DNA from: an uncultured Spirochaetaceae bacterium
GTDB taxonomy: Bacteria > Spirochaetota > Spirochaetia > Sphaerochaetales > Sphaerochaetaceae
NCBI GenBank assembly: GCA_944389025.1
Contig: CALXKU010000001.1
Location: 1 to 64,000, forward strand
DNA length: 64,000 bases
Direction: 5' to 3'
Shown: positions 1 to 64,000 of the stretch, in pieces
Numbering within the stretch: position 1 is the stretch's first letter
How the letters are laid out: each line of letters opens with the position of its first letter
Made by a program: the position numbers and the translations under genes
The notes under the pieces: model-generated
Databases searched by the model: none
The model's input: the letters and a program-made list of their open reading frames with translations, nothing else
What the model was told of the DNA's origin: nothing

Positions 1-1
1 C

Positions 2-382
2 AGCAAGACCATGAGGAAATGGATATCCAACTGGTCATACTCGGATCTTGAGACGAAGCTCAGCTACAAATGCCAGAGGAATGGTATAAGGGTTGAATTC
101 GTGGATGGGCGCTATACGAGTCAGAAGTGCTCGGTGTGCAAAATGATAGACAAGGCTTCGAGGAAAGGGAACAGATACACATGCAGGCATTGCGGCAGCA
201 GCATGCATGCAGACGTAAATGCCTCCATCAACATCCGCGACAATTACATCACCCGGGTCATGCAATCCGGGCAGGCTGCAGTCAATCAGCCGTATGGATG
301 GGGTGCCACAGGTAAACCGGAAACGGAATCTGTGGATAAAACGCTCATGTCCAAGCCTTCAGGCTTGCCTGAAGGGCGTTGA
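2..382 (+). CDS. tnpB: TnpB (IS200/IS605 OrfB) C-terminal part, cut by window edge
   Basis: C-terminal piece of an IS200/IS605-type TnpB, an RNA-guided nuclease encoded by transposons. The reading frame is already open at base 2, so the true start lies outside the window. Counting from the ATG at 11, a zinc ribbon is visible (C40-x2-C43 and C58-x2-C61), followed by HADVNAS, whose Asp68 matches the last acidic residue of the RuvC-like active site. The C-terminal tail after about residue 80 is not conserved in type. The nuclease tip therefore looks intact, but I cannot judge the missing N-terminal two thirds. A TnpA transposase is not visible. A perfect hairpin follows at the 3' end, as expected for the right end of such elements. 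Confidence 0.85.
   Translation, partial: SKTMRKWISNWSYSDLETKLSYKCQRNGIRVEFVDGRYTSQKCSVCKMIDKASRKGNRYTCRHCGSSMHADVNASINIRDNYITRVMQSGQAAVNQPYGWGATGKPETESVDKTLMSKPSGLPEGR
356..375 (+). repeat. Right-end hairpin of the TnpB element
   Basis: A perfect 8-bp inverted repeat (CCTTCAGG, loop CTTG, CCTGAAGG) overlaps the last codons of tnpB. Subterminal hairpins of this kind are recognised in IS200/IS605 elements, and the guide RNA of TnpB normally ends near this point. The exact right boundary cannot be fixed. It probably lies in the AT-rich stretch 377-399, directly before the next gene. Confidence 0.55.
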
Positions 383-399
383 CTGGTTAGAATTTATTT

Positions 400-870
400 A
401 TGAATGATTTTATTGTTGGATTGATTGTCGGTCTTGCTGTAGCGGTTGTTCTTGCAGTTGCGCTCCTTTCGAAGGCTGCATCGGCAAAGAAGCAGGCTAA
501 AGCAGAGGTCGAGAAATATAAGAGGATGCTTCAGGACCGCATGGAGCTTGAGAGCGATGGCCTTACCAAGCTCAAAGGGGAGGTTGAGGAGCTGAAAAAG
601 CAGAATGAGAATCTCAGAATCAGCCTGAACACCATGAGTCAGAAACCAGGACGCAAGGAGATGCAGCGCCTTGATGTCTATCAGACGGCTGCAGAGAGGC
701 TCAGCATCAATTCCCCGGGCTTTGCTCCGGTATGGCAGGCAGCACTCAAGGAGAGCGAGGCGGAGTTCAGAAAGACTTTCCTTGGACTCAATCCGTATCT
801 GAGAAAGCATATCAGCACGAAGACGAGTGATGCTGTTTTAATAGAGAATGATGATGAGGGCTCTCTCTAA
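400..870 (+). CDS. Membrane-anchored coiled-coil protein of unknown function
   Basis: 156-residue protein I do not recognise. Residues 3-24 form one hydrophobic segment that should anchor it in the membrane. Residues about 25-85 are rich in Lys/Glu with heptad-like spacing (KLKGEVEELKKQNENL) and likely form a coiled coil on the cytoplasmic side. The C-terminal third is a mixed charged domain without a known motif. The start at 400 has no clear Shine-Dalgarno sequence and stands about 18 bases after the tnpB stop, so the transposon end may have replaced the original leader. It overlaps the convergent ABC-F gene by 4 bases at the 3' end. Confidence 0.6.
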   Translation: MNDFIVGLIVGLAVAVVLAVALLSKAASAKKQAKAEVEKYKRMLQDRMELESDGLTKLKGEVEELKKQNENLRISLNTMSQKPGRKEMQRLDVYQTAAERLSINSPGFAPVWQAALKESEAEFRKTFLGLNPYLRKHISTKTSDAVLIENDDEGSL

Positions 871-2726
871 GCCCTCTCATCTAGCTCCATATAGCGGATG
901 AACTTCTCCTCAAGTACTCTGTTCTTCTCATCGTAGGTACTTTTTGCTTCAAGCATTTTCTCATAGTCCCTGCTATCTATTGTCGAGAATGAGGCTTCTA
1001 TATCCGCAATCTCCTTCTCAAGAGTTTCAATCTCTTTAGAGAGGTTTTCGTATTCCTTCTGCTCCTTGAAGCTGAGCTTTTTCTTCTCTTCCTTTCTCTC
1101 TTTTGCTACCTCTTTCTGATCAGACTGCCTTCTCTCATTCTTTTCCCTTTCCCTTTCTTCTTCCATGAAAGTGGAGAATGGAACAGCATGATAGCTTATG
1201 GTCCCGTTTTCAATGGAAAAAGTCGTATCGGTAGTTATGTTGAGAAAAGTCCTGTCATGGGAGCATATGAGCACAGGGCCTGCGAATGAACATATATAAT
1301 CCTCAAGTGCTTCCATTGTCGAAATATCGATATCGTTCGTTGGCTCATCGAGAATCAGGAAATTGGGATTCAGAACGAGGCGTGATATCAGATAGAGCCT
1401 TCTTTTTTCCCCTCCAGATAGCGTGTATATCGGGGCACGGTGCATTGCCTGTGGAAAACCGAAAAGCTCCAGAAAGCGGGATGCGCTCACCTTTTCACTT
1501 CCACTGAGCTCTATGTTCTCCCCGATATCGCTTATGTATTCAAGAACACTCTTGTTCTCATTGAGCATTCTCGATTTCTGGTCGTAATATCCAAAAACGG
1601 TATTAACCCCTTTTTCGACAGAGCCGTTATCCGGCTTCAAAAAGCCGGTTATTATATCAAGGAATGTGCTCTTACCCGATCCGTTATCCCCGACGAGTGC
1701 GATTCTCATATTCTTATCGAATGTGAATGTGAAATCAGAAAAGAGCTTTCTTCCTCCATAGCTCTTGCCGATTCCGTGAACTTCGAGAATCTTCTTTCCC
1801 AGTCTTCTTTTCTCACTTGAGAAATCTCGGATTCTCTCTTCCCTTATCTGTATCTTCTGTTCTGCCTGCAGCTTTTCGGCCCTCTCGATCCTTCCCTTAT
1901 CCTTTCCCGCTCTTGCCTTAGGAGCGCGGGAGAGCCATTTGAGTTCACGCCTTAGGACGCTTCTCATTCTCTCCTGCTGCCGCTCTGCCATCTCAAGTCT
2001 TGCTGCCTTCCTCTCAAGATAAGAGGAGTAGGAGCCCGGATGACGGTAGAACGATGAGCGGTCAAGTTCGAATATCGTGGTACAGACGCTGTCAAGGATG
2101 TTCCTGTCGTGGGTAACGATTATCGCACTCACGTTATCTGCCTGGAGCATTGCCTCCATTTTCTCTATCGTGCGGATATCGAGATGGTTTGTCGGCTCAT
2201 CCAGCAGTATTATGTCGCTACCTGATGAGAGGGCTCTTGCGAGTGCCATCTTCTTCTGCTCCCCACCGGACAGGGTTCTTACCTTATCATCTTTGTTGAT
2301 GTTTACTCCGAATTCTGTCATGAGGGCGTAATATCTTCTCTCCATCTCAAAGAGTCCGAGTTTTTCCACTTCCTCATACAGCCTCATCTGATTCTTTGCA
2401 TTCTCGTTTTTAAGGGAGGCGTAGTATTTCCCGAGTTTCTGAATCTTTGAAGAGATCGATGAGAAGAAATAATCCTCCACGGAGTCTTCCTCTTTGAAAG
2501 ACACGCTCTGCTCAAGAAGCGATATGTCCATCCCGTTTTTGATGCTTATATTCCCTTCGTCGGGGACTATGAGTCCCGCAAGGACTTTCAAGAGGGTGCT
2601 TTTCCCCGCACCGTTCTTTCCTACGATGCCGACCTTCTCTCCCTTCTCAAGGCCGAATGTGAGGCCGCTGAAGAGTGGTTCATCCTTTACTGTCTTTTCC
2701 AGATTTTCTACGCTCAGTATGTTCAT
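867..2726 (-). CDS. uup: ABC-F family ATPase, Uup type
   Basis: Soluble protein with two ABC ATPase domains and no membrane segments, as in ABC-F proteins that act on ribosomes or, for Uup, on translation and DNA-repair linked phenotypes. Visible motifs: Walker A GKNGAGKST at 36-44, signature LSGGEQKK and Walker B LLDEPTNHLD in domain 1; GDNGSGKST, LSGGEKRR and LDEPTNDID in domain 2. A long charged linker separates them and a Lys/Glu-rich C-terminal coiled coil matches the Uup arrangement. I start it at the ATG at 2726 (619 aa) because a longer frame reaching 2951 would run through the divergent azlC gene. A promoter (TGGACG, 17 bp, TAGAAT) ends 8 bases before this ATG, with no Shine-Dalgarno sequence. 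Confidence 0.88.
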   Translation of the reverse strand: MNILSVENLEKTVKDEPLFSGLTFGLEKGEKVGIVGKNGAGKSTLLKVLAGLIVPDEGNISIKNGMDISLLEQSVSFKEEDSVEDYFFSSISSKIQKLGKYYASLKNENAKNQMRLYEEVEKLGLFEMERRYYALMTEFGVNINKDDKVRTLSGGEQKKMALARALSSGSDIILLDEPTNHLDIRTIEKMEAMLQADNVSAIIVTHDRNILDSVCTTIFELDRSSFYRHPGSYSSYLERKAARLEMAERQQERMRSVLRRELKWLSRAPKARAGKDKGRIERAEKLQAEQKIQIREERIRDFSSEKRRLGKKILEVHGIGKSYGGRKLFSDFTFTFDKNMRIALVGDNGSGKSTFLDIITGFLKPDNGSVEKGVNTVFGYYDQKSRMLNENKSVLEYISDIGENIELSGSEKVSASRFLELFGFPQAMHRAPIYTLSGGEKRRLYLISRLVLNPNFLILDEPTNDIDISTMEALEDYICSFAGPVLICSHDRTFLNITTDTTFSIENGTISYHAVPFSTFMEEEREREKNERRQSDQKEVAKERKEEKKKLSFKEQKEYENLSKEIETLEKEIADIEASFSTIDSRDYEKMLEAKSTYDEKNRVLEEKFIRYMELDERA

Positions 2727-2734
2727 TACAGGAT

Positions 2735-2763
2735 ATTCTAGATAGTTGCTTTCCTTTCGTCCA
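2735..2763 (-). promoter_or_regulatory. Promoter of the ABC-F gene, probably leaderless
   Basis: On the minus strand, TGGACG at 2763-2758 and TAGAAT at 2740-2735 are separated by 17 bp. The expected transcription start falls within 1-2 bases of the ATG at 2726. It lies back to back with the azlC promoter. Confidence 0.5.
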
Positions 2764-2768
2764 CAGCC

Positions 2769-2797
2769 TTGAAGCTGTATCGATATTTGCCTAATAT
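2769..2797 (+). promoter_or_regulatory. Promoter of azlCD, very short leader
   Basis: TTGAAG at 2769-2774 and TAATAT at 2792-2797 with a 17-bp spacer. Transcription would start near 2804, only about 5 bases before the ATG at 2809. The two -35 boxes of this promoter and the divergent one are 5 bp apart. Confidence 0.55.
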
Positions 2798-2808
2798 ATC
2801 CATTGTTT

Positions 2809-3510
2809 ATGTGCAAGGATGATATAAAAGAGGGGATTAAAGACGGAATACCAATATTCCTGGGGTATTTCACGACTGCGCTCGCATTCGGTCTTCTTAC
2901 ACGCTCTAGCGGATTTACATTCGTGGAAGGCGTGCTTACGAGCCTTACCAATTTCGCAGGAAGTGGTCAGTTCCTGATGATGAATCTCTATAATGGGGGT
3001 GCTTTCCTTCTGGAGATCGTACTCTCCGTGTTCTTCATAAATGCCAGATACATATTCATGAGCGCGAGTCTCAATGCAAGACTTAAGAACCGAAAGAGCA
3101 TAATAGGGCGGTTTTTCGCCGGTGCCGGAACTGTTGACGAGGCCTTCGCCGTAGCATCTTTCAAAGGAGAGAAGTTAAGCTACAGTTATCTGCTCTCGCT
3201 GATGGGAACATCCTACTCAGGATGGGTTAGCGGAACGGCAATAGGGTACATGGTCGGAAACATTCTTCCTGAAATAGTGCAGAGCGCGGCGGTAATAACG
3301 ATATACGCCATGTTCGCCTCTCTATTTGGAAACGAGGTGAGTCGTAGCATTAAGGCCATCATCGTCGTAGGAATTTCGGCAGCCCTTAACAGCATTTTCA
3401 TACTCTGTTTTGGCATTTCCACCGGGCTCAGTTTCATAATCAGCATGATAGTCTCGGTAATCGCCGCATGCTTCATATATTCGGATGAGGAGGTGTTTTT
3501 AAATGAATAA
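2809..3510 (+). CDS. azlC: AzlC family amino-acid exporter, large subunit
   Basis: About 233 residues, strongly hydrophobic, with the pattern of AzlC/YgaZ inner-membrane proteins. The early segment GYFTTALAFGLLTRSSG and the following FAGSGQF region match the family. With AzlD it exports branched-chain or related amino acids in characterised members; the substrate here is unknown. The next gene azlD starts inside its last codons (8-base overlap), which supports a two-gene operon. The start is uncertain: a TTG at 2803 and an ATG at 2809 are in frame and neither has a Shine-Dalgarno sequence. I chose the ATG. Confidence 0.85.
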   Translation: MCKDDIKEGIKDGIPIFLGYFTTALAFGLLTRSSGFTFVEGVLTSLTNFAGSGQFLMMNLYNGGAFLLEIVLSVFFINARYIFMSASLNARLKNRKSIIGRFFAGAGTVDEAFAVASFKGEKLSYSYLLSLMGTSYSGWVSGTAIGYMVGNILPEIVQSAAVITIYAMFASLFGNEVSRSIKAIIVVGISAALNSIFILCFGISTGLSFIISMIVSVIAACFIYSDEEVFLNE

Positions 3511-3802
3511 GGTGACTATGATTCTGCTCTGCTCCCTTGTGACAATGGCAGCAAGAATCATTCCGCAGTTCATAAGCTCTCTAGACAAGCTTCCAAGAGT
3601 AATAAAGAAAGCAATGCTTCTTCTTCCAACCGCGGCCCTTGGCTCCCTTATATTCCCCCTCGCCCTTACCGATTTCGGAGCATCATGGTATGCCGGACTC
3701 GGGGGAGTCGTCATAGCTTTCATCGCGGGGCTTAAGCGTACTTCGATGATAGTGGCGATAATCCTGGCTCTTATCGCCACCATGCTTCTGCTTCTTATCT
3801 AG
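3503..3802 (+). CDS. azlD: AzlD family amino-acid exporter, small subunit
   Basis: 99-residue membrane protein with about four hydrophobic segments, of usual AzlD/YgaH length. MAARIIPQF near the N-terminus and the Leu/Ile-rich C-terminus fit the family. It overlaps azlC by 8 bases and has a ribosome binding site (GAGGAGG) inside azlC, so the two are translated together. AzlD partners AzlC in an export complex. Its stop overlaps the convergent methyltransferase gene by 4 bases. Confidence 0.87.
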   Translation: MNKVTMILLCSLVTMAARIIPQFISSLDKLPRVIKKAMLLLPTAALGSLIFPLALTDFGASWYAGLGGVVIAFIAGLKRTSMIVAIILALIATMLLLLI

Positions 3803-4386
3803 TTCTTCTTTCTCAGAAGAGCGAACAGCCAGATTTCATCCTGTTTGTTCTTTCTTGAATCCTTTCTTTCGGTCATTGCGACGATGTCGAAAAGATCGAG
3901 AGGGGAGAGGAAGGAGGTGAATGTGTCCTTATTGAATGATGTGAGGGCCCTTCCTTCGCTGTCAACGAAATCCTTATCCTCATCGCGGAATGAAGCGAAA
4001 AGTATTCCCTTGCTCTTCAGTGCAGCTGCGATTTTCTCAAACACCGATGCCATATCCCCTCTTGAAACATGGTATAGCGATGCGCTTGCCCAGATTGCGT
4101 CATACGCATCTTTCGCATCCAGATCTTCCCATTTCTGCTTCTTAACCTTGAGACCTGTGAACTCGCTGGCGTATTTTATCATCTCATCAGACGGGTCGAA
4201 CGCATCGACAGTATATCCCTTCTGAAGAAAATAGAGGCTGTCCCTACCGCTTCCGCATCCTCCGTCAAGAATCTTTCCTCCCTGTGGAACAAGCGTTTCG
4301 AAGACCTTATACTGATCGTGCATGTCCGCACTGAGCCAGCTTTCGATAAACTCTCTTGCATTAGTGTCATAAATGGCTTCTATCAT
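3799..4386 (-). CDS. Class I SAM-dependent methyltransferase
   Basis: 195-residue soluble protein with a seven-strand methyltransferase fold. Motif I is ILDGGCGSGRDS (about residues 39-50), followed by an acidic residue at the end of strand 2 (VDAFDPSDEM), and motif IV-like AIWASASLYHV. It resembles TehB and other small-molecule methyltransferases, but the substrate cannot be read from the sequence. It has a strong ribosome binding site (AAGGAGGGATC before ATG). It is a single gene facing azlD. Confidence 0.8.
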   Translation of the reverse strand: MIEAIYDTNAREFIESWLSADMHDQYKVFETLVPQGGKILDGGCGSGRDSLYFLQKGYTVDAFDPSDEMIKYASEFTGLKVKKQKWEDLDAKDAYDAIWASASLYHVSRGDMASVFEKIAAALKSKGILFASFRDEDKDFVDSEGRALTSFNKDTFTSFLSPLDLFDIVAMTERKDSRKNKQDEIWLFALLRKKN

Positions 4387-4792
4387 GATCCCTCCTTTTT
4401 TTTCAATTGTAGCATGACAAATCGTAATTCTCCAAATAATTCTTTTTCTGATATATATTTATAAAAATATATCGATAAAATAGTATTTAAAACTAAAAGA
4501 CATATCCGCCTTTTTCCTCTGAAAAAACATGTATTTTTCGCACTGAATCATGGTAGTGGAGGAAGAGCGTGGCACTGTTTATGGCAAAGAATGAGAGGGG
4601 CTCCAAGGCGAAACAATTCATTCTGCCGTAATGCAATGGACTGAGTGAAAATGAAACATTAAGTATTTGTACATCATTCAGATAGATCGGTAGGAATCAT
4701 CTTTTTTGAACGTTTTTTTAATCTTGGAAAGGAAAAAATTTTTGTATTTTGGTTTAGTAAGGTTTAAAATGAGATTAAAGGAGGAGGTTGAT
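4387..4792. other. Intergenic region, 406 bp, mostly AT-rich
   Basis: No RNA gene or riboswitch was recognised. It holds long A/T runs and one possible 20-codon frame at 4569-4631, starting GTG after GGAGGAAGAGC and encoding a basic peptide. A longer in-frame extension of the downstream kinase-like gene (from 4706) was rejected because the real ribosome binding site lies at 4779-4787. Confidence 0.4.
4569..4631 (+). CDS. Possible 20-residue basic peptide
   Basis: A GTG at 4569 follows GGAGGAAGAGC by a sensible distance and opens 20 codons to TAA at 4629-4631. The peptide contains a Met at position 5 and four Lys/Arg residues (ERGSKAKQ). No homology is known to me. It could be a chance frame or the remnant of a gene, and it has no visible promoter. 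Confidence 0.15.
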   Translation: MALFMAKNERGSKAKQFILP

Positions 4793-5374
4793 ATGAGATA
4801 TCCGATTATCACGATTGGCCGTCAGCATGGATCTGGCGGAAGAACGGTTGCGGAGAAGGTTGCGAAGGAGCTGGGCATTCCTCTTTACGATAAGCTTCTC
4901 ATCCAGCTTATTGCAAAGGAGAGCGGATTCGCAGAGGAGTATGTCAAAGATACCGACATGAGAAGGATCCAGTCATTCTTCTATGGAATGTACATAGACA
5001 GCAGGAATCTTCCTCTCGAAGACCAGCTATACATAGCACAGTCAAAGGTAATAAAGGAAGTGAGCGAGAAGGGGCCATGCGTTATCGTCGGACGCTGTGC
5101 GGACTATGTTCTCCGTGAGAGGAAGGATGTTCTCAACGTCTTTATTCATGCGCCTCTGGAAGAGAGGATAGAGAGGGTCCGCGACACTTATCACGAGATA
5201 GAGAAGGATTACAAGAAGTATCTTAATAAGATGGATAAGCAGAGGGCTAACTACTACAACCACTACACGGGTAAGAAGTGGGGTGCAAGTGACGGTTACC
5301 ATCTGGTCTATTCAAGTGATCTCGGTATAGACTCGATTGTAAAGTCGATCGTACGCTTTGCAAAAGGCGAGTAG
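4793..5374 (+). CDS. Cytidylate-kinase-like P-loop protein
   Basis: 193-residue protein of the cytidylate-kinase-like family (Cytidylate_kin2). The N-terminus carries a P-loop-like GRQHGSGGRTV about 10 residues in, and GRCADYVL mid-protein matches family members. It would bind a nucleotide and probably phosphorylate a nucleotide or related substrate, but these paralogs are distinct from true Cmk and their substrate is not established. The start is fixed by AAAGGAGGAGG shortly before the ATG at 4793. A rho-independent terminator follows the stop within 10 bases. Confidence 0.8.
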   Translation: MRYPIITIGRQHGSGGRTVAEKVAKELGIPLYDKLLIQLIAKESGFAEEYVKDTDMRRIQSFFYGMYIDSRNLPLEDQLYIAQSKVIKEVSEKGPCVIVGRCADYVLRERKDVLNVFIHAPLEERIERVRDTYHEIEKDYKKYLNKMDKQRANYYNHYTGKKWGASDGYHLVYSSDLGIDSIVKSIVRFAKGE

Positions 5375-5381
5375 GAAACCT

Positions 5382-5405
5382 GAGGGGGATTTTCCCCCTC
5401 GTTTT
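5382..5405 (+). terminator. Rho-independent terminator
   Basis: GAGGGGGA / TCCCCCTC stem of 8 bp with a 3-base loop, followed by GTTTTC. It closes the kinase-like gene and stands just before tag. Confidence 0.8.
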
Positions 5406-5410
5406 CGTAT

Positions 5411-5971
5411 ATGAGAAGATGCAGCTGGGCGGAAGCGGATCCGATTCTGCAAAAATATCATGATGAGGAGTGGGGTTGTCCTGTTTATGAGGATGAGGTG
5501 CATTTTGAGGCTCTGAGCATGGAGGTCATGCAGTGTGGCCTGAGCTGGTTGACAGTGCTCAGAAAGAGGGATGCGATGCGCCTTGCCTTCTCTTTCTTCA
5601 GCCCTGAGGCTGTAGCTGAATATGATGATGCAGATGTGCAGAGGATTATCAGATGTGATGGTGTGATCCGCTCTGAGCGTAAAATACGTGCCGTAATCAG
5701 CAATGCCAAGGCTTTCTTGCGTGTGAAAGAGGAGTGGGGGACGTTTTCCTCTTACATCTGGTCGTTCACAGACGGCAAAGTGATGCGCTATCCATCCCAC
5801 GCTGCGGGGACGGAAACAGTCTCCCGCAATGAGCTTTCAGACCTTATCTCCGCAGATTTGAAGAGCCGGGGATTTTCATTCCTCGGCTCCGTTACTGTAT
5901 ATTCCTATCTGCAATCGGTTGGAATAATCAATGACCATCTCAGTTACTGCTTTCGCTCCCAAGACCCTTGA
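5411..5971 (+). CDS. tag: DNA-3-methyladenine glycosylase I
   Basis: 186-residue base-excision repair enzyme that removes 3-methyladenine from alkylated DNA. The family zinc site is visible: Cys4 and His17 in RCSWAEADP...KYHDEEWG, and the C-terminal HLSYC (H-x3-C). Length fits Tag. The start at 5411 has no strong Shine-Dalgarno sequence and follows a terminator closely. The last 32 bases overlap the convergent GltD-like gene. Confidence 0.93.
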   Translation: MRRCSWAEADPILQKYHDEEWGCPVYEDEVHFEALSMEVMQCGLSWLTVLRKRDAMRLAFSFFSPEAVAEYDDADVQRIIRCDGVIRSERKIRAVISNAKAFLRVKEEWGTFSSYIWSFTDGKVMRYPSHAAGTETVSRNELSDLISADLKSRGFSFLGSVTVYSYLQSVGIINDHLSYCFRSQDP

Positions 5972-7172
5972 TGTATTCATCCATGCTCTCTGCGACCTTT
6001 TTCGCATAGCTTACAGCTTCTACTACTGTCTTGGCTCCAAGCACGACATCGCCTGCTGCAAATATGCCAGGATGTGTCGTCTCTCCTTTATCGTTCGTAA
6101 GCAGAAGGCCGTTCTTTGATGGCTTGAGCCCTTCGGTAGTATCTACGAGCTTCGACTTCGGTCCCTGGCTGATCGCGATGAACGTGTTGTCGGCATGCAC
6201 CGGATAGAATTCCTCGCTTTCGCCGATTATGTTTCCATCATCATCCAGTATGTTCTTCTTGAAAACAGGTCCGTCCGGGGTGATATGATCGACCTTCATG
6301 CAGTATTCGAAATTGGCACCGTCAAGGGCGGCATAGTCCCTTTCCTCGTCAGAAGCCTCGATCCTGTTTCTTCTCGCATAAATCGTGACATTGTGGTGGC
6401 CGCTTCTGAGAATGGTCCTTGCGACATCCATTGCCGTATTTCCAGCCCCTATGATTGCGATGTCCTCTCCAAGATTGTAAGCGCTTGGGTTCGCGAGGAA
6501 ATCGATGGCGAAGCTCACGTTTCCAAGGCTCTCACCTTTGACCGCAAGCTTTTTCGGCCTCCATACTCCGGTTCCGATGAATATCGCCTTATAGCCGTCG
6601 CGGAACAGGTCGTCGATAACCAGTGCTCCTCCAATCGTCGTATTCGGCCTGATTTTTATTCCAATGGAAATCAGTTTCTTCTTATAGCGTTCAAGAATGG
6701 ATTTTGGAAGCCTGAATTCAGGAATTCCGTACTGCAGGACCCCTCCGATCTTGTCTTTTGAATCGAAAATTGTGACATCATAACCTTTTCTCGCCATCTC
6801 GATTGCTATCGTAATTCCCGCTGGGCCTGCACCGATTACTGCCACCATATTGCCGTTTTTAGGCTGAAGCGGGATTTCAAGCGTATCCAGAACAGCATTC
6901 GAGATGTAGTTCTCGATGCTTGAGATGTGAATACCCTGTCCCTTGCGGGCAAGCACGCAATGCCCTTCGCACTGCTTGTTATGATCGCATACGAGTGAGC
7001 ATACTATCGAAAGCGGATTGTTCTCAAAGAGCATCTGGCCTGCATCCTTTACCTTGCCCTCCTTGAAAAGCTTTATCATATGCGGAATCTCTGTTGAAAT
7101 TGGGCACCCTGTCATGCACATCGGTTTCTTGCACTGAAGACAGCGGTTTGCCTCCTCGATTACATGTACCAT
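5940..7172 (-). CDS. GltD/NfnB-like NAD(P)H flavoprotein oxidoreductase, stand-alone
   Basis: 410 residues, the size of a glutamate synthase small subunit. The N-terminal cysteine domain (CLQCKKPMCMTGCP near residue 11, then CSLVCDHNKQCEGHC near 57-72) should bind iron-sulfur clusters. It is followed by an FAD-binding VIGAGPAGITIA (about 111) and a second dinucleotide site AIIGAGNTAMDVA (about 239). It therefore moves electrons between NAD(P)H, FAD and Fe-S centres. No GltB or NfnA partner lies next to it, so glutamate synthase activity is not implied. GltD-like modules also serve in purine-degrading clusters (AegA, YgfK), a possible but unproven link to the hydroxylases at 28-35 kb. Good ribosome binding site AAGGAGG. 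Confidence 0.8.
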   Translation of the reverse strand: MVHVIEEANRCLQCKKPMCMTGCPISTEIPHMIKLFKEGKVKDAGQMLFENNPLSIVCSLVCDHNKQCEGHCVLARKGQGIHISSIENYISNAVLDTLEIPLQPKNGNMVAVIGAGPAGITIAIEMARKGYDVTIFDSKDKIGGVLQYGIPEFRLPKSILERYKKKLISIGIKIRPNTTIGGALVIDDLFRDGYKAIFIGTGVWRPKKLAVKGESLGNVSFAIDFLANPSAYNLGEDIAIIGAGNTAMDVARTILRSGHHNVTIYARRNRIEASDEERDYAALDGANFEYCMKVDHITPDGPVFKKNILDDDGNIIGESEEFYPVHADNTFIAISQGPKSKLVDTTEGLKPSKNGLLLTNDKGETTHPGIFAAGDVVLGAKTVVEAVSYAKKVAESMDEYIKGLGSESSN

Positions 7173-7343
7173 TGCATCCTCCTTAATTCATACCAAAGTA
7201 ACTTTACCACCTTGAAAACACAATGAAAATAAAGTAAAAGGGTGAAAATGAAAATAATTTACCAATTTTCACATAAAAATAATTCATTATCGATAAAATA
7301 ATAACTATAAAAATTTACTGGAATATTCAGCATGGTCTGTTTT

Positions 7344-7358
7344 TGTGACATTGTCACA
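7344..7358. promoter_or_regulatory. Perfect palindrome upstream of the lipoprotein gene
   Basis: TGTGACA-T-TGTCACA, 7-bp arms around one base, about 90 bp upstream of the ATG at 7445. Its shape suggests a binding site for a dimeric regulator. It resembles CRP/FNR half sites (TGTGA/TCACA) but with one base less between the halves. Confidence 0.4.
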
Positions 7359-7401
7359 GAAATTCCTTTGCGAATTTGAAAAACCATGTTACAAGAGATT
7401 A

Positions 7402-7428
7402 TGAGCTCTGTTTTGCTCTTTGAGCTCA
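7402..7428 (+). promoter_or_regulatory. Leader hairpin before the lipoprotein gene
   Basis: TGAGCTC and GAGCTCA form a 7-bp stem with a 13-base loop immediately before the AAGGAGA ribosome binding site. In the mRNA this could shield or expose that site. Evidence is sequence symmetry only. Confidence 0.35.
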
Positions 7429-7444
7429 AAAAGGAGAACACACT

Positions 7445-8782
7445 ATGAAAACAAACAGAAAAGCAGCACTGCTTGCCTTCTTAGCGCTTGTCCTCGCTCT
7501 CACCGTCGTATCCTGCTCGGATCCGGGACATAAGACAAATGCTGAAGTAAGGGTTGTTGGAACTGCCGTGAGTAAAGATGAAAAGTCACGGTCTGTCGCT
7601 TCAGAACTCCAGTTCGGCTCCGGTGAGGTCTGGCTTGGTGGAAATGACATTACATCTTCCCTCGTTCCTGCGGAAGGCTCTAATGCAACAGACGGACAGA
7701 ACAATGTCGAGTTCGTAGCTGAGGTTCCTGTGATAGGGGAGACTGTTACCTACAGCGTAAAGCATGAATATGGCTTCGTATTCGATGAATGGGAAATCGT
7801 CAACAGAAATAAGATCAGACTGGGAGAAGGCGATAACTGGTGGAATGTGCTTAACGAGATATGGCAGGCTACCAGAGGGGACAGTGAGACAATAGAGATC
7901 CGCCCTGAGTACATCAAATATATAAGGCCAAGCTTTGACAGGGGAATATATGTGAAAGCAGGGGAGGATATAGGGGAGAAGCTCGAAGAGTACTATTCTC
8001 AGTTCAGAAATAAGGACTATGACGATGACGAGCTCACGATCAAGCTGGAAGAAGGAAAGTTTGTTCTGGATCTAAGTGAGATTAAGCCAGAGAGAGGAGA
8101 GGATGAGATCGAGCTGGAGCTAAAGATAATCGGGGGCTATGATCCATCATCCTGGAACATCACAAATAGAAGCACAATATCTGAGATAAAGCTTCCCCAG
8201 AGTGGTGGCTATATCGAGGAAGTCGAACTGGAACTTGAATTCAGGAATATCAGTTTCGCCGAGCTTGATTACAATGCATTCAGAACTAAGGATGATTTCG
8301 AGATAGAGTTCAGAAACTGCAGTGTAGAAACTCTTAAGAATGCACGAGGCCTTATCAATGGTCTGATGGTAGCGGCTATCGAGAAAGCTCAAACAGGGAG
8401 AGCTCTTCTGATTATGAACTCCGTCGCCCCTTATGTCGAAGGAGCCAAGTATTATCATTCTGTTGTAATGAGTGAGGATGGTAAAACAGTAGATGGTAAA
8501 AACAACATCATAGTTGGAGGCCCTGGAGATTCAGATAACTATTATGTTGCCTCATGGAATGAGAACAGCTATAAGACGGACGATCCAGAGTTGATAGACA
8601 AACTCATTCAGGCGAATCCTCTGAGCGAGAATCTCCTTGAAGGTCTTGAAGATATGGATGACGATTTCCTGGAGGAGGATATCGAGGGCAGGGAAAGATT
8701 CCTGATTGACGATGATAAGCTGGGGAGCCGCGGTATCAAGGTGTCGTACGGACCTTATGAGTACCAGTGGTTTGACGACTGA
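7445..8782 (+). CDS. Predicted lipoprotein, unknown function
   Basis: 445-residue protein I do not recognise. The N-terminus is a lipoprotein signal: two basic residues, a hydrophobic core, then LTVVSC with Cys24 as the lipidation site, in the loose lipobox style common in spirochaetes. The mature part is acidic, with Asp/Glu runs near the C-terminus (EDMDDDFLEEDIEG). Alternating short hydrophobic and charged stretches suggest a beta-rich surface domain. No enzyme motif was seen. It is a single-gene unit with its own upstream palindrome, leader hairpin, strong ribosome binding site and downstream terminator. Confidence 0.7.
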   Translation: MKTNRKAALLAFLALVLALTVVSCSDPGHKTNAEVRVVGTAVSKDEKSRSVASELQFGSGEVWLGGNDITSSLVPAEGSNATDGQNNVEFVAEVPVIGETVTYSVKHEYGFVFDEWEIVNRNKIRLGEGDNWWNVLNEIWQATRGDSETIEIRPEYIKYIRPSFDRGIYVKAGEDIGEKLEEYYSQFRNKDYDDDELTIKLEEGKFVLDLSEIKPERGEDEIELELKIIGGYDPSSWNITNRSTISEIKLPQSGGYIEEVELELEFRNISFAELDYNAFRTKDDFEIEFRNCSVETLKNARGLINGLMVAAIEKAQTGRALLIMNSVAPYVEGAKYYHSVVMSEDGKTVDGKNNIIVGGPGDSDNYYVASWNENSYKTDDPELIDKLIQANPLSENLLEGLEDMDDDFLEEDIEGRERFLIDDDKLGSRGIKVSYGPYEYQWFDD

Positions 8783-8801
8783 GGAAAAGAAAGATTGGAA
8801 T

Positions 8802-8820
8802 CGGGGAGCGTGGCTCCCCG
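8802..8820. terminator. Bidirectional stem-loop between the lipoprotein gene and purL
   Basis: CGGGGAGC / GCTCCCCG, 8-bp stem with a 3-base loop. A short pyrimidine-rich stretch follows on the plus strand and a weaker one on the minus strand. It can end both convergent transcripts. Confidence 0.6.
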
Positions 8821-8824
8821 TCTT

Positions 8825-11800
8825 TCATGAAAAATAATCCACAGCTCCTTTGAAGAACCTAAGCCCGTCATAGCTTGTGACATTCCTGTAGAGTTCTGGC
8901 TTTGAACGCTCAATGTGGCCCATCCTTCCGAAAACCTTCCCATCCGGGCTCGTAAGACCTTCTATCGCATATACGGAGCCGTTCACGTTGTACCTGATGT
9001 CCATTGTGGCATAGCCGTTTAAATCGACGTACTGTGTTGCAATCTGTCCATTCCTGAAGAGCTTGTCAGCCTGCTCTGTGCTCATGAGGATTCTTCCTTC
9101 TCCGTGACTTACAGGTACGGTTTCGATATCTCCTGCGCTGTAATGCATCAGCCATGGGGAGGTGGTGCTTACAATCCTTGCTCTTATAAGACGGCTCTGG
9201 TGACGTGAGATCGTATTGAATGTAAGGGTAGGGCTATGCTCAGAGAGTTCTGCGAATCTTCCTTCCGTTATGAGACCAAGCTTTATGAGAGCCTGGAAAC
9301 CGTTGCAGATTCCACCCACGAGGCCATCCCTTCCATGAAGAAGCTTTTCAACTTGGCCCATTATCGAAGGGTTTCTAAGAAATGCCGTGATGAACTTTCC
9401 CGATCCATCAGGCTCATCAGCTCCTGAGAAGCCTCCGGGAATGAAGAGTATGTTTGCCCTCTCAAGATGTTTCTCAAAACTTTCGATGCTCTCTTTCAAG
9501 GAATCTGAATCCATGTTGTTTATGATGAACACATCACATTCGGCTCCTGCACGTTCGAAAGCTTTTCTCGTGTCGTATTCGCAGTTCGTACCCGGAAATA
9601 CTGGAATCAGCACTAGCGGTTTTGGGTTCTTTGTGACTGAGAATCTCCTCTCTTCAATGCTCTGATACTCAAGTGTCGGAATCCTCTCTTTTTTGAGCCC
9701 GTCAGAGAGTGGATACACCTCTTCCAGTGTACTCTCGTACGCCAGGAGAAGCTCGGCAAGGCTATAAGAGCCGAAAAACGAGCCTTCGTTCGTCTTTCCA
9801 ATAAGGCTCAGCTCCTCCCTTTCTCCATTTGATTCTATGATGAACGAGTAGCTCTTGGTGGTTTTCACTCTTTCAGGAGAGAGCGAGACTCCTACCATGT
9901 TTCCAAAGGCGAGCTTCGAAAGGGTGACATCGACGTCCCCATAAGGGACGGTGGATGCACTTAGTGTTCTGCCATCTGCAATGATTTCTTCCGCCCTGTC
10001 GAAGTAGGCACTGATGCTCTCACATTCTTTCTTCTCAACAAGGTAGAGGAAACTGTTCGTACTCTTCAATTCGGCAGACTTGATTTTGTCTTCCCTGAGC
10101 GTGTTTATAGTGAAAGAGACCAGCGTGTTTGGAACATCCAAGTTCTCGAAACTTCCGCTCATGCTGTCCTTCCCTCCGATGGCGGCACAACTTGTTTCGA
10201 TCTGGGCATCCAATGCTCCAAGGAGACTTGAGAGCGGGGCTCCCCATCTCTTTGGATCTTTTCCCGGTTTCCCGAAATATTCCTGGAATGTAAGGTAGCT
10301 TCCTTTCCTCTTGCCTCCGGCGGCGATCAGTTTCGCAATCGACTCGTATACCGCGTTCTTTGCTCCATTATATGGATCCCTGTCACTCAGATTTGGGTCG
10401 TACGCATAGCTGAATATGCTTGCCGTACTCATCTTTCCGCTATCATCAGGAAGGAGGGCTGCCATGACGGGAGATGGGGTCTTCTGATATTTACCTCCGA
10501 AAGGCATTAAGAGGGTGGATGCACCTATTGTCGAATCAAAGCGTTCTGAGAGCCCCTCCCTTGAACAATGCTTGAGACTGCCAAGGCGTGCAGCGAGGTC
10601 ATCAGAATGGTTTTCCTCCTCTTTTCTCTCACTTTCAACGATTACCTCCGTTTTCTTCTTCGCACCATTTGAGTTCAGGAAATCGCGATCAAGATCGACA
10701 ATAGTCCTACCTCTCCAGATCATGGTTAGTTTTTTATCATCTGTTACAGTTGCAACCCTTGTAGCCTCGAGGTTCTCCGCTTTCGCCAGAAAGAGGAGCT
10801 TCTCCTCGTCTTCCTTAGCTATTACGACAGCCATCCTTTCCTGGCTTTCCGAGATTGCTAGCTCCGTCCCGTCAAGGCCCTGGTACTTCTTCTTGATTTT
10901 ATCCAGATCGATGATTAGTCCGTCTGCAAGCTCTCCAATGGCAACAGAGACTCCTCCTGCACCGAAATCGTTGCATCTTTTTATAAGTTTTGAACACTCA
11001 GGGTTCCTGAAGAGTCTCTGAATCTTCCTCTCCTCGGGGGCGTTTCCCTTCTGTACCTCGCTTGAGCACTTTTCAACGCTTTCCCTCTCATGGCTCTTGC
11101 TGCTTCCTGTGGCACCTCCGATTCCGTCCCGTCCTGTCCTACCTCCAAGAAGGATTACGACATCGCCGGGCTCTGGCCTCTTTCTTATGACGTTTTCCTT
11201 TCTTGCTGCTGCGACTACGGCACCGAGTTCCATGTGCTTCGCCTCATAGCCCGGGTGATAAATCTCATCAACTATTCCTGTTGCAAGTCCGATCTGGTTT
11301 CCATAGCTTGAATTTCCGGCTGCGCTTGTTACTCCTATCTTCTTCTGGCTGAGCTTTCCTTCTCTTTTCTCTCTGTAGCTTTTAAGTATGTTTCCACTTC
11401 CAGAGATTCTTGCCGCCTGATAGACATAGCTCCGCCCGGAGAGCGGGTCGCGGATTGCACCTCCTATGCAGGTTGCAGCCCCTCCGAAAGGTTCTATCTC
11501 GGTGGGGTGGTTGTGGGTCTCATTCTTGAACATGAGAAGGTAAGGGACCTTTTCCTCCCCGATTTCAGCCTCAACCTCTATTGAGCATGCGTTTATCTCC
11601 TCTGATTCATCAAGGTTTTCAAGAAGATTTCTTTTTTTCAGCACCTTCGCCCCGATTGTGGCGATATCCATAAGGCTTACATTTTTCCTGTCATCAATCT
11701 CGTCTCTGAGTGAAAGATATCTTTTGTAGCTTTCCTCCGCTTCTTTGTTTTCAAAAATCACCCCTGATATCTCGGTTAAAAATGTGGTGTGTCTGCAATG

Positions 11801-12451
11801 GTCGGACCAGTATGTGTCGAGCACCCTTAACTCTGTTATGCTGGGCTCCCTCCCTTTAGTGCAAAAATAGTTGCGCATGAACTTTAAATCATCCTCATCC
11901 ATTGCAAGGGAATATCTTTGGCGCAGTGTGGCAACCTCATCATCGCTTAAATCCCTGAAACCTTCGATAATCTCTACATCAGGGCTTTCAGGATACTCCG
12001 TCTCAAGGCTTGAGACATCGCAAAGGGTATCTATGAAGGCTTCTACCGGGTTGACAAGGAAAGCACCGATTTTTTCCATATCATCATCACTTGCGCCATC
12101 GATAAGATACACCTTGCTTGATTTTACTTTCGCTTTCGATTCCGGTTCGATGAAGGAGATGCACTCCTCAGCGCTCCTTGCCCTCTGGTCGAACTGGCCG
12201 GGAAGATAGCTGATCTGCAATGCTTTCTCGCATGGGGGAAGAGAGAAAAAAACATCGTCCACAGGAGGTTCGGAAAAGACCTCGTGCACCGCCTTTTCAA
12301 AGAGAGCATCCGAGATGTTCTCAACATCATATCTGGAGAGGATTCTCAGAGTCCGGATCTTGATACCCAAGCTTTCCATGATATCTTTCTTAAGGCTCTC
12401 ACATTCGTCTTTTATTCCTTTTCTCTTCTCAACGAAGACCTTTCTTACCAT
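8825..12451 (-). CDS. purL: Phosphoribosylformylglycinamidine synthase, single-chain form
   Basis: 1208 residues, so synthetase and glutaminase are on one chain, unlike the PurS/PurQ/PurL split of Bacillus. It converts FGAR, glutamine and ATP to FGAM, the fourth step of purine synthesis. The synthetase core shows DHCRHTTF near residue 218 and THNHPTEIEPFGGAATCIGG. The C-terminal 250 residues are a class I glutamine amidotransferase with the nucleophile in GGICNGFQ and a conserved His further on (VSHGEGR). ATG with ribosome binding site GGAGGAAG. It is the last gene of the purine operon and overlaps purD by 23 bases. Confidence 0.95.
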   Translation of the reverse strand: MVRKVFVEKRKGIKDECESLKKDIMESLGIKIRTLRILSRYDVENISDALFEKAVHEVFSEPPVDDVFFSLPPCEKALQISYLPGQFDQRARSAEECISFIEPESKAKVKSSKVYLIDGASDDDMEKIGAFLVNPVEAFIDTLCDVSSLETEYPESPDVEIIEGFRDLSDDEVATLRQRYSLAMDEDDLKFMRNYFCTKGREPSITELRVLDTYWSDHCRHTTFLTEISGVIFENKEAEESYKRYLSLRDEIDDRKNVSLMDIATIGAKVLKKRNLLENLDESEEINACSIEVEAEIGEEKVPYLLMFKNETHNHPTEIEPFGGAATCIGGAIRDPLSGRSYVYQAARISGSGNILKSYREKREGKLSQKKIGVTSAAGNSSYGNQIGLATGIVDEIYHPGYEAKHMELGAVVAAARKENVIRKRPEPGDVVILLGGRTGRDGIGGATGSSKSHERESVEKCSSEVQKGNAPEERKIQRLFRNPECSKLIKRCNDFGAGGVSVAIGELADGLIIDLDKIKKKYQGLDGTELAISESQERMAVVIAKEDEEKLLFLAKAENLEATRVATVTDDKKLTMIWRGRTIVDLDRDFLNSNGAKKKTEVIVESERKEEENHSDDLAARLGSLKHCSREGLSERFDSTIGASTLLMPFGGKYQKTPSPVMAALLPDDSGKMSTASIFSYAYDPNLSDRDPYNGAKNAVYESIAKLIAAGGKRKGSYLTFQEYFGKPGKDPKRWGAPLSSLLGALDAQIETSCAAIGGKDSMSGSFENLDVPNTLVSFTINTLREDKIKSAELKSTNSFLYLVEKKECESISAYFDRAEEIIADGRTLSASTVPYGDVDVTLSKLAFGNMVGVSLSPERVKTTKSYSFIIESNGEREELSLIGKTNEGSFFGSYSLAELLLAYESTLEEVYPLSDGLKKERIPTLEYQSIEERRFSVTKNPKPLVLIPVFPGTNCEYDTRKAFERAGAECDVFIINNMDSDSLKESIESFEKHLERANILFIPGGFSGADEPDGSGKFITAFLRNPSIMGQVEKLLHGRDGLVGGICNGFQALIKLGLITEGRFAELSEHSPTLTFNTISRHQSRLIRARIVSTTSPWLMHYSAGDIETVPVSHGEGRILMSTEQADKLFRNGQIATQYVDLNGYATMDIRYNVNGSVYAIEGLTSPDGKVFGRMGHIERSKPELYRNVTSYDGLRFFKGAVDYFS

Positions 12452-13709
12452 TTTCTTCCTCCAGGGCTTTCATTCCTATGTCTTTTCTGAGAAATGCACC
12501 GTCAAAGCTTATTGCTTTCACATCCTCATATGCTTTTTCTATGGCATCTTTCAAATCGGGCGCCACAGCCATCACATAAAGCACCCTTCCCCCTGATGTG
12601 AGGAGTTCTCCGTTCTTTTCTTGCACACCTGCATAATAGATTTGCGATGAGATAGGGTGCGAAATGCTTATTCTCTTTCCCTTCTCATACTGCTCGGGGT
12701 AGCCGGAGGAGGCGAGGGCTATGACGCATGATGAGGCATCTTTCCACTCTATCTTACTCTCTTTTAGCGTGCCATCTGTTGTGCTCATCATGATAGCAAG
12801 CAGATCCGACTCAAGAAGGGGGAGTACTGCCTGTGTCTCCGGATCTCCGAAGCGGGAGTTGTATTCGATGACCTTTACCCCGTATTCGGTTTTCATTAGT
12901 CCGAAATAAAGGCAGCCTTTGAAAGCAGAGCCCTCTGCTCTCATGGCCTCGATGGTTGGAATGAAGATTCTCTCCATGCATTCTTTCTGACATTCCTCAT
13001 CGTAGTAAGGGTTTGGTGCAACAGCCCCCATGCCACCTGTATTGGGCCCCTCATCCCCGTCATATGCCCTCTTATGGTCCATGCTTGAGACCATCGGGAC
13101 TACAGTCTGGCCGTCCGTGAAAGCCAGAACGGATATCTCTGGTCCTCTCAGATACTCTTCTATTACGATCTTTTCTCCCGACTGGCCGAACTTATGGGAG
13201 ACCATGGCATCCCTTATCGCCTTTTCAGCCTCGTCAAGAGTCATTGCCACTGTTACACCTTTCCCGAGTGCAAGGCCATCTGCTTTTATCACGATCGGAG
13301 CACCTTTCTCTCTTACATAGGAAAGGGCATCATCTGCATTGGTGAAAATCTCATAATCCGCGGTAGGAATCGAGTATTTTTTCATGAGGTTCTTTGCAAA
13401 TGCCTTGCTCGATTCTATCTTTGCAGCTTTCTTATCAGGGCCGAATGCAGCTATGCCGTTTTCATTAAGGAAATCGACCATGCCGTCAGCAAGGGGATCA
13501 TCCGGGGTTACCACGACAAAGGAGATATCATTCTCCCTTACCGATTTAAGCACACGGTCCTTATCCATGACAGAGCCTTCGATGAGCTTTGCCTCCTTCA
13601 TCCCGTAGTTTCCGGGAAGGGCGAACAATTTGTCGCAAAGAGGACTTTCTGCGATTTTTTTCACTATCGCATGCTCCCTTCCTCCTGAGCCAAGTACAAG
13701 TATGTTCAT
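12429..13709 (-). CDS. purD: Phosphoribosylamine-glycine ligase
   Basis: 426-residue ATP-grasp ligase (GAR synthetase) making glycinamide ribonucleotide from phosphoribosylamine, glycine and ATP. It begins with the family signature MNILVLGSGGREHAI. The ATP-grasp parts VIKADGLALGKGV (about 140-152) and the RFGDPETQAVLP block near 290 are clear. Nine bases separate it from the upstream fusion gene and it overlaps purL at its 3' end, so all are co-transcribed. Normal length and no damage seen. Confidence 0.95.
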   Translation of the reverse strand: MNILVLGSGGREHAIVKKIAESPLCDKLFALPGNYGMKEAKLIEGSVMDKDRVLKSVRENDISFVVVTPDDPLADGMVDFLNENGIAAFGPDKKAAKIESSKAFAKNLMKKYSIPTADYEIFTNADDALSYVREKGAPIVIKADGLALGKGVTVAMTLDEAEKAIRDAMVSHKFGQSGEKIVIEEYLRGPEISVLAFTDGQTVVPMVSSMDHKRAYDGDEGPNTGGMGAVAPNPYYDEECQKECMERIFIPTIEAMRAEGSAFKGCLYFGLMKTEYGVKVIEYNSRFGDPETQAVLPLLESDLLAIMMSTTDGTLKESKIEWKDASSCVIALASSGYPEQYEKGKRISISHPISSQIYYAGVQEKNGELLTSGGRVLYVMAVAPDLKDAIEKAYEDVKAISFDGAFLRKDIGMKALEEENGKKGLR

Positions 13710-13718
13710 TTTTCCCCC

Positions 13719-15554
13719 TTAGTGATGAAAGAGGCGTACGCCTGTGAAGAACATTGTCATCCCATGCTCATTGGCAGCTTGGATTACAGCATCATCCCTG
13801 ACCGATCCTCCGGGTTCGCTTACGTACTCAACACCGCTTCGTGCGGCCCTGTCTATGTTGTCTCGGAACGGGAAGAACGCATCACTGGCAAGAGAGACGC
13901 CTTTTATTCCTTCCAGGTACTCTTTCTTTTCCTCTCTTGTGAACGGCTCTGGTTTCTCCAGAAAATACTCATTCCATGCTTCAATGACATCGATCTCCGG
14001 ATCGTCTGAAAGATACTGCTCTATCGCATTGTCCTTATCGTTTCTCGAAAGCTTTTCCTTGAAAGGGAGGGAGAGCACTTTCTCACTCTGTCTCAGGTGC
14101 CAGAGATCCGCTTTACCACCGGCAAGCCGGGTGCAGTGTATTCTTGACTGCTGGCCAGCCCCGACTCCGATTGTCTGGCCGTGTTTTGCATAGCAGACAG
14201 AGTTCGACTGCGTGTACTTGAGTGCGATAAGAGCTACCGTTAGATCTCTTTTTGCATCTTCACTTATCTCTTTTTTCTCTGTCACAGCATTCTCGAAATC
14301 CTTTTCAGATGGGATGAAATCATTATGATTCTGTGTGAATCTGATGCCGAATACGGTCTTCTCCTCCTTCTTTGGTGGCTCGTAAAAAGGATCGATTGAG
14401 AGCACGCAGTATGAGCCTTTCCTCTTTTTTCTGAGTATTTCAAGCGCAGTGTCGGTATAGCCCGGGGCGATGACACCATCCGAGACTTCGCGGGAAATCA
14501 CTTTCGCAGTTGCCTCATCGCATACATCTGAAAGAGATATGAAGTCCCCGAAGCTGCTCATCCTGTCGGCCCCCCTGGCTCTGATGTAAGCCACTGCGAG
14601 GGGCGAGAGCTCATCAGAGTCTTTGACGAAGTACATTCTCTTCTCCTCATTGCTCAGGGGCACATACACCGCAGCCCCTGCTGGAGAGACGTGCTTGAAC
14701 GATGTAGCCGCAGGAAGCCCTGTGGCTTTTTTAAGCTCCCTTACCAGCTGATAGCCGTTCAGAGCGTCAAGCAGGTTGATATACCCAGGCCTTCCGTTCA
14801 GAACCTTGATGGGAAGTGGAAATGGTGTGCTTATGCTGCTCTCTGCTTGGTTTGGATTGCAGCCGTATTTGAGACGGAGACTCATCTCATTCTTATTAAG
14901 AATCTCCTCTTTTTCTCCAACTCGCACATAGAGGCTGACCTTATTCTCCTCATCAAGGGAGTTCCAGAGGTCATCCTTAAGGGTTGCAATGTCATCTGGA
15001 AGAGAAAAGACTGGGGGATCGATCGAGAAGGAGGGCAGGGGAGTCCCGTCATCCATATAGGTGTGAATCACATGGGAAATCCCTTTTTCAGCCTTGTAGC
15101 TATAAATCTTTCGCTCGGCCTCAGCCGAGTCCTCCTTCTTTTTTATGATGGAAAGGCAGTAAGCCCCATTCATCTTGTCATAGAGGACCGAGATTCTTGG
15201 AGTATATGCCGGCTCATCAGGTTCGTATGTCCTCTTTATGAGGGCGCTCTCAAGGCTCTCTCCTCTTTCCAAGGCATCGAATATGGTATCGCTCTGATCC
15301 CCGTTCGTCAGAACGATGTAGCGTTCGTTTTCTCTCTTCGCATTGTAGATTATGAGGCTCGGATCCTCCACTTTGCTCTCATCGTAGGCCTCTGTCCTGA
15401 GAGTGCTTCCATCTAGTGTGAATACCCTGTTCCTGCTGTTCTCGCTTCTTCCCATGATCGCATAGGCAAGAACCGCCTCTCCCTTTGAATTCATTCCAGC
15501 AAGAAGAAATCTTCCCGGATATCTCTTTGCTCTCAAATACTCTCTTAGTATCAT
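13719..15554 (-). CDS. Fusion of PurO-type IMP cyclohydrolase with AICAR transformylase
   Basis: 611 residues carrying the last two steps of IMP synthesis in an unusual order. The N-terminal about 220 residues match the PurO-like IMP cyclohydrolase family (PF07826): YPGRFLLAG, AYAIMGRSENSRNRVF, TNGDQSDTI and YTPRIS. From about residue 225 the chain is a short-type AICAR formyltransferase: LKYGCNPNQ, LNGRPGYINLLDAL, SFKHVSPAGAA, ARGADRMSSFGD, SRIHCTRLAGGKAD, ending GVRLFHH. Classical PurH instead has an MGS-fold cyclohydrolase before its transformylase. The two halves here correspond to proteins known as separate genes in clostridia. Start ATG at 15554 overlaps the purN stop by 4 bases (ATGA). 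A longer frame to 15614 was rejected for that reason. Confidence 0.88.
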   Translation of the reverse strand: MILREYLRAKRYPGRFLLAGMNSKGEAVLAYAIMGRSENSRNRVFTLDGSTLRTEAYDESKVEDPSLIIYNAKRENERYIVLTNGDQSDTIFDALERGESLESALIKRTYEPDEPAYTPRISVLYDKMNGAYCLSIIKKKEDSAEAERKIYSYKAEKGISHVIHTYMDDGTPLPSFSIDPPVFSLPDDIATLKDDLWNSLDEENKVSLYVRVGEKEEILNKNEMSLRLKYGCNPNQAESSISTPFPLPIKVLNGRPGYINLLDALNGYQLVRELKKATGLPAATSFKHVSPAGAAVYVPLSNEEKRMYFVKDSDELSPLAVAYIRARGADRMSSFGDFISLSDVCDEATAKVISREVSDGVIAPGYTDTALEILRKKRKGSYCVLSIDPFYEPPKKEEKTVFGIRFTQNHNDFIPSEKDFENAVTEKKEISEDAKRDLTVALIALKYTQSNSVCYAKHGQTIGVGAGQQSRIHCTRLAGGKADLWHLRQSEKVLSLPFKEKLSRNDKDNAIEQYLSDDPEIDVIEAWNEYFLEKPEPFTREEKKEYLEGIKGVSLASDAFFPFRDNIDRAARSGVEYVSEPGGSVRDDAVIQAANEHGMTMFFTGVRLFHH

Positions 15555-16153
15555 GCTCTCTCTCCTTCGATCTTTGCTGACATGTATTCCACCGCCTTTG
15601 GAAATATTACCCATTCGGCCTCTCTCATTACTCTCTGCTGAAGGATCTCCGGCGTGTCACCATCCTCCACGTTCACCGCTTTCTGGAACAGTATCCGTCC
15701 ACCGTCAGGAATCTCATTTACAAGGTGCACTGTCGCACCTGTGATTTTCACCCCTCGCATCAGTGCCGCTTCATGCACCTTGAGCCCGTAAAATCCTTTT
15801 CCTGAGAATGACGGAATCAGGGAGGGGTGGATGTTTATTATCCTGTCGCTATACCTTCTTATGAAAGCTTCAGACAGTATCGTGAGAAAGCCAGCAAGCA
15901 CCACGAGAGCTATATTCTCGCTTTTAAGGATTTCAAGGAGCTTCTCTTCGAAGGCTGCTCTGCCAAGCTTTTTCCTATCAAGAAGAATGGCTTTCCTTCC
16001 ATGATTTTCTGCTCTCTTTAAAGAATGGCATCCCTCTCGGTCTGCGATGACGAGTTCAACCCTGCCACTCCTGATTTCCCCCGCCTCCTCAGCGCAGAGT
16101 ATTGCCTCGAGGTTAGTGCCCCCTCCGCTGGTAAGAACTGCGATTCTCACCAT
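15551..16153 (-). CDS. purN: Phosphoribosylglycinamide formyltransferase
   Basis: 200-residue GAR transformylase, which adds a formyl group from 10-formyltetrahydrofolate to GAR. The catalytic region INIHPSLIPSFSGKGFYG is typical (Asn and His), and the Asp lies in DGDTPEILQQRV. The N-terminus IAVLTSGGGTNLEAIL is the phosphate-binding start of the fold. It overlaps purM by 7 bases upstream and the fusion gene by 4 bases downstream. Confidence 0.94.
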   Translation of the reverse strand: MVRIAVLTSGGGTNLEAILCAEEAGEIRSGRVELVIADREGCHSLKRAENHGRKAILLDRKKLGRAAFEEKLLEILKSENIALVVLAGFLTILSEAFIRRYSDRIINIHPSLIPSFSGKGFYGLKVHEAALMRGVKITGATVHLVNEIPDGGRILFQKAVNVEDGDTPEILQQRVMREAEWVIFPKAVEYMSAKIEGERA

Positions 16154-17187
16154 AGCCTCACTCCCTCGCTTCCTTTTTCGACATAGCCAAGATGATAGGC
16201 GTCAAAGCCTTCTCTCCTCATCAGCTCAATCGCCCTCTTCTCATCAGCTCTATCGACAACGATGCTCATGCCGACTCCCATGTTGAAGGTGTTGAACATG
16301 TCGCGCTCTGGAATTTCACCTTCCTTCTCTATGAGCTTGAATATTGGAAGCACTCTTACATCTTTTTTATCAATTGCTGCCATCAGACCTTCTGGAAGAC
16401 TCCTTGGAATGTTCTCGAAGAAACCTCCTCCAGTTATGTGGCTTATGGATTTGATACTGAGGCTCTCAAGAAGTTTCAGCACAGGGCGCACGTAGATTCT
16501 CGTAGGTCTGAGGAGCGCCTCTCCAAGGCTTTCCCCGAGATCTGGGTATGTCTTATCAAGAATACTGGGATTGCTATCAATGTTGAATATCTTGCGAACA
16601 AGGGAAAAGCCGTTTGAATGAACACCGGAAGATGCGAGGGCTATGATGGCATCCCCCTCTTTAGCGTTCTTCTTGTCGAGCATTCTGTCCTTTCTCACGA
16701 TTCCCGTTGAGAAACCCGCCAGATCGTATTCATCTGCACTGTAGAATCCTGGCATCTCCGCAGTCTCTCCGCCGACCAGGGCACACCCTGCTTCAACACA
16801 TCCAGCTGCAACACCTTTCACGATCGATGCGATCTTTTCGGGTATGTTCTTACCGCAGGCGATGTAATCAAGAAATAGTAGGGGACGGGCTCCGGTGCAG
16901 ATTATGTCGTTCACGCACATCGCCACGCAGTCGATTCCTACCGTATCATGTCTGTCCATCAGAAAGGCGATCTTGAGCTTTGTACCAACCCCATCGGTGC
17001 CGCTTACAAGCACATTCCCATCGATCGATGAGATGTCTATCGCCCCTCCGAACCCGCCTATCTCATCGCATGATAGGGCGGTACGCGTGCTTGCCACACT
17101 CTCCTTCATAAGTTCGACTGCCCTGTATCCAGCTTCGATATCGACCCCGCTTTTCTTGTAACTTTCACTTCTGCTGTTCCTGTTCAT
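16147..17187 (-). CDS. purM: Phosphoribosylformylglycinamidine cyclo-ligase
   Basis: 346-residue AIR synthetase that closes the imidazole ring of FGAM using ATP. Family motifs are present: SYKKSGVDIEAG near the N-terminus, VSGTDGVGTKLK, GETAEMPGFY and the C-terminal HITGGGFFENIPR. Length is normal. It overlaps purF by 23 bases and purN by 7 bases within the operon. Confidence 0.95.
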   Translation of the reverse strand: MNRNSRSESYKKSGVDIEAGYRAVELMKESVASTRTALSCDEIGGFGGAIDISSIDGNVLVSGTDGVGTKLKIAFLMDRHDTVGIDCVAMCVNDIICTGARPLLFLDYIACGKNIPEKIASIVKGVAAGCVEAGCALVGGETAEMPGFYSADEYDLAGFSTGIVRKDRMLDKKNAKEGDAIIALASSGVHSNGFSLVRKIFNIDSNPSILDKTYPDLGESLGEALLRPTRIYVRPVLKLLESLSIKSISHITGGGFFENIPRSLPEGLMAAIDKKDVRVLPIFKLIEKEGEIPERDMFNTFNMGVGMSIVVDRADEKRAIELMRREGFDAYHLGYVEKGSEGVRLW

Positions 17188-18616
17188 CTCTCTTTTCCTT
17201 TTTTATCGGCTGACTATAGCGGTCTTTGTTACCACCCTTTGGTGGAGCTGTTGGATATTCTGACGAGAAGCATGCCGTGCAGAATCCACGCTCACCGCTA
17301 TCGGTGAGTTTCACGACGCTTTCCACTGAAAGGAAATGGATGGAATCAACGTCGAGAATCCTCCTCATCTCCTCATCTGAATACTTATATGCGAAAAGGT
17401 TCTCGCTTGAATCTATGTCGGTGCCGAAATAGCAGGGGTAGAGGAACTTCGGAGCGGAGCTCATGAAATGCACCTCCTTCGCCCCTGCCTCCCGTAGCAG
17501 CTTTACAATCCTCTTGCTAGTCGTGCCTCTTACGATTGAGTCATCCACAAGTACCACCCGCTTGTTCTCGACAGCGGAGCGTACCGGTGAGAGTTTGATT
17601 CTGACACTGTTCTCCCTGTCCTTCTGGTCAGGGCTTATGAATGTGCGTCCGATATACTTGTTCTTGATAAGACCTATTCCGTATGGAATGCCGGATTGTC
17701 TTGAATATCCGAGTGCCGCCTCTATCCCCGAGTCCGGTACTCCTATTACGATATCCGCCTGAACCGGGCTCTCAAGGGCGAGGAATGCTCCGGCTCTTTG
17801 TCTAGCTTTCTGCACAGATGCCCCATCAATTATGCTGTCAGGACGGGCGAAATAGATGAACTCGAAGACGCAGAGACTCTTTTTCTCCCGCCTAGTATGG
17901 CTCTTATCCTCCGTTATCCTTCCGTCCTCATGCACTGTGATGATCTCTCCCGGCTCGACATCCCGGATGAAAGAGGCTCCCACAGCATCGAATGCGCAGC
18001 TCTCGCTTGAGAAAACGTAGCCTCCCTCATACTCTCCCATGCATAGCGGTCTGAACCCCCATGGGTCTCTTGCGGCTATGAGCTTTGTCGGACTCATCAC
18101 TAAAAGAGAAAAAGCACCTTTGATTTCATCCATCGTCTTAGAGACTGCCTCTTCAAGCGATGATGAGCTCAAACGGTGCTTCGTTATCGTATAGGCAATC
18201 ACCTCCGTGTCGCTCGTCGTATGGAATATTGAGCCTTTCCTTTCAAGCTCCTCCCTGAGCTCGGCATCGTTGGTGAGATTGCCGTTATGCGCGATTGCCA
18301 TCCTGCCTTTTAAGTGGTTGATCATCAGCGGCTGTGCATTAAGCCTCCGGTTTGCCCCGGTGGTGCTGTAGCGCACATGCCCGATTGCCCTCTCTCCTTC
18401 CGGCATGGATGAGATGATAGTAGGGGGAAAGACCTCGTTCACAAGCCCGGCATCCTTATGGAGCGAGATTACCCCGTCGGAGCTTATTGCGATTCCCGCA
18501 CCCTCCTGCCCTCTGTGCTGAAGGGCATAGAGAGCATAATACGCGTCATATGCGATCTTTTTCTTCTCTTTGAGTGCGATACCGAAAAGTCCGCACTCCT
18601 CATGGAGCTCATTCAT
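17165..18616 (-). CDS. purF: Amidophosphoribosyltransferase, Fe-S type
   Basis: 483-residue first committed enzyme of purine synthesis, making phosphoribosylamine from PRPP and glutamine. The glutaminase nucleophile is Cys8 in EECGLFGI, so a 7-residue propeptide must be removed, as in Bacillus-type enzymes. The PRPP-binding site is [14 protein letters not shown]. Cysteines at the places that hold a [4Fe-4S] cluster in the Bacillus enzyme are present ([23 protein letters not shown], and GFCTACFSS near the C-terminus). This makes oxygen-sensitive regulation likely, fitting an anaerobe. It overlaps purC by 8 bases. Confidence 0.95.
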
Positions 18617-19322
18617 GCGTGAAAACGCGCCTGATCATCTCCTGGTATGCGCCCTCCACATCTCCAAGATCCCTTCTGAAACGGTCCTTGTCGAGCTTTT
18701 CCTTAGTCTTTGAATCCCAGAAACGGCATGTGTCGGGGCTTATCTCATCTGCTAGTACCAGCACCCCATCAGCCGTTATTCCGAACTCCAGTTTGAAATC
18801 TATGAGATCTATTCCGATTTCAGAGAAGAACTTCTTGAGATATTCGTTTGTCCTGAAAGCGTAATCTTTGATTTTTGAAAGGGTTGCCTCATCTGTCCAG
18901 CCCATAGCGAGAATATGGTAGTCGTTGACCATCGGATCTCCAAGCTCGTCATCCTTGTAGCAGAATTCCAGAACCGGGCATTTAAGCTCCGTCCCCTCCG
19001 GAGCTCCAAGACGTTTTGAGAGGCTTCCTGCGATCACGTTTCTAACAATAACTTCAAGTGGAACTATCTTAACTCTCTTCACAAGGGTGTCAGTAGGGGA
19101 GAGCTCCGAGATTAGATGGGTAGGAATGCCTGCCTCCTTCTCAAGGTGCTGCATCAGGTAGTTGGTCATGCGGTTGTTTATCTCTCCTTTTCCCCTGATA
19201 GTCCCTTTCTTAAGACCGTTGAACGCTGTGGCATCATCCTTGTAGGAAACGATGCATTCGTTAGCTCTGTCCGTTGCAAAGACCTTCTTCGCCTTTCCTT
19301 CATATAGCTGCTCTTTCTTCAT
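18609..19322 (-). CDS. purC: SAICAR synthetase
   Basis: 237-residue ATP-dependent ligase joining aspartate to carboxyaminoimidazole ribonucleotide. It opens with [10 protein letters not shown], the family's N-terminal signature, and has [14 protein letters not shown] and the SPDTCRFWD motif near residue 195-205. It starts 4 bases inside the end of purE (ATGA overlap), so the two are translationally coupled. Length is that of the short bacterial form. Confidence 0.95.
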
Positions 19323-19810
19323 CCCAAGCTCTCCTCAATACTCTTATCTGCTTCAAGAACGCTAAGACGCATTCTCTCTCTTTCCATCTTGATTCTATTC
19401 TTCAAATCATCATCGGAAAGTGCGATAATCTCAGCAGCAAAAAGCGCTGCGTTCTTCGCTCCGTTTATCGCCATGGATGCAACGGGGATCCCTGGTGGCA
19501 TCTGCACTGTTGATAAAAGCGCGTCAAGCCCTCCTAAATCAGATCCTTTTACCGGTATGCCGATGACTGGAATAGTTGTGTTCGCTGCGATAACTCCACC
19601 AAGATGTGCCGCCTTACCTGCAATTGTAATTGCTGCCCCGTATCCATCTTCTTCCAGGGATTTTGCGAATGTTGTGGCTTCATCAGGTGTCCTATGCGCA
19701 CTAAGAACCCGTACCGTGTAAGGCACGGAGAGACTTTTAAGGGTCTCAACTGCAATCGCTGCGACTTCCTTATCGGAGGCGCTGCCCATTATGATTGCTA
19801 TCTTTTTCAA
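19319..19810 (-). CDS. purE: Phosphoribosylaminoimidazole carboxylase/mutase
   Basis: 163-residue PurE, opening [11 protein letters not shown] with SAHRTPD near residue 40. It is the first gene of the operon. The start codon is TTG at 19810, preceded by GTAGGAG at the right distance; no ATG is available upstream. PurK is absent from the operon. Class I PurE needs PurK, while class II PurE carboxylates AIR directly and is known from Treponema denticola. A class II role is therefore possible but not shown by the sequence alone. Confidence 0.93.
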
Positions 19811-19996
19811 TGCGGACTCCTACGAAAATATTAGTCAGACGAAAAACAATACAGTCCATAACATACACAAAAAGAAAAGAGCATTACAAGAGTAAAAGCG
19901 TTGCAGAAATGTTGTATTTAAGAAAATTGCAACAAAAGTTTACAAAATACTCTCCAACAGAGAATAAAAGATGCAACAAAAATGTTGAAAGTTGCA
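19811..19996 (-). promoter_or_regulatory. Upstream region of the purine operon with TGCAAC/GTTGCA repeats
   Basis: 186 bp between purE and the CRISPR trailer. It contains two inverted pairs: GTTGCA (19900-19905) with TGCAAC (19928-19933), and TGCAAC (19972-19977) with GTTGCA (19991-19996). A possible minus-strand promoter is TTGTAA with TAAATA about 19 bp apart in this stretch, but it is weak. No purine riboswitch or PurR-box match was recognised. The related sequence GCAACAAAATG also occurs before ygeW. Confidence 0.35.
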
Positions 19997-21613
19997 GTTT
20001 GTTATCTTAAAGCTAACACAGTTCCCAAACACAAGGAGGCTGACGAATGAGCCTTTTAAGTTTGAGATATCTTTAAACTAACACAGTTCCCAAACAGCGG
20101 CTTGTTAATGATGATTTGGGTCTTTGTTTGAGATATCTTTAAACTAACACAGTTCCCAAACATATAATCGACAGGATCCCAAGAGCCGTTCGTTTGAGAT
20201 ATCTTTAAACTAACACAGTTCCCAAACTAAGATGTTCGACTTACCTTTAATTGACGTGTTTGAGATATCTTTAAACTAACACAGTTCCCAAACTTCAGCA
20301 TTAGTTCCAAGCCATAACTTGACGTTTGAGATATCTTTAAACTAACACAGTTCCCAAACAATCGTGATATTGCAGATAAGAATCTTGCCGTTTGAGATAT
20401 CTTTAAACTAACACAGTTCCCAAACACCGTGAGTAGATGGTGTAGCGTTAGGAAAGTTTGAGATATCTTTAAACTAACACAGTTCCCAAACAGCGTGACG
20501 TGTTCGATTATCAGAAGCAGTGTTTGAGATATCTTTAAACTAACACAGTTCCCAAACGGCTGATGGTTATTTTCAGTACCTTGGTAAGTTTGAGATATCT
20601 TTAAACTAACACAGTTCCCAAACAGACAAACATACTCAATCTTAGTAAAATCAGTTTGAGATATCTTTAAACTAACACAGTTCCCAAACTTTCATCCGCT
20701 GAGGAATAGGCCATTTCTTGTTTGAGATATCTTTAAACTAACACAGTTCCCAAACGTACTTAATGCATGGAAAAGTTGACCTTGAGTTTGAGATATCTTT
20801 AAACTAACACAGTTCCCAAACTGCTATGGTTAATGATTTAACTAAAGATATGTTTGAGATATCTTTAAACTAACACAGTTCCCAAACGTATCAGGCACAA
20901 AATAGTTCTTATATGCAGTTTGAGATATCTTTAAACTAACACAGTTCCCAAACAATCAAATCATTATACTGCCCATAATCTCTGTTTGAGATATTTTTAA
21001 ACTAACACAGTTCCCAAACCGTAAGGATAAGACTGGTAAGCGTATTATTGTTTGAGATATCTTTAAACTAACACAGTTCCCAAACTATCAGAATCAACAT
21101 ACTCTCCAACATGATGTTTGAGATATCTTTAAACTAACACAGTTCCCAAACACAAAGACCCTAATTTGATTAAGTACATATGTTTGAGATATCTTTAAAC
21201 TAACACAGTTCCCAAACTCCAGTTCTCAATACTGGTTTACAGCTTGGGTTTGAGATATCTTTAAACTAACACAGTTCCCAAACCATATTCGGGTCTTTTT
21301 CAACATCCTTAACGTTTGAGATATCTTTAAACTAACACAGTTCCCAAACTCAAGCAGAGAGATTCTATAGCTCGTGGTCGTTTGAGATATCTTTAAACTA
21401 ACACAGTTCCCAAACCATATCGTATATGACCACAAGCCAGTCATAGTTTGAGATATCTTTAAACTAACACAGTTCCCAAACAGAGGCTAAGGCATATGTG
21501 AGAGTTAAGAGGTTTGAGATATCTTTAAACTAACACAGTTCCCAAACAAAGGTGCTATAGCTTCTTTCATCGGTAGCGTTTGAGATATCTTTAAACTAAC
21601 ACAGTTCCCAAAC
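19997..21613 (-). CRISPR. Type II-A CRISPR array, 24 full repeats plus one degenerate repeat
   Basis: Full 36-bp repeats start every 66 bp from 20060 to 21578, giving 30-bp spacers. An imperfect 34-bp unit at 19997-20030 precedes a 29-bp spacer, giving 24 spacers in total. On the minus strand (crRNA sense) a repeat begins GTTTGGGAACTGTG and ends ATCTCAAAC, close to the Treponema denticola type II repeat. Direction is minus for three reasons: the decayed repeat marks the old trailer end at 19997, csn2 and the leader lie at the 21613 end, and the predicted tracrRNA anti-repeat pairs only with minus-sense repeats. Repeats are nearly identical; the one at 20984 carries a single C-to-T change (plus strand). 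Spacer targets were not searched. Confidence 0.98.
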
Positions 21614-21653
21614 CTCAAACAAGCTATTTTTTGTGTTTTTAGGTTATTTTGAG
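21614..21653 (-). promoter_or_regulatory. CRISPR leader end with TTTGAG anchor
   Basis: 40 bp of A/T-rich sequence between the csn2 stop and the first repeat. Read on the minus strand it ends GCTTGTTTGAG directly against the first repeat. Type II-A systems use a leader-anchoring ATTTGAG at this exact place to direct Cas1-Cas2 integration, so six of seven bases match. No convincing separate promoter is seen; array transcription may start inside csn2 or read through from the cas operon. Confidence 0.6.
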
Positions 21654-22328
21654 CTAATCAAATATCTCGCATCCGTCGCTGTCTATAATTATCTTTGTAA
21701 GAGGTGAGTTTTCTACTGACGGATTCAAACTATCTATGAATATCAGATGATGTTTTTCAAGATTTGAATCTTCTATTAATTCGTTTATTTCTTTTGTTGT
21801 TAGAAAGGAAAAGGCATTAACAATTATGAAAATAGAGATATTACAAATATCATGAAGCAATTTCATTCTCTCTGATATTTTCTCTGTAATTGAATCATAT
21901 GATACTGCTGGTTTTATTCCCATCAGCTTTATCAAATTAGATATATCGAGCTCATCATAAGAGAGTGAATAGGGGAATTCTTCTGAAAGCTGAATGGCAT
22001 AATTTTCAATTTGTGTTTTGAGAATGGCTGTTTTTTCAAACATATTTTCTCCCGCCATGAAGTTTTTTAATAATGAATTAACTTTTGAGGTGACGCTTTT
22101 ATCTACAGTTTCAAAAGCAAGAACATTGCTTAATATGTCCATATTCTTACTTATATCAAGTTCAGAATTATTTTCTGACAAAACGAATGAGCCATCTTCT
22201 CCATCCGATTGTTTTATTAGATCGGAAATGTAAGTTCTCATGATTTCAGGATTTTCAATTACAACTAGAAAGTGCTTTCCTTCTTTAATTTCAAATACAT
22301 GTTCAAAGTTTGGATTGATCAGTCTCAT
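21654..22328 (-). CDS. csn2: CRISPR adaptation protein Csn2
   Basis: 224-residue Csn2, the subtype II-A marker. In known systems it forms a tetrameric ring around DNA ends and helps Cas1-Cas2 acquire spacers. Recognition rests on its size, its place between cas2 and the array, and the family-like pattern in HLIFIDSLNP and the IIVNAFSFLT segment. The start overlaps the cas2 stop by 4 bases. Sequence conservation in this family is low, so the call leans on context. Confidence 0.88.
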   Translation of the reverse strand: MRLINPNFEHVFEIKEGKHFLVVIENPEIMRTYISDLIKQSDGEDGSFVLSENNSELDISKNMDILSNVLAFETVDKSVTSKVNSLLKNFMAGENMFEKTAILKTQIENYAIQLSEEFPYSLSYDELDISNLIKLMGIKPAVSYDSITEKISERMKLLHDICNISIFIIVNAFSFLTTKEINELIEDSNLEKHHLIFIDSLNPSVENSPLTKIIIDSDGCEIFD

Positions 22329-22645
22329 AATACTACCAGCTTATCTGGAACTGTGATGAACTCACTTTTGAATTCTCCTGTTATGTACTCTATGTTTGCA
22401 TATTGTTTTTCCGTCACAATCATAAGCATCACGGAACCTTTTTCAGGTGCGTTCTTCTTTACATTCTCAATAACAGATTTTGCTGCCGTCGCATTGAGTG
22501 TGATTTTTGAATAAACGGATTCCTGCATCATGATGAAGCCGTTTTGTACGAGATGCTTTCGGAAATTCCTATATGTTTTCCTATCTGAAACCGTCAGCGT
22601 AGGCAAATCAAAAAATACGAACACTCTCATATATCTAAAACTCAT
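22325..22645 (-). CDS. cas2: CRISPR-associated endoribonuclease-like Cas2
   Basis: 106-residue Cas2 that bridges Cas1 dimers in the spacer-integration complex. MRVFVFFDLPT near the N-terminus carries the conserved Asp (residue 13 from the first Met). The annotated start overlaps cas1 by 11 bases; an internal ATG at 22630 (before RVFVFF) is an alternative that would remove the overlap. Tight overlaps on both sides support one cas9-cas1-cas2-csn2 transcript. Confidence 0.93.
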   Translation of the reverse strand: MSFRYMRVFVFFDLPTLTVSDRKTYRNFRKHLVQNGFIMMQESVYSKITLNATAAKSVIENVKKNAPEKGSVMLMIVTEKQYANIEYITGEFKSEFITVPDKLVVL

Positions 22646-23513
22646 ATTCGATAAACCGTATAAGAGAAGGATCTCTTTTTGTTAGAGAATCAAGGACACT
22701 CTTAACAAATATGCTCAATGAATTAAGAAGGCTTGTTCTCATACCTGAAATCCTGACATCAGAATTCACCAGGTTAACAATTTCCATTTTCCTATTGGAT
22801 GTTAGTTCTTCTTCTACTGGACATTTTGCTACAAAATTGTCTATTAAGGGACGAATAGGTTCCATTATATCGCAGCCGAGATTGAACTCGTTAAATCGAT
22901 TCTTATGAAATATACCAATCTGGGTGATATATCCATTCGCAACAATTTCTCTGTTTATAGCAGATAAGATTACCGAATAACCATAATTGAGTGCAGCATT
23001 GATGTAATTATCTTGTTCTCTGGAGAAATCCATTCCAAAGAGTGCATTGAAATAAACTTTTGCGGCATGCCCTTCTCTGTTTGTGACGTCTCCTTCCTCA
23101 ACTTCCATGATATATTCATATATTTTCTCAGAGCCTTTCTTGTCGAACTGTTCCAAGCACTTGCTTTGTCTGTATATTTTTTCTTTTATTATTGTTGCCC
23201 ATATTTCTGCTTTGATTTTTTCTGACCATTCTGTTTGATTCTCAATTTTCAGACTTGTATCATGGCTCCCATAATATGGTAGTAGCTGAGCTCCTGGATT
23301 CCTTTTTTCGTCGCAGAATATTATGCAGATCTTTTCTTCCCATAGTTTCTGTAAGAGGGCAGTAGTTAATGTGCATCCTGTGTTCTCAATAATAAGGACT
23401 GAGATGTCAGGAAGAAAAACCTTCCTGACATCATCTGTATAACGTATTACAAGGTAGCCTAATTTATACTCCAGCTTTGCTCTTGAAGATATTACAACCA
23501 CCCTCCAACTCAT
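22635..23513 (-). CDS. cas1: CRISPR integrase Cas1, type II
   Basis: 292-residue Cas1 of type II form. It inserts new spacers together with Cas2. The metal-binding triad is visible as Glu147 (NREGHAAKVYF), His203 (IFHKNRFNEF) and Glu218 (DIMEP). The start codon shares one base with the cas9 stop (TAATG), so translation is coupled. Nothing suggests damage, so adaptation should be functional. Confidence 0.96.
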   Translation of the reverse strand: MSWRVVVISSRAKLEYKLGYLVIRYTDDVRKVFLPDISVLIIENTGCTLTTALLQKLWEEKICIIFCDEKRNPGAQLLPYYGSHDTSLKIENQTEWSEKIKAEIWATIIKEKIYRQSKCLEQFDKKGSEKIYEYIMEVEEGDVTNREGHAAKVYFNALFGMDFSREQDNYINAALNYGYSVILSAINREIVANGYITQIGIFHKNRFNEFNLGCDIMEPIRPLIDNFVAKCPVEEELTSNRKMEIVNLVNSDVRISGMRTSLLNSLSIFVKSVLDSLTKRDPSLIRFIEYEF

Positions 23514-26500
23514 TATTTAATAACTACCTCCTCTGAGAATAATCCTGTTATACTTTGGTGGATTACTGAAAGCTTTTTCTTCGTTAGATCAACCTTTGAA
23601 GAAATCGTCAAAGTTCCAGTATTAGGTTTTCCCCCAATAAGACTCAAATCGCATAGCCCGTTATTCATGCTGAAATAAATAATCATGTTGCTGAGTACTT
23701 TGCACTGTTCTTCTAGTGAAAGGGATATGAATTTATCAAGTCCATCGTTTATTACCTTTGTCTGGCATCCGGGCCGTTTTAGATAGATATTCTGATTTGC
23801 TTTTCTGCCTAGCTCTTCATAGAGAAGTATATTCTTGTCTATGGTTATCTCATCATGAGTCTCAGAAAGTACGTAGTTCTTGTATTTCTGCTTTCTTTCA
23901 AGGAATTTATCTATTTTTTTAACATATCCTGTTAGTTCATTTGCTAGATAGAGTGGAACATTGTTTTTCAAAGTAATTTTGCTACCACCACTTGATTTCC
24001 CTGAAATTGCCAACAGAAATCCATCAACCTTAATTAAAGTGTTTGCCCTTAATTTTGCAAAAAGAATTCTAGGATTAGACATGTTTAGCGTTGTCTTACA
24101 GTATTCAATGAGCTTTTTCTCTTCTGAAAGACTTTCTGAATCAATAATACTAATAGGAATAAAAGTAGCAAAAGGCTTTTCTTTTTCTTCATGTCGAACA
24201 AGGGCGAAATAAGCTGTTGTCTGGCTGTTGTATCCACCATATTTATCAGTCCATGCCTTAACCGCAGCTTCCTCCCCAAATTCTTTAATTCTCTCTTGAA
24301 GAACTGGATTGCTCAGTTTCGCAGGTAGCACTCCCTGCTTGCTTCCAGCTTTTACAAGCATTAAGTCAAATAATTGTCCTTTCCTTGTAACAGGTTGTCT
24401 CGTGAACAGGATATTATTCTTTGCCAATACTTCTCTTACAAGAGAAATGGTTCCATCTTCTCCTGCCTCCCATGCCCCTTCCACGTTGTAATTAAATGGA
24501 TATGCTAGATTGTAGTATCCAGTATTTTTACCCATTCTAAAGAAGTTTGATGTGTATTTAACATCAAGAACGTTTCCCACTACGATATTAAGGTATGCAT
24601 CATGGGCGTGATGAAGACTATTCACAGAGCGGGACTTGTTTATTTTAAACTTGTCTCTGAATTTAGATACATTTCCGGCTTTGGAATAAACAATCTTTGT
24701 ATTATCTCCAAAATAACGTTTGAGAATATCGGCGGTTGCCTTAGTGCTTTGAGCCGTTTCTACGAGCTGTCTGGCTATGAATCCGCTAAGATCGCTTTCC
24801 GTGAGAGGAGTAGCTCTCATAAGACGCTCATATTTTGATTTTGAAATTAGTTCCTTATCTTTCAGCATTTTCCAGAAGGAAGCCATCTTTTGTCTTATAT
24901 CAGCCTTGATAGGGTAATCGTTTGTTTTTTCCCTATTGTATTCCGAGTAAACAAGAACCTTGTTGTTAAGGGAATCATCATCCGATTGTGAATATGGGTA
25001 GATATGATCAACATCAACAGCTGTTCCGATATCCCCTATGTCTATCGGACGACCAGAGTACATGCACTTACCACATTGTGTGAAATATAGGTAGAGCTTG
25101 TCCCGTTTTGCTATGTCGCTTTCTTCAAATGACTCAAGACTCCTTATAATTTCCTCTATGTCTGAAGGCAGTTCTTTCTTCTTGTTTTTCATTATTGAAA
25201 GAAGGGAGTTCTTTCTTGATTCTTTTCTCTCTCCGGCGTTCCCTTTTTCCCTCGCAACCTCAAGAAAAACTTTCTTAGGAGGTTTCCCCATTATTTTTAC
25301 AATCTCATCAACAATTCTGAGCGTTTGCCATATCTGCCGTTTTACAGAAGGTGAAACATACAGGTCATCAACATCATGGTAGTTGAGTTTATCAATCTTC
25401 TCATTATTACCAAGAGGTTCGGAGAATTCGTAATGATGGATAATCTCCATGAGGTTTTCATCTGTCTCCCATAACAGGGATACTATTGATTTGAACTCAT
25501 CAGTTCCTTTTATTTGTGTTGTTATTCCAGATAAGAACTTTTCTGAGAATCGTCCCCATCCTGAATACTTTAATCTTATTATGTTATTGATCTCATCATC
25601 GGAAAGAACTTCGGCATAGTGTTTGCATATTCTACTCTTTGCCATTCTTTTATCATCCCCGAACAGTGTGAGCCATTTAATTATTTCTTCCACGTCTGAG
25701 CGTTTTAACTTTCCGGTTTCAATATAATTTTTGAAATCAATATAAGAGGAAAGCGATGATTTGAAATCCCCGTCTATTCCGGTAATTTCAATATCATCGT
25801 TTTTAGAGAACCAGCCTTTAAAGATGAGGTATTTCTTCAGTTTTGCCTGTGTCACCTTTTTCTGCATACCAAAAAGTTCATGATAAATTTCGTGCTTTTT
25901 TCCTGTTTCTAGCTTTTGCCCGTTTATGCGTAGATTATTCAAATCATTAAGTACAAGATATTTGGAATAGAGAAGAGAATTCTTTGGAATCACGTCTTCT
26001 TTTGGAAGGTAGGTACACTTGCTTGTCATTCTTCTGATGAAACACTCTGCAGAAGCTTCAATATCGATTTTCTCTTTATAATTCCATGGAAGTATCTTCC
26101 CTTCTTCTTTCCGCACCATCCAGGAATTCTTATTGTTTGGATTACTTCCTAGAGGTCCAATATAATATGGGATTCTGAAACAGAAAACGCTAAGAAGCTT
26201 TTCTGATACGGTTAGCCCTGTCTCATCTTTCTCATTCAGGAAGGGAAGATAGTTTGAGGCTTTATTCAGTATCGCCTCTAGTTCCATCCTGTTTATCTGT
26301 TGGGGAACAGCTCCGTTTCGGAACGATATGAGTAGGGGAAGGAACGTACCATTTTCTATGGAATTCCTTATGGCACACACATCAGGATCCGATTCTTCTG
26401 CTTTAGATAATATCGACCTAATCTCTTTGTAGAAATCCTCCGTTGAGCATCTTTTCACTGCAACGTTCTTATTCCCATAATGTATCTTCCCTATATAATT

Positions 26501-27550
26501 GGAAAAACCGGTTTTCATATCCGAATGGAAGAACTTTCCGTATTCACTTTTTGAAAGATACTTTTTACATATCTTCTTAAGGAGATCTAAATCATTTCTA
26601 TTGTTTTCATATAATGCGACTTTTGCTTCAGAAAGAGTGGGATAGCCACTCATTACGAATGCGAGCAGAGACCAGTCATATAAGGATTTTGCAAGTTCAA
26701 TAAATTTGAATTGATCACTTTCAAGATTCGCTTCCAATTCAGGCAGTATCTGATCATCGTAGCTTGCACTCGAGAATTCAATATCTTTAAGATCTTTGTA
26801 TTCTGCATTGTCAAATAACTTTTCCGCCTTAACCTTGTTCCCAACAAGAAGCTTTATGATTTCCGTTTTCAGTTTGCTGTCATCGGTTCTTATGATTTTC
26901 GCAAGTTCTTCTTTTCGCTTTCCTTTTGATTTCTCTTGCAGTGCATTTTCAAGAGCAGAATGATCGGGAACAGAAAGTTCAGCGTCATATATATTTTGGA
27001 ACGTTTCTTTCATCTCATTTAGCACAGAGGAAAGATCCAGGGCAGCTTTTAGATTTTCTCCTGGAAAAAGGAAGTGTCCACGGTTTTTCATAATATGGCT
27101 TATAGCAAGATACACAAGTCTCACATCATGGTAGGCATTACTCGTCATCAGCTCTTTTCTTAAATGGAATATAGTCGGGTATTCCTTGAAAAAATCCTTG
27201 TCCTTGAATCCTTCATCATTGAAAAGGGAGTTTTTCTGTTTTTCGTTTTTATCTTCCGCATAAAGTGCACTATCATTTAACCTGAGAAAGAATGTTGGAT
27301 CAACTTTGTCTATTTCCTTATGAAAGAGTGACTGCGTGAGCTTTATGCGTTCTTTTCTTCTCTCAAGCCTTCTTCTGGCGCAGCGCTGTACACGCCTGCT
27401 TTCAGCGGTAAGTGCTTCATCAAACAGGTGAGAGCCCCACATTGACTTTCCATTGAATTTCAATATGTTGTAATCGGTATCTGTAACCGCAAAACCATCA
27501 GATTCCGTTCCACAATCAAGCCCAATGTAATAATCTTTCTCAAAATTCAC
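23513..27550 (-). CDS. cas9: CRISPR effector nuclease Cas9, type II-A
   Basis: About 1345 residues with all catalytic residues in place: RuvC-I Asp12 (YIGLDCGTE), an Arg-rich bridge helix (RRVQRCARRRLERRKERI), RuvC-II Glu764 (VFLEVAREKG), HNH His849 with Asn863 (DVDHIYPYSQ...LNNKVL), and RuvC-III LHHAHDAYLN (His983, Asp984). It should cut DNA matched by crRNA. The start is GTG at 27550, preceded by AGAGGAGG. A longer frame to 27622 would add 24 odd residues encoded across the tracrRNA anti-repeat and was rejected. It is first in the cas9-cas1-cas2-csn2 operon. The gene is visibly AT-richer than its neighbours, which suggests acquisition by transfer. Confidence 0.97.
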   Translation of the reverse strand: MNFEKDYYIGLDCGTESDGFAVTDTDYNILKFNGKSMWGSHLFDEALTAESRRVQRCARRRLERRKERIKLTQSLFHKEIDKVDPTFFLRLNDSALYAEDKNEKQKNSLFNDEGFKDKDFFKEYPTIFHLRKELMTSNAYHDVRLVYLAISHIMKNRGHFLFPGENLKAALDLSSVLNEMKETFQNIYDAELSVPDHSALENALQEKSKGKRKEELAKIIRTDDSKLKTEIIKLLVGNKVKAEKLFDNAEYKDLKDIEFSSASYDDQILPELEANLESDQFKFIELAKSLYDWSLLAFVMSGYPTLSEAKVALYENNRNDLDLLKKICKKYLSKSEYGKFFHSDMKTGFSNYIGKIHYGNKNVAVKRCSTEDFYKEIRSILSKAEESDPDVCAIRNSIENGTFLPLLISFRNGAVPQQINRMELEAILNKASNYLPFLNEKDETGLTVSEKLLSVFCFRIPYYIGPLGSNPNNKNSWMVRKEEGKILPWNYKEKIDIEASAECFIRRMTSKCTYLPKEDVIPKNSLLYSKYLVLNDLNNLRINGQKLETGKKHEIYHELFGMQKKVTQAKLKKYLIFKGWFSKNDDIEITGIDGDFKSSLSSYIDFKNYIETGKLKRSDVEEIIKWLTLFGDDKRMAKSRICKHYAEVLSDDEINNIIRLKYSGWGRFSEKFLSGITTQIKGTDEFKSIVSLLWETDENLMEIIHHYEFSEPLGNNEKIDKLNYHDVDDLYVSPSVKRQIWQTLRIVDEIVKIMGKPPKKVFLEVAREKGNAGERKESRKNSLLSIMKNKKKELPSDIEEIIRSLESFEESDIAKRDKLYLYFTQCGKCMYSGRPIDIGDIGTAVDVDHIYPYSQSDDDSLNNKVLVYSEYNREKTNDYPIKADIRQKMASFWKMLKDKELISKSKYERLMRATPLTESDLSGFIARQLVETAQSTKATADILKRYFGDNTKIVYSKAGNVSKFRDKFKINKSRSVNSLHHAHDAYLNIVVGNVLDVKYTSNFFRMGKNTGYYNLAYPFNYNVEGAWEAGEDGTISLVREVLAKNNILFTRQPVTRKGQLFDLMLVKAGSKQGVLPAKLSNPVLQERIKEFGEEAAVKAWTDKYGGYNSQTTAYFALVRHEEKEKPFATFIPISIIDSESLSEEKKLIEYCKTTLNMSNPRILFAKLRANTLIKVDGFLLAISGKSSGGSKITLKNNVPLYLANELTGYVKKIDKFLERKQKYKNYVLSETHDEITIDKNILLYEELGRKANQNIYLKRPGCQTKVINDGLDKFISLSLEEQCKVLSNMIIYFSMNNGLCDLSLIGGKPNTGTLTISSKVDLTKKKLSVIHQSITGLFSEEVVIK

Positions 27551-27551
27551 C

Positions 27552-27580
27552 TTGACATCCTCCTCTTTATGTTTTTCAAT
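27552..27580 (+). promoter_or_regulatory. Predicted tracrRNA promoter inside the cas9 translation start region
   Basis: TTGACA at 27552-27557 (a perfect -35 box), 17 bp, then TTCAAT at 27575-27580. The predicted start near 27587 is exactly where identity to the repeat begins. The promoter overlaps the antisense of the cas9 ribosome binding site and stands 1 base from its start codon. Confidence 0.65.
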
Positions 27581-27586
27581 AAAGTT

Positions 27587-27685
27587 ACTAACACAGTTTG
27601 TCCAAATAAAAACTATGTTCAAATCGCCCGTGAGGGTCTCCCGTCGTAGGGATTAAAAATCATCCTTGGAAAGGGTGATTTTTTT
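27587..27685 (+). ncRNA. Predicted tracrRNA
   Basis: About 99 nt opposite and upstream of cas9. The anti-repeat is ACTAACACAGTT (27587-27598, identical to the plus-strand repeat), then a short TGT bulge, then CCAAAT (27602-27607), pairing with the first 20 or so bases of the minus-sense crRNA repeat. Two small hairpins follow (CCC-GTGA-GGG at 27627-27636; TCCC/GGGA at 27639-27652). Then comes an 11-bp terminator stem (27657-27667 with 27671-27681) and a T run to 27685. A strong promoter lies just upstream. Position, pairing, and terminator agree, so I consider this well supported. Confidence 0.88.
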
Positions 27686-27727
27686 GTACCATCAGTCGAT
27701 AATTAGGATAGCATGAAATCTGAGAAT

Positions 27728-27733
27728 ATTATA
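27728..27733 (-). promoter_or_regulatory. Possible -10 box of the cas operon promoter
   Basis: TATAAT on the minus strand within the 180 bp upstream of cas9; the -35 region at 17 bp (CTAAGA) is poor. If used, the cas9 leader would run through the whole antisense of tracrRNA. Confidence 0.35.
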
Positions 27734-27835
27734 CAAAATTTGGATAAGAATCTTAGAATAGCGTAATACCAGAGTTTCAATTTCTTCAGAAACCAAGAAG
27801 TAAATTGAGTCTTTCAACAATTTTTCATCTCCATT

Positions 27836-27863
27836 TTGTTTTATTCCATTTTAGGTGTATAAT
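27836..27863 (+). promoter_or_regulatory. Promoter of the molybdenum hydroxylase operon
   Basis: TTGTTT at 27836-27841, 16 bp, TATAAT at 27858-27863, preceding the operon that starts at 27930. Transcription should begin near 27870, with a 60-base leader and GGAG at 27919-27922 as ribosome binding site. Confidence 0.55.
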
Positions 27864-27879
27864 CATCTTAGAAAGTTCT

Positions 27880-27899
27880 AATGAAGATAATTCTTCATT
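27880..27899. promoter_or_regulatory. Palindrome just after the hydroxylase promoter, operator candidate
   Basis: AATGAAGA-TAAT-TCTTCATT, a perfect inverted repeat with 8-bp arms, about 10 bp after the expected transcription start. It could be a repressor site (a TetR gene lies at the end of the same cluster) or an RNA stem in the leader. Confidence 0.5.
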
Positions 27900-27929
27900 A
27901 TACAAAGAAAAAGATAATGGAGTGCTTAT

Positions 27930-30071
27930 ATGGCAGCAACAAGGATTGATGATAAAATCAGGCGCTCAGACGCTTTAAGCAAGGCCAGAGGAGAGGCGAA
28001 ATACGTTTCCGATCTCTTTTTCGACGGCATGCTTTACGCCATGATGCTCAGAAGTACGGAAGCCAGAGCTGATATCATCAGCATCACACCTCCAACTCTA
28101 CCCGACGGGTATTATTTCATCACCGCAGATGATATTCCTCCCGAGGGTAAGAACGGACTGCATATGATAGCAGAGGATTGGAGATGCTTTGCAAAAGGTG
28201 ATGTGAGGTTCGTCGGAGAGACTATCGGTCTTTTCGTTGGTCCTTCTAGGGCCGTGCTCAAGAGCCTTGTGGATAACACGAAGGTCGAATACAGCGTTAA
28301 GGAAGGTGCGTATTCAATAGATGATGCGATAGCTATAAAGGGTGGCCCGATCGTAGAGGGAAAAGAAGATGACGTCATGTGTCAGCTTTACTGCGAGAAG
28401 GGAAGGGACATGGAGAGCGTCTTCAAAGAGGCTGATGAGATTCTCACAGAGACATTCGAGACAGGATTTCAGGAGCATGTTCACCTTGAGACGAACGGCG
28501 CTGTCGTGATGGAGGAGGGTGAGAACTACGTGTTCTACATCTCATGCCAGTGTCCGTTCTATGTGAGAAAGTCTGTTGCCGGGCTTCTGGGTATTCCTGT
28601 AGAGCGTGTGATAGTCAGACAGACTACTACCGGAGGTGCTTTCGGTGGAAAGGAGCACTTCCCAGATGTGCTTGCCGGTCCTCTTCTTGTTGCTGAACAT
28701 AAGATTCATAAGCCGATAAAGCTAATCTTCGACAGGGAGGAGGATATGGAGTTCTCCGTCAAGAGGCATCCTTCGAAGATAATATATAAATCTGCAATCA
28801 AAGACGGGAAGCTTATCGGAACCAAAGGTGACATCTATTACAACTGCGGAGCATACCTCTCCGCATCGTTCGTAGTTCTTCAGCGTGGAGTATTCCATGC
28901 CAACGGCGTGTACGATATCCCGAACACCTATCTTACGGGATATGGCATGGCTACGAACACCTTCCCAAGCGATGCCTTCCGCGGCTTCGGTGCACCTCAG
29001 ACCTTGTTTGCAATTGAGATGCATATGAGTCACATCGCAAGAAGGCTTGGAATCGATCCTGCAGATTTCAAGAAGAGCATGTTCCTGAAGAAGGGCGGGG
29101 AGACGGTGACGAACGGCCATGTGGTTGAGGAAGTCATGCTGAACGAGATGTTCGACAACATCGCAAAAGAGTCCGATTACTACCGAAAGAGCAGGGAGTA
29201 CGGATATGGCTCGGGACGTGGCATCGGTGTGAGTTTCTATAACCATGGTGGAGCTTTCACCGGTAACGGTGAGCAGGCGATAATCAAGGCTCATGCCCGT
29301 CTCAGGAAGGAAGGGGAGCGTGTCATAATCGAAGTGGGCTCCACGGAGATGGGACAGGGTTTCCAGACCATACTGAGAAAGATTGCGGCAGCGGTTCTCG
29401 AGATTCCTATCGAGAATGTCGACTATCCGAATCCAGACACATCCTGTGTCCCCGATTCAGGACCGACCGCAGCATCCCGCTCTACTATGATTGTAGGTCG
29501 TCTCATTGAGCGCTGTGCCCAAGAGATGAAGGAGCGCTGGGGAGAAGGGGACTTCACCGTTGAGAAGGAATATGAGCATCCGGACGGATTCCCATGGGAT
29601 CAGAGCACGTTCCGCGGGGACGCGTACCTCGGGTATGGCTGGGGAGCGGCTATCGTTGAGCTCGAGATCGACAGGCGTACTAATGAGGTTGTAGTCAAAG
29701 GCATCTGGTCAAGCCATGAGATCGGTAAGGCGATAGACGAGCTCATCGTACACGGTCAGATCAATGGAGGTGTCATACAGAGTCTCGGATATGCCTCCAT
29801 GGAGAAGATGGAGAACAGGAATGGTCACTTCAAGCAGACGAGCATGTCCGACTATGTGATACCTACCAGCATGGATTTCCCGGAGCAGTACTATCACATC
29901 CAGGAGAATCCGTATGAGTTCGGTCCATTCGGTGCCAAGGGTATGGGAGAACTCGTTTTCAACGGTGCGGACGCAGCATATGTCGATGCCTTAGAGAGGG
30001 CCATCGGCAAGGAAGTATATAAGATTCCTCTTCCACCAGAGGACATAGAGGAGGCGCTGAGAAATGCTTGA
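27930..30071 (+). CDS. Xanthine dehydrogenase-type molybdenum-binding subunit
   Basis: 713-residue large subunit of a molybdenum hydroxylase, probably acting on a purine or other N-heterocycle. Molybdopterin-contact motifs are seen: TTGGAFGGKE, DAFRGFGAPQ (Arg in the substrate pocket), GSTEMGQGF, and FGAKGMGE with the catalytic Glu near the C-terminus. The downstream genes supply the 2Fe-2S and FAD subunits, completing a three-chain xdhABC-like enzyme. The neighbouring selenium genes suggest a labile selenium in the active site. Exact substrate is unproven. It overlaps the next gene by 8 bases. Confidence 0.9.
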   Translation: MAATRIDDKIRRSDALSKARGEAKYVSDLFFDGMLYAMMLRSTEARADIISITPPTLPDGYYFITADDIPPEGKNGLHMIAEDWRCFAKGDVRFVGETIGLFVGPSRAVLKSLVDNTKVEYSVKEGAYSIDDAIAIKGGPIVEGKEDDVMCQLYCEKGRDMESVFKEADEILTETFETGFQEHVHLETNGAVVMEEGENYVFYISCQCPFYVRKSVAGLLGIPVERVIVRQTTTGGAFGGKEHFPDVLAGPLLVAEHKIHKPIKLIFDREEDMEFSVKRHPSKIIYKSAIKDGKLIGTKGDIYYNCGAYLSASFVVLQRGVFHANGVYDIPNTYLTGYGMATNTFPSDAFRGFGAPQTLFAIEMHMSHIARRLGIDPADFKKSMFLKKGGETVTNGHVVEEVMLNEMFDNIAKESDYYRKSREYGYGSGRGIGVSFYNHGGAFTGNGEQAIIKAHARLRKEGERVIIEVGSTEMGQGFQTILRKIAAAVLEIPIENVDYPNPDTSCVPDSGPTAASRSTMIVGRLIERCAQEMKERWGEGDFTVEKEYEHPDGFPWDQSTFRGDAYLGYGWGAAIVELEIDRRTNEVVVKGIWSSHEIGKAIDELIVHGQINGGVIQSLGYASMEKMENRNGHFKQTSMSDYVIPTSMDFPEQYYHIQENPYEFGPFGAKGMGELVFNGADAAYVDALERAIGKEVYKIPLPPEDIEEALRNA

Positions 30072-30540
30072 TAAAAAGATTACTTTCACTCTCAACGGAA
30101 AGAAGGTGGAGTTCATCGGAGATCCGCTGAGAAGACTTATAGACACGCTGAGGGAGGATTTTGGTCTCACCGGTGTTAAAGAGGGATGCGGAGAGGGCGA
30201 ATGCGGTGCCTGTTCCGTGATAAAGGATGGAAAGCTCGTGACAAGCTGCATAATCCCGATGGGAGCGGTTTACGGTGCGGACATCTGGACGATTGAAGGC
30301 ATCAGGGATACCGAGCTCGGCTCTACTATAGTCGAGGCTTTCGCTGATGGAGGGGCGGTGCAGTGTGGATTCTGCATCCCGGGCATGGTTCTCGCATCAT
30401 ACGTGCTTTTAAAAGAGAAGAGCGACCCGAGCGAGGAGGAGATCAGGCAGGCGATCAGCGGAAACATCTGCCGCTGTACTGGCTATGACCTCATCGTCAA
30501 GAGCATCCGCCTTGCAGATGAGAGAAGGAGGGGAGTATGA
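30064..30540 (+). CDS. Hydroxylase 2Fe-2S subunit
   Basis: 158-residue iron-sulfur subunit carrying two [2Fe-2S] clusters that pass electrons from molybdenum to FAD. All eight cysteines are present: CGEGECGAC with a later Cys in the plant-ferredoxin-like N-domain, and QCGFC with CRC in the helical C-domain. Length is standard. It overlaps both neighbours (8 and 4 bases). It is the only intact 2Fe-2S partner in the cluster, since the related domain in the 959-residue protein downstream has lost its cysteines. Confidence 0.94.
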   Translation: MLDKKITFTLNGKKVEFIGDPLRRLIDTLREDFGLTGVKEGCGEGECGACSVIKDGKLVTSCIIPMGAVYGADIWTIEGIRDTELGSTIVEAFADGGAVQCGFCIPGMVLASYVLLKEKSDPSEEEIRQAISGNICRCTGYDLIVKSIRLADERRRGV

Positions 30541-31397
30541 ACACGTGCTACATTCCTGAGAATCTTACGGAAGCTCTCGAGATCAGAAGAAAGACGCATG
30601 CCCTTCCCCTTGCGGGAGGTACCGATCTCATGGTCCAGGCGAAACAGGGGATTGGAATCAATCCCGTTTTCAAGAGTCCCATCATGATAATAACCGGACT
30701 TGACGAGCTTAAGGGAATAAGGGTTGAGGATGATGGAACGCTTGTGATCGGCGCTCTTACGACAAGTGCCGAGATTGCCGCGGATGAGCGTGTCTTCTAC
30801 CATATAAGAACAGCGGCAAGCCAGATGGGTGCGATATCGCTGAGAAACACTGCCACGATAGGAGGGAATATCGCGAACGCATCCCCGAAGGGGGATCTCC
30901 CTCAGCCTCTAATCCTTCTTGATGCGACACTTACTCTTGCCTCATTGGATGGGGAAAGGGAGATGAAGGTTGATGATTTCATCACCGGTGCGAAAAAGAC
31001 AGCCCTCAATGATGATGAGATAATAAAGGAGATAAGGGTTAAACCTGTAGAGGCTAACTATCTGTTCTATCATAAGATAGGAACGAGGAAGGCCAATGCG
31101 ATAAGCAAGCTCTCCCTTTCTGCCATGGCTAATGTCAAAGATGGCCTCATCCTCGATTTCAGGGCATCAAGCGGAGCCGCCGGAGACAAGGTCAAGAGAA
31201 AGAGGGAAGTAGAGGAGATGCTCATTGGAAAAGCCGTAAGCGATATCCCGTCTCTTAAGGATGGGTTTCTTACAGCATGGAATGGCATACTCTCGCCACA
31301 TGCGATGCCGACCTACAGAAGGGAGAGTACGAAGAGGATGCTCTCTTACTTCCTTGATAAGATAAGTGAAGGCGCTGAGCTTGGAATAATCAGTTAG
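30537..31397 (+). CDS. Hydroxylase FAD-binding subunit
   Basis: 286-residue FAD subunit of the CO dehydrogenase/xanthine dehydrogenase flavoprotein family. The two FAD-contact motifs are intact: LAGGTDLMVQ (about residue 21) and TIGGNIANASPKGD (about 107). The C-terminal domain typical of the family is present. It would pass electrons from the 2Fe-2S subunit to NAD+ or another acceptor. It overlaps the 2Fe-2S gene by 4 bases. Confidence 0.92.
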   Translation: MNTCYIPENLTEALEIRRKTHALPLAGGTDLMVQAKQGIGINPVFKSPIMIITGLDELKGIRVEDDGTLVIGALTTSAEIAADERVFYHIRTAASQMGAISLRNTATIGGNIANASPKGDLPQPLILLDATLTLASLDGEREMKVDDFITGAKKTALNDDEIIKEIRVKPVEANYLFYHKIGTRKANAISKLSLSAMANVKDGLILDFRASSGAAGDKVKRKREVEEMLIGKAVSDIPSLKDGFLTAWNGILSPHAMPTYRRESTKRMLSYFLDKISEGAELGIIS

Positions 31398-31405
31398 GAG
31401 GTTCT

Positions 31406-32074
31406 ATGAGAGAACTGATAAGAGTTAATAGCCTTGAGGAGGCTCTTGGAAAGAAAGGGGCGTATCTTGCAGGTGGAACCGAGATACTGAGACTCGATTC
31501 CCCTCTGGATAAGGCAATCTCTGTTATCGACATCCTTCCATTCCTCTCAAAGGAGGTTGAGGATGAAGGGGATTGGATCAGAATCGGAGCTGGATGCACT
31601 TTTTCATCCCTCCTTTCCTCTGCTCTCATTCCTTCTTTCCTTAAGGAGGCGCTCTCTTACATGAGCTCCCCTGAGCTCAGGGAGATGGCGACAATCGGGG
31701 GGAACATAGCCTCCTTTAGGGATGACTCGTTCCTGATTCCAACTCTCGCCTCTGCCTATGCACGCCTTGAGGTCCTCTTACCAGGGGGAAAGGAATGCAT
31801 ACCGCTCTCCTCTTTTAAGAGGGATGGTGGGATAATCCTTTCAATAACTGTTAGTAAAACGGCTGATGTAAAGAATTTCAGGGAGAGCCTGACAAGCCAT
31901 TCCCATGCTGTTGTTACCGCCGCTTTCAGTTCTGAATGCGAATGCTACGCGGTGAAGGGTAGTGGGATATTCTTCGACCATGATAGTCTCTCTTTTGCTT
32001 CCGACATGTATGGAAGTGCCGAGTACAAGAGATATCTGTCTGAGCTTTACCGGTCAGAAAGCGGGAGGTCATGA
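31406..32074 (+). CDS. Short, divergent FAD-subunit-like protein
   Basis: 222 residues related to the same flavoprotein family but shorter than the usual 280-290. The first motif AYLAGGTEILR is kept. The second reads ATIGGNIASFRDDSF, where the SP.GD part that contacts FAD is replaced. The C-terminal domain is reduced. It has its own ribosome binding site (TTAGGAGG) and is coupled by a 4-base overlap to the 959-residue hydroxylase after it. Whether it still binds FAD cannot be told; it may have become a structural partner. Confidence 0.75.
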   Translation: MRELIRVNSLEEALGKKGAYLAGGTEILRLDSPLDKAISVIDILPFLSKEVEDEGDWIRIGAGCTFSSLLSSALIPSFLKEALSYMSSPELREMATIGGNIASFRDDSFLIPTLASAYARLEVLLPGGKECIPLSSFKRDGGIILSITVSKTADVKNFRESLTSHSHAVVTAAFSSECECYAVKGSGIFFDHDSLSFASDMYGSAEYKRYLSELYRSESGRS

Positions 32075-34950
32075 TGGAAATCAGAGCAAGAATAAACGGT
32101 AAGAACGTATTGCTTCACGGGGATGCGATGAGCAGTCTCAGAAGGGCGCTTTATGATGCGGGATATAACAGCGTACGCGACAGCGATGACGGGGAGGGGT
32201 TCACAGGAAGTGATACCATAGTCTTCAATTCCCGTCTCATGTACTCCAATCTCATTCCGCTCTTCAGGGCCGATGGTGCTGAGATATACACACCCGAGTG
32301 TCTTATTAAAGATAGGAAGATAAACGATGTCCAGCAGGCCATGATCGATGCGGGAATCGTACAGAGCGCATATAACGCTCCCTCTGCGGCACTTATCCTG
32401 ACATCTCTCCTTGATAGGAAGCCGGATGCTACGAGGGAGGATGTGAAAGAGGCTCTTTCAGGGCTTTTCGTCCGTGATGCGGGGTATGAGCACTATTATC
32501 TAGCAGTAAGGCTTGCTCAGGAGAAGAGGAAGCACGGTAAGTATATTTCTCTCATTGCGCCATCTTTCAGGGAGGGCTTGGAGTACGTTGGAAAGCCGAC
32601 TGGAAAGATCGATGGAGAGGCTCTGGTCTCTGGTGAGAAGGTTTTCGTGGAGGATAAGGTTCTTTCCGGCTACAGCGTTCTTAGAGTACTCAGAAGCCCT
32701 TATGCGCATGCATATATCAAGAGCATAGACTCCTCTGCGGCGGAGAAGCTTGAGGGCGTTGACGCAGTCATCACATGTTTCAACTGTCCAGATGTGTATT
32801 ACATGCAAGCCGGGCAGGGGAATCCGGAACCAAGTCCTCATGACAGGAGGCTTTTTAACCGCAAGGTCCGTCATGTCGGAGACAGGGTTGCGGCAGTGGT
32901 TGCGGACAGCGATGAGATTGCAGAGAAGGCCCTTTCCCTCATTAAGGTGGAATATGAGGCGCTAGAGCCCGTATTCACGGTGGAAGAGGCGATGGCAGAT
33001 GGTGCTCCTCTCGTTCATAACGGCATTGTCGAGTACCGCTCTGGAGCCCCTGCTGACCTTGATGAATATAACAGGAATGCAAATCCCCTGGATGGAAAGG
33101 TTATCTATCAGTTCCCGCTTCACGGAGATATAAGGCATAATATCGCAGCCGGTGCTCATGGTGGTATCGGGGATATCGAGAAAGGTTTCAGCGAAGCTGA
33201 TGCCATAGTCGATTCAACCTATCAGACGAGCCAGGTGCAGTGTACTCCTCTGGAGCCCCATGTGTGCTACTGCCGCCTTGAGAACGGAAGACTTGTCATT
33301 CATGCCTCTACACAGGTTCCTTATCATGTCAGGCGTATCGTAAGCTGGGTATGCCAGATTCCTGAGCATAAGATCCATGTCATAAAAGAGAGGGTAGGTG
33401 GCGGATACGGAAGCAAGCAGGATATTCTTGTCGAGGATCTTGCAGGATATGCGACGTGGATCACAGGTAAGAGCATCTATTACCGCAATTCACGCGAGGA
33501 GGAGTTCTGGGCCAATTCCACACGTCATCCGATGAGAGTCAGGGTGAAAATGGGCGGAAAGAAGGATGGAACGATCACAGCGATTTACATGGATGTCAGG
33601 GCGAACACCGGTCCTTACGGCAATCACTGTCTTACGGTCCCTATGAACGCATCCAGCAAGACACTCCCGATTTTCGCTGTTGAGAATATGTACTACGACC
33701 TTCTCACGTATTATACGAACATACCTCCAACGGGTGCCTATCAGGGGTATGGTGCGCCGAAAGGCTATTTCGGAATCATAAGCGCGATGGGCGAACTTGC
33801 TATGAAGCTTGGTATCGATCCACTGATGATGGCAAAGAAGAACATAGTGCATTCGGGCTACATGCTGGAGATTCTCAAAGGGCTTGGCGAAGGGCGTGAG
33901 GGAACGGTTGTTCCTGTCGGTTCCTGCGGCCTCGAGGAGGCTCTCGATAAGGGTGCCAGGATGATAGACTGGGGTAAGAGGGAGATCTCCGAGGATCCTG
34001 ACTGGGCGATAGGAAAGGGTTTTGCCATGATTCAGCAGGGCTCGGGACTGCCTGGTCTCGATCACTCGAATGCACAGGTCAAGCTTGTCGCAGATGGAAC
34101 TTTCCTTGTCCTCTCCGGTGGTGCTGATATCGGAACGGGGCTTGATACCATAAGTGCCAAGTGCTGTGCCGAGATAATGAAATGTCCTCTGGAGGACGTT
34201 TCGGTCGTCTCCGGTGATACGGACTCATGCCTTTTCGATACCGGTGCATACGCCTCAAGCGGTACTTATTTCAGTGGGAATGCATCTCTTAACGCTGCAA
34301 AGGATCTCAGGAGAAAGGTGATTGCCGAAGCCGCACTTCAGATGGGTGAGAGAGAAGAGGATCTTGAGCTTGTGTATCCTGGAAAGGTCGTTTCGAAGAA
34401 GAGTGGGCTTGAGCTCAGCTATAAGGATCTGATCCATACCGCCCTTGCAGGGGACGGAAGGGGAGCCATCGTTGGCACTGGATGCTTCGTAACACCTAAT
34501 TTCGCTGTTCCTTACGGGGCGCATTTCGCTCAGGTTGCGGTAAACAGGAAGACCGGTAAGGTCAAGGTTATGAAGTTCTACGCTCTTCAGGATGCCGGAA
34601 CTCCGATCAATCCAGAGCTCGCGCTCTGCCAGATGTATGGTGCGGTTCAGAAGAGCATCGGTCATACCCTTTATGAGAACATGGTCCTTGATAAGAGTGG
34701 AAAATGCATCAACGGCAATTTCACCGATTACGGTGCTCCAATGATTGAGGAGGCGCCAGAGGATTTCAAGGCCGTGTTAATCGATATCAATGATCAGTAC
34801 GGGCCGTTCGGTGCGAAGTCGATCTCTGAGATAGCGACAAACGGGGCTGCCCCTGCGATTGCGATGGCGATTGCCGATGCAGTCGGAGTCTGGGTACGTT
34901 CCTGGCCGATCACTCCTGAGAAGATTCTTCGCGAGATGGGCAAGCTGTAA
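32071..34950 (+). CDS. Selenium-dependent xanthine dehydrogenase-like protein with cysteine-less ferredoxin domain
   Basis: 959-residue fusion typical of the selenium-dependent XDH family: an N-terminal 2Fe-2S-type region (about 1-155) and a molybdopterin domain. The catalytic part looks intact: VGGGYGSKQ, GAYQGYGAPKG, GGADIGTGLDT, and FGAKSISE with the Glu. The N-terminal region aligns along its length with the intact 2Fe-2S subunit two genes upstream, but every cluster cysteine is replaced. QCGFC corresponds to QSAYN, CRCTGY to VRDAGY, and the first-cluster region reads DSDDGEGFTGSD. This cannot hold [2Fe-2S] clusters. Electron flow must use another subunit or be absent. Stop overlaps the convergent TetR gene by 41 bases. 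Confidence 0.88.
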   Translation: MMEIRARINGKNVLLHGDAMSSLRRALYDAGYNSVRDSDDGEGFTGSDTIVFNSRLMYSNLIPLFRADGAEIYTPECLIKDRKINDVQQAMIDAGIVQSAYNAPSAALILTSLLDRKPDATREDVKEALSGLFVRDAGYEHYYLAVRLAQEKRKHGKYISLIAPSFREGLEYVGKPTGKIDGEALVSGEKVFVEDKVLSGYSVLRVLRSPYAHAYIKSIDSSAAEKLEGVDAVITCFNCPDVYYMQAGQGNPEPSPHDRRLFNRKVRHVGDRVAAVVADSDEIAEKALSLIKVEYEALEPVFTVEEAMADGAPLVHNGIVEYRSGAPADLDEYNRNANPLDGKVIYQFPLHGDIRHNIAAGAHGGIGDIEKGFSEADAIVDSTYQTSQVQCTPLEPHVCYCRLENGRLVIHASTQVPYHVRRIVSWVCQIPEHKIHVIKERVGGGYGSKQDILVEDLAGYATWITGKSIYYRNSREEEFWANSTRHPMRVRVKMGGKKDGTITAIYMDVRANTGPYGNHCLTVPMNASSKTLPIFAVENMYYDLLTYYTNIPPTGAYQGYGAPKGYFGIISAMGELAMKLGIDPLMMAKKNIVHSGYMLEILKGLGEGREGTVVPVGSCGLEEALDKGARMIDWGKREISEDPDWAIGKGFAMIQQGSGLPGLDHSNAQVKLVADGTFLVLSGGADIGTGLDTISAKCCAEIMKCPLEDVSVVSGDTDSCLFDTGAYASSGTYFSGNASLNAAKDLRRKVIAEAALQMGEREEDLELVYPGKVVSKKSGLELSYKDLIHTALAGDGRGAIVGTGCFVTPNFAVPYGAHFAQVAVNRKTGKVKVMKFYALQDAGTPINPELALCQMYGAVQKSIGHTLYENMVLDKSGKCINGNFTDYGAPMIEEAPEDFKAVLIDINDQYGPFGAKSISEIATNGAAPAIAMAIADAVGVWVRSWPITPEKILREMGKL

Positions 34951-35476
34951 GGGTCGCAATACGCTCTTCAAGCATTGAAAGATTTAAATCCCTTCCTTCC
35001 ATCACATATGAGAGGAGGGGATTTATCATTGCTCCTGAGAGTATGTCATCAAGCATCGCGTTCTCCTGGCTATACTCTTTTGTAAGACTCTCTGCCAGAG
35101 AATACCTTACTGCGTTCAGCATCTTCTCAATAAGGCTGTAGCGGTTGGCATTCGTTAAAAGCGTTTTTATTCTTCTCCTGTTCTCTGAGAACGCAGAGAA
35201 GAGGGATTCAAGGTATTCCTTGATTCCTGATGAGTTTGATCCCGCATTAATTATATCCTCTGCAACCGTGTTCTCCGCAGCCTCAAGAACATCATCAAGT
35301 CTTTCATAGTATGCGTAGAAAGTGCTTCTCTCAACCGCGGCTTTTTCTATCAGGGTACGTACGGAAATGTTACATTCCCCCTCTGTCAGAAGGTCTATCG
35401 CAGCATCCTGCATTTTGAACTCAGCGGAAGTCGTATTCTTTTTGATGCAATCTTTTACGAATGAATATCTGTTCAT
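34910..35476 (-). CDS. TetR family transcriptional regulator
   Basis: 188 residues with an N-terminal helix-turn-helix of TetR type (ISVRTLIEKAAVERSTFYAYYE, given in part as TLIEKAAVERSTFYAYY, about residues 40-60) and a ligand-binding C-terminal part without recognisable specificity. It has a good ribosome binding site (GGGAGG). It lies directly downstream of the hydroxylase operon on the other strand, with overlapping 3' ends, so it may control that operon through the palindrome at 27880-27899. This is inference. Thirteen bases separate it from the upstream helicase gene. Confidence 0.82.
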   Translation of the reverse strand: MNRYSFVKDCIKKNTTSAEFKMQDAAIDLLTEGECNISVRTLIEKAAVERSTFYAYYERLDDVLEAAENTVAEDIINAGSNSSGIKEYLESLFSAFSENRRRIKTLLTNANRYSLIEKMLNAVRYSLAESLTKEYSQENAMLDDILSGAMINPLLSYVMEGRDLNLSMLEERIATLTACPSREESSQE

Positions 35477-35488
35477 GTATGCCTCCCA

Positions 35489-37489
35489 TCATGTGAAATC
35501 GAGATCGTTCAGCATGTCAAATGAGCTTTGATCACCGCTGTAGAAATCCCCGTCTATCGCACTTTCAGCCTCCACGTTTATTACATCAACTAGTGAGAGG
35601 TCAAGGTTGTTAAGGAAATAAGGGCATTTTGCCCCGTCAAGCTCATAGGCCCTGATGCTCTTCGTGTTCCTCATCACATAAAGCTCATCCTTCGCCCTTG
35701 TTAGTGCGACATAGAGGCATCTCCTCTCTTCCTCAACCTCAGCCTGGCCATCCGCATACGCCCTCTCTGTCGGAAAAGCGTAGGGTGAGACGTCGAGGAT
35801 GAAGCAGACCGTGCTTTCTAGCCCTTTTGCGGAGTGGATTGTAGATAGCACCAGATAGTCATCCGTGCTCTCGTCCGTTCTCAGTGTCTCCTCAAGGCGC
35901 GGGGAGAGGACGAAATCGGATATGAAGGACTCAAGTCCGCTTGCCCTCTCTGCAAGGGAGAAGAGAATCTCGAAATCCTTCTTCCTGGAAGCCCACTCAT
36001 CCTTGTAAATTATGACAAGCCTCTCCTCAAGCGCTTTGCAGGATGTCTTTATGGCACTGATGGCGCTTCCCCTGTTGTCGTTTATCATCTCAAGCGTATC
36101 GGTAATCTGACGCGGAGCCTTGCTAAGCTTTAATGCTTTTAAAGCATCATCCACGCATGACGTGCCTCTTACCGCTTCGATGAATTTCAGCGCGCTTTTC
36201 TCCCCGATGCCACGGTAGAGTGTTAGAAAGCGCATCCATGCGATCTCATCATGTATGTTAAGAATGACACGGATAGGGGAAATCACATCCCTAATGTGTT
36301 TTGATTCCATCAGTGAGCTTCCACCATAGAGACGGTATGGAATGTCGTGCTCGATGCATACCGCTTCAACCCGCCTGAGACCCATCACAGTTCTGGAGAG
36401 CACCATATGATCCGAGTAATCGTAGTCTTTCTCACTGAGGTTCTGAAGGACCCTGTCAATTATGAAATTCGCCTCCTCGTACCCGTTATCGGTATGTACG
36501 AGCTTCGGACGGACGGAGCTATTTCCTTTCTTCGCAACAAGGCTCTTGTCATAATTGAGCGGGCTCTGGGAAAGAAGCCAGTTGGCCAGAGCAAGAATCT
36601 CTGCGTAGCTTCTGTAATTGGTTACAAGCTTATAAACCTTTGATTCCGGGACACGGCTTGAGAAGCTGTGTATGCTCTCGAAGTCCGAACCGCGGAAAGC
36701 GTATATGGACTGCGCATCATCCCCGACAGCGTAGATATGGGAGTTGCCATAAAATGATGATAGAAGATCGTACTGCAGAGGGTTCGTATCCTGCATCTCG
36801 TCTATAAGGATATGTTCATAGCGTCGCGTTATGTATTCTCTTGCCTTATCGTTCGTCCTGAGCGTTCTTGCCACTACGTATAACAGGTCGTCATAGTCCA
36901 GGTAGTGATGGCTTGCCTTGTACCTGACATATGACTCTATCGCATTGCGGTAATGCACGGCGTATTTCTTGATATACTCATCAAGTTCCCTCTCAGGGTA
37001 AGTACGTCTCAATTTCACTCTGATCGCATCGCTAAGGCTTTTTTTCGTATTGACCATGAACGAGTACACGTCGCTGATGTCCTTCCCCTTTATGGGCAGA
37101 GGGGATGAACTGTCCTTTGGAAACGTGTAACGGAATATGCTCTCAACATCGTCCTCGTCTATAAGGGAGTAACTGCTTTCACGGAAAACGCTAGGATTGC
37201 TCTTGATAAGCTCATAACACCATGAATGGAAGGTCTGTCCCGTGAGCGATGCCTTCTCTTTTATGCTGATCTCAGCCTTGACCCGCTCTGCAATCTCCCT
37301 TGCACTCTTTCTTGTGAAGGAGAGTATGATTATCCTGCCTGGTCTTATGCCTTTCTCAAGAAGATATGCTGCCCTGGCTATTATGACACGGGTCTTCCCG
37401 CTTCCCGCTCCGGCGAGTACGAGGATGTGCTTATCTTCCGCTTTGACCGCTTTCTTCTGCTCATCATTCAGATTTTCCATGTAGCCCAT
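35489..37489 (-). CDS. UvrD/PcrA-like superfamily 1 helicase
   Basis: 666-residue 3'-5' DNA helicase related to UvrD/Rep/PcrA, acting in repair or replication restart. Motifs: Q-motif LNDEQKKAV, Walker A AGAGSGKT, motif II LIDEMQDTNP, motif III VGDDAQSIYAFRG, motif V IHSAKGLE, motif VI YVALTRAKDELYV. Slightly short of the usual 720-750 residues. The C-terminal tail lacks the clear TUDOR end of PcrA. The promoter is an extended -10 (TG-C-TATGTT at 37501-37496) only 6 bases before the ATG, with no Shine-Dalgarno sequence. A second in-frame ATG lies 9 bases downstream. Confidence 0.9.
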   Translation of the reverse strand: MGYMENLNDEQKKAVKAEDKHILVLAGAGSGKTRVIIARAAYLLEKGIRPGRIIILSFTRKSAREIAERVKAEISIKEKASLTGQTFHSWCYELIKSNPSVFRESSYSLIDEDDVESIFRYTFPKDSSSPLPIKGKDISDVYSFMVNTKKSLSDAIRVKLRRTYPERELDEYIKKYAVHYRNAIESYVRYKASHHYLDYDDLLYVVARTLRTNDKAREYITRRYEHILIDEMQDTNPLQYDLLSSFYGNSHIYAVGDDAQSIYAFRGSDFESIHSFSSRVPESKVYKLVTNYRSYAEILALANWLLSQSPLNYDKSLVAKKGNSSVRPKLVHTDNGYEEANFIIDRVLQNLSEKDYDYSDHMVLSRTVMGLRRVEAVCIEHDIPYRLYGGSSLMESKHIRDVISPIRVILNIHDEIAWMRFLTLYRGIGEKSALKFIEAVRGTSCVDDALKALKLSKAPRQITDTLEMINDNRGSAISAIKTSCKALEERLVIIYKDEWASRKKDFEILFSLAERASGLESFISDFVLSPRLEETLRTDESTDDYLVLSTIHSAKGLESTVCFILDVSPYAFPTERAYADGQAEVEEERRCLYVALTRAKDELYVMRNTKSIRAYELDGAKCPYFLNNLDLSLVDVINVEAESAIDGDFYSGDQSSFDMLNDLDFT

Positions 37490-37591
37490 GAAAATAACAT
37501 AGCACAGTTTTTCTAAAAAGTATCATGGAAGAGGAAAAAATAAAGAGAAAAGCATACTAAAAGTAATAATAATGTGACTTATGGTACAAGA

Positions 37592-38527
37592 TTATACTTT
37601 TCTCAGTATTACCTTAGCCTTTCCTCCGCAGGCCATGCCGAGCGGACTATCTTTTTCTAGATCGAAATCTAAGACGCTGAATCTCTCTTTTCTTTTCAGC
37701 ATATCACGTGCCACATGTATGCACTCATTTTCAATCGCGCCGCCTCCGATTGTTGAATGTGTTGTGTTCTCTGTTACCGCCATCTCCGCACCGCTCTCCC
37801 TTGGCCCGGATCCGCTCTTTCCGATTATGCGGACTTTGATGACATCCTTCTCCTCCTTCTCAAGAAAAGAGAAAAGGGTCTCTTCTATTGTTATCTGTCT
37901 TTTTCCTTCTCTGTATGTTTTTATGATTTCGGCCATTATCGAAAGAGCGATCTCCTCAGGGCTCTCTGCGTTGATATCCAGCCCTATAGGGGAGTGAACG
38001 CTCTCAAGACTTTCCCCTTTGATTCCTCTCTCTTTTAAATGGGAGTAGGTGAGGCTGATCTTCTTACTGCTTCCAATCATGCCGACATAGCGCGCATCGT
38101 AGTTTCTCAGCACATAGTAAAGTGCCTCCTCGTCTGCTTTATGGCCATGTGTGAAAATCAGGAAATAGGGATTGGTGAAATCATACTTTCGTGAGAATAT
38201 GTTCTCGTAGCTGTCGATTACAATCAGGGCTTCATAAGGCCCGTCCTTTGTCACATCCGCCCTATCATCGAATATGACAAGAGGAAAGCCAATCATTTTT
38301 GCTATGCGGTATACGCTTTTGCCGATGTGACCGAAACCGAAAAGCACAAGGGTTGGCCTTAAAGCCACCGTCTCTTCAATAATTTCCCCTGATGGTGAGA
38401 AATCTGGAGAGGAGAATATGATCTCATCCCCTCTTAAAAAGCATTCGGCTCCTGTATGAGCATCAGTTAATCTCTTCAGCGCTCCCTTCTCAAGTGCTTT
38501 TATTATTTTTCCGTATTCCTCTCTCAT
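37592..38527 (-). CDS. XdhC/CoxI-like maturation factor with permuted domain order
   Basis: 311 residues. XdhC proteins insert the finished molybdenum cofactor, with its sulfur or selenium, into hydroxylases. They normally run CoxI-like domain first, Rossmann domain second. Here the Rossmann domain comes first (LFGFGHIGKSV near 62, YVGMIGSSKK near 146). The CoxI-like motifs stand at the C-terminus: SGPRESGAEMAV (about 239-250), STIGGGAIE (about 257-265) and GMACGGKAKV near the end, with the conserved Cys. The open frame is continuous, so this is a true rearranged gene. It overlaps the desulfurase gene by 4 bases, implying joint expression for sulfur/selenium loading. Confidence 0.8.
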   Translation of the reverse strand: MREEYGKIIKALEKGALKRLTDAHTGAECFLRGDEIIFSSPDFSPSGEIIEETVALRPTLVLFGFGHIGKSVYRIAKMIGFPLVIFDDRADVTKDGPYEALIVIDSYENIFSRKYDFTNPYFLIFTHGHKADEEALYYVLRNYDARYVGMIGSSKKISLTYSHLKERGIKGESLESVHSPIGLDINAESPEEIALSIMAEIIKTYREGKRQITIEETLFSFLEKEEKDVIKVRIIGKSGSGPRESGAEMAVTENTTHSTIGGGAIENECIHVARDMLKRKERFSVLDFDLEKDSPLGMACGGKAKVILRKV

Positions 38528-39651
38528 CTGCTTTCTTCCCTTATGGCTATAAGAGCCTCGTCAATCTCATCGTCTTTAGTGAACGGGCCTGCGGAAAGCC
38601 TTATCGTACCGCCCGGGTATGTCCCAATCGCTTTATGAGCCGTTGCTGCGCAGTGCAGTCCTACGCGGCTTTCTACCCCATGTTTATTTAGCAGGGAGGC
38701 TGCAAGCTCAGCGTTATCCATTCTTTTCGCACTTATGCTGATAACAGAATTCCTGTTTTCGTCCAATGTACCGTGAACCGTTATCGTATCAATTTTGAGA
38801 AGTCCTTCAAGAAGGCGCATCGTATTTCTTTTCTCCCTTGCCCTAAGAGTCTCAAGATTGTCTTTCACATATCTGACACTAGCTGCAAGCCCATATAGCC
38901 CGGGAAGATTCCGTGTCCCGGACTCGAACTTGTCGGGGAAGAGCTCCGGTTGCTCATAGCTGTCTGAGAAGCTGCCTGTTCCACCCGTTAAAAGAGGTCT
39001 GAGTTTCTCTGCAAAGCTCTTCTCTGCGACAAAGCCACCAGTGCCCTCAGGGCCTAGAAGACCTTTGTGACCTGAAAAGCAGAGTGCGCTTATTCCCAAT
39101 TCATCCATTTTTATATCCACATAGGGCAGGGCCTGTGCGGTATCGATTATGAACGGAAGGCGAAGGTGGGAGGCAATCGTAGCAAGTTTCTCAACGTCCT
39201 CGTTGACTCCGGTGACATTTGATGCGATTGAAAAGACGATTGCCTTCGTTCTCTCATTTTTAAGAGATGGAATCTCATCCAGCATGTTTCTTCCGCTTCC
39301 GTCTGTCGTTGGAAATGAGTAGTTAAGCCCGATGGAGGAAATGGTTCTCATCACCGCATTGTGCTCGCATGCCCCGATTATTATGTGATCACCTCTTTTG
39401 AGAAACCCGCGAAGCACGGTGTTTATCGATTCGGTCAATCCGGAATTAAGAAATACAGTGTCCTCTCCGCTGTGAGCGACAAGCCTGGCGATATCCTCCC
39501 TTAGGCTTATGAGATCGCTTACAGTCTCGTAGCTCTTTTCACTTGCGGTCCTGTTTATGTTCCGTCCGTTCTCTTTTAAGAATGTGAATACCCTCTCTGC
39601 AACCGAGGGTGCCTTAGGAAAACTCGTAGATGCGTTATCCAGGTAAATCAT
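38524..39651 (-). CDS. Cysteine desulfurase-like aminotransferase class V (EF2568 type)
   Basis: 375-residue PLP enzyme starting MIYLDNASTSFPK. The PLP lysine lies in SGHKGLLGPEG and the catalytic Cys in GLHCAATAHKAIG. Such enzymes take sulfur from cysteine or selenium from selenocysteine. This family is regularly found with selenium-dependent hydroxylases. I chose the ATG at 39651 over the longer frame to 39711, because the promoter (TTTCAT, 17 bp, TATAAT) ends 7 bases before it and the longer form would overlap yedE. No Shine-Dalgarno sequence is seen, so the transcript is likely leaderless. Confidence 0.9.
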   Translation of the reverse strand: MIYLDNASTSFPKAPSVAERVFTFLKENGRNINRTASEKSYETVSDLISLREDIARLVAHSGEDTVFLNSGLTESINTVLRGFLKRGDHIIIGACEHNAVMRTISSIGLNYSFPTTDGSGRNMLDEIPSLKNERTKAIVFSIASNVTGVNEDVEKLATIASHLRLPFIIDTAQALPYVDIKMDELGISALCFSGHKGLLGPEGTGGFVAEKSFAEKLRPLLTGGTGSFSDSYEQPELFPDKFESGTRNLPGLYGLAASVRYVKDNLETLRAREKRNTMRLLEGLLKIDTITVHGTLDENRNSVISISAKRMDNAELAASLLNKHGVESRVGLHCAATAHKAIGTYPGGTIRLSAGPFTKDDEIDEALIAIREESR

Positions 39652-39658
39652 GGAAAAC

Positions 39659-39696
39659 ATTATAACACTTTTCCATTGCAAATGAAAAAATATAAT
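39659..39696. promoter_or_regulatory. Overlapping divergent promoters of the desulfurase and yedE
   Basis: Minus strand: TTTCAT (39687-39682) and TATAAT (39664-39659), 17 bp apart. Plus strand: TATAAT at 39691-39696 with a poor -35 inside the first promoter. Both predicted starts lie within about 10 bases of their start codons. Overlap means the two polymerases would compete. Confidence 0.5.
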
Positions 39697-39711
39697 GGTA
39701 CGATTTCTCAT

Positions 39712-40788
39712 ATGAAATCATTGAAAGAAAAAAGGAATCTCGCCATAACCGGTGTCATCATCGGTGCTGTGGCGATTGTTTTGATGCATTTCGGCAATCC
39801 CGGGAACATGGGATTCTGCATAGCGTGTTTCATCCGAGACATCGCAGGTTCTCTAAGCCTGCATAATGCTGCGACCGTGCAGTACATGCGCCCCGAGATC
39901 ATCGGCATAGTTCTTGGTGCGTTCGCAGTAAGTGTCATCAAAGGGGAGTTCAAGAGCAGAGCGGGAAGTTCACCGCTACTGCGATTCATCCTCGGTTTTT
40001 TCATGATGGTTGGCGCTCTTGTCTTCCTTGGCTGCCCGCTTAGGATGGTTCTGCGTCTTGCCGCGGGGGATATGAACGCTTTTATCGGCCTCTTAGGGTT
40101 CATTGCAGGAATAGGGGCAGGTTCTTTTTTCCTTAACAATGGCTTCTCCCTGGGCCGTGCTCATAGCTCTGAGAGGATAGAAGGTGTGGCATTCCCTGCT
40201 ATCAACATTGTCCTTCTTATTATCCTTCTGTTCTTCCCGGCTCTGCTTAAGTTCAGTGAATCGGGACCTGGAAGCATGCACGCCCCGATTTTCCTCTCCC
40301 TGCTTGTCGCTTTCCTCGTTGGTGCGGCCGCCCAGCGTACTAGGCTCTGCATGGCAGGAGGGATCAGGGATATCTTCCTGATTAAGGATTTCACACTGAT
40401 AACAGGATTTTTATTCATATTCATAGCAGCTCTTATCGGTAACATCGCTATGGGTAATTTCCACATTGGCTTTCTGGATCAGCCGATAGCGCATGATAAG
40501 CATTTGTGGAATTTCCTTTCCATGGCTCTTGTAGGTCTTACGGCGGCAATGTTGGGTGGCTGTCCGCTCAGACAGCTTATTCTCGCAGGAGAGGGTAATA
40601 GCGACAGTGCCATAACGGTTCTTGGAATGCTTATCGGAGCCGCGTTCAGCCACAATGCGGGAGCGGCATCGGCAGTGGGAACGGGACCGGCTCTGATTGG
40701 AAAGGTAAGCGTCGTGTTCGGTCTTGTATTTTCTTTAGCACTTGCTGCTTTCATTACAGTGAGAAGGAGGAGCAATGAAAAGTGTTGA
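39712..40788 (+). CDS. yedE: YedE-type selenium/sulfur transporter
   Basis: 358-residue membrane protein of the YeeE/YedE family with about ten hydrophobic segments. Conserved cysteine motifs are present in each half: MGFCIACFIRD, FLGCPLRM, RTRLCMAGGIRD and LGGCPLRQL. In the selenium context this family is proposed to import a selenium compound. It overlaps the following TusA-like gene by 14 bases, starting the operon yedE-tusA-DUF3343-selD. Start is uncertain: the ATG at 39712 lacks a Shine-Dalgarno sequence, and in-frame TTG/ATG codons at 39676/39682 exist but lie upstream of the -10. Confidence 0.9.
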   Translation: MKSLKEKRNLAITGVIIGAVAIVLMHFGNPGNMGFCIACFIRDIAGSLSLHNAATVQYMRPEIIGIVLGAFAVSVIKGEFKSRAGSSPLLRFILGFFMMVGALVFLGCPLRMVLRLAAGDMNAFIGLLGFIAGIGAGSFFLNNGFSLGRAHSSERIEGVAFPAINIVLLIILLFFPALLKFSESGPGSMHAPIFLSLLVAFLVGAAAQRTRLCMAGGIRDIFLIKDFTLITGFLFIFIAALIGNIAMGNFHIGFLDQPIAHDKHLWNFLSMALVGLTAAMLGGCPLRQLILAGEGNSDSAITVLGMLIGAAFSHNAGAASAVGTGPALIGKVSVVFGLVFSLALAAFITVRRRSNEKC

Positions 40789-40981
40789 TGCGATGGGACT
40801 CAGCTGTCCTGAGCCTGTGATCATGGCGAAGAGGGCACTCAAAGACAGTCCCGATGGAATAGAGATCAAGGTAGATAACGTTGCAAGCAGGGAAAATGTC
40901 TCACGCTATCTTGAGGCAATGGGACTTAAAGTGAGCGTTGAGGAAAGGCGAGGAGAATGGAGAATAACGGGGAGGAGGTAG
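40775..40981 (+). CDS. yedF: TusA/YedF-like selenium carrier
   Basis: 68-residue TusA (SirA) domain with the key DAMGLSCPEPVIMAK motif; Cys10-Pro-x-Pro is the carrier site for sulfur or selenium. The usual selenium-type YedF adds a DsrE-like domain after this one, which is missing here. The gene stops and a DUF3343 gene follows in another frame. It is preceded by AGGAGGAGC inside yedE. Likely role: pass reduced selenium from the desulfurase or transporter toward SelD. The symbol is given by family and context. Confidence 0.82.
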   Translation: MKSVDAMGLSCPEPVIMAKRALKDSPDGIEIKVDNVASRENVSRYLEAMGLKVSVEERRGEWRITGRR

Positions 40982-41187
40982 TAATCACGTTTTTCTCTCA
41001 TTATGAGGCTGTCAAAGCAAGAAGGTGCCTTGGAGAGGGGACCCTCTCTCCTGTGCCACGGAGTCTTTCCTCGTCATGCGGTACAGCACTCTTTGTTTCC
41101 TCTGCTGCCTTTTACTCAAACCATGATTTCGTTTACGATAAGGCATATACCATGAAGGAGGGCAAATGGTCCGTCTTACAAGTTTAG
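40957..41187 (+). CDS. DUF3343 putative Se/S carrier protein
   Basis: 76-residue protein of the DUF3343 (Se_S_carrier-like) family. The family hallmark is seen as VPRSLSSSCGTALFV with the conserved SSCG cysteine, after an N-terminal VITFFSHYEAVKA strand-helix. These small proteins occur beside SelD and YedF and are thought to carry selenium or sulfur; biochemical proof is limited. It overlaps yedF by 25 bases and selD by 22 bases, showing dense coupling. A Cys in RRCLGEG is an additional candidate site. Confidence 0.78.
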   Translation: MENNGEEVVITFFSHYEAVKARRCLGEGTLSPVPRSLSSSCGTALFVSSAAFYSNHDFVYDKAYTMKEGKWSVLQV

Positions 41188-42191
41188 TCAGAACTTCAGG
41201 TTGTGCGGCAAAACTCAGCCCGAAGGATCTCGATAGCGTTCTCTCCGATATTCCTCTTATGAGATGTGACGGCCTCCTTGAAGGCTTTGAACATTCGGAT
41301 GATGCCCTGGTTTATGACATGGGTGATGGCAGGGTGCTCATCGAAACGGTCGATTTCTTCCCTCCGATGGTCGACGATCCTTTTACGTTCGGTCAGATTG
41401 CAGCGGCCAATGCTCTTTCCGATATCTATGCGATGGGGGGAGATCCTAAGCTTGCTATGAATCTGATGTGCTTTCCCCACTGCCTTGAACTTGCCATCAT
41501 GAAAGAGATCCTTCTTGGTGGAATGGACAAGGTTAGAGAGGCAGGGGCAGTCATTGCTGGCGGTCACACCATAAGTGACAGTGAACCCAAGTACGGGCTC
41601 TCAGTGACCGGATTCGCAAAAAAAAATGAGGTCTGGTACAACAGGGGGCTCAAGGAAGGAGATGTAATAATCCTTACGAAGAAGATTGGGGTTGGTGTGG
41701 TGAACACTGCAAGCAAGGTCGATGAAGCTGATGAAAGCAGTATAAAGGATGCCATAGCATCGATGACCACTCTTAATAAAAGAGCCCGTGACGCATCAAG
41801 GGGTCTTGATATTCATGCAGCAACAGATGTCACCGGCTTCTCTCTCTTAGGACATCTTAGGGAGATGGCGAAATCATCAGAAAAGACTGTTGAGATCAGC
41901 TACCATCTTGTACCTCAGATAGACGGAGCTCTGGAGCTTGCAAAGTTCGGTTTCCTCCCAGAGGGTGCATACAACAACAGGGAGTTCATCTCTCCGGATG
42001 TTTCCTTCTCCCCTGATATCAAGAGGGAGGAAGAGGATATCCTTTTCGATCCTCAGACATCAGGAGGACTTCTCCTTTCTATGGACAGGGAGAATGCGGA
42101 GATATTCCTTTCCCGTATGAAGGACACCCCTGCATCAATAATTGCAGAAGTGAAGGAAAAGGGAGAAAAGCTCTTAGCAGTCATTCCATGA
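41166..42191 (+). CDS. selD: Selenide, water dikinase
   Basis: 341-residue selenophosphate synthase, making selenophosphate from selenide and ATP. The active-site motif is SGCAAK with Cys13 and Lys16, so this is the Cys and not the selenocysteine form. The nucleotide-binding DFFPPMVDDPFTFGQIAA region and the C-terminal DPQTSGGLL are standard. Start ATG has AGGAGG 5 bases upstream. The neighbours are hydroxylase maturation genes; SelA/SelB and tRNA-Sec are not in the window, so SelD may serve the labile selenium cofactor only or also selenoproteins. Confidence 0.96.
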   Translation: MVRLTSLVRTSGCAAKLSPKDLDSVLSDIPLMRCDGLLEGFEHSDDALVYDMGDGRVLIETVDFFPPMVDDPFTFGQIAAANALSDIYAMGGDPKLAMNLMCFPHCLELAIMKEILLGGMDKVREAGAVIAGGHTISDSEPKYGLSVTGFAKKNEVWYNRGLKEGDVIILTKKIGVGVVNTASKVDEADESSIKDAIASMTTLNKRARDASRGLDIHAATDVTGFSLLGHLREMAKSSEKTVEISYHLVPQIDGALELAKFGFLPEGAYNNREFISPDVSFSPDIKREEEDILFDPQTSGGLLLSMDRENAEIFLSRMKDTPASIIAEVKEKGEKLLAVIP

Positions 42192-42401
42192 TTATGACCG
42201 ATTCTTAATACTCTTTCATTTCAAATGCAATCAAAGTATTTCTGGATCTAATTGATTTTGTTTATAAGATATGCCGCCAGTCCTGATTTCAACTTTAAAT
42301 TAGCGGGAATTAAGGGAAAACAGGGGTAATTTTGAGAAAATTTCCTCTAATTTTAAATCTTCATATATGATAGTGAGAAAGCAACAAAATGCAACATTTC
42401 C

Positions 42402-42430
42402 TTGCTAACTTTACCTATCCATGATATGCT
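42402..42430 (+). promoter_or_regulatory. Promoter of ygeW
   Basis: TTGCTA (42402-42407), 17 bp, TATGCT (42425-42430), followed by AGGAGG and ATG at 42455. Directly upstream lies GCAACAAAATGCAAC (42381-42395). The remaining 42192-42380 is AT-rich without other visible features; no terminator for selD was found. Confidence 0.55.
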
Positions 42431-42454
42431 CAATTTGATATAGGAGGACCTGCG

Positions 42455-43657
42455 ATGGCCAAAACCAAGAGTGATATCGAAGCTTTAATCAACAAACTGG
42501 AATCTCTCAATACTGAGGGTATGTATCTTGATGATTTCTTCCACACGTGGAAGAAGAATGATGATGAGATTGATGCGGTATTCACCGTTGCTGAAATTCT
42601 GAGAGGGCTGAGGGAGAACAACATCTCAGCAAAGGTTTTTGATTCAGGGCTTGGAATCAGCATCTTCCGCGATAATTCCACCAGAACCCGTTTCTCTTTC
42701 GCTTCCGCTTGTAATCTGCTGGGGCTTGAAGTACAGGATCTTGATGAGAAGCTTTCCCAGATCGCTCATGGTGAGACAGTGAGGGAGACTGCCAACATGG
42801 TATCCTTCATGGCGGATGTCATCGGTATCCGTGATGATATGTATATCGGAAAGGGACACACGTATATGAAGACCGTCAGTGAGGCAGTCCAGGAAGGCTA
42901 CAAGGATGATGTGCTTGAGCAGAGGCCGACCATCGTTAACCTCCAGTGCGATATCGATCATCCGACACAGGCCATGGCCGATATGCTCCATGTGATCAAT
43001 CATTTCGGCGGGGTGGAGAACCTCAAGGGAAAGAAGATCGCTATGACATGGGCGTACTCTCCTTCCTATGGTAAGCCGCTTTCCGTACCTCAGGGAATCA
43101 TAGGACTGTTCACCAGATTCGGAATGGATGTTGTTCTTGCACATCCTGAGGGCTATGATGTGATGAGCGATGTCGAGGACGTTGCTGCTGAGAATGCGAA
43201 GAAATCAGGAGGCTCATATAAGAAGGTATCTTCCATGCAGGAGGCTTTCAAGGATGCGGACATCGTATATCCGAAGTCATGGGCACCATATGCTGTTATG
43301 GAGGAGAGGACGAAGCTCGTAGAGGAAGGCAAGTTCGATGATCTCAAGGAGCTTGAGAAGAGATGCCTTGCAAATAACGCCAAGTTCAAGGATTGGACAT
43401 GCTCTGAGGAACTTATGAAGAGCACGAAGGATGGAAAGGCGCTCTACATGCACTGCCTGCCTGCGGACATCACAGGTGTAAGCTGCAAAGAGGGTGAAGT
43501 GGATGCATCCGTATTCGATCGCTATCTTGTTCCGCTTTACAAGGAAGCATCATACAAGCCTTACATCATCGCAGCCATGATATTCCTCTCCAAGTTCAAG
43601 GATCCATCTGCAAAACTCTCAGAGCTTCTTGAAGCGGGAAAGAAGAGGATTAAATAA
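42455..43657 (+). CDS. ygeW: YgeW-type knotted carbamoyltransferase
   Basis: 400-residue carbamoyltransferase of the YgeW family. The carbamoyl-phosphate site is FRDNSTRTRFSF (STRTR at 75-79), and HCLPADITG near residue 334 provides the second conserved site. It is longer than ornithine or aspartate carbamoyltransferases. YgeW is typical of anaerobic purine/urate catabolic clusters next to selenium-dependent hydroxylases and is proposed to act on ureido intermediates; ornithine is not its substrate in the family. Its presence here supports purine breakdown as the role of the island. Single-gene unit with its own promoter and a terminator-like stem. Confidence 0.93.
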   Translation: MAKTKSDIEALINKLESLNTEGMYLDDFFHTWKKNDDEIDAVFTVAEILRGLRENNISAKVFDSGLGISIFRDNSTRTRFSFASACNLLGLEVQDLDEKLSQIAHGETVRETANMVSFMADVIGIRDDMYIGKGHTYMKTVSEAVQEGYKDDVLEQRPTIVNLQCDIDHPTQAMADMLHVINHFGGVENLKGKKIAMTWAYSPSYGKPLSVPQGIIGLFTRFGMDVVLAHPEGYDVMSDVEDVAAENAKKSGGSYKKVSSMQEAFKDADIVYPKSWAPYAVMEERTKLVEEGKFDDLKELEKRCLANNAKFKDWTCSEELMKSTKDGKALYMHCLPADITGVSCKEGEVDASVFDRYLVPLYKEASYKPYIIAAMIFLSKFKDPSAKLSELLEAGKKRIK

Positions 43658-43682
43658 TAATCAGGTAGCATAAAAGATGAAG

Positions 43683-43709
43683 CAGGGACTCATAGCTGAG
43701 CCCCTGTTT
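43683..43709 (+). terminator. Terminator-like stem after ygeW
   Basis: CAGGGACTCA / TGAGCCCCTG with one mismatch and a TAGC loop, then TTTC and a pyrimidine stretch. It overlaps the stop of the convergent small gene. Confidence 0.5.
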
Positions 43710-43980
43710 CTCTCTCTTTCCGTCTTATTCTCTCAACAAAGCTTTCGCTAATGCTGTCTGGAAGAACCAGATGTACCTCAGTTCCCTCTGCTGTATGCAC
43801 TATTATGTCCGCTGTAGGGAGGCGAGGATTCTCATTTTCATCCTTTTCTACTATTTCAAAGCCGTCGACAGTAAGATTAAGGCCCGTATAGAGTCTTATC
43901 ATGTGTTCAAGAAATCCAGGAGTTTCTATCGCCCTTAGAAATGACTCTCTGCTGAATTTTTCCCCATTTTTGTCTTTCAT
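43690..43980 (-). CDS. Small hypothetical protein
   Basis: 96-residue protein I do not recognise. It begins MKDKNGEKFSRESFL and has a C-terminal charged helix (FVERIRRKERE). I start it at the ATG at 43980 because AAGGAG stands at the correct distance; the longer frame to 44064 would run through the exporter terminator. No membrane segment. Possibly a small regulatory or binding protein; no function can be assigned. Confidence 0.55.
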   Translation of the reverse strand: MKDKNGEKFSRESFLRAIETPGFLEHMIRLYTGLNLTVDGFEIVEKDENENPRLPTADIIVHTAEGTEVHLVLPDSISESFVERIRRKERETGAQL

Positions 43981-44045
43981 AATTTTCTCCTTACCCCTTA
44001 ATGCTAAAAAAAGCACATTCTGTTCACTGTTTTCGGGAAAAAAGA

Positions 44046-44073
44046 GAAAAATATTCCTGCCCAAGGGGCAGGA
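44046..44073 (-). terminator. Terminator of the ABC exporter operon
   Basis: TCCTGCCC / GGGCAGGA, 8-bp stem with 3-base loop; on the minus strand it is followed by ATATTTTTCTC. It lies 6 bases beyond the stop at 44079. Confidence 0.75.
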
Positions 44074-44078
44074 GACGA

Positions 44079-45887
44079 TTAAGTGAGTTCAAACATGCCG
44101 GTATATAGCTTGTAGTATCTTCCCCTTTGGGCAATCAGCTCATCATGTGTCCCTCTTTCTACAATCCTTCCACCCTCAAGGACCATGATCGCATTTGCGT
44201 TCCTTACCGTTGAGAGCCTATGGGCTATGACGAACACTGTGCGTCCTTCCATCAGACTGTCCATCCCTTTCTCGATTAGATCCTCTGTCCTCGTATCGAT
44301 ATTGCTTGTTGCCTCGTCAAGAATGAGAACGGGAGGATCGGCAACCGCGGCCCTTGCTATTGCTATTAGCTGTCTCTGTCCGCTTGAGAGGTTCGCTCCA
44401 TCGGATACTATTTTAGTATCGTAGCCCTTAGGTAGACGGCGGATGAAGGAATCGGCGTTTGCAATCCTTGCAGCTCTCACAACATCCTCATCGCTTGCAT
44501 CAAGGCGCCCATATCTTATGTTATCCCTTATGCTACCGGTAAATAGGTGAGTATCCTGCAGTACCATCGCAAGAGAATGCCTGAGATCCTGCTTTCTTAT
44601 CTCCCTTACATCTATTCCATCGTAGAGAATCTCTCCAAGGTCCACATCGTAGAAACGGTTTATTAGGTTCGTGATAGTTGTCTTTCCAGCTCCTGTTGAG
44701 CCCACGAAGGCAATCTTCTGCCCGGGTTTCGCATAGAGTGAGAGATCCTTTAATACAGGATGCCCTTCATCGTATGAGAAAGTAACGCTGTGAAATCTGA
44801 CATCCCCTTTTAAAGGAATAAGAGTACCATCATCCCTCTTCCAGTCCCAGACGCCGCTTGCGCTCTTTATCAGCCGTACCTTTCCCTCATCCGTTTCACT
44901 TTTCATGTCTATGAGCTCGAATATCCTTTCTGCACCCGCTAGGGAAGAGAGCAGGAAGTTACTCTGCTGTGTGAACTGGTTTATCGGAGCGGCGGACTGG
45001 CGTACGAATACAAGATAGCTTGCAAGCGATCCTATGTCCGTAAATCCTTTTAATACGAGGAATCCTCCCACGAGGGAGACTATGGCATAGGTTAGAAATG
45101 ATATGCTGACAACTGCCGGAATCATAGTGGATGCGTATGCCTGTGCAACCGTTCCGACCCTTTTGAGCTCGTCATTCCTCTCATTGAATCCCTTCAGGTT
45201 TTCATCCTCATGATTGAAGACCTTTATGACCTTTTGGCCGGCAACCATCTCCTGAATGTAGCCGTCAAGGATGCCAAGGCTCCTCTGCTGAGCCTTGTAG
45301 TAGCTCTTGCTCCTATGAGCGGAGTAGCGGACATAGCAGAGCATGATGGAGTAGGAGAGGGCGACGATGAGAGAGAGTCTCCAGTCGAGTACGATAAGCA
45401 TAGTCATGGTACCTGCGATCTGTATCCCGTTTTTCACCACGGCGGCAAAGCTGTTGTTAAGGGCATCCGAGATAGTATCGACATCGTTTGTATAATAGCT
45501 CATCACATCTCCGCTCTGTCTTGAGTCGAAAAACTTCAGAGGGAGGGTCTGCATATGGTTGAAAAGATCCTTTCTTATATCGTAGACGATCTTCTGTGCC
45601 GAACGTGCCATGATCTGCGTATATCCAACTGCGGCAAGGACCCCTACGATATAGATGAGAGCTGTTATCATGACGCCTCTGACAAGGCTTTCCATTCCCC
45701 CTCCTGATGCGATACCGTTTATCACAGGGCGGATCATGTAGGTTCCAAGAAGATTGCATATTACACTTAGCGATACCAGGAATGCAACCAGAAGAAGTGA
45801 GAACTTATGACGGCCCATGTAAGATAGGAGCCTCTTTACCGTATAGGCCATGTTCTTAGGTCTTTTCGCACTAACTGCTCTTGCCAT
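44079..45887 (-). CDS. ABC exporter half-transporter, catalytic-site subunit
   Basis: 602 residues: six hydrophobic segments in the first 320, then an ATPase domain. Walker A GSTGAGKTT, Walker B LILDEATSNID with the catalytic Glu, and His-loop IAHRLSTV are canonical. Its signature is LSSGQ instead of LSGGQ. Paired with the next gene, this predicts a heterodimer with one competent and one weak ATP site, as in TM287/288, LmrCD or BmrCD multidrug exporters. Substrate unknown. Start and stop share bases with the upstream partner (1-base overlap). Confidence 0.9.
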   Translation of the reverse strand: MARAVSAKRPKNMAYTVKRLLSYMGRHKFSLLLVAFLVSLSVICNLLGTYMIRPVINGIASGGGMESLVRGVMITALIYIVGVLAAVGYTQIMARSAQKIVYDIRKDLFNHMQTLPLKFFDSRQSGDVMSYYTNDVDTISDALNNSFAAVVKNGIQIAGTMTMLIVLDWRLSLIVALSYSIMLCYVRYSAHRSKSYYKAQQRSLGILDGYIQEMVAGQKVIKVFNHEDENLKGFNERNDELKRVGTVAQAYASTMIPAVVSISFLTYAIVSLVGGFLVLKGFTDIGSLASYLVFVRQSAAPINQFTQQSNFLLSSLAGAERIFELIDMKSETDEGKVRLIKSASGVWDWKRDDGTLIPLKGDVRFHSVTFSYDEGHPVLKDLSLYAKPGQKIAFVGSTGAGKTTITNLINRFYDVDLGEILYDGIDVREIRKQDLRHSLAMVLQDTHLFTGSIRDNIRYGRLDASDEDVVRAARIANADSFIRRLPKGYDTKIVSDGANLSSGQRQLIAIARAAVADPPVLILDEATSNIDTRTEDLIEKGMDSLMEGRTVFVIAHRLSTVRNANAIMVLEGGRIVERGTHDELIAQRGRYYKLYTGMFELT

Positions 45888-47617
45888 CAGAGGGTTCCTC
45901 CTTTTAGCTGACTGTCGTATATCTCATTGTAGATCTTCGAGCGCTGCAAGAGCTCCTCATGATTTCCCTCTGCAACGATTCTTCCATCATCTAGGATGAT
46001 GATCCTATTCGCACTCATCACTGTTGAAATTCTCTGCGCGATATAGATTTTCGTCACACCTTTAAGCTCTGAAAGTGCTCTCCTTATCTCCTTTTCTGTT
46101 GCGGTATCAACCGCGCTTGTTGAGTCATCGAATATGAGTATGCGTGGTTTTTTCAGAAGCGTGCGTGCTATGCACAGCCTCTGCTTCTGTCCCCCTGAGA
46201 CATTCACACCTCCCTGCCCGAGATCCGTCTCAAGCCCGGAAGGGAAGCGGTGGAGGAATTCTGAGGCACCTGCCTCGTCGCAGGCCCTCCAGATCTCTTC
46301 ATCGCTTGCATCCTTTTTTCCCCAGAGGAGGTTTTCCCTTATGCTCCCGCTGAAGAGAAGATTCTTCTGAAGTACGATTCCAACAGCATCACGTAGCGTT
46401 TTGAGGCTGTAATCCTTCACGTTTATCCCGCCGATAAGCACTTCGCCATTATCGACGTCGTAAAGTCTTTCTATGAGCTGCACGAGAGTTGACTTGCCAC
46501 TTCCTGTCCCTCCGAGTATTCCTACTGTCTCGCCCTCGTCTATTCTCAATTTGATATCCTTGAGTGTTTCCTCCTTTGCTGACTGTGCGTATTTGAACGA
46601 TACGTCTTTAAACTCTATTGTCGCATCTTTGACTTCTGAGATGGGATGCTCACTTTCTTTGAGAGATGGCACCTCATCGAGGACTTCCGATATCCTTGCT
46701 GCGGATGCCAGGGATCTTGTAAGCATCAGAAACACGTTTGAAATCATCATCATCGAGTTCATGACCTGCATGACATAGCTTAGGAAGCCTGTCAGTGTTC
46801 CTATCTCAAGGCTTCCGTTAAGGATCATCTGTCCTCCGATGAGCATTATGAGCACGATGCAGATGTACATTCCCGCTTGGAAGAACGGAAGGTTCATTAC
46901 GGCTGTACTGTTTGTTGCCGTACCCGTCTTTCTCAGTGCTGTGTTAACGCTCTCGAATTTCTCCTCCTCATACTCTTCTCTTATGAACGCCTTGACAGTC
47001 CTTATTGCTCTAACATTCTCCTCCACGACGCTGTTAAGTCCATCCACTGTCTTCTGAAGCACCGTGTACATCGGAGCGACCTTGCGAACGATGGAAAAGA
47101 GAACTATTCCAAGAAGGGGTGCCATCACGATGAATATTACGGCAAGGGTCGGGTTCATCGTGAATGAAAACATTATTCCCAGAAAGAACATTATAGGGGA
47201 GCGGGTCAGAGGACGAAGACCTCCGTTTATAGCATTCTGCATGACAGTAACGTCGCTTGTCATCCTCGTGACCAGTGAAGAGCTTTCAAACCTGTCGATA
47301 TTCGAGAAAGCGTACTCCTGTACCTTCTCGTACTCGGCTTTTCTTATATTGGCTCCCCAGCCATAGGCAGCACGGGCTGCAAAGCGCGCATAGCATAGAC
47401 CTGTTATAAGAGCAAGCAGGGCGCAGAAGGCCATTTGTCCGCCTTTTCTCAGCATATATGCGACATCCCCTCCTGATACCCCAAGGTCTATGAGGTCCGC
47501 CATAAGCGATGGAATTATCAGCTCGAAACATGTTTCAATCGCGACAAGTGCCATTGCCAGGAAGAAATCCCTCTTATACTCTCCCATGTAGGAGAAAAGT
47601 TTTTTAAGCTCTTTCAT
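45887..47617 (-). CDS. ABC exporter half-transporter, degenerate-site subunit
   Basis: 576 residues with the same layout as its partner. Walker A GGTGSGKST and signature VSGGQ are intact. Walker B reads LIFDDSTSAVD, so the catalytic Glu is Asp, and the His-loop reads IAQRISTV, with Gln for His. This is the classic pattern of the non-hydrolysing site in heterodimeric exporters. The competent site would combine the partner's Walker B and His-loop with this chain's signature. It follows the marR gene with a 14-base overlap, suggesting control by that regulator. Confidence 0.9.
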   Translation of the reverse strand: MKELKKLFSYMGEYKRDFFLAMALVAIETCFELIIPSLMADLIDLGVSGGDVAYMLRKGGQMAFCALLALITGLCYARFAARAAYGWGANIRKAEYEKVQEYAFSNIDRFESSSLVTRMTSDVTVMQNAINGGLRPLTRSPIMFFLGIMFSFTMNPTLAVIFIVMAPLLGIVLFSIVRKVAPMYTVLQKTVDGLNSVVEENVRAIRTVKAFIREEYEEEKFESVNTALRKTGTATNSTAVMNLPFFQAGMYICIVLIMLIGGQMILNGSLEIGTLTGFLSYVMQVMNSMMMISNVFLMLTRSLASAARISEVLDEVPSLKESEHPISEVKDATIEFKDVSFKYAQSAKEETLKDIKLRIDEGETVGILGGTGSGKSTLVQLIERLYDVDNGEVLIGGINVKDYSLKTLRDAVGIVLQKNLLFSGSIRENLLWGKKDASDEEIWRACDEAGASEFLHRFPSGLETDLGQGGVNVSGGQKQRLCIARTLLKKPRILIFDDSTSAVDTATEKEIRRALSELKGVTKIYIAQRISTVMSANRIIILDDGRIVAEGNHEELLQRSKIYNEIYDSQLKGGTL

Positions 47618-48041
47618 TTTCCTCTTCCTTCCTGAAATTGGCGATTACCCTCTCAAGATAGAAGCATAGGTTCTCTTCTTCCTCTTTAGAGAAACCGGAA
47701 AGCATCACGTTCTCGACCTTCCTGCATTCGTCAATCCATTTTAGAGCTGCCTCTCTGCCTTTATCCGTGAGTGAGAGTTTGTTCGCTCTGCGGCACTTTG
47801 CATCTTCGACCCTTTTAATGAAGCCGTTCTTCTGAAGGATTTCCGCCATGCGCGAGATGGAGGCCGGATCCACATTGAAATACGTGGCTATATCATTCTG
47901 ACTGCTCTCCCCGAATGTGAGGAGGTACTTGAGAATCTTAGGCTGTCCTCTTCCAAGTCCTAAGCTTTCGAAGACAGGCTGAAGCATGTTGCTTTGCCCA
48001 TGATATGCCCTGAAAAGTAATTGATGCAGTGTTACGTTCAT
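47604..48041 (-). CDS. MarR family regulator
   Basis: 145-residue winged-helix protein. The DNA-binding part lies around SSQNDIATYFNVDPASISRM and FIKRVEDAKCRRANKLSLTD (recognition helix and wing with Asp-x-Arg-type turn). It begins the operon that holds the ABC exporter, a common arrangement for ligand-released repression. A palindrome overlaps its promoter. The ATG at 48041 has no Shine-Dalgarno sequence. Confidence 0.88.
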   Translation of the reverse strand: MNVTLHQLLFRAYHGQSNMLQPVFESLGLGRGQPKILKYLLTFGESSQNDIATYFNVDPASISRMAEILQKNGFIKRVEDAKCRRANKLSLTDKGREAALKWIDECRKVENVMLSGFSKEEEENLCFYLERVIANFRKEEENERA

Positions 48042-48061
48042 AGAATATTTGCCTTATCAAT

Positions 48062-48075
48062 AATTGACTTGTCAA
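48062..48075. promoter_or_regulatory. Palindromic operator candidate at the marR promoter
   Basis: ATTGAC-TT-GTCAAT, perfect 6-bp arms. It covers the minus-strand -35 box TTGACA (48074-48069), so a bound repressor would block transcription of marR and the exporter. The matching -10 (CAAATA, 48051-48046) is weak. Confidence 0.5.
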
Positions 48076-48115
48076 TGTTATATTCCTTTACACTGCTTTC
48101 GTCCATATGAAACGT

Positions 48116-48144
48116 GAAAAAAAAACGGAGCATCGCTGCTCCGT
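48116..48144 (-). terminator. Terminator of the FecCD-type importer operon
   Basis: ACGGAGCA / TGCTCCGT, 8-bp stem with a 4-base loop; the minus strand continues into about ten T residues. It closes the binding-protein gene ending at 48151. Confidence 0.85.
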
Positions 48145-48150
48145 CGTCCG

Positions 48151-49215
48151 TTAAGGTTGAACCTCCATAAGTTCTTTCACCTCCTCATCGCTTAAGAGAT
48201 AGCCGTAGAACAGGCTGTAGAACTCCTTTATCTCGCTCTCTAGGTCTATATCGCAATAAACATCGGGGTAAAGAAGGCAACCGAGCCAGTAGATCCCAAT
48301 AATCCTGTTCACGCTTGGTGGACTGTCTATGAATGAAAACGGCTCTGTAGGAATAAGATAGACACTTTTTTCTTTTACTGCTTTGATCCCACTCCATGAG
48401 GAATCATTTGTCACCGTCTCATATGCATTCTCGTCTGCAAGGAGTATCACATCCGGATCCCAGAGGAGGACCTGCTCAAGTGATATCATGTTGCCGCCAT
48501 CTGAGAATGAGGCGGGAACAACGTTCTCACATCCAACTTTTTCGATTACCTCCCCATGGAAGCTTCCTGTAGCGATTGCAGAAAGGGGATCAGGCATTGA
48601 AGAGTAATACACTCTTAGAGGTTTTTCTATCTTCTCTTTAAGCTCACGGGCTGTATCAATAGCCCTCTGTGCGTATTCGGCTCTCTTTTCCGCCTCCTCT
48701 TCCAGATTCAGAAGTTCTCCAAGTCGCCTGTATGCATCGGCAGTGTTATCAAGGTAGCATTCGATAAAAACAACAGGGATGTTGAGCTGCTCTGAGAGCG
48801 TGTCGAGATCATCTATCGTGTTCTCTGCATCACCTTTTATCTCCCCCATGTCTATTACGACATCCGGATCTTCAAGGATTACAGCCTCCCTGTTGAGATT
48901 CGCCTTCTTCCCATAAAATGTTCCAAAGAGTGGAAGTTCATTCGTTTTCGGATCTAAAAAGCGGAGTGCGCTCTCATCCAGATATGACGAGAGGCCAACC
49001 ATCTCATCCTTTGTGAGGGAGTAGAGTATCATCTGTGCTAGATTTCCAGATGGTGCGATTCTCTCAATCGGACCGTCAAATGTGAATGTCCTTCCCAGGT
49101 CATCTGTGAATGTGAATGATGCTTCACTTACTTCTCTTTCCTCCTTTGCCCCTTGGGCAAAAAGAAATGTGGCTGAGATCATGAGGATGGAAAGGGTCAA
49201 TAAAAACTTTTTCAT
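48151..49215 (-). CDS. Periplasmic substrate-binding protein of a FecCD-type importer
   Basis: About 354 residues. The N-terminus is a signal peptide ending LFAQGAKEE, a style frequent in spirochaetes. The rest matches the metal-chelate/cobalamin binding-protein family (DDLGRTFTFDGPIERIA, PDVVIDMGE, DPDVILLAD). The ligand could be a ferric chelate, cobalamin, or an oxyanion such as molybdate, since FecCD-type importers include the molybdate system MolABC; the sequence does not decide. I start at the ATG at 49215, which shares its A with the methyltransferase stop and follows GGAGGA; a TTG one codon earlier is possible. Confidence 0.87.
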   Translation of the reverse strand: MKKFLLTLSILMISATFLFAQGAKEEREVSEASFTFTDDLGRTFTFDGPIERIAPSGNLAQMILYSLTKDEMVGLSSYLDESALRFLDPKTNELPLFGTFYGKKANLNREAVILEDPDVVIDMGEIKGDAENTIDDLDTLSEQLNIPVVFIECYLDNTADAYRRLGELLNLEEEAEKRAEYAQRAIDTARELKEKIEKPLRVYYSSMPDPLSAIATGSFHGEVIEKVGCENVVPASFSDGGNMISLEQVLLWDPDVILLADENAYETVTNDSSWSGIKAVKEKSVYLIPTEPFSFIDSPPSVNRIIGIYWLGCLLYPDVYCDIDLESEIKEFYSLFYGYLLSDEEVKELMEVQP

Positions 49216-49880
49216 CAATAATCCTCCTTTTCAATTATGAATATGCTTAACTCTTTTCTGTTTCTGAAAACCAGTGGATAGTTCTCATCTCCCGTCCTTT
49301 CAAGAGCCGGGATTTTATCATTGCCATAAGAGATGGTGAAATATTTTGCCACCTCATCTTCTTTTAGAGGCTGGTCGAAATTCAGTATCGTATCAATAAC
49401 TGAGAATCTAACCTTGCACTCGTTCAAGAGTGTTACTACCTCGTCTCTTCTATCCTTTCTTTCTGAGTAGGGGTTTCCCTTATGGCGGCTTATCACATAT
49501 ATGATTCTCTTCTTGGCAAGACTCATGAAATAATCAAGGCTTTCCCTGTCCCGTATCGAGCCGAAGAAAAGCATGAGAAGCACATCCACTCTCTCCTTCA
49601 TGGAATATGCATCTGAGAGTGTGATTAAATTTATTCCCGCTCTTTTGTTCGCATGCTCTACTGCAGCAGGACAGCTGTCAAAGGCTTTAATCGAGTAGCC
49701 TGAGTTATGAAGGCTCTCAGTGACATGTCCAAGTCCTGCGCCAAGCTCCATGATGCTGTCATTCTTATCGATTTGTTTTTCTATGATAGCTGCAAGCTCA
49801 TTATGAAACGAAGAGTATCTGCTTGCCCTCTCATAAAAATCTATTTTCTCTTCTGTCCACCAGACTACATCGGAGCGCAT
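49215..49880 (-). CDS. SAM-dependent methyltransferase in the importer operon
   Basis: 221-residue class I methyltransferase. Motif I is SIMELGAGLGHVTE (about 43-56), with an acidic strand-2 end (KAFDSCPAAVEHA). It is embedded between the ATPase and the binding protein with overlapping ends, so it is co-translated with the importer. A role in modifying the imported chelate or ligand is plausible, not shown. The N-terminal DVVWWTEEKIDFYERAS is conserved in similar importer-linked proteins to my recollection, which is weak evidence. Confidence 0.78.
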   Translation of the reverse strand: MRSDVVWWTEEKIDFYERASRYSSFHNELAAIIEKQIDKNDSIMELGAGLGHVTESLHNSGYSIKAFDSCPAAVEHANKRAGINLITLSDAYSMKERVDVLLMLFFGSIRDRESLDYFMSLAKKRIIYVISRHKGNPYSERKDRRDEVVTLLNECKVRFSVIDTILNFDQPLKEDEVAKYFTISYGNDKIPALERTGDENYPLVFRNRKELSIFIIEKEDY

Positions 49881-50641
49881 ACGTACCTCTCATTCTCTCC
49901 AGTGAAAACTTTTCTTATATAGAGTTTTCTTCCATAGAGCTCTTCAAGCTTACTCTCTTCCACGAGTTTATCAGGGCTTGAGTATGTTGCGATTTTCCCG
50001 CGGTTAAGGGTGAGAATCTTAGAAGAGTAGGTAAGTGCCAGCTCTGGATTATGAGTGCTGTATATTATTCCGACTCCATTCCTGTTGAGCTCTTTCAGCT
50101 TTTCAAGAACCATCAGCTGATTGCCGTAATCAAGATTGCTCGTAGGCTCATCAAGAATGATGAAAGCGGAATTCTGAAGCAGTGCCCTGGCAATGAGTAC
50201 AAGCTGTTTCTCCCCTCCTGAAAGGTTATCCATGATGCGGAATGCGAGATGTCCAATGCCGAAGGAATTGAGAATCTCTACAGCCTCATCCTCATTTTCT
50301 TTCTTAGGGGCTGAGAAGAGGCTGAGAGTGGAGGCTTTTGCCATCAGCAGGGTATCCATTACGGTATAAGGGAACTCCATGTATGAGGATTGGGGAATGT
50401 ACGAGAAGACACGGGATAATTCCCTGCTACCAAAACTCGATAGCTCCTTTCCATCAATTGCTATCCTCCCTTCCTTTGGAGAGAGCATTTTAAGAAAGAT
50501 TTTGAAAAGCGTACTCTTTCCCGCACCATTTCTTCCAAGAAGGACGGTCATATCCGCATTTGAAAGTGAAAAAGATGTCTCAGAGAGCACCTCCTTTCCT
50601 TCCTTATAACTGAAGCTGAGCCTTTCGATATCAATATTCAT
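49865..50641 (-). CDS. Importer ATPase, FecE/BtuD type
   Basis: 258-residue ABC ATPase. Walker A GRNGAGKST (about 36-44), signature LSGGEKQLVLIARAL, Walker B FIILDEPTSNLDYG, and His-loop YSTHNPELAL are complete. It would power the permease encoded just upstream, with which it overlaps by 11 bases. Its 3' end overlaps the methyltransferase by 16 bases. Confidence 0.92.
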   Translation of the reverse strand: MNIDIERLSFSYKEGKEVLSETSFSLSNADMTVLLGRNGAGKSTLFKIFLKMLSPKEGRIAIDGKELSSFGSRELSRVFSYIPQSSYMEFPYTVMDTLLMAKASTLSLFSAPKKENEDEAVEILNSFGIGHLAFRIMDNLSGGEKQLVLIARALLQNSAFIILDEPTSNLDYGNQLMVLEKLKELNRNGVGIIYSTHNPELALTYSSKILTLNRGKIATYSSPDKLVEESKLEELYGRKLYIRKVFTGENERYVCAPM

Positions 50642-51647
50642 GCTTCTTCGCCTCCCTTATTATGAGGTAAAGAAAGAACGGAGCGCCAACGAACGAGGTC
50701 AGTATTCCAAGAGGTATTTCCGATGTGCTGATACTTCGCGCTATAGTGTCCACGACTGTAAGAAATGATGCACCAAGAAGCATTGCTGCCGGTATGCTCT
50801 CCCTCGTGTTGCTTCCTACAATCATGCGGGAAAAATGGGGGATTACAAGCCCAACCCAGCCAATCTGGCCGGAGCATGCGACGGAAGCTGCTGTAAGGAG
50901 GGTTGCTGCGCCAATGGATGCAAGACGCAGCATCGCCGTGTTCACACCCATGCTCTTTGCCTCCTCTTCGGAAAGAGAAAGAAGGTTTATCCTCCAGGAA
51001 ATAAGAAGTATGGGAAGAGATGCTGCGATTGCAACGGTGAAAACCAGAATGAGATCCGAGGATCTGAACGAGGAGAGCGATCCCATGAGAAAGTAGGTTA
51101 TGGCAGGCAGCGTGTCCTCGGTATCTGCGACAAGTTTAATGAAACTGGTAGCGCTTGAGAAAAGACTGCTTACCATGATTCCTGAGAGAATCAAAGTGAG
51201 TGTGTCCTGTTTCTTGATCTTTGAAGAGATCCCTATTATCAGAAGCAGTGAGAGTATTCCAAAAAGAAATGCTGATATGCTTACTGCAAAATATCCGGCT
51301 CCCGTCAGTAGTGCCAGCGATGCTCCGAATGCAGATGCACTAGAGCTTCCAAGCACATCCTGGCTTGCCATCGGGTTGTTGAACACCTGCTGCAAAAGCA
51401 GTCCTGATAGCGCAAGGGATGAGCCTATTATGAAAGATAGGATCACTCGTGGAAGCCGGATGTTGAACACGACGGTCTCGGCCTGGTCGCTCCAAGTCTG
51501 CGGAATTTCTATAACCATTGAGATAAGGATTTTCACCAGCTCTATCGGTCCTATGGGATAGCGACCGATCTGGAAAGATATAATTATTGATAAGAGGAAA
51601 ATTACCAGCAGTATGATAATCTTCCTTCCTTTTTTCTCTTTTGCCAT
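50631..51647 (-). CDS. Importer permease, FecCD family
   Basis: 338-residue membrane protein with about nine to ten hydrophobic segments. Family motifs: RLPRVILSFIIGSSLALSG near residue 64 and GWVGLVIPHFSRMIVG near 265. One permease gene only, so the pore is likely a homodimer. First gene of the importer operon; upstream bases include TATAAT at a short distance but no Shine-Dalgarno sequence before the ATG. Confidence 0.92.
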   Translation of the reverse strand: MAKEKKGRKIIILLVIFLLSIIISFQIGRYPIGPIELVKILISMVIEIPQTWSDQAETVVFNIRLPRVILSFIIGSSLALSGLLLQQVFNNPMASQDVLGSSSASAFGASLALLTGAGYFAVSISAFLFGILSLLLIIGISSKIKKQDTLTLILSGIMVSSLFSSATSFIKLVADTEDTLPAITYFLMGSLSSFRSSDLILVFTVAIAASLPILLISWRINLLSLSEEEAKSMGVNTAMLRLASIGAATLLTAASVACSGQIGWVGLVIPHFSRMIVGSNTRESIPAAMLLGASFLTVVDTIARSISTSEIPLGILTSFVGAPFFLYLIIREAKKHEY

Positions 51648-51745
51648 TACAATAGATTATTCCATTATATTATTAAAAACACAATGGCTTTCCTTTAAAA
51701 ATCAAGGTAACGATGTGAATTTACGCAGACTTAACACAAAATTAA

Positions 51746-51774
51746 TTGGTTTGTTCAACATTGTTTTCTATGAT
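51746..51774 (+). promoter_or_regulatory. Promoter of the flavodoxin gene
   Basis: TTGGTT (51746-51751), 17 bp, TATGAT (51769-51774). The gene follows at 51797 after AAGAGG. Confidence 0.5.
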
Positions 51775-51796
51775 AGATTTTCATAAGAGGTCTTAA

Positions 51797-52318
51797 ATGA
51801 GAATAGCAGTGGTTTACAAAAGCTCAACAGGATTTACCGAGCGCTATGCCAGATATGTTTCAAAAGAGCTTGATGCTGATCTTGTAAAATATTCAGATAG
51901 AAAGAAGGTGAATAGCGGCGATTATGATATCCTGATTTTCGGTTCATCCATCATCGCAGCAAGAATTTCAGCAGTAGAGTGGTTTGATAAGAAGAGAGGT
52001 GACTTCAAGCATTCATTCCTTTTCGTAACAGGAGCTAATCCCAAAGAGAACAATCCTGACCTCGATAAATACATAGCATCAGAAAAAGCGAAAGGCCACG
52101 ATATGGTTTATTTGCCTGGTGGTCTCAATTACGAGAAAATGAGCGCTCCAATGCGTTTTGTCATGAAAAAGATGTTCCTTCCGATGGTTAAGAAGGAAAG
52201 TGGAGAGAATAGTCTCATGTATAAGATGGTATCATCTTCATACAGCCTCTATGATGAGAAATATGCCAAGCCGCTGTTAGATGAAGTGAGAAAAGTCCTT
52301 GTAGAAAATAAGGAGTAA
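51797..52318 (+). CDS. Flavodoxin-domain protein
   Basis: 173-residue flavodoxin-like protein (flavodoxin_5 / HemG-like group). The FMN phosphate loop is YKSSTGFTERYA at residues 7-18, and ILIFGSSI starts the next strand. It is an electron carrier or small quinone/haem-type oxidoreductase in the cytoplasm. Its neighbours, a FecCD importer and a CDF exporter, do not define a partner. Single-gene unit with a clear promoter. Confidence 0.82.
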   Translation: MRIAVVYKSSTGFTERYARYVSKELDADLVKYSDRKKVNSGDYDILIFGSSIIAARISAVEWFDKKRGDFKHSFLFVTGANPKENNPDLDKYIASEKAKGHDMVYLPGGLNYEKMSAPMRFVMKKMFLPMVKKESGENSLMYKMVSSSYSLYDEKYAKPLLDEVRKVLVENKE

Positions 52319-52500
52319 CTCAATTTCTTGACTGCCTCAATATATAGAAAGAAAAGACACTGCTGATAGGAGGCTGGCTCAACTAGTGCAAAATGTCGTT
52401 CGCAGTTTATTAGTGGACGGCTAAATTTTTAATCACAATCACATTGAAGACAACATTGAGTATTGCAATGTGGAGAATCAACAAATTCCTGTAATTTAGC

Positions 52501-53622
52501 TCAAGCGTAATCCGGATCAATGTTGAATTGGAAGGAGTAAGTGGGAAACTCCTTTTCAAGCTCCTCCGTTGCTCTCTTTCTGAAGTCGGAGATGTCTTTC
52601 AGATTGAAATCTACAACAACATCGAAGTGGACCCTCGAGTCATTGAAGTGTACATGGAAAGCATGCATCCCTATTACGGATGGGCTCACGTTTTTAAGAA
52701 CCTTCAGAACTTCTTTTTTCATAAGGCGGACTGTCGGGTTGCTGTCGTTTACAGCATACATGCCGAATGTGAAATAGATTCCAAGCTCATTCATTATTTC
52801 AATCTGGGCTTCGGTCATTGCATCGAATATCTCTTCACCTTTCGCATTTGAAGGCACTTCGACATTGCATGTTCCTACCGATCTTGTAGGACCATAGCTG
52901 TGAATCTGGATATCATAACCACCATGAAGGGGAGGATGGCGGTTTATTATCGCCCTGATTTCATTGACTGTTGCCTTTGCCGGCCTTTCTCCTACAATCG
53001 ATGAGACGGTGGTGAGAATGTTCCTTACCCCTGAATAGAGGATGAATATGGAGACTAGAAGACCAGCCCACCCATCAAGATTTATCGGGGCTGCATATGA
53101 GATAATTACGGCAAGAACCGTTACGGATGAACTGAGAGCGTCAATGAGAGAGTCCGTCGCACTTGCCTTGAGTGCATCCGAGTCTGTTTTTACAGCTGCT
53201 CTGCTGTTAAGCTTCCATAAGAAGAGTTTCATGAATATCGTGACGATGATTATCAAAACCATCATCTGGCTCATGTCCATCTCCGTCGGTTCGATGATTT
53301 TCGACACCGATGAGGATAAGAGCTCAAAACCTGCAAAGAGGATTATGAAAGAGACAATCAGGGCCGAAAGGTACTCTATTCTTCCAAATCCGAGTGGATG
53401 CGAGTGTGTTGGCTTCCGTTTTGCAATGATGTTCCCAAGCATGGTTACGAAGGATGAGAGTATATCTCCCGCGTTGTTTATACCGTCGGATACTATGGCA
53501 ACCGATCCGCTTATAAGGCCGATGATGATTTTAACAGCAGCCATTATCGAATTCAGTATGATTGCCAGAAGTGAAGTCTCTCTAATTACCTTATCCCTGT
53601 CCGGATTCCTATTTGCAAGCAT
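52501..53622 (-). CDS. Cation diffusion facilitator metal transporter
   Basis: 373 residues: six membrane segments, then a cytoplasmic C-terminal domain of about 150 residues. TM2 reads SDGINNAGD, so Asn takes the place of the His found in zinc-type HxxxD sites. TM5 has TDSLIDAL (DxxxD). This argues against a plain zinc exporter; manganese, iron or magnesium are options. C-terminal region HFDVVVDFNLK is typical of the family. Ribosome binding site AAGAGGA. The 182 bases beyond its stop contain no gene. Confidence 0.9.
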   Translation of the reverse strand: MLANRNPDRDKVIRETSLLAIILNSIMAAVKIIIGLISGSVAIVSDGINNAGDILSSFVTMLGNIIAKRKPTHSHPLGFGRIEYLSALIVSFIILFAGFELLSSSVSKIIEPTEMDMSQMMVLIIIVTIFMKLFLWKLNSRAAVKTDSDALKASATDSLIDALSSSVTVLAVIISYAAPINLDGWAGLLVSIFILYSGVRNILTTVSSIVGERPAKATVNEIRAIINRHPPLHGGYDIQIHSYGPTRSVGTCNVEVPSNAKGEEIFDAMTEAQIEIMNELGIYFTFGMYAVNDSNPTVRLMKKEVLKVLKNVSPSVIGMHAFHVHFNDSRVHFDVVVDFNLKDISDFRKRATEELEKEFPTYSFQFNIDPDYA

Positions 53623-53668
53623 GTCATCCTCTTATGATTTATGCCATGATAGTTTTCCATTCATTTAT

Positions 53669-53697
53669 TTGCAATAGCAATCACTAAAATCTATAAT
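53669..53697 (+). promoter_or_regulatory. Strong leaderless promoter of yqeCB
   Basis: TTGCAA (53669-53674), exactly 17 bp, TATAAT (53692-53697). Only 6 bases separate the -10 box from the ATG at 53704, and no Shine-Dalgarno sequence exists, so transcription should start at or next to the start codon. Confidence 0.7.
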
Positions 53698-53703
53698 TGT
53701 TTC

Positions 53704-54411
53704 ATGCATCTTACGAAAGAGTTATATTCACATCTGGTAAAAAACGGCAAAGCTGTCATCGCAATAACCGGGGGCGGCGGTAAGACGACACTGCTTAAGA
53801 GGCTTTCAACCTTCTTAAGGGATGAGGGGCTCAGCGTCCTCATTACGACCACGACGAAGATTCAGAATCCTCTCTTCTATGATTATGAGGCCGATCACAT
53901 ATTCAAGGATGAGCTTAGTGTGCTTACCCATGATGTGAAGAAAGGGGAAAAGGTCTTTTATGCCGAGTCCTCAGGCTACGATATCAAGAAGACCGTTTCT
54001 CCACGCCTCGAGCTACTGGAAGTACTGAAGGACAGGTATGATGTCCTCTTGTATGAGGCGGACGGTTCTCGTGGCCTTCCCGTGAAAATCCACTCGGAGA
54101 GGGACCCTGTGATAATCGAAGGAACAACAGCAGTAATAGCTGTCATGGGACTGAGCGCTGTAGGGGATAAGGCCTATTCGGTGGTCTTTGGAGATGACAG
54201 CGAGAGCATAGTAGATTCGAAATACATCTCATCATATCTGAAAGATCCTGATGGCCTTTTAAAGGGCATGAATGATAGTACTGATAATGTGATTGTAATC
54301 AACCAGGCGGATAGCAATGCAGATAAGATTGATGAAGTGAGGAAAGTCAAGTTCCCATATAGGACGTATATTGCTTCGGAGGAGAGGGATGAGATCTACT
54401 TATCTGTTTGA
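53704..54411 (+). CDS. yqeC: YqeC-type selenium-dependent hydroxylase accessory protein
   Basis: 235-residue P-loop protein. The N-terminal ITGGGGKTTLLK (about 20-31) is the nucleotide-binding loop, followed by TTTTKI and the YEADGSRGLPVK motif near 118-129. YqeC is a marker of the selenium-dependent molybdenum hydroxylase system (described by Haft and Self); its exact reaction is unknown. It overlaps yqeB by 23 bases. It stands 11 kb from the other selenium genes, so the system is split into two loci. Confidence 0.9.
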   Translation: MHLTKELYSHLVKNGKAVIAITGGGGKTTLLKRLSTFLRDEGLSVLITTTTKIQNPLFYDYEADHIFKDELSVLTHDVKKGEKVFYAESSGYDIKKTVSPRLELLEVLKDRYDVLLYEADGSRGLPVKIHSERDPVIIEGTTAVIAVMGLSAVGDKAYSVVFGDDSESIVDSKYISSYLKDPDGLLKGMNDSTDNVIVINQADSNADKIDEVRKVKFPYRTYIASEERDEIYLSV

Positions 54412-55855
54412 AAATGCTGGGGAAAAAGAGAAGAAGGGCCTTGGAATTGCGATAGTCACTCTGCTTGGTAAAAGCGGGGTCGCTTCAAGAAGAGAGAGCC
54501 GTATGATTGTCTACTCGGACGCAACTGTATCCGGAACTATCGGAGGCGGGGAAGTCGAGCGGAGCGTAGTGCGTGATGCCCTGTCTGCGATAAAGGAAGG
54601 AAAGAGCGTGAGAAGGGAATATGAGAACAGGCATGGCGGACAGCTTGAGATCCTCATAGATGTAGTATCCAGGGAGAAGAAAGCCATAATCTTTGGAAGC
54701 GGACATGTTGCAAAGGCCCTTTTAGAGGTACTCACTTTCCTTGGTTTTGAAATACGCGTTGTAGATATCATTCGCGATTCATCCGCTTTTTTCACCTCGT
54801 CCGATGCGGATTGTAACACGGCGCTGGTGTTCACCGATCATGCAAACAGGGACAGGTTTTATGCTGAGGCGGAGAAAAGTTTGGCATTCTATATTGGAGC
54901 GCTCTCTTCAAGGGTTAAAGCGGTTTCTTCGGATGATAGGACATACATCCCTACAGGACTCGATATCGGGGCAGAGCGTCCAGAGGAGGTCGCACTTAGC
55001 ATAGCTGCGGAAATAATGGCGGCTCTTAATAAAAGACGGGGGATAAGCATTAAGGAGGAGAGAAGACGGCTTATAGTGGTACGCGGGGCGGGGGATCTTT
55101 CCACTGCTGTGATAATAAGGCTGAAAAGGGCGGGCTATAACGTTCTTGCCCTCGAGACAGAGTGCCCTTCCGTCATCAGACGAACGGTAAGTCTTGCAGA
55201 GGCCGTATATGATAAAGAAGCCGTTGTTGAGGGGGAGAGGGCAGTTCTTGTCTCCGATATTTCCGAAATCTTTCACGCTTTCGATGATGGCCTCATTCCT
55301 GTTCTTGTGGATGAGAGCGGCTATTCAATAGGAAAGCTCAAGCCTATGGTAGTAGTTGATGCAATCCTTGCAAAGAGAAATCTTGGAACGAGGATTGATG
55401 ATGCTCCTCTTACAATAGCACTGGGCCCTGGCTTTATTGCAGGATTTGACGTCGATGTCGTAATCGAGACAAAGAGGGGACACGCCCTTGGAAGAATCAT
55501 CAAGGAGGGATCTGCCATTGCCAATACCGGCACTCCAGGCATTATTGAGGGCTATGGAAAGGAGCGGGTCATCCATAGTCCGTGTGATGGGGTGCTCAGA
55601 GCTGAAAGGAGGATTGGAGATATCGTCAAAAGGGGAGAGGTGATTGCATTCGTAGGCTCCTCTCCCGTATATGCTTCAATCGATGGTATGCTCCGAGGCC
55701 TGATCAGAGATGGCTATGAATGCAAAAAAGGACTCAAGATCGCAGACATAGATCCAAGAGGGGAAAAGGCCGAGTACCTTAGCATGAGCGATAAGGCAAG
55801 AGCGATTGCTGGAGCGGTTCTCGAGGTGGTCGACTCCTATTTCGCCTCAGAATGA
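54389..55855 (+). CDS. yqeB: YqeB-type hydroxylase maturation protein (XdhC-like plus YqeB domain)
   Basis: 488 residues in two parts. Residues about 15-225 form an XdhC-like half in normal order: GKSGVASRRESRMIVY and SGTIGGGEVE, then a Rossmann IFGSGHVAKALLE. From about 230 on the YqeB part begins with VVRGAGDLSTAVIIRLKRAG and contains ALGPGFIAGFDVDVVIET and NTGTPGIIEGYG. It is thought to prepare or insert the selenium-containing cofactor. I start at the ATG at 54389, directly after GGAGGAGAGGG; a TTG at 54371 is the alternative. The C-terminus overlaps the convergent gene by 9 bases. Confidence 0.9.
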   Translation: MRSTYLFENAGEKEKKGLGIAIVTLLGKSGVASRRESRMIVYSDATVSGTIGGGEVERSVVRDALSAIKEGKSVRREYENRHGGQLEILIDVVSREKKAIIFGSGHVAKALLEVLTFLGFEIRVVDIIRDSSAFFTSSDADCNTALVFTDHANRDRFYAEAEKSLAFYIGALSSRVKAVSSDDRTYIPTGLDIGAERPEEVALSIAAEIMAALNKRRGISIKEERRRLIVVRGAGDLSTAVIIRLKRAGYNVLALETECPSVIRRTVSLAEAVYDKEAVVEGERAVLVSDISEIFHAFDDGLIPVLVDESGYSIGKLKPMVVVDAILAKRNLGTRIDDAPLTIALGPGFIAGFDVDVVIETKRGHALGRIIKEGSAIANTGTPGIIEGYGKERVIHSPCDGVLRAERRIGDIVKRGEVIAFVGSSPVYASIDGMLRGLIRDGYECKKGLKIADIDPRGEKAEYLSMSDKARAIAGAVLEVVDSYFASE

Positions 55856-56371
55856 TATTCCGATTCCCAGATACGGTGAGATACGGTATTTTACAGGTTC
55901 AGTATCGTTACTCCCGAAGTCCAAGAATCCGAAATAATAACTTCCTTTCACACCTCCTGAGAGGTATAGGCCAAAATCGTCCTTCTTTTCCACTTTCATG
56001 GGGTTCCATCTAATGCCAACATCTGCCATCACACCTAGTCCGAGGCCGATCTGACCGACACTTATACAGACTGGAACCTCTGCCGCGACTGCTAAAAGGA
56101 GGCTGAGGGACTTGGCATTGTTAATGTAGATGTTGAATCCGGGACCGGCGAACATTGATATTATGCTATCTGGATGTGTGTCCCCCAGACCGGACAGACC
56201 GTAGATACCTCCGTATGCGCCGATAAGCGATGTCGGTGAGCTTGTGTAGTCTATGCCCAGAAAACTTCCTTCACTGAAAGAATAGGTTCCGCTTATCGTA
56301 TTAACTGAAGCAGCAACCTGCGGAACAACTAATATCAAAGCAAGTAAAAAGATAGCAAGTACTTTTTTCAT
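55847..56371 (-). CDS. Exported protein, possible small outer-membrane barrel
   Basis: 174-residue protein with a signal peptide (MKKVLAIFLLALILVV, then a cleavage-like VAAS near residue 22). The mature part alternates Gly, Tyr and hydrophobic residues (GLYLSGGVKGSYYFGF) and ends in Phe, which fits a small beta-barrel. No family is recognised. Its promoter (TTGCAC, 17 bp, TACAAT at 56383-56378) ends 6 bases before the ATG, another leaderless candidate. Confidence 0.65.
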   Translation of the reverse strand: MKKVLAIFLLALILVVPQVAASVNTISGTYSFSEGSFLGIDYTSSPTSLIGAYGGIYGLSGLGDTHPDSIISMFAGPGFNIYINNAKSLSLLLAVAAEVPVCISVGQIGLGLGVMADVGIRWNPMKVEKKDDFGLYLSGGVKGSYYFGFLDFGSNDTEPVKYRISPYLGIGISF

Positions 56372-56377
56372 TTTTCA

Positions 56378-56406
56378 ATTGTACTTTTATTATTCTTATG
56401 GTGCAA
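56378..56406 (-). promoter_or_regulatory. Promoter of the exported-protein gene, leaderless type
   Basis: Minus strand TTGCAC (56406-56401), 17 bp, TACAAT (56383-56378), then 6 bases to the ATG at 56371. Confidence 0.5.
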
Positions 56407-56476
56407 CTTTTTTCTTCTCTGGAAAGGCTGCCATCTCTCTGTCCATGCCATGAAAAATAGGATATCATCATTTTAT

Positions 56477-57763
56477 ATGGAAAAAGATCTGTTCGAAAAG
56501 AATATTGCGGCACTGAAAGAGGCACAGCTCCGTCTTGCCGCCTCCTCTGAGAGCGTGCGCAATGAGGCTCTGAAATCTGTTTATGATGCGCTTGAGGAGA
56601 AAAAGGATTTCATCTTTGCCGAGAATGGTAAAGACCTTGAGAGTGCGAAGAATAATGTAAGCGATGCCGTGATGGGACGCCTTAAATTCGATGAAAAGAA
56701 ACTTGATAGCGTCAGAAAGGGCATCCTTGATATCATATCCCTTCCGGATCCGATTGTAAGGATAGAGGAGAAGAGAGAGCTTGATGAGGCTTTCATTCTT
56801 ACCCGGAAGAGTGTTCCGATCGGAGTAATCGGCATGATATTCGAAGCCCGTCCGGATGCTCTCGTACAGATTGTCTCTCTCTGCATAAAGAGCGGAAACG
56901 CCATTGTTCTGAAAGGGGGAAAGGAGGCTATGAACTCCAACAGGGCGCTTTTTAAGGTAATTGCCGATGCCCTTGATGATACGCCTCTGACATCTTCTTC
57001 TCTAATGCTGATAGAAAGCCATGAGGATGTTGCTTCAATTCTTAAGATGGATAAGTACATCGACCTCATCATACCTCGCGGTTCGAATGCTTTCGTGCGC
57101 TATGTCATGGATAACACCAGAATACCTGTTCTTGGACATGCGGATGGCATATGCTCCATTTATGTCGATGAATCTGCTGATATGGATATCGCGATCCCTG
57201 TCGTCCTTGATAGCAAGGTGCAGTACCCTGCCGCCTGCAATGCTGTTGAGATGATTCTCGTCAATGAGAAGGTGAAGGATACCTTTCTACCCAAGATCAA
57301 GAAGGTCTTTGATGAGCGCGGGGTCATCATTCATGGAGACGATGAGGTAAGAGGTGTAATTGAATGCGAGAGCCTAGGTAGCGATGACCTTTTTAAGGAA
57401 TTCCTCTCTCTTGAGGTATCAATCAAATGCGTAAATAGCATAAATGAGGCGATAAGCCTTATAAACAGCTATGGCTCTCATCATACCGATGCGATCATAA
57501 GCGAGGATGAGAAGAGTAAGAACCTCTTTTTTACCCTTGTAGATAGCGCCGATGTCTTTGCAAACTGCTCGACACGTTTTGCCGATGGCTACCGGTTCGG
57601 CCTCGGTGCGGAGGTCGGTATCTCCACGAGCAAGATTCATGCCCGCGGCCCTGTCGGCTTGAGCGGTCTCATGAGCTATAAGTGGATATTGTCCGGACAT
57701 GGGGAGATTGTCGCAGATTACGCCTCAGGCAGGAGATTTTTCCATCATAAGGATCTGATATGA
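56477..57763 (+). CDS. proA: Glutamate-5-semialdehyde dehydrogenase
   Basis: 428 residues from the chosen start. ProA reduces glutamyl phosphate with NADPH in proline synthesis. Family motifs: PIGVIGMIFEARPDA near 120, LKGGKEAMNSN, and the catalytic Cys in VQYPAACNAVE; the C-terminal GLGAEVGISTSKIHARGPVG is typical. The frame extends to an ATG at 56450, but the extra residues are not family-like; neither start has a clear Shine-Dalgarno sequence, so the start is uncertain. Its last bases overlap proB by 4. Confidence 0.94.
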   Translation: MEKDLFEKNIAALKEAQLRLAASSESVRNEALKSVYDALEEKKDFIFAENGKDLESAKNNVSDAVMGRLKFDEKKLDSVRKGILDIISLPDPIVRIEEKRELDEAFILTRKSVPIGVIGMIFEARPDALVQIVSLCIKSGNAIVLKGGKEAMNSNRALFKVIADALDDTPLTSSSLMLIESHEDVASILKMDKYIDLIIPRGSNAFVRYVMDNTRIPVLGHADGICSIYVDESADMDIAIPVVLDSKVQYPAACNAVEMILVNEKVKDTFLPKIKKVFDERGVIIHGDDEVRGVIECESLGSDDLFKEFLSLEVSIKCVNSINEAISLINSYGSHHTDAIISEDEKSKNLFFTLVDSADVFANCSTRFADGYRFGLGAEVGISTSKIHARGPVGLSGLMSYKWILSGHGEIVADYASGRRFFHHKDLI

Positions 57764-58881
57764 GGGATTTTTCAAAGATAAAGAGAATCGTCGTCAAGGT
57801 TGGTACAAACCTCCTTACGGATGAAAGCGGTATAAACGAGGAGAGGATAAAAGATATCTGTGCCCAGCTTGCTGAGCTTAAGAACATGGGCTACCAGGTG
57901 ATTCTTGTCTCCTCTGGTGCAATCGGTATGGGAGCGAAGGTTCTTAAGCATATGAATCCAGTCGTTCATATACCGCTCAGACAGGCATTCGCAGCTATCG
58001 GGAATCCGATGCTCATGAGCGCCTATCAGAGGGAGCTCGATAAATACAACATCATCGCTGCTCAGGTTCTCATCACTAAGAGCGTTCTGAATAACCGTAA
58101 GAGCTATGTCAACCTCAGAAGCTCCGTCTCAACCCTTCTCGCGCTTGGGACGATCCCTATCTTTAACGAGAATGATGTCGTGTCCACGGCTGAGATCGGA
58201 AATGTTTTCGGTGATAACGACAGGATGAGTGCGATGGTTGCCTCCAAGATAGAGGCGGACCTTCTGATCCTGCTTACGGATATCGATGGAATCTATACTG
58301 CAAATCCTAAAAAGGATAAGGATGCAACCCTTATAAGGACGATTGATAAGATAACTCCTGAAATCATGTCTTATGCTAAAGGTAAGGGTAGTGCGTTCTC
58401 TACGGGCGGTATGAAGACCAAGCTCTATGCCGCAGAGATCGCCCAGGATGGGGGATGTGCGACCATAATAGCATCGGGGTATGAGAACAACGCCATTGTC
58501 AGAATCGTCAAGGGGGAGGAGATCGGAACACTCATCCTTCCTTCTAAGAGACTCAGTGCAAGGGAGCGCTGGATCATGGATGCCGCGGTAAACGGTACCA
58601 TTGTCGTTGATGACGGGGCAAAGAATGCCCTCCTCTGTAACAAGTCACTTCTTCCTTCAGGTATCCTTGAGGTGAAGGGTAATTTCAATGAAAAAGAAGT
58701 CGTTCTTGTAACAGATAAGGATGGGATTGGTTTATTAAAAGCAGTTACGAATTTCAGTGCAAGTGATTTAAGAGCCCTGGCCGGGCATAAGAGCTCTGAG
58801 ATTGATGCGATACTAGGAAAAGGGAAGAGGGATGTCGTTTTCCGTCCGGAAGACACAAGCCCGGTGGAGCACAATGTCTGA
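57760..58881 (+). CDS. proB: Glutamate 5-kinase
   Basis: 373-residue kinase that phosphorylates glutamate as the first step of proline synthesis. The N-terminal amino-acid kinase domain has VVKVGTNLLT, VSSGAIGMG, FNENDVVS and FSTGGMKTKL; the last 90 residues form a PUA domain (GTIVVDDGAKNAL). This two-domain form is subject to proline feedback in studied enzymes. It overlaps proA by 4 bases. proC lies at the window end on the other strand. Confidence 0.95.
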   Translation: MRDFSKIKRIVVKVGTNLLTDESGINEERIKDICAQLAELKNMGYQVILVSSGAIGMGAKVLKHMNPVVHIPLRQAFAAIGNPMLMSAYQRELDKYNIIAAQVLITKSVLNNRKSYVNLRSSVSTLLALGTIPIFNENDVVSTAEIGNVFGDNDRMSAMVASKIEADLLILLTDIDGIYTANPKKDKDATLIRTIDKITPEIMSYAKGKGSAFSTGGMKTKLYAAEIAQDGGCATIIASGYENNAIVRIVKGEEIGTLILPSKRLSARERWIMDAAVNGTIVVDDGAKNALLCNKSLLPSGILEVKGNFNEKEVVLVTDKDGIGLLKAVTNFSASDLRALAGHKSSEIDAILGKGKRDVVFRPEDTSPVEHNV

Positions 58882-59788
58882 TTATAAAGTGATACACAGG
58901 AAGCAGGATCTGGAGATGAAGATATCAAGTCTTTATCATCAGGAGCAGCTTGCGATAGGTCTTATCGACACCTCCGGAAAGGAGGATCTGATTTCCAGTC
59001 TCGACTGGTACCGTAACAATATGAACTTCTGCCTGCATCTTATCACCACTCAGGAGAGGGCTGAGGAGATGGACCTTGCGGACAGGTATTCTGATGTGAC
59101 GTTCATCCTCTTTAAGACCACGTCCACGACAGGAGAGTACATAAACGCTTTCTCGGATGAGTGCTATACGACCTATTTCCTAGTACTCCGTACCGATATG
59201 CTTCTCATAGAATACCAGGGACAGGAGCTTATGAGGATGATGGGGGAGAAGAACAGGCCGTGCATAATTACTCCTGTGATGCTCTCTAGCCAGCTTGAGG
59301 TCATACCATCACTGCGCGCTCCCCATCTTAACGGTAAGGATTTCGATCCGCTCAGTTTCACTCCTGAGGTCAGTCAGGCGGTGTATGAGGAGAATCTTTA
59401 TCCTCTCATGGGTGTGGGGCTTTATGACAGAGCCCTTTTCCAGCGTCTCAGGGTCTATGACAGCCAGATCACGGGTGAGTTCTTCCAGATGGCTGACTTC
59501 GGTCTGAGGTGCTATCTCTTAGGCTACAGCATACTCACCACGAGGAACATGGTAGTGCAGTTTCCTCAGAAGATAAGCATCATGGAGGACAGGAGTCCTT
59601 GCGAAGGGGTGAACCGTTTCTATACCAAAGCGATGAGCATAAGAAGAATCGCTGGAAAGAACATGATAGAGAAATGGAAACCATATGTCGACAAATCCAT
59701 TCTGAATGATGAGGTAAAGAAAAAGCAGATACTTCTGCAGAAGACCGATTTCTTCACTCTCATGGATAACTGGAAAGTAAAGGATTGA
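58874..59788 (+). CDS. Glycosyltransferase-like protein of unknown function
   Basis: 304 residues. It lacks a signal peptide or membrane segment. The middle and C-terminal part (CIITPVMLSSQ, LNGKDFDPLSF, then EFFQMADFGLRCYLLGYSI) recalls GT-A type family 2 glycosyltransferases, where an acidic motif precedes an Arg and a Gly before the final strand; a clean DxD is not seen. Treat the assignment as tentative. Start at the ATG at 58874 after GGTGGAG; it overlaps proB by 8 bases, so it belongs to the proAB operon. Confidence 0.6.
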   Translation: MSDYKVIHRKQDLEMKISSLYHQEQLAIGLIDTSGKEDLISSLDWYRNNMNFCLHLITTQERAEEMDLADRYSDVTFILFKTTSTTGEYINAFSDECYTTYFLVLRTDMLLIEYQGQELMRMMGEKNRPCIITPVMLSSQLEVIPSLRAPHLNGKDFDPLSFTPEVSQAVYEENLYPLMGVGLYDRALFQRLRVYDSQITGEFFQMADFGLRCYLLGYSILTTRNMVVQFPQKISIMEDRSPCEGVNRFYTKAMSIRRIAGKNMIEKWKPYVDKSILNDEVKKKQILLQKTDFFTLMDNWKVKD

Positions 59789-59791
59789 TAA

Positions 59792-60655
59792 TCATGATGT
59801 CGTGGTAAGATATGTCCCGACAGCCATTATTGCAAGGGCAATCCAGAAGGATGCATCTGGAATCTCTTTGAATATAAGAAGGGAAAGTAGCACCCCTAGG
59901 AACGGACTTATTGCGTAGTAAGCGCTTGTTTTCGATGCTCCGAGGTAGCGCTGAGCGTACACATAGAAGAATATGCTCAGCCCGTAAGAGACGAAGCCAA
60001 GGGCTAATGATGCTAGTGCTGCATTGGGTGATGGAAGTCTGCACCCAAGAATGAGTGCTACCAAAAGCGCTCCAAGGCCCGATCCGAATCCTTTGATCAT
60101 GACGATTTCCAACGGGTCTTTTTTTGAAAGCATTCTCGTACAGTTGTTCTCAAATCCCCAGAATACCGATGCAAGGAGAGTGAGAATGGAGCCTGGGGAG
60201 AAAGATAGTGAGCTTATATTCTCAAAAGAAAGAAGCATGCTTGCAATCGTGATCAGAACTATGGCAAAAGCGAGGCGGAGCCTTATTCTCTCTTTGAAAA
60301 TAAGAAGTGCAATCAGGCTTGTTGCTACTATCTCGAAATTGTTGAGAAGGGAAACGCTCTCCGAATTCGTGGTGGCAAGTCCTGCCATGAGTGAGATCGG
60401 GGCTGCGATATCAAGCACAATCATGGCTGCGGTGTAGGGCAGGTCTTTCTTTGTAAGGGAGGTCTCCATTCCCTCTCCTCCTCTTACCTTCCTTACAAAG
60501 CTTAAGATAAGCATTCCCACCCCGGCTCCAAGATAAAGCAGGGCAGCCATCATCGTACTGTCCATGTCGCTAAGCAGTACTTTCGCTAGCGGTGCGTTAA
60601 CCGAGTAGAAAAGAGCTGCTAAAATTGCAAATAGAATGGGTATGCTTTTCTTCAT
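59792..60655 (-). CDS. EamA/DMT family transporter
   Basis: 287 residues with ten hydrophobic segments in two repeats of the EamA type (LAALFYSVNAPLAK at the start, VFWGFENNCTRM at the second repeat). Members export amino acids or other metabolites; the substrate is unknown. It lies just downstream of pncB, after a terminator, and convergent with the gene before it (3-base gap). It may be transcribed by read-through. Confidence 0.87.
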   Translation of the reverse strand: MKKSIPILFAILAALFYSVNAPLAKVLLSDMDSTMMAALLYLGAGVGMLILSFVRKVRGGEGMETSLTKKDLPYTAAMIVLDIAAPISLMAGLATTNSESVSLLNNFEIVATSLIALLIFKERIRLRLAFAIVLITIASMLLSFENISSLSFSPGSILTLLASVFWGFENNCTRMLSKKDPLEIVMIKGFGSGLGALLVALILGCRLPSPNAALASLALGFVSYGLSIFFYVYAQRYLGASKTSAYYAISPFLGVLLSLLIFKEIPDASFWIALAIMAVGTYLTTTS

Positions 60656-60665
60656 CCTGGTGATA

Positions 60666-60691
60666 GAAAAGAGGGGCCGTAAAGCCCCTCT
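60666..60691 (-). terminator. Terminator after pncB
   Basis: AGAGGGGC / GCCCCTCT, 8-bp stem with a 6-base loop; the minus strand continues TTTTC. Confidence 0.8.
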
Positions 60692-60694
60692 CTG

Positions 60695-62143
60695 TCAGTT
60701 CTCCTTATCCTCTTCGATTCTCGCTTCCATGATAAGCTTCGTTTTGAGCTCTCTGAGCTTGGAGGAGAGGCTTACCTTGTAGATATGAGGATTGATCTGC
60801 CTCTTATAGCTCTTATCGAACTCGGTGAGAAGCTCTGCGCTTCTGCGCTGAAGCTCATGTATGTTGATTTCGCTATAAAGCCTTTTCCCATCCTCCATCT
60901 TCTTTGTGAGCATTGCCTTGAAGCGTGTGTAATTCTTTTTCTTCATGATGAAAAAATCCTGGGTGCTGAATGGATGATAGAAAGGAATGTTCACTCCTTC
61001 TTCGAGGCACTCATCATCAAGTGTGATGAGGTCTGCAAGTGCCGAACCGAACCCGTCATAAAACCTGTAAACCTGCTTGATTCCCGGATTCGTGGTCTTC
61101 TCATAGCTGCTTGAAACCTTGAGTGTGGGGATGAAGATTCCGTCCTCTTCCTTCGCAGCGAGCTTATATACGCCGTTTAGGCTTGCCTGGTTTCCACCTG
61201 TAACAAGATGCGTTCCGATTCCCCAGGAGTCGATAGGAGCTGCATCGTTTACCAGGTTGAGTATGATTTCCTCTGTAAGGTCGTTGGAAATGCAGATGGT
61301 GGCATCGAACAGGCCTGCCTCATCAAGCTTCCTTCTCACAGCTTTTGAAAGGTAACTGAGGTCCCCGGAGTCGATTCTGACTCCGATCCTCTTTCCTTTC
61401 TTCTTCATTTCAAGACCGACTTTTATCGCACTCTCGATTCCGCTTGTAAGGGTATCATAGGTATCGATGAGGAATATCGCGTTGTCCGGATAGAGCTCTG
61501 CGAAAGCCCTGAACGCCTCAACCTCGTTTTCAAAACTCATGATCCATGAATGGGCCATTGTTCCCGCAACGGGTATGCCGTATTTCTTACCTGCGAAAGT
61601 GTTGCTTGTAACCTTCGTACCTCCGATGAATGAGGCTCTCGATGCCGAGTGCCCACCATCCTCGCCCTGAGCACGTCTGAGGCCGAATTCCATTATCGCA
61701 CCACGACCTTTCGTTGCAAGTACCATCCTGCTTGCCTTTGTCGCAATCAGGGACTGGAAATTAACGGTATTGAGTATGATTGTCTCAATCAGCTGGGCAT
61801 CGATCAGATCGGTCTCGACCCTTATTAGAGGCTCTCCCGGAAAGACCGGGCAACCCTCGTCGAATGCGTAGATATCCCCATGGAAACGGTAGGTGGAGAG
61901 GAAGTCAAGGAATGACTCATCGAACTGCCTGAGGCTTCTAAGATATTCGATATCCTCTTTTGAAAATCTGAAATTCTCAAGTTTTGTCAGCAGTTCCTCA
62001 AGACCTGTGAAAATCAGGTATCCACCGTTAAACGGATTTGTCCTGTAGAACATGTCGAATACTACGCGCGGGTTATGCTTTTTGAGAAAGTAGCCCTGCG
62101 CCATTGCGAGCTCATAGAAATCGGTTGTAAGTGCGCTTGTCAT
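60695..62143 (-). CDS. pncB: Nicotinate phosphoribosyltransferase
   Basis: 482-residue enzyme of the NAD salvage pathway, joining nicotinate and PRPP. Motifs: TDFYELAMAQGYF at the N-terminus, EFGLRRAQGEDGGHSASRA near 148-166, and VRIDSGDLSYLSK near 258-270, which belong to the phosphate and PRPP sites. Normal length. It begins at the serS stop (shared base), so proC-serS-pncB form one transcript. Confidence 0.94.
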   Translation of the reverse strand: MTSALTTDFYELAMAQGYFLKKHNPRVVFDMFYRTNPFNGGYLIFTGLEELLTKLENFRFSKEDIEYLRSLRQFDESFLDFLSTYRFHGDIYAFDEGCPVFPGEPLIRVETDLIDAQLIETIILNTVNFQSLIATKASRMVLATKGRGAIMEFGLRRAQGEDGGHSASRASFIGGTKVTSNTFAGKKYGIPVAGTMAHSWIMSFENEVEAFRAFAELYPDNAIFLIDTYDTLTSGIESAIKVGLEMKKKGKRIGVRIDSGDLSYLSKAVRRKLDEAGLFDATICISNDLTEEIILNLVNDAAPIDSWGIGTHLVTGGNQASLNGVYKLAAKEEDGIFIPTLKVSSSYEKTTNPGIKQVYRFYDGFGSALADLITLDDECLEEGVNIPFYHPFSTQDFFIMKKKNYTRFKAMLTKKMEDGKRLYSEINIHELQRRSAELLTEFDKSYKRQINPHIYKVSLSSKLRELKTKLIMEARIEEDKEN

Positions 62144-63414
62144 CAGTCTATCCTGTCAAAACCGCAATAGGGTACGAGAGATGAAGGAATGGATACCGAT
62201 CCATCCTCATTCTGATAGTTCTCAAGGATTGCAACAATCGCCCTTGAAAGTGCGACCGCTGTTCCGTTGAGCATGTGTACGAACTTGATTTTTCCATCAT
62301 CATCACGGAAGCGGATATTAAGGCTTCTCGCCTGATAATCGGTGCAGTTGCTGGTACTTGTGACCTCTCCGTACTCTCCTTCCTCTCCGCGTCCCGGCAT
62401 CCATGCCTCGATATCGAATTTGCGGTATGCGGGAGCCCCGAGATCACCGGTTGCCGTATCCACGATCCTGTACGGAAGGCCAAGACCTGAGAATATCTCC
62501 TCCTCGATTGCGAGAATCTCCTCGTGGTATTTCTCAGACTCCTCTGGAAGGCAGTAGATGAACATCTCAAGCTTTGAGAACTGGTGTACCCTGTATAATC
62601 CTTTTGAGTACTGTCCGGCACCACCGGCTTCCCTTCTGAAACAGTGGGAGAGGCCTGTCATCTTTATCGGGAGATCCTTCTTGTCGAGAATCATGTTCGA
62701 GTAGTATCCGCCGAGTGTGATTTCAGCTGTTCCGACAAGGCATGTCCCGGTTCCTTCGATAGTGTAGATATTGCTCTCTTCTCCTCTAGGGTTGAATCCG
62801 ATACCGTTAAGAATCTCCTCCTTTGCGATATCCGGGGTGATGAAAGGTGTGAAACCATGCTTGAGAACGATGTCCATCGCATAGCGCTCAAGAGCCATCT
62901 GGAGAATTACACCCTTGTTCTTGATGTAGTAGAACTTCTGTCCCGAAACCTTGGCACCGCTATCGAAATCGAGTATGTCAAGGCTCTCTCCGAGCTCAAC
63001 ATGGTCCTTTGCTTTGAAATTGAATTTCCTTGGCTCTCCGACGAACTTGATTGCAAGGCTGTCCTTGTCCTCCTTTCCAACAGGAGCTTTCGGACTTGCG
63101 TAGTTTGGAATCGTTCTTGCTTTCTCCATGAACGCCTCATCAAGCGCGCTGAGCCTCTCCTCCTTCTCCTGGAGCTCTGATTTTATCCTCTTTCCTTCTT
63201 CTATCAGTTCCGCTCTCAGGCTCTGCTCGATCTTTCCTTTCATTTTCGCAGCGTTCTCATTCCTTTTCGCCCTGAGAGTCTCGACCTCCTGAAGAACGGC
63301 GTATCTCTCATCCTGAAGTGAAAGGATTGCATCAAGATCGACATTCATGTAGCGGTCTGCTATGTTTTTTCTTATCTCATCGTATCTTGTTTTCAGTTCC
63401 TTGATATCTATCAT
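62143..63414 (-). CDS. serS: Seryl-tRNA synthetase
   Basis: 423-residue class II synthetase. An N-terminal coiled-coil arm (about 30-100) reaches the tRNA. Motif 2 is FRREAGGAGQYSKGLYRVHQ and motif 3 is NGTAVALSRAIVAILENYQ. It charges tRNA-Ser (and tRNA-Sec if present). It overlaps proC by 4 bases and abuts pncB. Confidence 0.96.
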   Translation of the reverse strand: MIDIKELKTRYDEIRKNIADRYMNVDLDAILSLQDERYAVLQEVETLRAKRNENAAKMKGKIEQSLRAELIEEGKRIKSELQEKEERLSALDEAFMEKARTIPNYASPKAPVGKEDKDSLAIKFVGEPRKFNFKAKDHVELGESLDILDFDSGAKVSGQKFYYIKNKGVILQMALERYAMDIVLKHGFTPFITPDIAKEEILNGIGFNPRGEESNIYTIEGTGTCLVGTAEITLGGYYSNMILDKKDLPIKMTGLSHCFRREAGGAGQYSKGLYRVHQFSKLEMFIYCLPEESEKYHEEILAIEEEIFSGLGLPYRIVDTATGDLGAPAYRKFDIEAWMPGRGEEGEYGEVTSTSNCTDYQARSLNIRFRDDDGKIKFVHMLNGTAVALSRAIVAILENYQNEDGSVSIPSSLVPYCGFDRID

Positions 63415-64000
63415 GCTAATCTCTCCTTGCTTTCTCTCTCTATCTCATCGGATCTCTCTGCCGATGCTTTTACTGCCTTATATAATGCATTTTCAAACCC
63501 GTTTTCTGCAAGCATTTCCATACCTTTTATCGTGGTTCCGGCTGCAGAGCATATTTCGGGTATTATCTCACCAGCGCTTCTTCCTGAACCAAGGAGTGTG
63601 ATTGCGGATTCTACGGTATCCTTCACTATGTTTTCCGCCATCTTGTATGGGATGCCCATGTTCACAGCACCCATGGCTGAGGCTCTTATGAATTCAAGTG
63701 CGAATGCGATGAGCGAGCCTGATGCTCCGATGAATGCGGAAAAGCTCTTCTCAGGAAGAATGAACGCACTTCCAAAAGAGCGGGCAATCTCCATCACATC
63801 GTCCTTGAAACCCTCCGTGGCTTTTTCTGAGAAGCAAACCGCTGTAACCGCCTTTCTCTCCCTTGCCGCTAAGTTTGGCATGAAGCGTGCTACGTTATTG
63901 ACCTCAAGATTGCTCTCAAGGGACGAGAGTGGTATTCCTGCTGCGATTGAGATGTATGATTTCCCATCTCTCTTGATACTTTTAAGAAAATCCTTGTCTA
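63411..64000 (-). CDS. proC: Pyrroline-5-carboxylate reductase, N-terminal part beyond window
   Basis: The frame is open to base 64000 and encodes about 195 C-terminal residues. Recognised blocks: SYISIAAGIPLSSLE, VARFMPNLAA, and the C-terminal helical domain ASGSLIAFALEFI with GAVNMGIP. This enzyme makes proline from P5C using NAD(P)H; the N-terminal Rossmann fold is outside the window. An internal ATG at 63881 is not the real start. It overlaps serS by 4 bases, with proA and proB 5 kb away. Confidence 0.9.
   Translation of the reverse strand, partial: DKDFLKSIKRDGKSYISIAAGIPLSSLESNLEVNNVARFMPNLAARERKAVTAVCFSEKATEGFKDDVMEIARSFGSAFILPEKSFSAFIGASGSLIAFALEFIRASAMGAVNMGIPYKMAENIVKDTVESAITLLGSGRSAGEIIPEICSAAGTTIKGMEMLAENGFENALYKAVKASAERSDEIERESKERLA

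Follow-up and report, generated by a model that had tools for sequence, protein, structure and literature searches.

In a window of 64,000 nucleotides from an uncultured Spirochaetaceae bacterium (the whole stretch of DNA that was analysed), the open reading frame at 32071-34950 on the forward strand, uninterrupted across 959 codons, encodes an intact molybdenum (Mo) hydroxylase of the XdhD type. Its first approximately 160 residues have a ferredoxin-like fold and none of the eight Fe-S cysteines; this pseudo-ferredoxin domain, inside an otherwise complete hydroxylase, is thus unable to carry the usual two [2Fe-2S] clusters. The open frame, the retained fold and the missing cysteines had been recognized in a sequence-only reading of the same DNA, and they were upheld. 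We consider it probable that the protein is a urate reductase in which the internal electron relay has been dismantled, with the domain kept structurally and the electrons arriving by another route.

The family assignment had to be changed. The protein had been labelled a selenium-type xanthine dehydrogenase; however, its score against the corresponding profile, TIGR03311, is 291.1 bits, compared to a cut-off of 830.45, which rules out this assignment, whereas TIGR03313 (XdhD, Mo-binding subunit) is matched with 1215.3 bits, above the curated cut-off of 1101.9, over positions 3-951 of the 951 in the profile. The genome does encode a genuine TIGR03311 protein at another locus (G000:C2; 1206 bits), and this one has all eight cysteines, compared to none in XdhD. 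What XdhD has in common with TIGR03311 is an Fe-S domain fused N-terminally to the Mo domain, with selenium genes close by. The AF2 model of XdhD has a pLDDT of 81 and, over residues 1-958, can be superposed on D. gigas aldehyde oxidoreductase (1sij), with 858 residues aligned, Z 34.6 and rmsd 3.0. The Pfam domains, the catalytic Glu (E920), which had also been reported as intact, and Z values of 34-36 to solved members place the protein in the Mo-domain fold of the xanthine oxidase family, although the two [2Fe-2S] clusters with eight cysteines that characterize this family are missing.

Over residues 3-148, the protein scores 56.5 bits against NF043084, the XdhC-type 2Fe-2S subunit family, and 45.4 bits against Pfam Fer2_2; Pfam Fer2 gave no match in the N-terminal domain. 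In the alignment to cysteine-intact orthologues, all eight ligand columns contain other residues (D39, T45, D48, N60, S99, N102, V134 and D136; Table 1). The separate 2Fe-2S subunit encoded nearby, with which the domain had originally been compared, is intact as described, with the motifs GCGEGECGAC, SC, QCGFC and CRC. The loss of cysteines from the first loop stands; however, that loop is 11 residues long, and its spacing equals the CX5CX2C of cysteine-intact XdhD, not the neighbour's CX4CX2C.

Table 1. Features of the analysed window. Positions refer to the window.
Feature	Position	Strand	Evidence
Mo subunit of adjacent XdhABC-like purine hydroxylase, 713 aa	27930..30071	+	profile and Pfam matches
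Intact 2x[2Fe-2S] subunit (8 Cys) of adjacent XdhABC-like enzyme	30064..30540	+	profile and Pfam matches
XdhB-type FAD subunit of adjacent XdhABC-like enzyme	30537..31397	+	profile and Pfam matches
YgfM-type flavin subunit, 222 aa, overlaps xdhD start	31406..32074	+	TIGR03312, Pfam, AF2 fold match, column counts
XdhD-type Mo hydroxylase (TIGR03313), urate-reductase lineage, 959 aa	32071..34950	+	TIGR03313 1215 bits; 52% identity to E. coli XdhD
Pseudo-ferredoxin domain (residues 1-160), fold kept, 0/8 cluster cysteines	32071..32550	+	profile matches, alignments, structure comparison, dN/dS
Former Fe/S-II loop, residues 34-48, SVRDSDDGEGFTGSD; Cys replaced by D39, T45, D48	32170..32214	+	D39, D48 invariant 93/93; length equals CX5CX2C of cysteine-intact XdhD
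Former fourth Fe/S-II ligand, N60	32248..32250	+	alignment
Former Fe/S-I loop 1, residues 97-104, VQSAYNAP; Cys replaced by S99, N102	32359..32382	+	S99 92/93, N102 93/93
Former Fe/S-I loop 2, residues 129-140, LSGLFVRDAGYE; Cys replaced by V134, D136	32455..32490	+	R135 93/93, D136 90/93
Molybdopterin domain; pocket residues Q415, Q450, Q558, E607 (= E. coli E606), E920	32578..34947	+	Pfam Ald_Xan_dh_C, MoCoBD_1, MoCoBD_2; conservation by class
XdhC/CoxI-family Mo-enzyme maturation factor (related)	37592..38527	-	NF045664 225 bits, below curated cut-off 350
YedE-family putative selenium transporter	39676..40788	+	TIGR04112 487 bits
SelD selenophosphate synthase	41166..42191	+	TIGR00476 369 bits
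YgeW carbamoyltransferase of reductive urate pathway	42455..43657	+	TIGR03316 768 bits, cut-off 500

The sequence-only reading had presented the loss of cysteines as a variant of one protein and had suggested listing the family members that lack them. Such a list comprises all 93 aligned XdhD relatives (93/93), with the same replacements in these and in E. coli K-12 XdhD; lacking the cysteines is the rule across most of the XdhD family, and the cysteine-less variant is therefore old and conserved. The eight cysteines implied by the database name of TIGR03313 (Mo/Fe-S-binding subunit) are absent from all of these proteins, and it is the name, not the membership, that is at fault. Within the domain, conservation is highest in the former ligand loops (mean entropy of 0.36 versus 1.41 for the rest), and eight random sites were equally conserved in 0.18% of draws. 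The dN/dS of the domain compared to relatives is about 0.09-0.16, with dS near saturation, so that the values are only a rough guide. Conservation and fold point to retention as a structural piece as the likeliest explanation for the domain. No statement that XdhD is devoid of Fe-S ligands was found in the open-licence papers searched, in line with the earlier remark that no description was known, and the main text of the paper on the E. coli enzyme has no match for "cysteine" (PMC12507026).

Cysteine-intact XdhD orthologues, which are reported here for the first time, exist in similar urate clusters. They are found in four Spirochaetia genomes (G141, G244, G317 and G339, with the gene order YgfM-XdhD-YgeW) and in Cetobacterium somerae (plasmid L227), and one of them (P0005) likewise scores above the TIGR03313 cut-off, with 1167 bits. 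They share with the cysteine-less class the fused architecture, the neighbouring YgfM and urate-pathway genes, and the Mo-pocket residues (including the equivalent of E606); unlike the latter, they have all eight Fe-S cysteines, with the CX5CX2C spacing, and a partner subunit with the flavin-loop Asp. The closest outgroup for the Mo domain consists of three-subunit XdhD-like enzymes (P0004/L143, L155-L164), several of which adjoin SsnA-, YgeY- or hydantoinase-like genes; in these, however, the Fe-S subunit is separate and has eight cysteines with the spacing CX4CX2C. The one-residue insertion that yields CX5CX2C is restricted to fused XdhD. In the rooted tree, the three-subunit outgroup is followed by Cetobacterium, then by the intact spirochaetes, and then by the cysteine-less group as a single clade (support 84/85); a quick tree left the placement of E. 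coli unresolved. Together with the shared insertion, the rooted tree suggests, with moderate support, that the cysteines were probably lost once. A survey of Chloroflexota returned, as its only match, a genome that was already known.

The flavin subunit has changed in the same lineage. An adjacent YgfM, as in the E. coli-type urate reductase, is present here as the overlapping ORF with the matching fold: its AF2 model (pLDDT 93.7) aligns to CutM (1ffu_C) over 221 residues (Z 24.7, rmsd 2.3). Its TIGR03312 score is 64.7 bits, below the cut-off of 241.5; FAD_binding_5 is kept, and the C-terminal flavin domain has no Pfam match. A conserved Asp in the flavin loop is present in 6/6 partners of intact XdhD and in 11/14 three-subunit forms, compared to 0/98 partners whose XdhD lacks the cysteines (E. 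coli YgfM has Gly at this position); thus, YgfM lost this residue in the lineage in which XdhD lost the cysteines. It should be noted that the Asp of SPxxD, which is one of two such positions, had already been lost in partners from the intact spirochaetes (1/6), so that the match between the flavin change and the cysteine loss is imperfect. Two flavin loops, AGGT and TIGGN, are kept, and FAD may therefore still bind.

The best comparison for function is E. coli XdhD, which a 2025 paper presented as a urate reductase, converting urate to 2,8-dioxopurine, and which co-purifies with a protein of approximately 30 kDa, putatively YgfM (PMC12507026). The E. coli XdhD-YgfM pair (b2881/b2880) has the same missing cysteines and replacement motifs, YgfM directly upstream, and the same pathway genes in the genome; XdhD itself is present in 5131 of the 5426 complete genomes of E. 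coli. The differences are that the spirochaete pair follows an XdhA-FeS-FAD operon and that its YgfM has 222 residues, compared to 259 in E. coli. A family search of the spirochaete genome found YgfK (1270 bits), SsnA (546), YgeY (488-501), YgeW (768), the diaminopropionate ammonia-lyase YgeX (467) and D-hydantoinase (410), all over their curated cut-offs. The spirochaete gene is an orthologue of E. coli XdhD; by analogy with E. coli, urate is the probable substrate, and the gene product, with E606 conserved as E607, would be expected to reduce urate to 2,8-dioxopurine.

In the reading that we favour, the Mo enzyme would initiate anaerobic urate breakdown by taking the C6 oxygen off urate, with 2,8-dioxopurine as the product. 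The fused N-terminal domain of ancestral XdhD would have held two [2Fe-2S] clusters; one branch would have lost all eight ligands, most of them replaced by fixed residues that may occupy the former cluster pockets and stabilise them, and YgfM in the same branch would have lost its flavin-loop Asp. The pseudo-ferredoxin domain would now be a structural piece holding the Mo domain and YgfM, and the route FAD to Fe/S-II to Fe/S-I to Mo would presumably no longer be used. In xanthine dehydrogenase, the gap between Mo and flavin is well beyond 14 angstrom. Fast electron tunnelling extends up to 14 angstrom (review, PMC8097209). Since activity with NADH has been published, electrons must reach the Mo somehow, most likely via a bypass, in which another donor would reduce the Mo centre directly, at its site or close by, or YgfM would dock differently. 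As such a donor, YgfK was considered and rejected: it is present in 16/16 cysteine-less and 4/4 intact spirochaete genomes searched and, therefore, does not separate the classes.

The most serious alternative, although unlikely, is a redox-neutral purine transhydroxylase. In such an enzyme, hydroxylation of one purine, such as xanthine or hypoxanthine, would reduce the Mo, and dehydroxylation of urate at this Mo would follow, making a relay unnecessary; if xanthine were the first purine, the overall conversion would be xanthine to 2,8-dioxopurine. To our knowledge, this mechanism is without precedent in the xanthine oxidase family. The disappearance of the Fe-S ligands together with the flavin-loop Asp, next to an intact Mo pocket, would fit such an enzyme, as would the single, tightly packed and partly overlapping operon of XdhD and the XdhABC-like purine hydroxylase in this genus, and the published methods text names no control without NADH for XdhD (PMC12507026). 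Conversely, the E. coli complex is reported to make 2,8-dioxopurine in vitro from urate and NADH, with no other purine added, and a delta-xdhA strain still accumulates 2,8-dioxopurine from urate (PMC12507026). The earlier suggestion of work without net electron transfer could still hold but runs against the reported NADH-driven reduction. The corresponding picture of XdhD as an enzyme devoid of an internal redox relay, moving oxygen from urate to another purine at no net electron cost, with the ferredoxin and flavin parts as structural protein fossils, seems to us slightly more doubtful.

It is improbable that XdhD borrows a separate intact 2Fe-2S subunit of the type encoded at 30064-30540 as its relay, another of the earlier suggestions. 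In Oscillospirales relatives, as in this genus, that subunit shares the operon with XdhD; however, it is not adjacent to XdhD in Sphaerochaeta or E. coli, which rules it out as an obligatory partner, and its docking place should be occupied by the pseudo-domain. In the search of 33 XdhD genomes, 32 were found to encode Fer2_2 as a stand-alone protein (about 150-220 aa), but the draft genome G074 shows a fused protein only. Such co-occurrence is expected, because these genomes probably need XdhABC-type enzymes anyway, and it is uninformative on borrowing, because stand-alone subunits are nearly always present.

Even less credible is the retention of Fe-S clusters or another metal via the conserved Asp, Ser and Asn: D39, D48 and N102 are invariant, and S99 and D136 nearly so; however, all eight sulfur ligands are gone, positions 45 and 134 are now hydrophobic or variable, and we know of no [2Fe-2S] cluster with oxygen or nitrogen ligands only. 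A sequencing or assembly error, including the frameshift that had been named as able to restore the cysteines, or a decaying pseudogene can safely be rejected, given the identical substitutions in relatives (93/93 members and E. coli) and the purifying selection that acts on the domain; moreover, the gene is present in 34 of 35 genomes from the same genus, one of which has it in part.

E. coli XdhD starts a gut urate-degrading pathway that is under development against gout, and it is described as taking electrons from NADH via its flavin subunit. By sequence, the usual wire from flavin to molybdenum is missing in this enzyme and in most of its relatives. What is new here is the existence of cysteine-intact orthologues with a suggested single loss, the ligand loops as the most conserved part of the domain, and the loss of the YgfM Asp in the same lineage. 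The cysteine-intact orthologues in similar gene clusters provide a natural pair for asking whether a Mo hydroxylase runs without an Fe-S relay, and both the database names (Mo/Fe-S-binding subunit) and the cofactor assumptions in pathway models need correction.

The protein had been read from sequence alone as a selenium-dependent xanthine dehydrogenase; however, it scores only 291 bits against TIGR03311 (cut-off 830), compared to 1215 bits against TIGR03313 (cut-off 1102), and shares 52% identity with E. coli XdhD. The E. coli enzyme was reported in 2025 to convert urate to 2,8-dioxopurine with NADH (PMC12507026; comment in PMC12990295), and a co-purifying protein of ~30 kDa was taken as YgfM (PMC12507026). 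The gene directly upstream of the window xdhD is YgfM-like by profile, and the fold of its product matches the flavin subunit of CO dehydrogenase (1ffu_C; Z 24.7, rmsd 2.3, 221 aligned). Since YgfK, SsnA, YgeY, YgeW, diaminopropionate ammonia-lyase and D-hydantoinase all score above curated cut-offs in the genome, the reductive urate pathway looks complete there, as judged by profile matches. Close homologues with a named source are found in Candidatus Ornithospirochaeta and in other, related spirochaete genomes.

Coordinates of the features discussed (window positions unless a contig is named)
Position	Strand	Feature
21654-27622	-	Type II-A CRISPR locus: Cas9 (911 bits), Csn2 (154 bits)
31406-32074	+	YgfM-like flavin subunit
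32071-34950	+	XdhD, cysteine-less
37592-42191		Cluster with YedE and SelD
G000:C2 (same genome), L053, 6953-9511		True TIGR03311 selenium-dependent xanthine dehydrogenase, 1206 bits, all eight Fe-S cysteines

The CRISPR locus, which directly adjoins the xdh operon, also holds ORFs that appear Cas1-like and Cas2-like. A maturation factor and a cysteine desulfurase or selenocysteine-lyase-like protein are clustered with YedE and SelD, which suggests that the Mo cofactor carries selenium. In another operon group with Mo-, FeS- and FAD-type subunits (L144-L150 and L154, e.g., G000:C22), the Fe-S subunits are divergent, with PCxxC or a similar motif, CxC and no Gln, and the Mo subunits have low scores against the window's proteins.

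The observation behind the sequence-only reading was confirmed. The frame is open across 959 codons, the catalytic Glu is intact (E920), and all eight Fe-S cysteines are lost, the ligand positions being D39, T45, D48, N60, S99, N102, V134 and D136. Residues 1 to ~155 give matches to Pfam Fer2_2 and to the 2Fe-2S subunit of XdhC type. Over residues 1-958, the AlphaFold2 model (mean pLDDT 81) can be aligned with 1sij, the fused Desulfovibrio gigas aldehyde oxidoreductase (Z 34.6, 858 aligned, rmsd 3.0); therefore, the ferredoxin-like N-terminal domain keeps its fold, as had been supposed.

E. coli XdhD is without the same eight cysteines. When members of its family were aligned, the ligand cysteines were absent in 93/93 proteins, which span Spirochaetota, Chloroflexota, Bacillota and E. 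coli. The replacement residues are fixed: D39, D48 and N102 in all 93, S99 in 92 and D136 in 90. The former cluster-holding loops are the best-conserved part of the N-terminal domain (mean entropy 0.36, versus 1.41 for the rest of the domain and 0.77 for the Mo domain), and only 0.18% of draws of eight random sites were equally conserved. It makes sense to infer that these replacements stabilise the empty cluster pocket, because single cluster-cysteine changes in mammalian xanthine oxidoreductase gave insoluble or monomeric protein (PMC3509653).

An outward search found that four Spirochaetia genomes (G141, G244, G317 and G339) encode fused XdhD retaining all eight cysteines, flanked immediately upstream by YgfM and immediately downstream by YgeW; the G244 protein is ~51% identical to that of the window. 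A Cetobacterium somerae plasmid encodes another within a urate cluster. In intact XdhD the Fe/S-II motif reads CX5CX2C. Almost every other Fe-S domain examined has CX4CX2C, one residue shorter, and the longer loop is found in the cysteine-less proteins as well. A Mo-domain tree was rooted with three-subunit relatives, in which the Fe-S subunit is a separate protein with eight cysteines. The branching order was three-subunit forms, Cetobacterium, intact spirochaetes and the cysteine-less clade (support 84/85), and it favours a single loss from a working relay. The position of E. coli had not been resolved in an earlier quick tree. It should be noted that the three-subunit relatives of XdhD with an intact Fe-S subunit (L151-L164), several of which lie beside SsnA-, YgeY- or hydantoinase-like genes, are possibly relay-bearing urate reductases.

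YgfM retains the AGGT and TIGGN loops. The conserved flavin-loop Asp, which corresponds in solved relatives to the D of the GDWA/GDFA motif and adjoins the position of bovine Asp429, near the flavin ring (PMC3509653), occurs in 6/6 partners of intact XdhD, 11/14 three-subunit forms and 0/98 partners of cysteine-less XdhD, and a second Asp (SPxxD) in 1/6, 13/14 and 0/98, respectively, counted over non-identical sequences, many closely related, which are not independent events. E. coli YgfM has Gly at the first position. For the C-terminal flavin domain, the Cetobacterium subunit reaches 57.5 bits and that of E. coli 22.8 bits; a profile search gave no match to it in the YgfM-like protein of the window.

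The XdhD family and its activity are already known, the lack of Fe-S ligands is visible in the protein of a model organism, and the papers searched present XdhD either as fed by a flavin or as homologous to xanthine dehydrogenase. We found no description of the ligand absence in the open-licence literature searched, consistent with the earlier impression; likewise, as far as we found, there is no earlier account of the cysteine-intact orthologues, of a tree favouring a single loss, of the inserted loop residue or of the accompanying flavin change.

The Mo-pocket signature is common to the cysteine-less, intact and three-subunit classes, and the reaction is therefore expected to be the same whether or not clusters are present. 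The equivalent of E606 (E607 in the window protein), tied to substrate orientation in the E. coli study (PMC12507026), is present in most members of all three. Electrons might be borrowed through a separate 2Fe-2S subunit, as had been suggested; a stand-alone subunit occurs in 32/33 genomes, although it is not always nearby. Purine-to-purine exchange would need no wire; however, it has to be reconciled with the NADH assay of E. coli XdhD. YgfK, considered as a possible donor, does not separate the cysteine-less from the intact class. The simplest reading is that XdhD would be a urate reductase whose internal relay has been dismantled and whose N-terminal domain is retained as structure, with electrons bypassing the old Fe-S wire.

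Follow-up and report, generated by a model that had tools for sequence, protein, structure and literature searches.

The XdhD subunit of a spirochaetal YgfM-XdhD pair carries a [2Fe-2S] module without its cysteine ligands

Introduction

Two [2Fe-2S] clusters held by eight cysteines are a trait of the xanthine oxidase family. These cysteines are absent from XdhD, a molybdenum protein encoded next to a short FAD-type protein in an uncultured Spirochaetaceae bacterium. The locus therefore raises the question of what such an enzyme does and how electrons reach its molybdenum site. In E. coli, XdhD-YgfM begins the breakdown of urate, a pathway of medical interest for gout. XdhD is annotated as an ordinary Fe-S molybdenum protein, namely as 'Mo/Fe-S-binding subunit' by NCBI and as 'Fe-S binding subunit' in MG1655. 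If its clade is truly without a cluster, the scheme of electron flow given for the first urate step is incomplete. Here, we describe the locus in a window of 64,000 nucleotides, the whole stretch of DNA that was analysed, and compare it with relatives across the XdhD family.

Locus organization and enzyme identity

Five forward-strand genes form a single tight operon in the window. The first three encode a complete companion hydroxylase. Its molybdenum subunit Mo1 (27930..30071, 713 aa) contains MoCoBD_1/MoCoBD_2 and Ald_Xan_dh_C domains, and its top NCBIfam match is pucD with 326 bits, under the cut-off. The [2Fe-2S] subunit FeS1 (30064..30540; Fer2 and Fer2_2) retains all eight cysteines (CCCCCCCC), and the FAD subunit FAD1 (30537..31397; PF00941 with 129.5 bits, PF03450) shows the standard motif TIGGNIANASPKGD in the alignment. 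Directly behind this set, where the preliminary description had placed them, lie the genes for an FAD-type subunit in the YgfM position (31406..32074, 222 aa; best NCBIfam match TIGR03312, PF00941 with 56.6 bits) and for an XdhD-type molybdenum subunit with an N-terminal pseudo-[2Fe-2S] module (32071..34950, 959 aa; TIGR03313). The host is a gut-type spirochaete.

The pair of 31406 and 32071 is a YgfM-XdhD pair and thus an ordinary representative of an enzyme family already described. The window XdhD scored 1215.3 bits against TIGR03313 (XdhD, 'Mo/Fe-S-binding subunit'), passing the curated cut-off of 1101.9, and shares 51.6% identity with XdhD of E. coli across 959 alignment columns. Both molybdopterin-binding domains are present (MoCoBD_1 237 bits, MoCoBD_2 221 bits). 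In the core of the molybdenum domain (aa 346-959, 33106..34947, forward strand), the residues Q558 (33742), E607 (33889) and E920 (34828) are fixed; they occur in all 131 XdhD representatives of our survey, whatever the state of the cysteines. E. coli XdhA carries R, T and E at these positions, and the arginine of the AFRGFGAPQ motif is retained in Mo1, with glutamine at the same spot in XdhD. The equivalent of E607 in E. coli XdhD, E606, is called XdhD-specific by Li 2025 (PMC12507026). The molybdenum residues checked are thus conserved, and the site is intact as initially proposed.

E. coli XdhD-YgfM converts urate to 2,8-dioxopurine ('yanthine') with NADH (Li 2025, PMC12507026). The earlier suggestion of a molybdenum enzyme with a different reaction is therefore well supported, given that the window pair belongs to the type that reduces urate in E. 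coli. By analogy, it would perform the same conversion and open an anaerobic reductive urate pathway. Genes of this pathway are found in the window genome, each above its cut-off: YgfK (1270 bits), SsnA (546), YgeY (488) and the carbamoyltransferase YgeW (768 bits to TIGR03316, cut-off 500; 42455..43657, forward strand). E. coli HyuA and YgeX as queries gave no match within the 64,000-nt window. Selenium genes are also encoded on the forward strand of the window. SelD, the selenium donor of the selenium-dependent Mo-hydroxylase group (41166..42191; TIGR00476, 369 bits, cut-off 125), and a YedE-type putative selenium transporter (39676..40788; TIGR04112, 487 bits, cut-off 200) are accompanied by the selenium-Mo cofactor proteins YqeC (53704-54411; TIGR03172, 128 bits) and YqeB (54371-55855; TIGR03309, 351 bits), both above cut-off. 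Together, these four genes give a circumstantial hint of a labile selenium at the molybdenum.

The pseudo-ferredoxin module of XdhD

By alignment to FeS1, E. coli XdhC and Cys-intact XdhD proteins, the first 160 residues of the window XdhD (32071..32550, forward strand) represent a two-domain [2Fe-2S] module. The eight ligand positions read D39, T45, D48, N60, S99, N102, V134 and D136. None is cysteine, confirming the description of this protein as cysteine-less beside a FeS1 that keeps all eight. The same eight cysteines are missing from E. coli XdhD, and we infer that the window XdhD binds no Fe-S cluster.

Is this module decaying, as had been supposed? Lack of the cysteines characterises the family, E. 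coli XdhD included, and the loss is old and fixed. Moreover, compared with the two nearest relatives, the N-terminal domain gave dN/dS values of about 0.10-0.11; although these ratios are rough because dS is near saturation in all our comparisons (pS 0.59-0.90), the replaced domain is under purifying selection as judged from its codons. It is also predicted to keep its fold. The XdhD model matched D. gigas aldehyde oxidoreductase (1sij) with a Z score of 38.2 over 867 residues (model range 1-958). It covers the canonical Fe-S plus Mo arrangement and puts the pseudo-ferredoxin between the surface and the predicted molybdenum position.

Scoring of the eight ligand columns in the 131 family representatives revealed two discrete states. 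None or one cysteine was found in 121, all eight in ten and an intermediate number in none. Among the 121 Cys-less proteins, positions 39 and 48 are always aspartate, and Ser99 and Asn102 occur in 119. From Enterobacterales through Lachnospiraceae to most of the Spirochaetia examined, the Cys-less state is fixed. As different phyla share the same fixed residues in place of the cysteines, the loss of the latter goes beyond chance. A tree with the Cys-less rows as one clade had a log-likelihood 3.37 above that of the free tree (p-AU 0.58) and is compatible with a single ancestral loss of the Fe-S ligands. The Cys-intact proteins form one clade. Their acquisition of the cysteines by domain replacement is not favoured, as they share a one-residue-longer first loop, VQ(Q/R)ALID and ALSG with the Cys-less proteins. 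XdhD is thus a largely Fe-S-less clade within the xanthine oxidase family. Our literature search, with partial coverage of the earlier urate papers, found no description of such a clade, and a search on xanthine oxidase-family enzymes without Fe-S returned nothing relevant.

The invariance of D39 and D48 and the near-invariance of S99 and N102 might point to clusters still held by Asp, Ser and Asn ligands. Mixed Asp/Cys ligation is reportedly known elsewhere, one paper's title naming an Asp(Cys)3 [2Fe-2S] cluster. The other positions vary, however: 45 is alanine in 84/121 Cys-less proteins, 60 glycine in 19/121, 136 alanine in 26/121, and 134 may be I, S, N, V or H. Neither site therefore retains four possible ligands, which makes this ligation most improbable. 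We consider it likely that the pair is a urate dehydroxylase of the XdhD-YgfM type and, at the same time, free of Fe-S clusters. The Cys-less clade would have lost all eight ligands, in the simplest case by one early event, and may have retained the module as a conserved scaffold, a 'pseudo-ferredoxin' with the new fixed signature S-D-x-x-x-G-F-x-G-S-D and V-Q-S-x-Y-N-x-P.

The YgfM subunit

The FAD module had been described as degraded in parallel with the Fe-S module. The window YgfM is indeed short, and its second FAD motif (TIGGNIASFRDDSF, 31691-31732) is altered: the part following TIGGN differs from the ASPKGD of FAD1. With 64.7 bits, it stays below the curated cut-off of TIGR03312 (241.5), although this remains its best NCBIfam match, and the C-terminal flavoprotein domain had no Pfam match in the 222 residues. 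The glycines of both motifs are conserved, however, and the predicted fold is complete. In 41 sequences, G24 and G99 of the Gly-rich FAD pyrophosphate motifs are invariant and G23 and G98 nearly so; the predicted model (pLDDT 93.9) matched CutM (1ffv_C) with a Z score of 25.1 over 220 of 222 residues. A decay in parallel is contradicted by the altered FAD motif in YgfM proteins beside XdhD with all eight cysteines. A comparison of a flavin-loop aspartate, made by eye, was dropped, as the residue is missing from FAD1 too.

A YgfM-like reading frame adjoins xdhD in 80 of 80 loci (L011-L090). Nevertheless, YgfM evolves faster than any other piece measured (dN about 0.37-0.41, dN/dS 0.16, with dS near saturation). 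Together with its score under the TIGR03312 cut-off, this means that its flavin role could be lost.

Electron supply to the molybdenum site

It had been proposed that two catalytic chains share one redox set; FeS1 would then bind XdhD or hand it electrons in a mixed complex. The tight operon and a companion set near many Cys-less XdhD proteins fit this idea: within the examined stretch around xdhD, which was often short, Mo1/XdhA-type genes occurred in 66/124 Cys-less representatives versus 0/10 Cys-intact ones. By the same count, the set is absent in the remaining 58 of the 124. In 9/11 Cys-intact genomes, moreover, a frame of 468-555 aa with an Fe-S domain lies about 15 kb upstream of xdhD, followed by a Mo subunit (a FeS-FAD plus Mo pair) in the two inspected. 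The background in the class is high, with Fer2_2 matches at E <= 1e-6 in 122 of 148 genomes, many of them weak and single. A trade-off between companion hydroxylase and cysteine loss was rejected in view of these upstream frames and of the Cys-intact proteins being one clade. Clusters with Cys-less and with Cys-intact XdhD thus both include a second complete hydroxylase. The module of XdhD itself would still occupy the docking place in the model, and the purified E. coli pair needed no XdhABC for its activity with NADH (PMC12507026). Sharing of FeS1 and FAD1 is therefore very unlikely.

The molybdenum-site signature and the gene-cluster slot are common to Cys-less and Cys-intact XdhD. The identical site suggests the same reaction with a different electron delivery. 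In the canonical arrangement without clusters, flavin and molybdenum are separated by far more than the normal tunnelling range, which makes NADH-driven activity of an Fe-S-less pair puzzling. In the E. coli XdhD assay, NADH was the added donor, and the excerpts of Li 2025 give no Fe/FAD/Mo content, rate or explicit no-NADH control for XdhD. We weakly and tentatively favour a route in which the electrons enter at the flavin of YgfM, as in E. coli, and then reach the molybdenum without clusters in a step that may be slow or require domain movement.

Redox-neutral transhydroxylation would relieve XdhD of any electron chain. A purine, for example hypoxanthine or xanthine, would reduce the molybdenum and urate would re-oxidise it, net reducing power entering through another purine hydroxylase. 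Complete loss of the in-chain carriers at a fully conserved molybdenum site is in line with such a scheme, and so are the 66/124 companion sets. In each of 35 Cys-less genomes without a nearby set, at least one other intact Fe-S protein of the family can be deduced from at least two Fer2_2 matches each, one assumed to be XdhD's own. On the other hand, the companion hydroxylase also occurs beside Cys-intact XdhD and so does not track the loss. According to Li 2025 (PMC12507026), E. coli without xdhA still accumulated yanthine, NADH was the donor added in vitro, and MG1655 without xdhA consumed no xanthine in M9 glucose; the last point carries little weight because the cluster is glucose-repressed. 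A literature search on dismutation or transhydroxylation by xanthine oxidase returned nothing relevant. Overall, transhydroxylation is unlikely, and an Fe-S-free, redox-neutral purine transhydroxylase in which pseudo-ferredoxin and YgfM are merely scaffold or regulatory is improbable.

Finally, a separate electron protein (YgfK, an AegA/YgfT-type protein or a ferredoxin) might dock near the molybdenum and bypass YgfM. A search of 17 genomes, chosen since most of their XdhD loci had no YgfK nearby, recovered YgfK in 16; in one of the 17, E. coli, it lies beside xdhD. AegA of E. coli has been proposed for formate-dependent urate degradation in the review PMC8097209, and according to PMC12990295 the related XdhAC has no known physiological donor. 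Such a protein would have to displace the pseudo-ferredoxin from its modelled canonical position, and the constant retention of YgfM speaks against a bypass. Separate docking is thus unlikely as well. The Cys-intact sister clade in the same slot offers a natural pair for studying the re-wiring of a molybdenum hydroxylase.

Comparison with known systems

The closest known system, E. coli XdhD-YgfM (TIGR03313/TIGR03312), resembles the window in the gene pair, its order, the absence of the eight cysteines and E606/E607; the YgfK-SsnA-YgeY-YgeW pathway is likewise present in both genomes. It differs in its longer YgfM (259 aa versus 222 aa, the latter below the TIGR03312 cut-off) and in the companion set, as Mo1/FeS1/FAD1 does not correspond to E. 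coli XdhABC (Mo1 and XdhA share about 25% identity).

Among solved structures, 4-hydroxybenzoyl-CoA reductase (1rm6), a reductive dehydroxylase of the same superfamily, is nearest by sequence to the molybdenum domain of XdhD. In contrast to the window XdhD, it has a separate Fe-S subunit with clusters, and its FAD subunit contains an extra [4Fe-4S] cluster. D. gigas aldehyde oxidoreductase, the top structural match when the full chain is compared, has its Fe-S module fused ahead of the molybdenum domain like XdhD, binds two [2Fe-2S] clusters and, unlike XdhD, works without an FAD partner. The selenium-dependent xanthine dehydrogenase (TIGR03311) of the same genome (L246, 1206 bits) is also a fused Fe-S plus Mo protein of the family; it differs from XdhD in that its Fe-S cysteines are present. 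The Cys-intact XdhD proteins of other Spirochaetia (L162-L165, L206-L211, L213) belong to TIGR03313 and share the ygfM-xdhD-ygeW slot and the Mo signature. They are 49-54% identical to the nearer of the window and E. coli proteins and yet possess all eight [2Fe-2S] cysteines.

Results

The 222-aa YgfM-position ORF (31406-32074) and the 959-aa XdhD ORF (32071-34950) lie directly behind a complete hydroxylase set of Mo1 (27930-30071), FeS1 (30064-30540; the [2Fe-2S] subunit) and FAD1 (30537-31397), all on the plus strand. Among NCBIfam models the 959-aa protein belongs to the XdhD family (TIGR03313; 1215.3 bits, cut-off 1101.9) and is 51.6% identical to E. coli K-12 XdhD across 959 columns; it is an ordinary family member. 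The nearest family of the 222-aa protein is YgfM (TIGR03312), at 64.7 bits, below the cut-off of 241.5. SelD, YgeW, YqeB, YqeC and a YedE-type transporter are also encoded in the window; other parts of the same genome code for YgfK, SsnA, YgeY and L246, a xanthine dehydrogenase of the selenium-dependent type (1206 bits to TIGR03311). This gene set represents the reductive urate pathway together with selenium-dependent Mo hydroxylases. L246 (contig C2, 601-3159), the third XO-family enzyme of the genome, is a fused Fe-S and Mo protein whose Fe-S cysteines are present. Next to the YedE-type selenium transporter and SelD, the minus strand (37592-39711) codes for two further proteins: one resembles a cysteine desulfurase/selenocysteine lyase, and the other is of the XdhC maturation type, scoring 225 bits against NF045664, under the cut-off. 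Immediately upstream of the hydroxylase operon, ORFs of 1369, 292 and 224 aa (21654-27622, minus strand) resemble by eye Cas9, Cas1 and a Csn2-like protein, and we take them to be a putative type II CRISPR locus.

Residues 1-160 of the window XdhD align along their whole length with FeS1 and E. coli XdhC, and all eight [2Fe-2S] ligands are replaced. The preliminary description was thus correct in calling the Mo protein cysteine-less (0/8 ligand cysteines on the alignment). Its reading as decay of the Fe-S module did not hold: E. coli XdhD lacks the same eight cysteines, so the loss is not decay in one genome.

A pattern-based scan yielded 80 loci, but with a bias towards the Cys-less form, as a ligand column falls within one of the two patterns used. 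HMM searches free of this bias gave XdhD matches over the cut-off in 16 of 296 Spirochaetota genomes, 1 of 398 relatives of a Lachnospiraceae genome, 2 of 398 relatives of an E. coli genome and 138 of 394 genomes of the window's class, the latter set overlapping with the Spirochaetota set. The 19 matches from the first three sets comprised 15 Cys-less proteins and four with all eight cysteines. From the fourth, we took 80 stretches plus the loci accompanying the search; those left out were mostly from the window's own family. All sources pooled gave 211 rows with a full N-terminus, duplicates included; 14 rows with a missing N-terminus or a score <700 bits were dropped. No ligand cysteine was present in 175 rows, one in 21 and, as aligned, seven in 15. 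These 15 in fact have eight, the first ligand column being off by one residue, with cysteine at the corrected column in all. Clustering at 95% identity left 134 representatives, and the 131 longer than 900 aa fell into 121 Cys-less (none or one ligand cysteine) and 10 Cys-intact (all eight) forms without intermediates. The Cys-intact rows derive from 11 genomes. Three genomes, G1109 (L176/L184), G1125 (L173/L187) and G1238 (L196/L202), each carry two XdhD over the cut-off, all Cys-less. An XdhD-like sister protein at L109 (G008; 594 bits) was matched by reading through one internal TAG stop. Many genomes of Spirochaetia families f3, f6, f9, f10 and others gave one weak Fer2_2 match (E ~1e-7 to 1e-14), which may reflect other degenerate or unrelated Fe-S-like domains.

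In the 121 Cys-less proteins, D39 and D48 (window numbering) are invariably Asp (121/121), S99 is Ser and N102 is Asn in 119/121 each, and position 136 is occupied by Asp in 95 proteins and by Ala in the other 26; positions 45, 60 and 134 vary. S38, F44 and S47 are nearly invariant too. Judged from sequence, such fixed replacement residues speak for a kept function of the module and against bound clusters, as neither site retains four possible ligands. That clusters are held by oxygen ligands instead seems very improbable.

Selection was measured against the two nearest relatives (XdhD 91-92% identical). With dS near saturation, the dN/dS values are rough: 0.10-0.11 for the XdhD N-domain versus 0.013-0.021 for its Mo domain, 0.03-0.06 for FeS1, 0.10-0.11 for FAD1 and 0.16 for YgfM, the last from one comparison as the second was saturated. 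None suggests relaxed decay. The XdhD structure prediction averages pLDDT 86, with lower values in loops ~31-50 and 131-140, and matches D. gigas aldehyde oxidoreductase end to end (867 residues, Z 38.2, rmsd 2.6), and thus the Fe-S module retains its predicted fold and position. The YgfM model (pLDDT 93.9) matches the CutM flavoprotein (220 residues, Z 25.1, rmsd 2.1).

A YgfM-like ORF lies immediately upstream of xdhD in all 80 loci L011-L090 and in 10/11 Cys-intact genomes; at Cys-intact locus L208 none was found upstream of xdhD. Lengths in the 80 loci range from 223 to 313 aa, and the short form seen in the window is that of near relatives. The motif following TIGGN or TVGGN is altered beside both cysteine states, which marks it, at the sequence level, as a subfamily trait independent of cluster loss and removes the case for a parallel loss of FAD motif and Fe-S clusters. 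YgfM of Cys-intact loci L164, L165, L206, L209, L210, L211 and L213 share two cysteines, one in the loop after TVGGN (e.g. NKSCAS) and one further along (e.g. RTACD), both missing from the Cys-less rows shown.

Within the stretches examined, Mo1/XdhA-type genes occur near xdhD in 66/124 Cys-less and 0/10 Cys-intact representatives (64/100 and 0/8 where at least 5.5 kb upstream was covered). The companion nevertheless does not mark cluster loss, because another hydroxylase is located further upstream of Cys-intact xdhD (9/11 by Fe-S domain; with a Mo subunit in 2/2 examined). The companion set probably makes urate out of other purines; that FeS1/FAD1 also serve XdhD as a shared redox set is very improbable. 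Compared with E. coli XdhA, Mo1 lacks ~40 aa, mainly in the second Mo domain, and it scores below every curated NCBIfam cut-off. Mo1-type proteins, which accompany XdhD in Spirochaetia, Shewanella and Photobacterium, may make up a separate subfamily.

Discussion

In a Mo-domain tree the Cys-intact rows form one clade. Constraining all 54 Cys-less rows together gave a log-likelihood 3.37 above the free search (p-AU 0.58), which would fit, short of proof, a single ancestral loss of the clusters. The Mo signature Q558, E607 and E920 is common to both cysteine states (131/131), and window E607 corresponds to E. coli E606, a residue that XdhD has and XdhA lacks according to excerpts of Li et al. 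2025 (PMC12507026). Both states also occupy the ygfM-xdhD-ygeW slot near ygfK-ssnA-ygeY. We infer that they catalyse the same reaction and differ in electron delivery.

According to the same excerpts, E. coli XdhD was purified with a ~30 kDa co-purifying protein, putatively YgfM, the preparation converted urate to yanthine (2,8-dioxopurine) with NADH, and electron entry was drawn via the YgfM FAD. Urate would likely be dehydroxylated at a normal Mo site. As the E. coli pair works with NADH and YgfM accompanies XdhD in all 80 loci, we lean weakly towards electrons entering through the YgfM flavin, followed by a cluster-free last step. Transhydroxylation by Cys-less XdhD would need no electron chain and would explain its absence, but E. 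coli without xdhA still produced yanthine and, in M9 glucose, did not consume xanthine (excerpts of PMC12507026), leaving this reading doubtful. An electron donor docking onto XdhD in place of YgfM flavin entry is about equally doubtful; the donor of the related XdhAC is listed as unknown (Percudani commentary, PMC12990295).

In the text of PMC12507026 the word 'cysteine' is absent and 'Fe-S' occurs twice; one of its headings links YgfK with the reconstitution of Fe-S. Available portions of the open-licence XdhD literature (PMC2997495, PMC3958847, PMC7191737) and of Haft and Self (PMC2276186) make no mention of missing XdhD clusters. XO-family enzymes generally have two [2Fe-2S] clusters (excerpt of PMC3958847). 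Striking here is an XO-family enzyme that apparently lacks Fe-S clusters throughout a clade, E. coli included, with a Cys-intact sister clade occupying the same gene slot.
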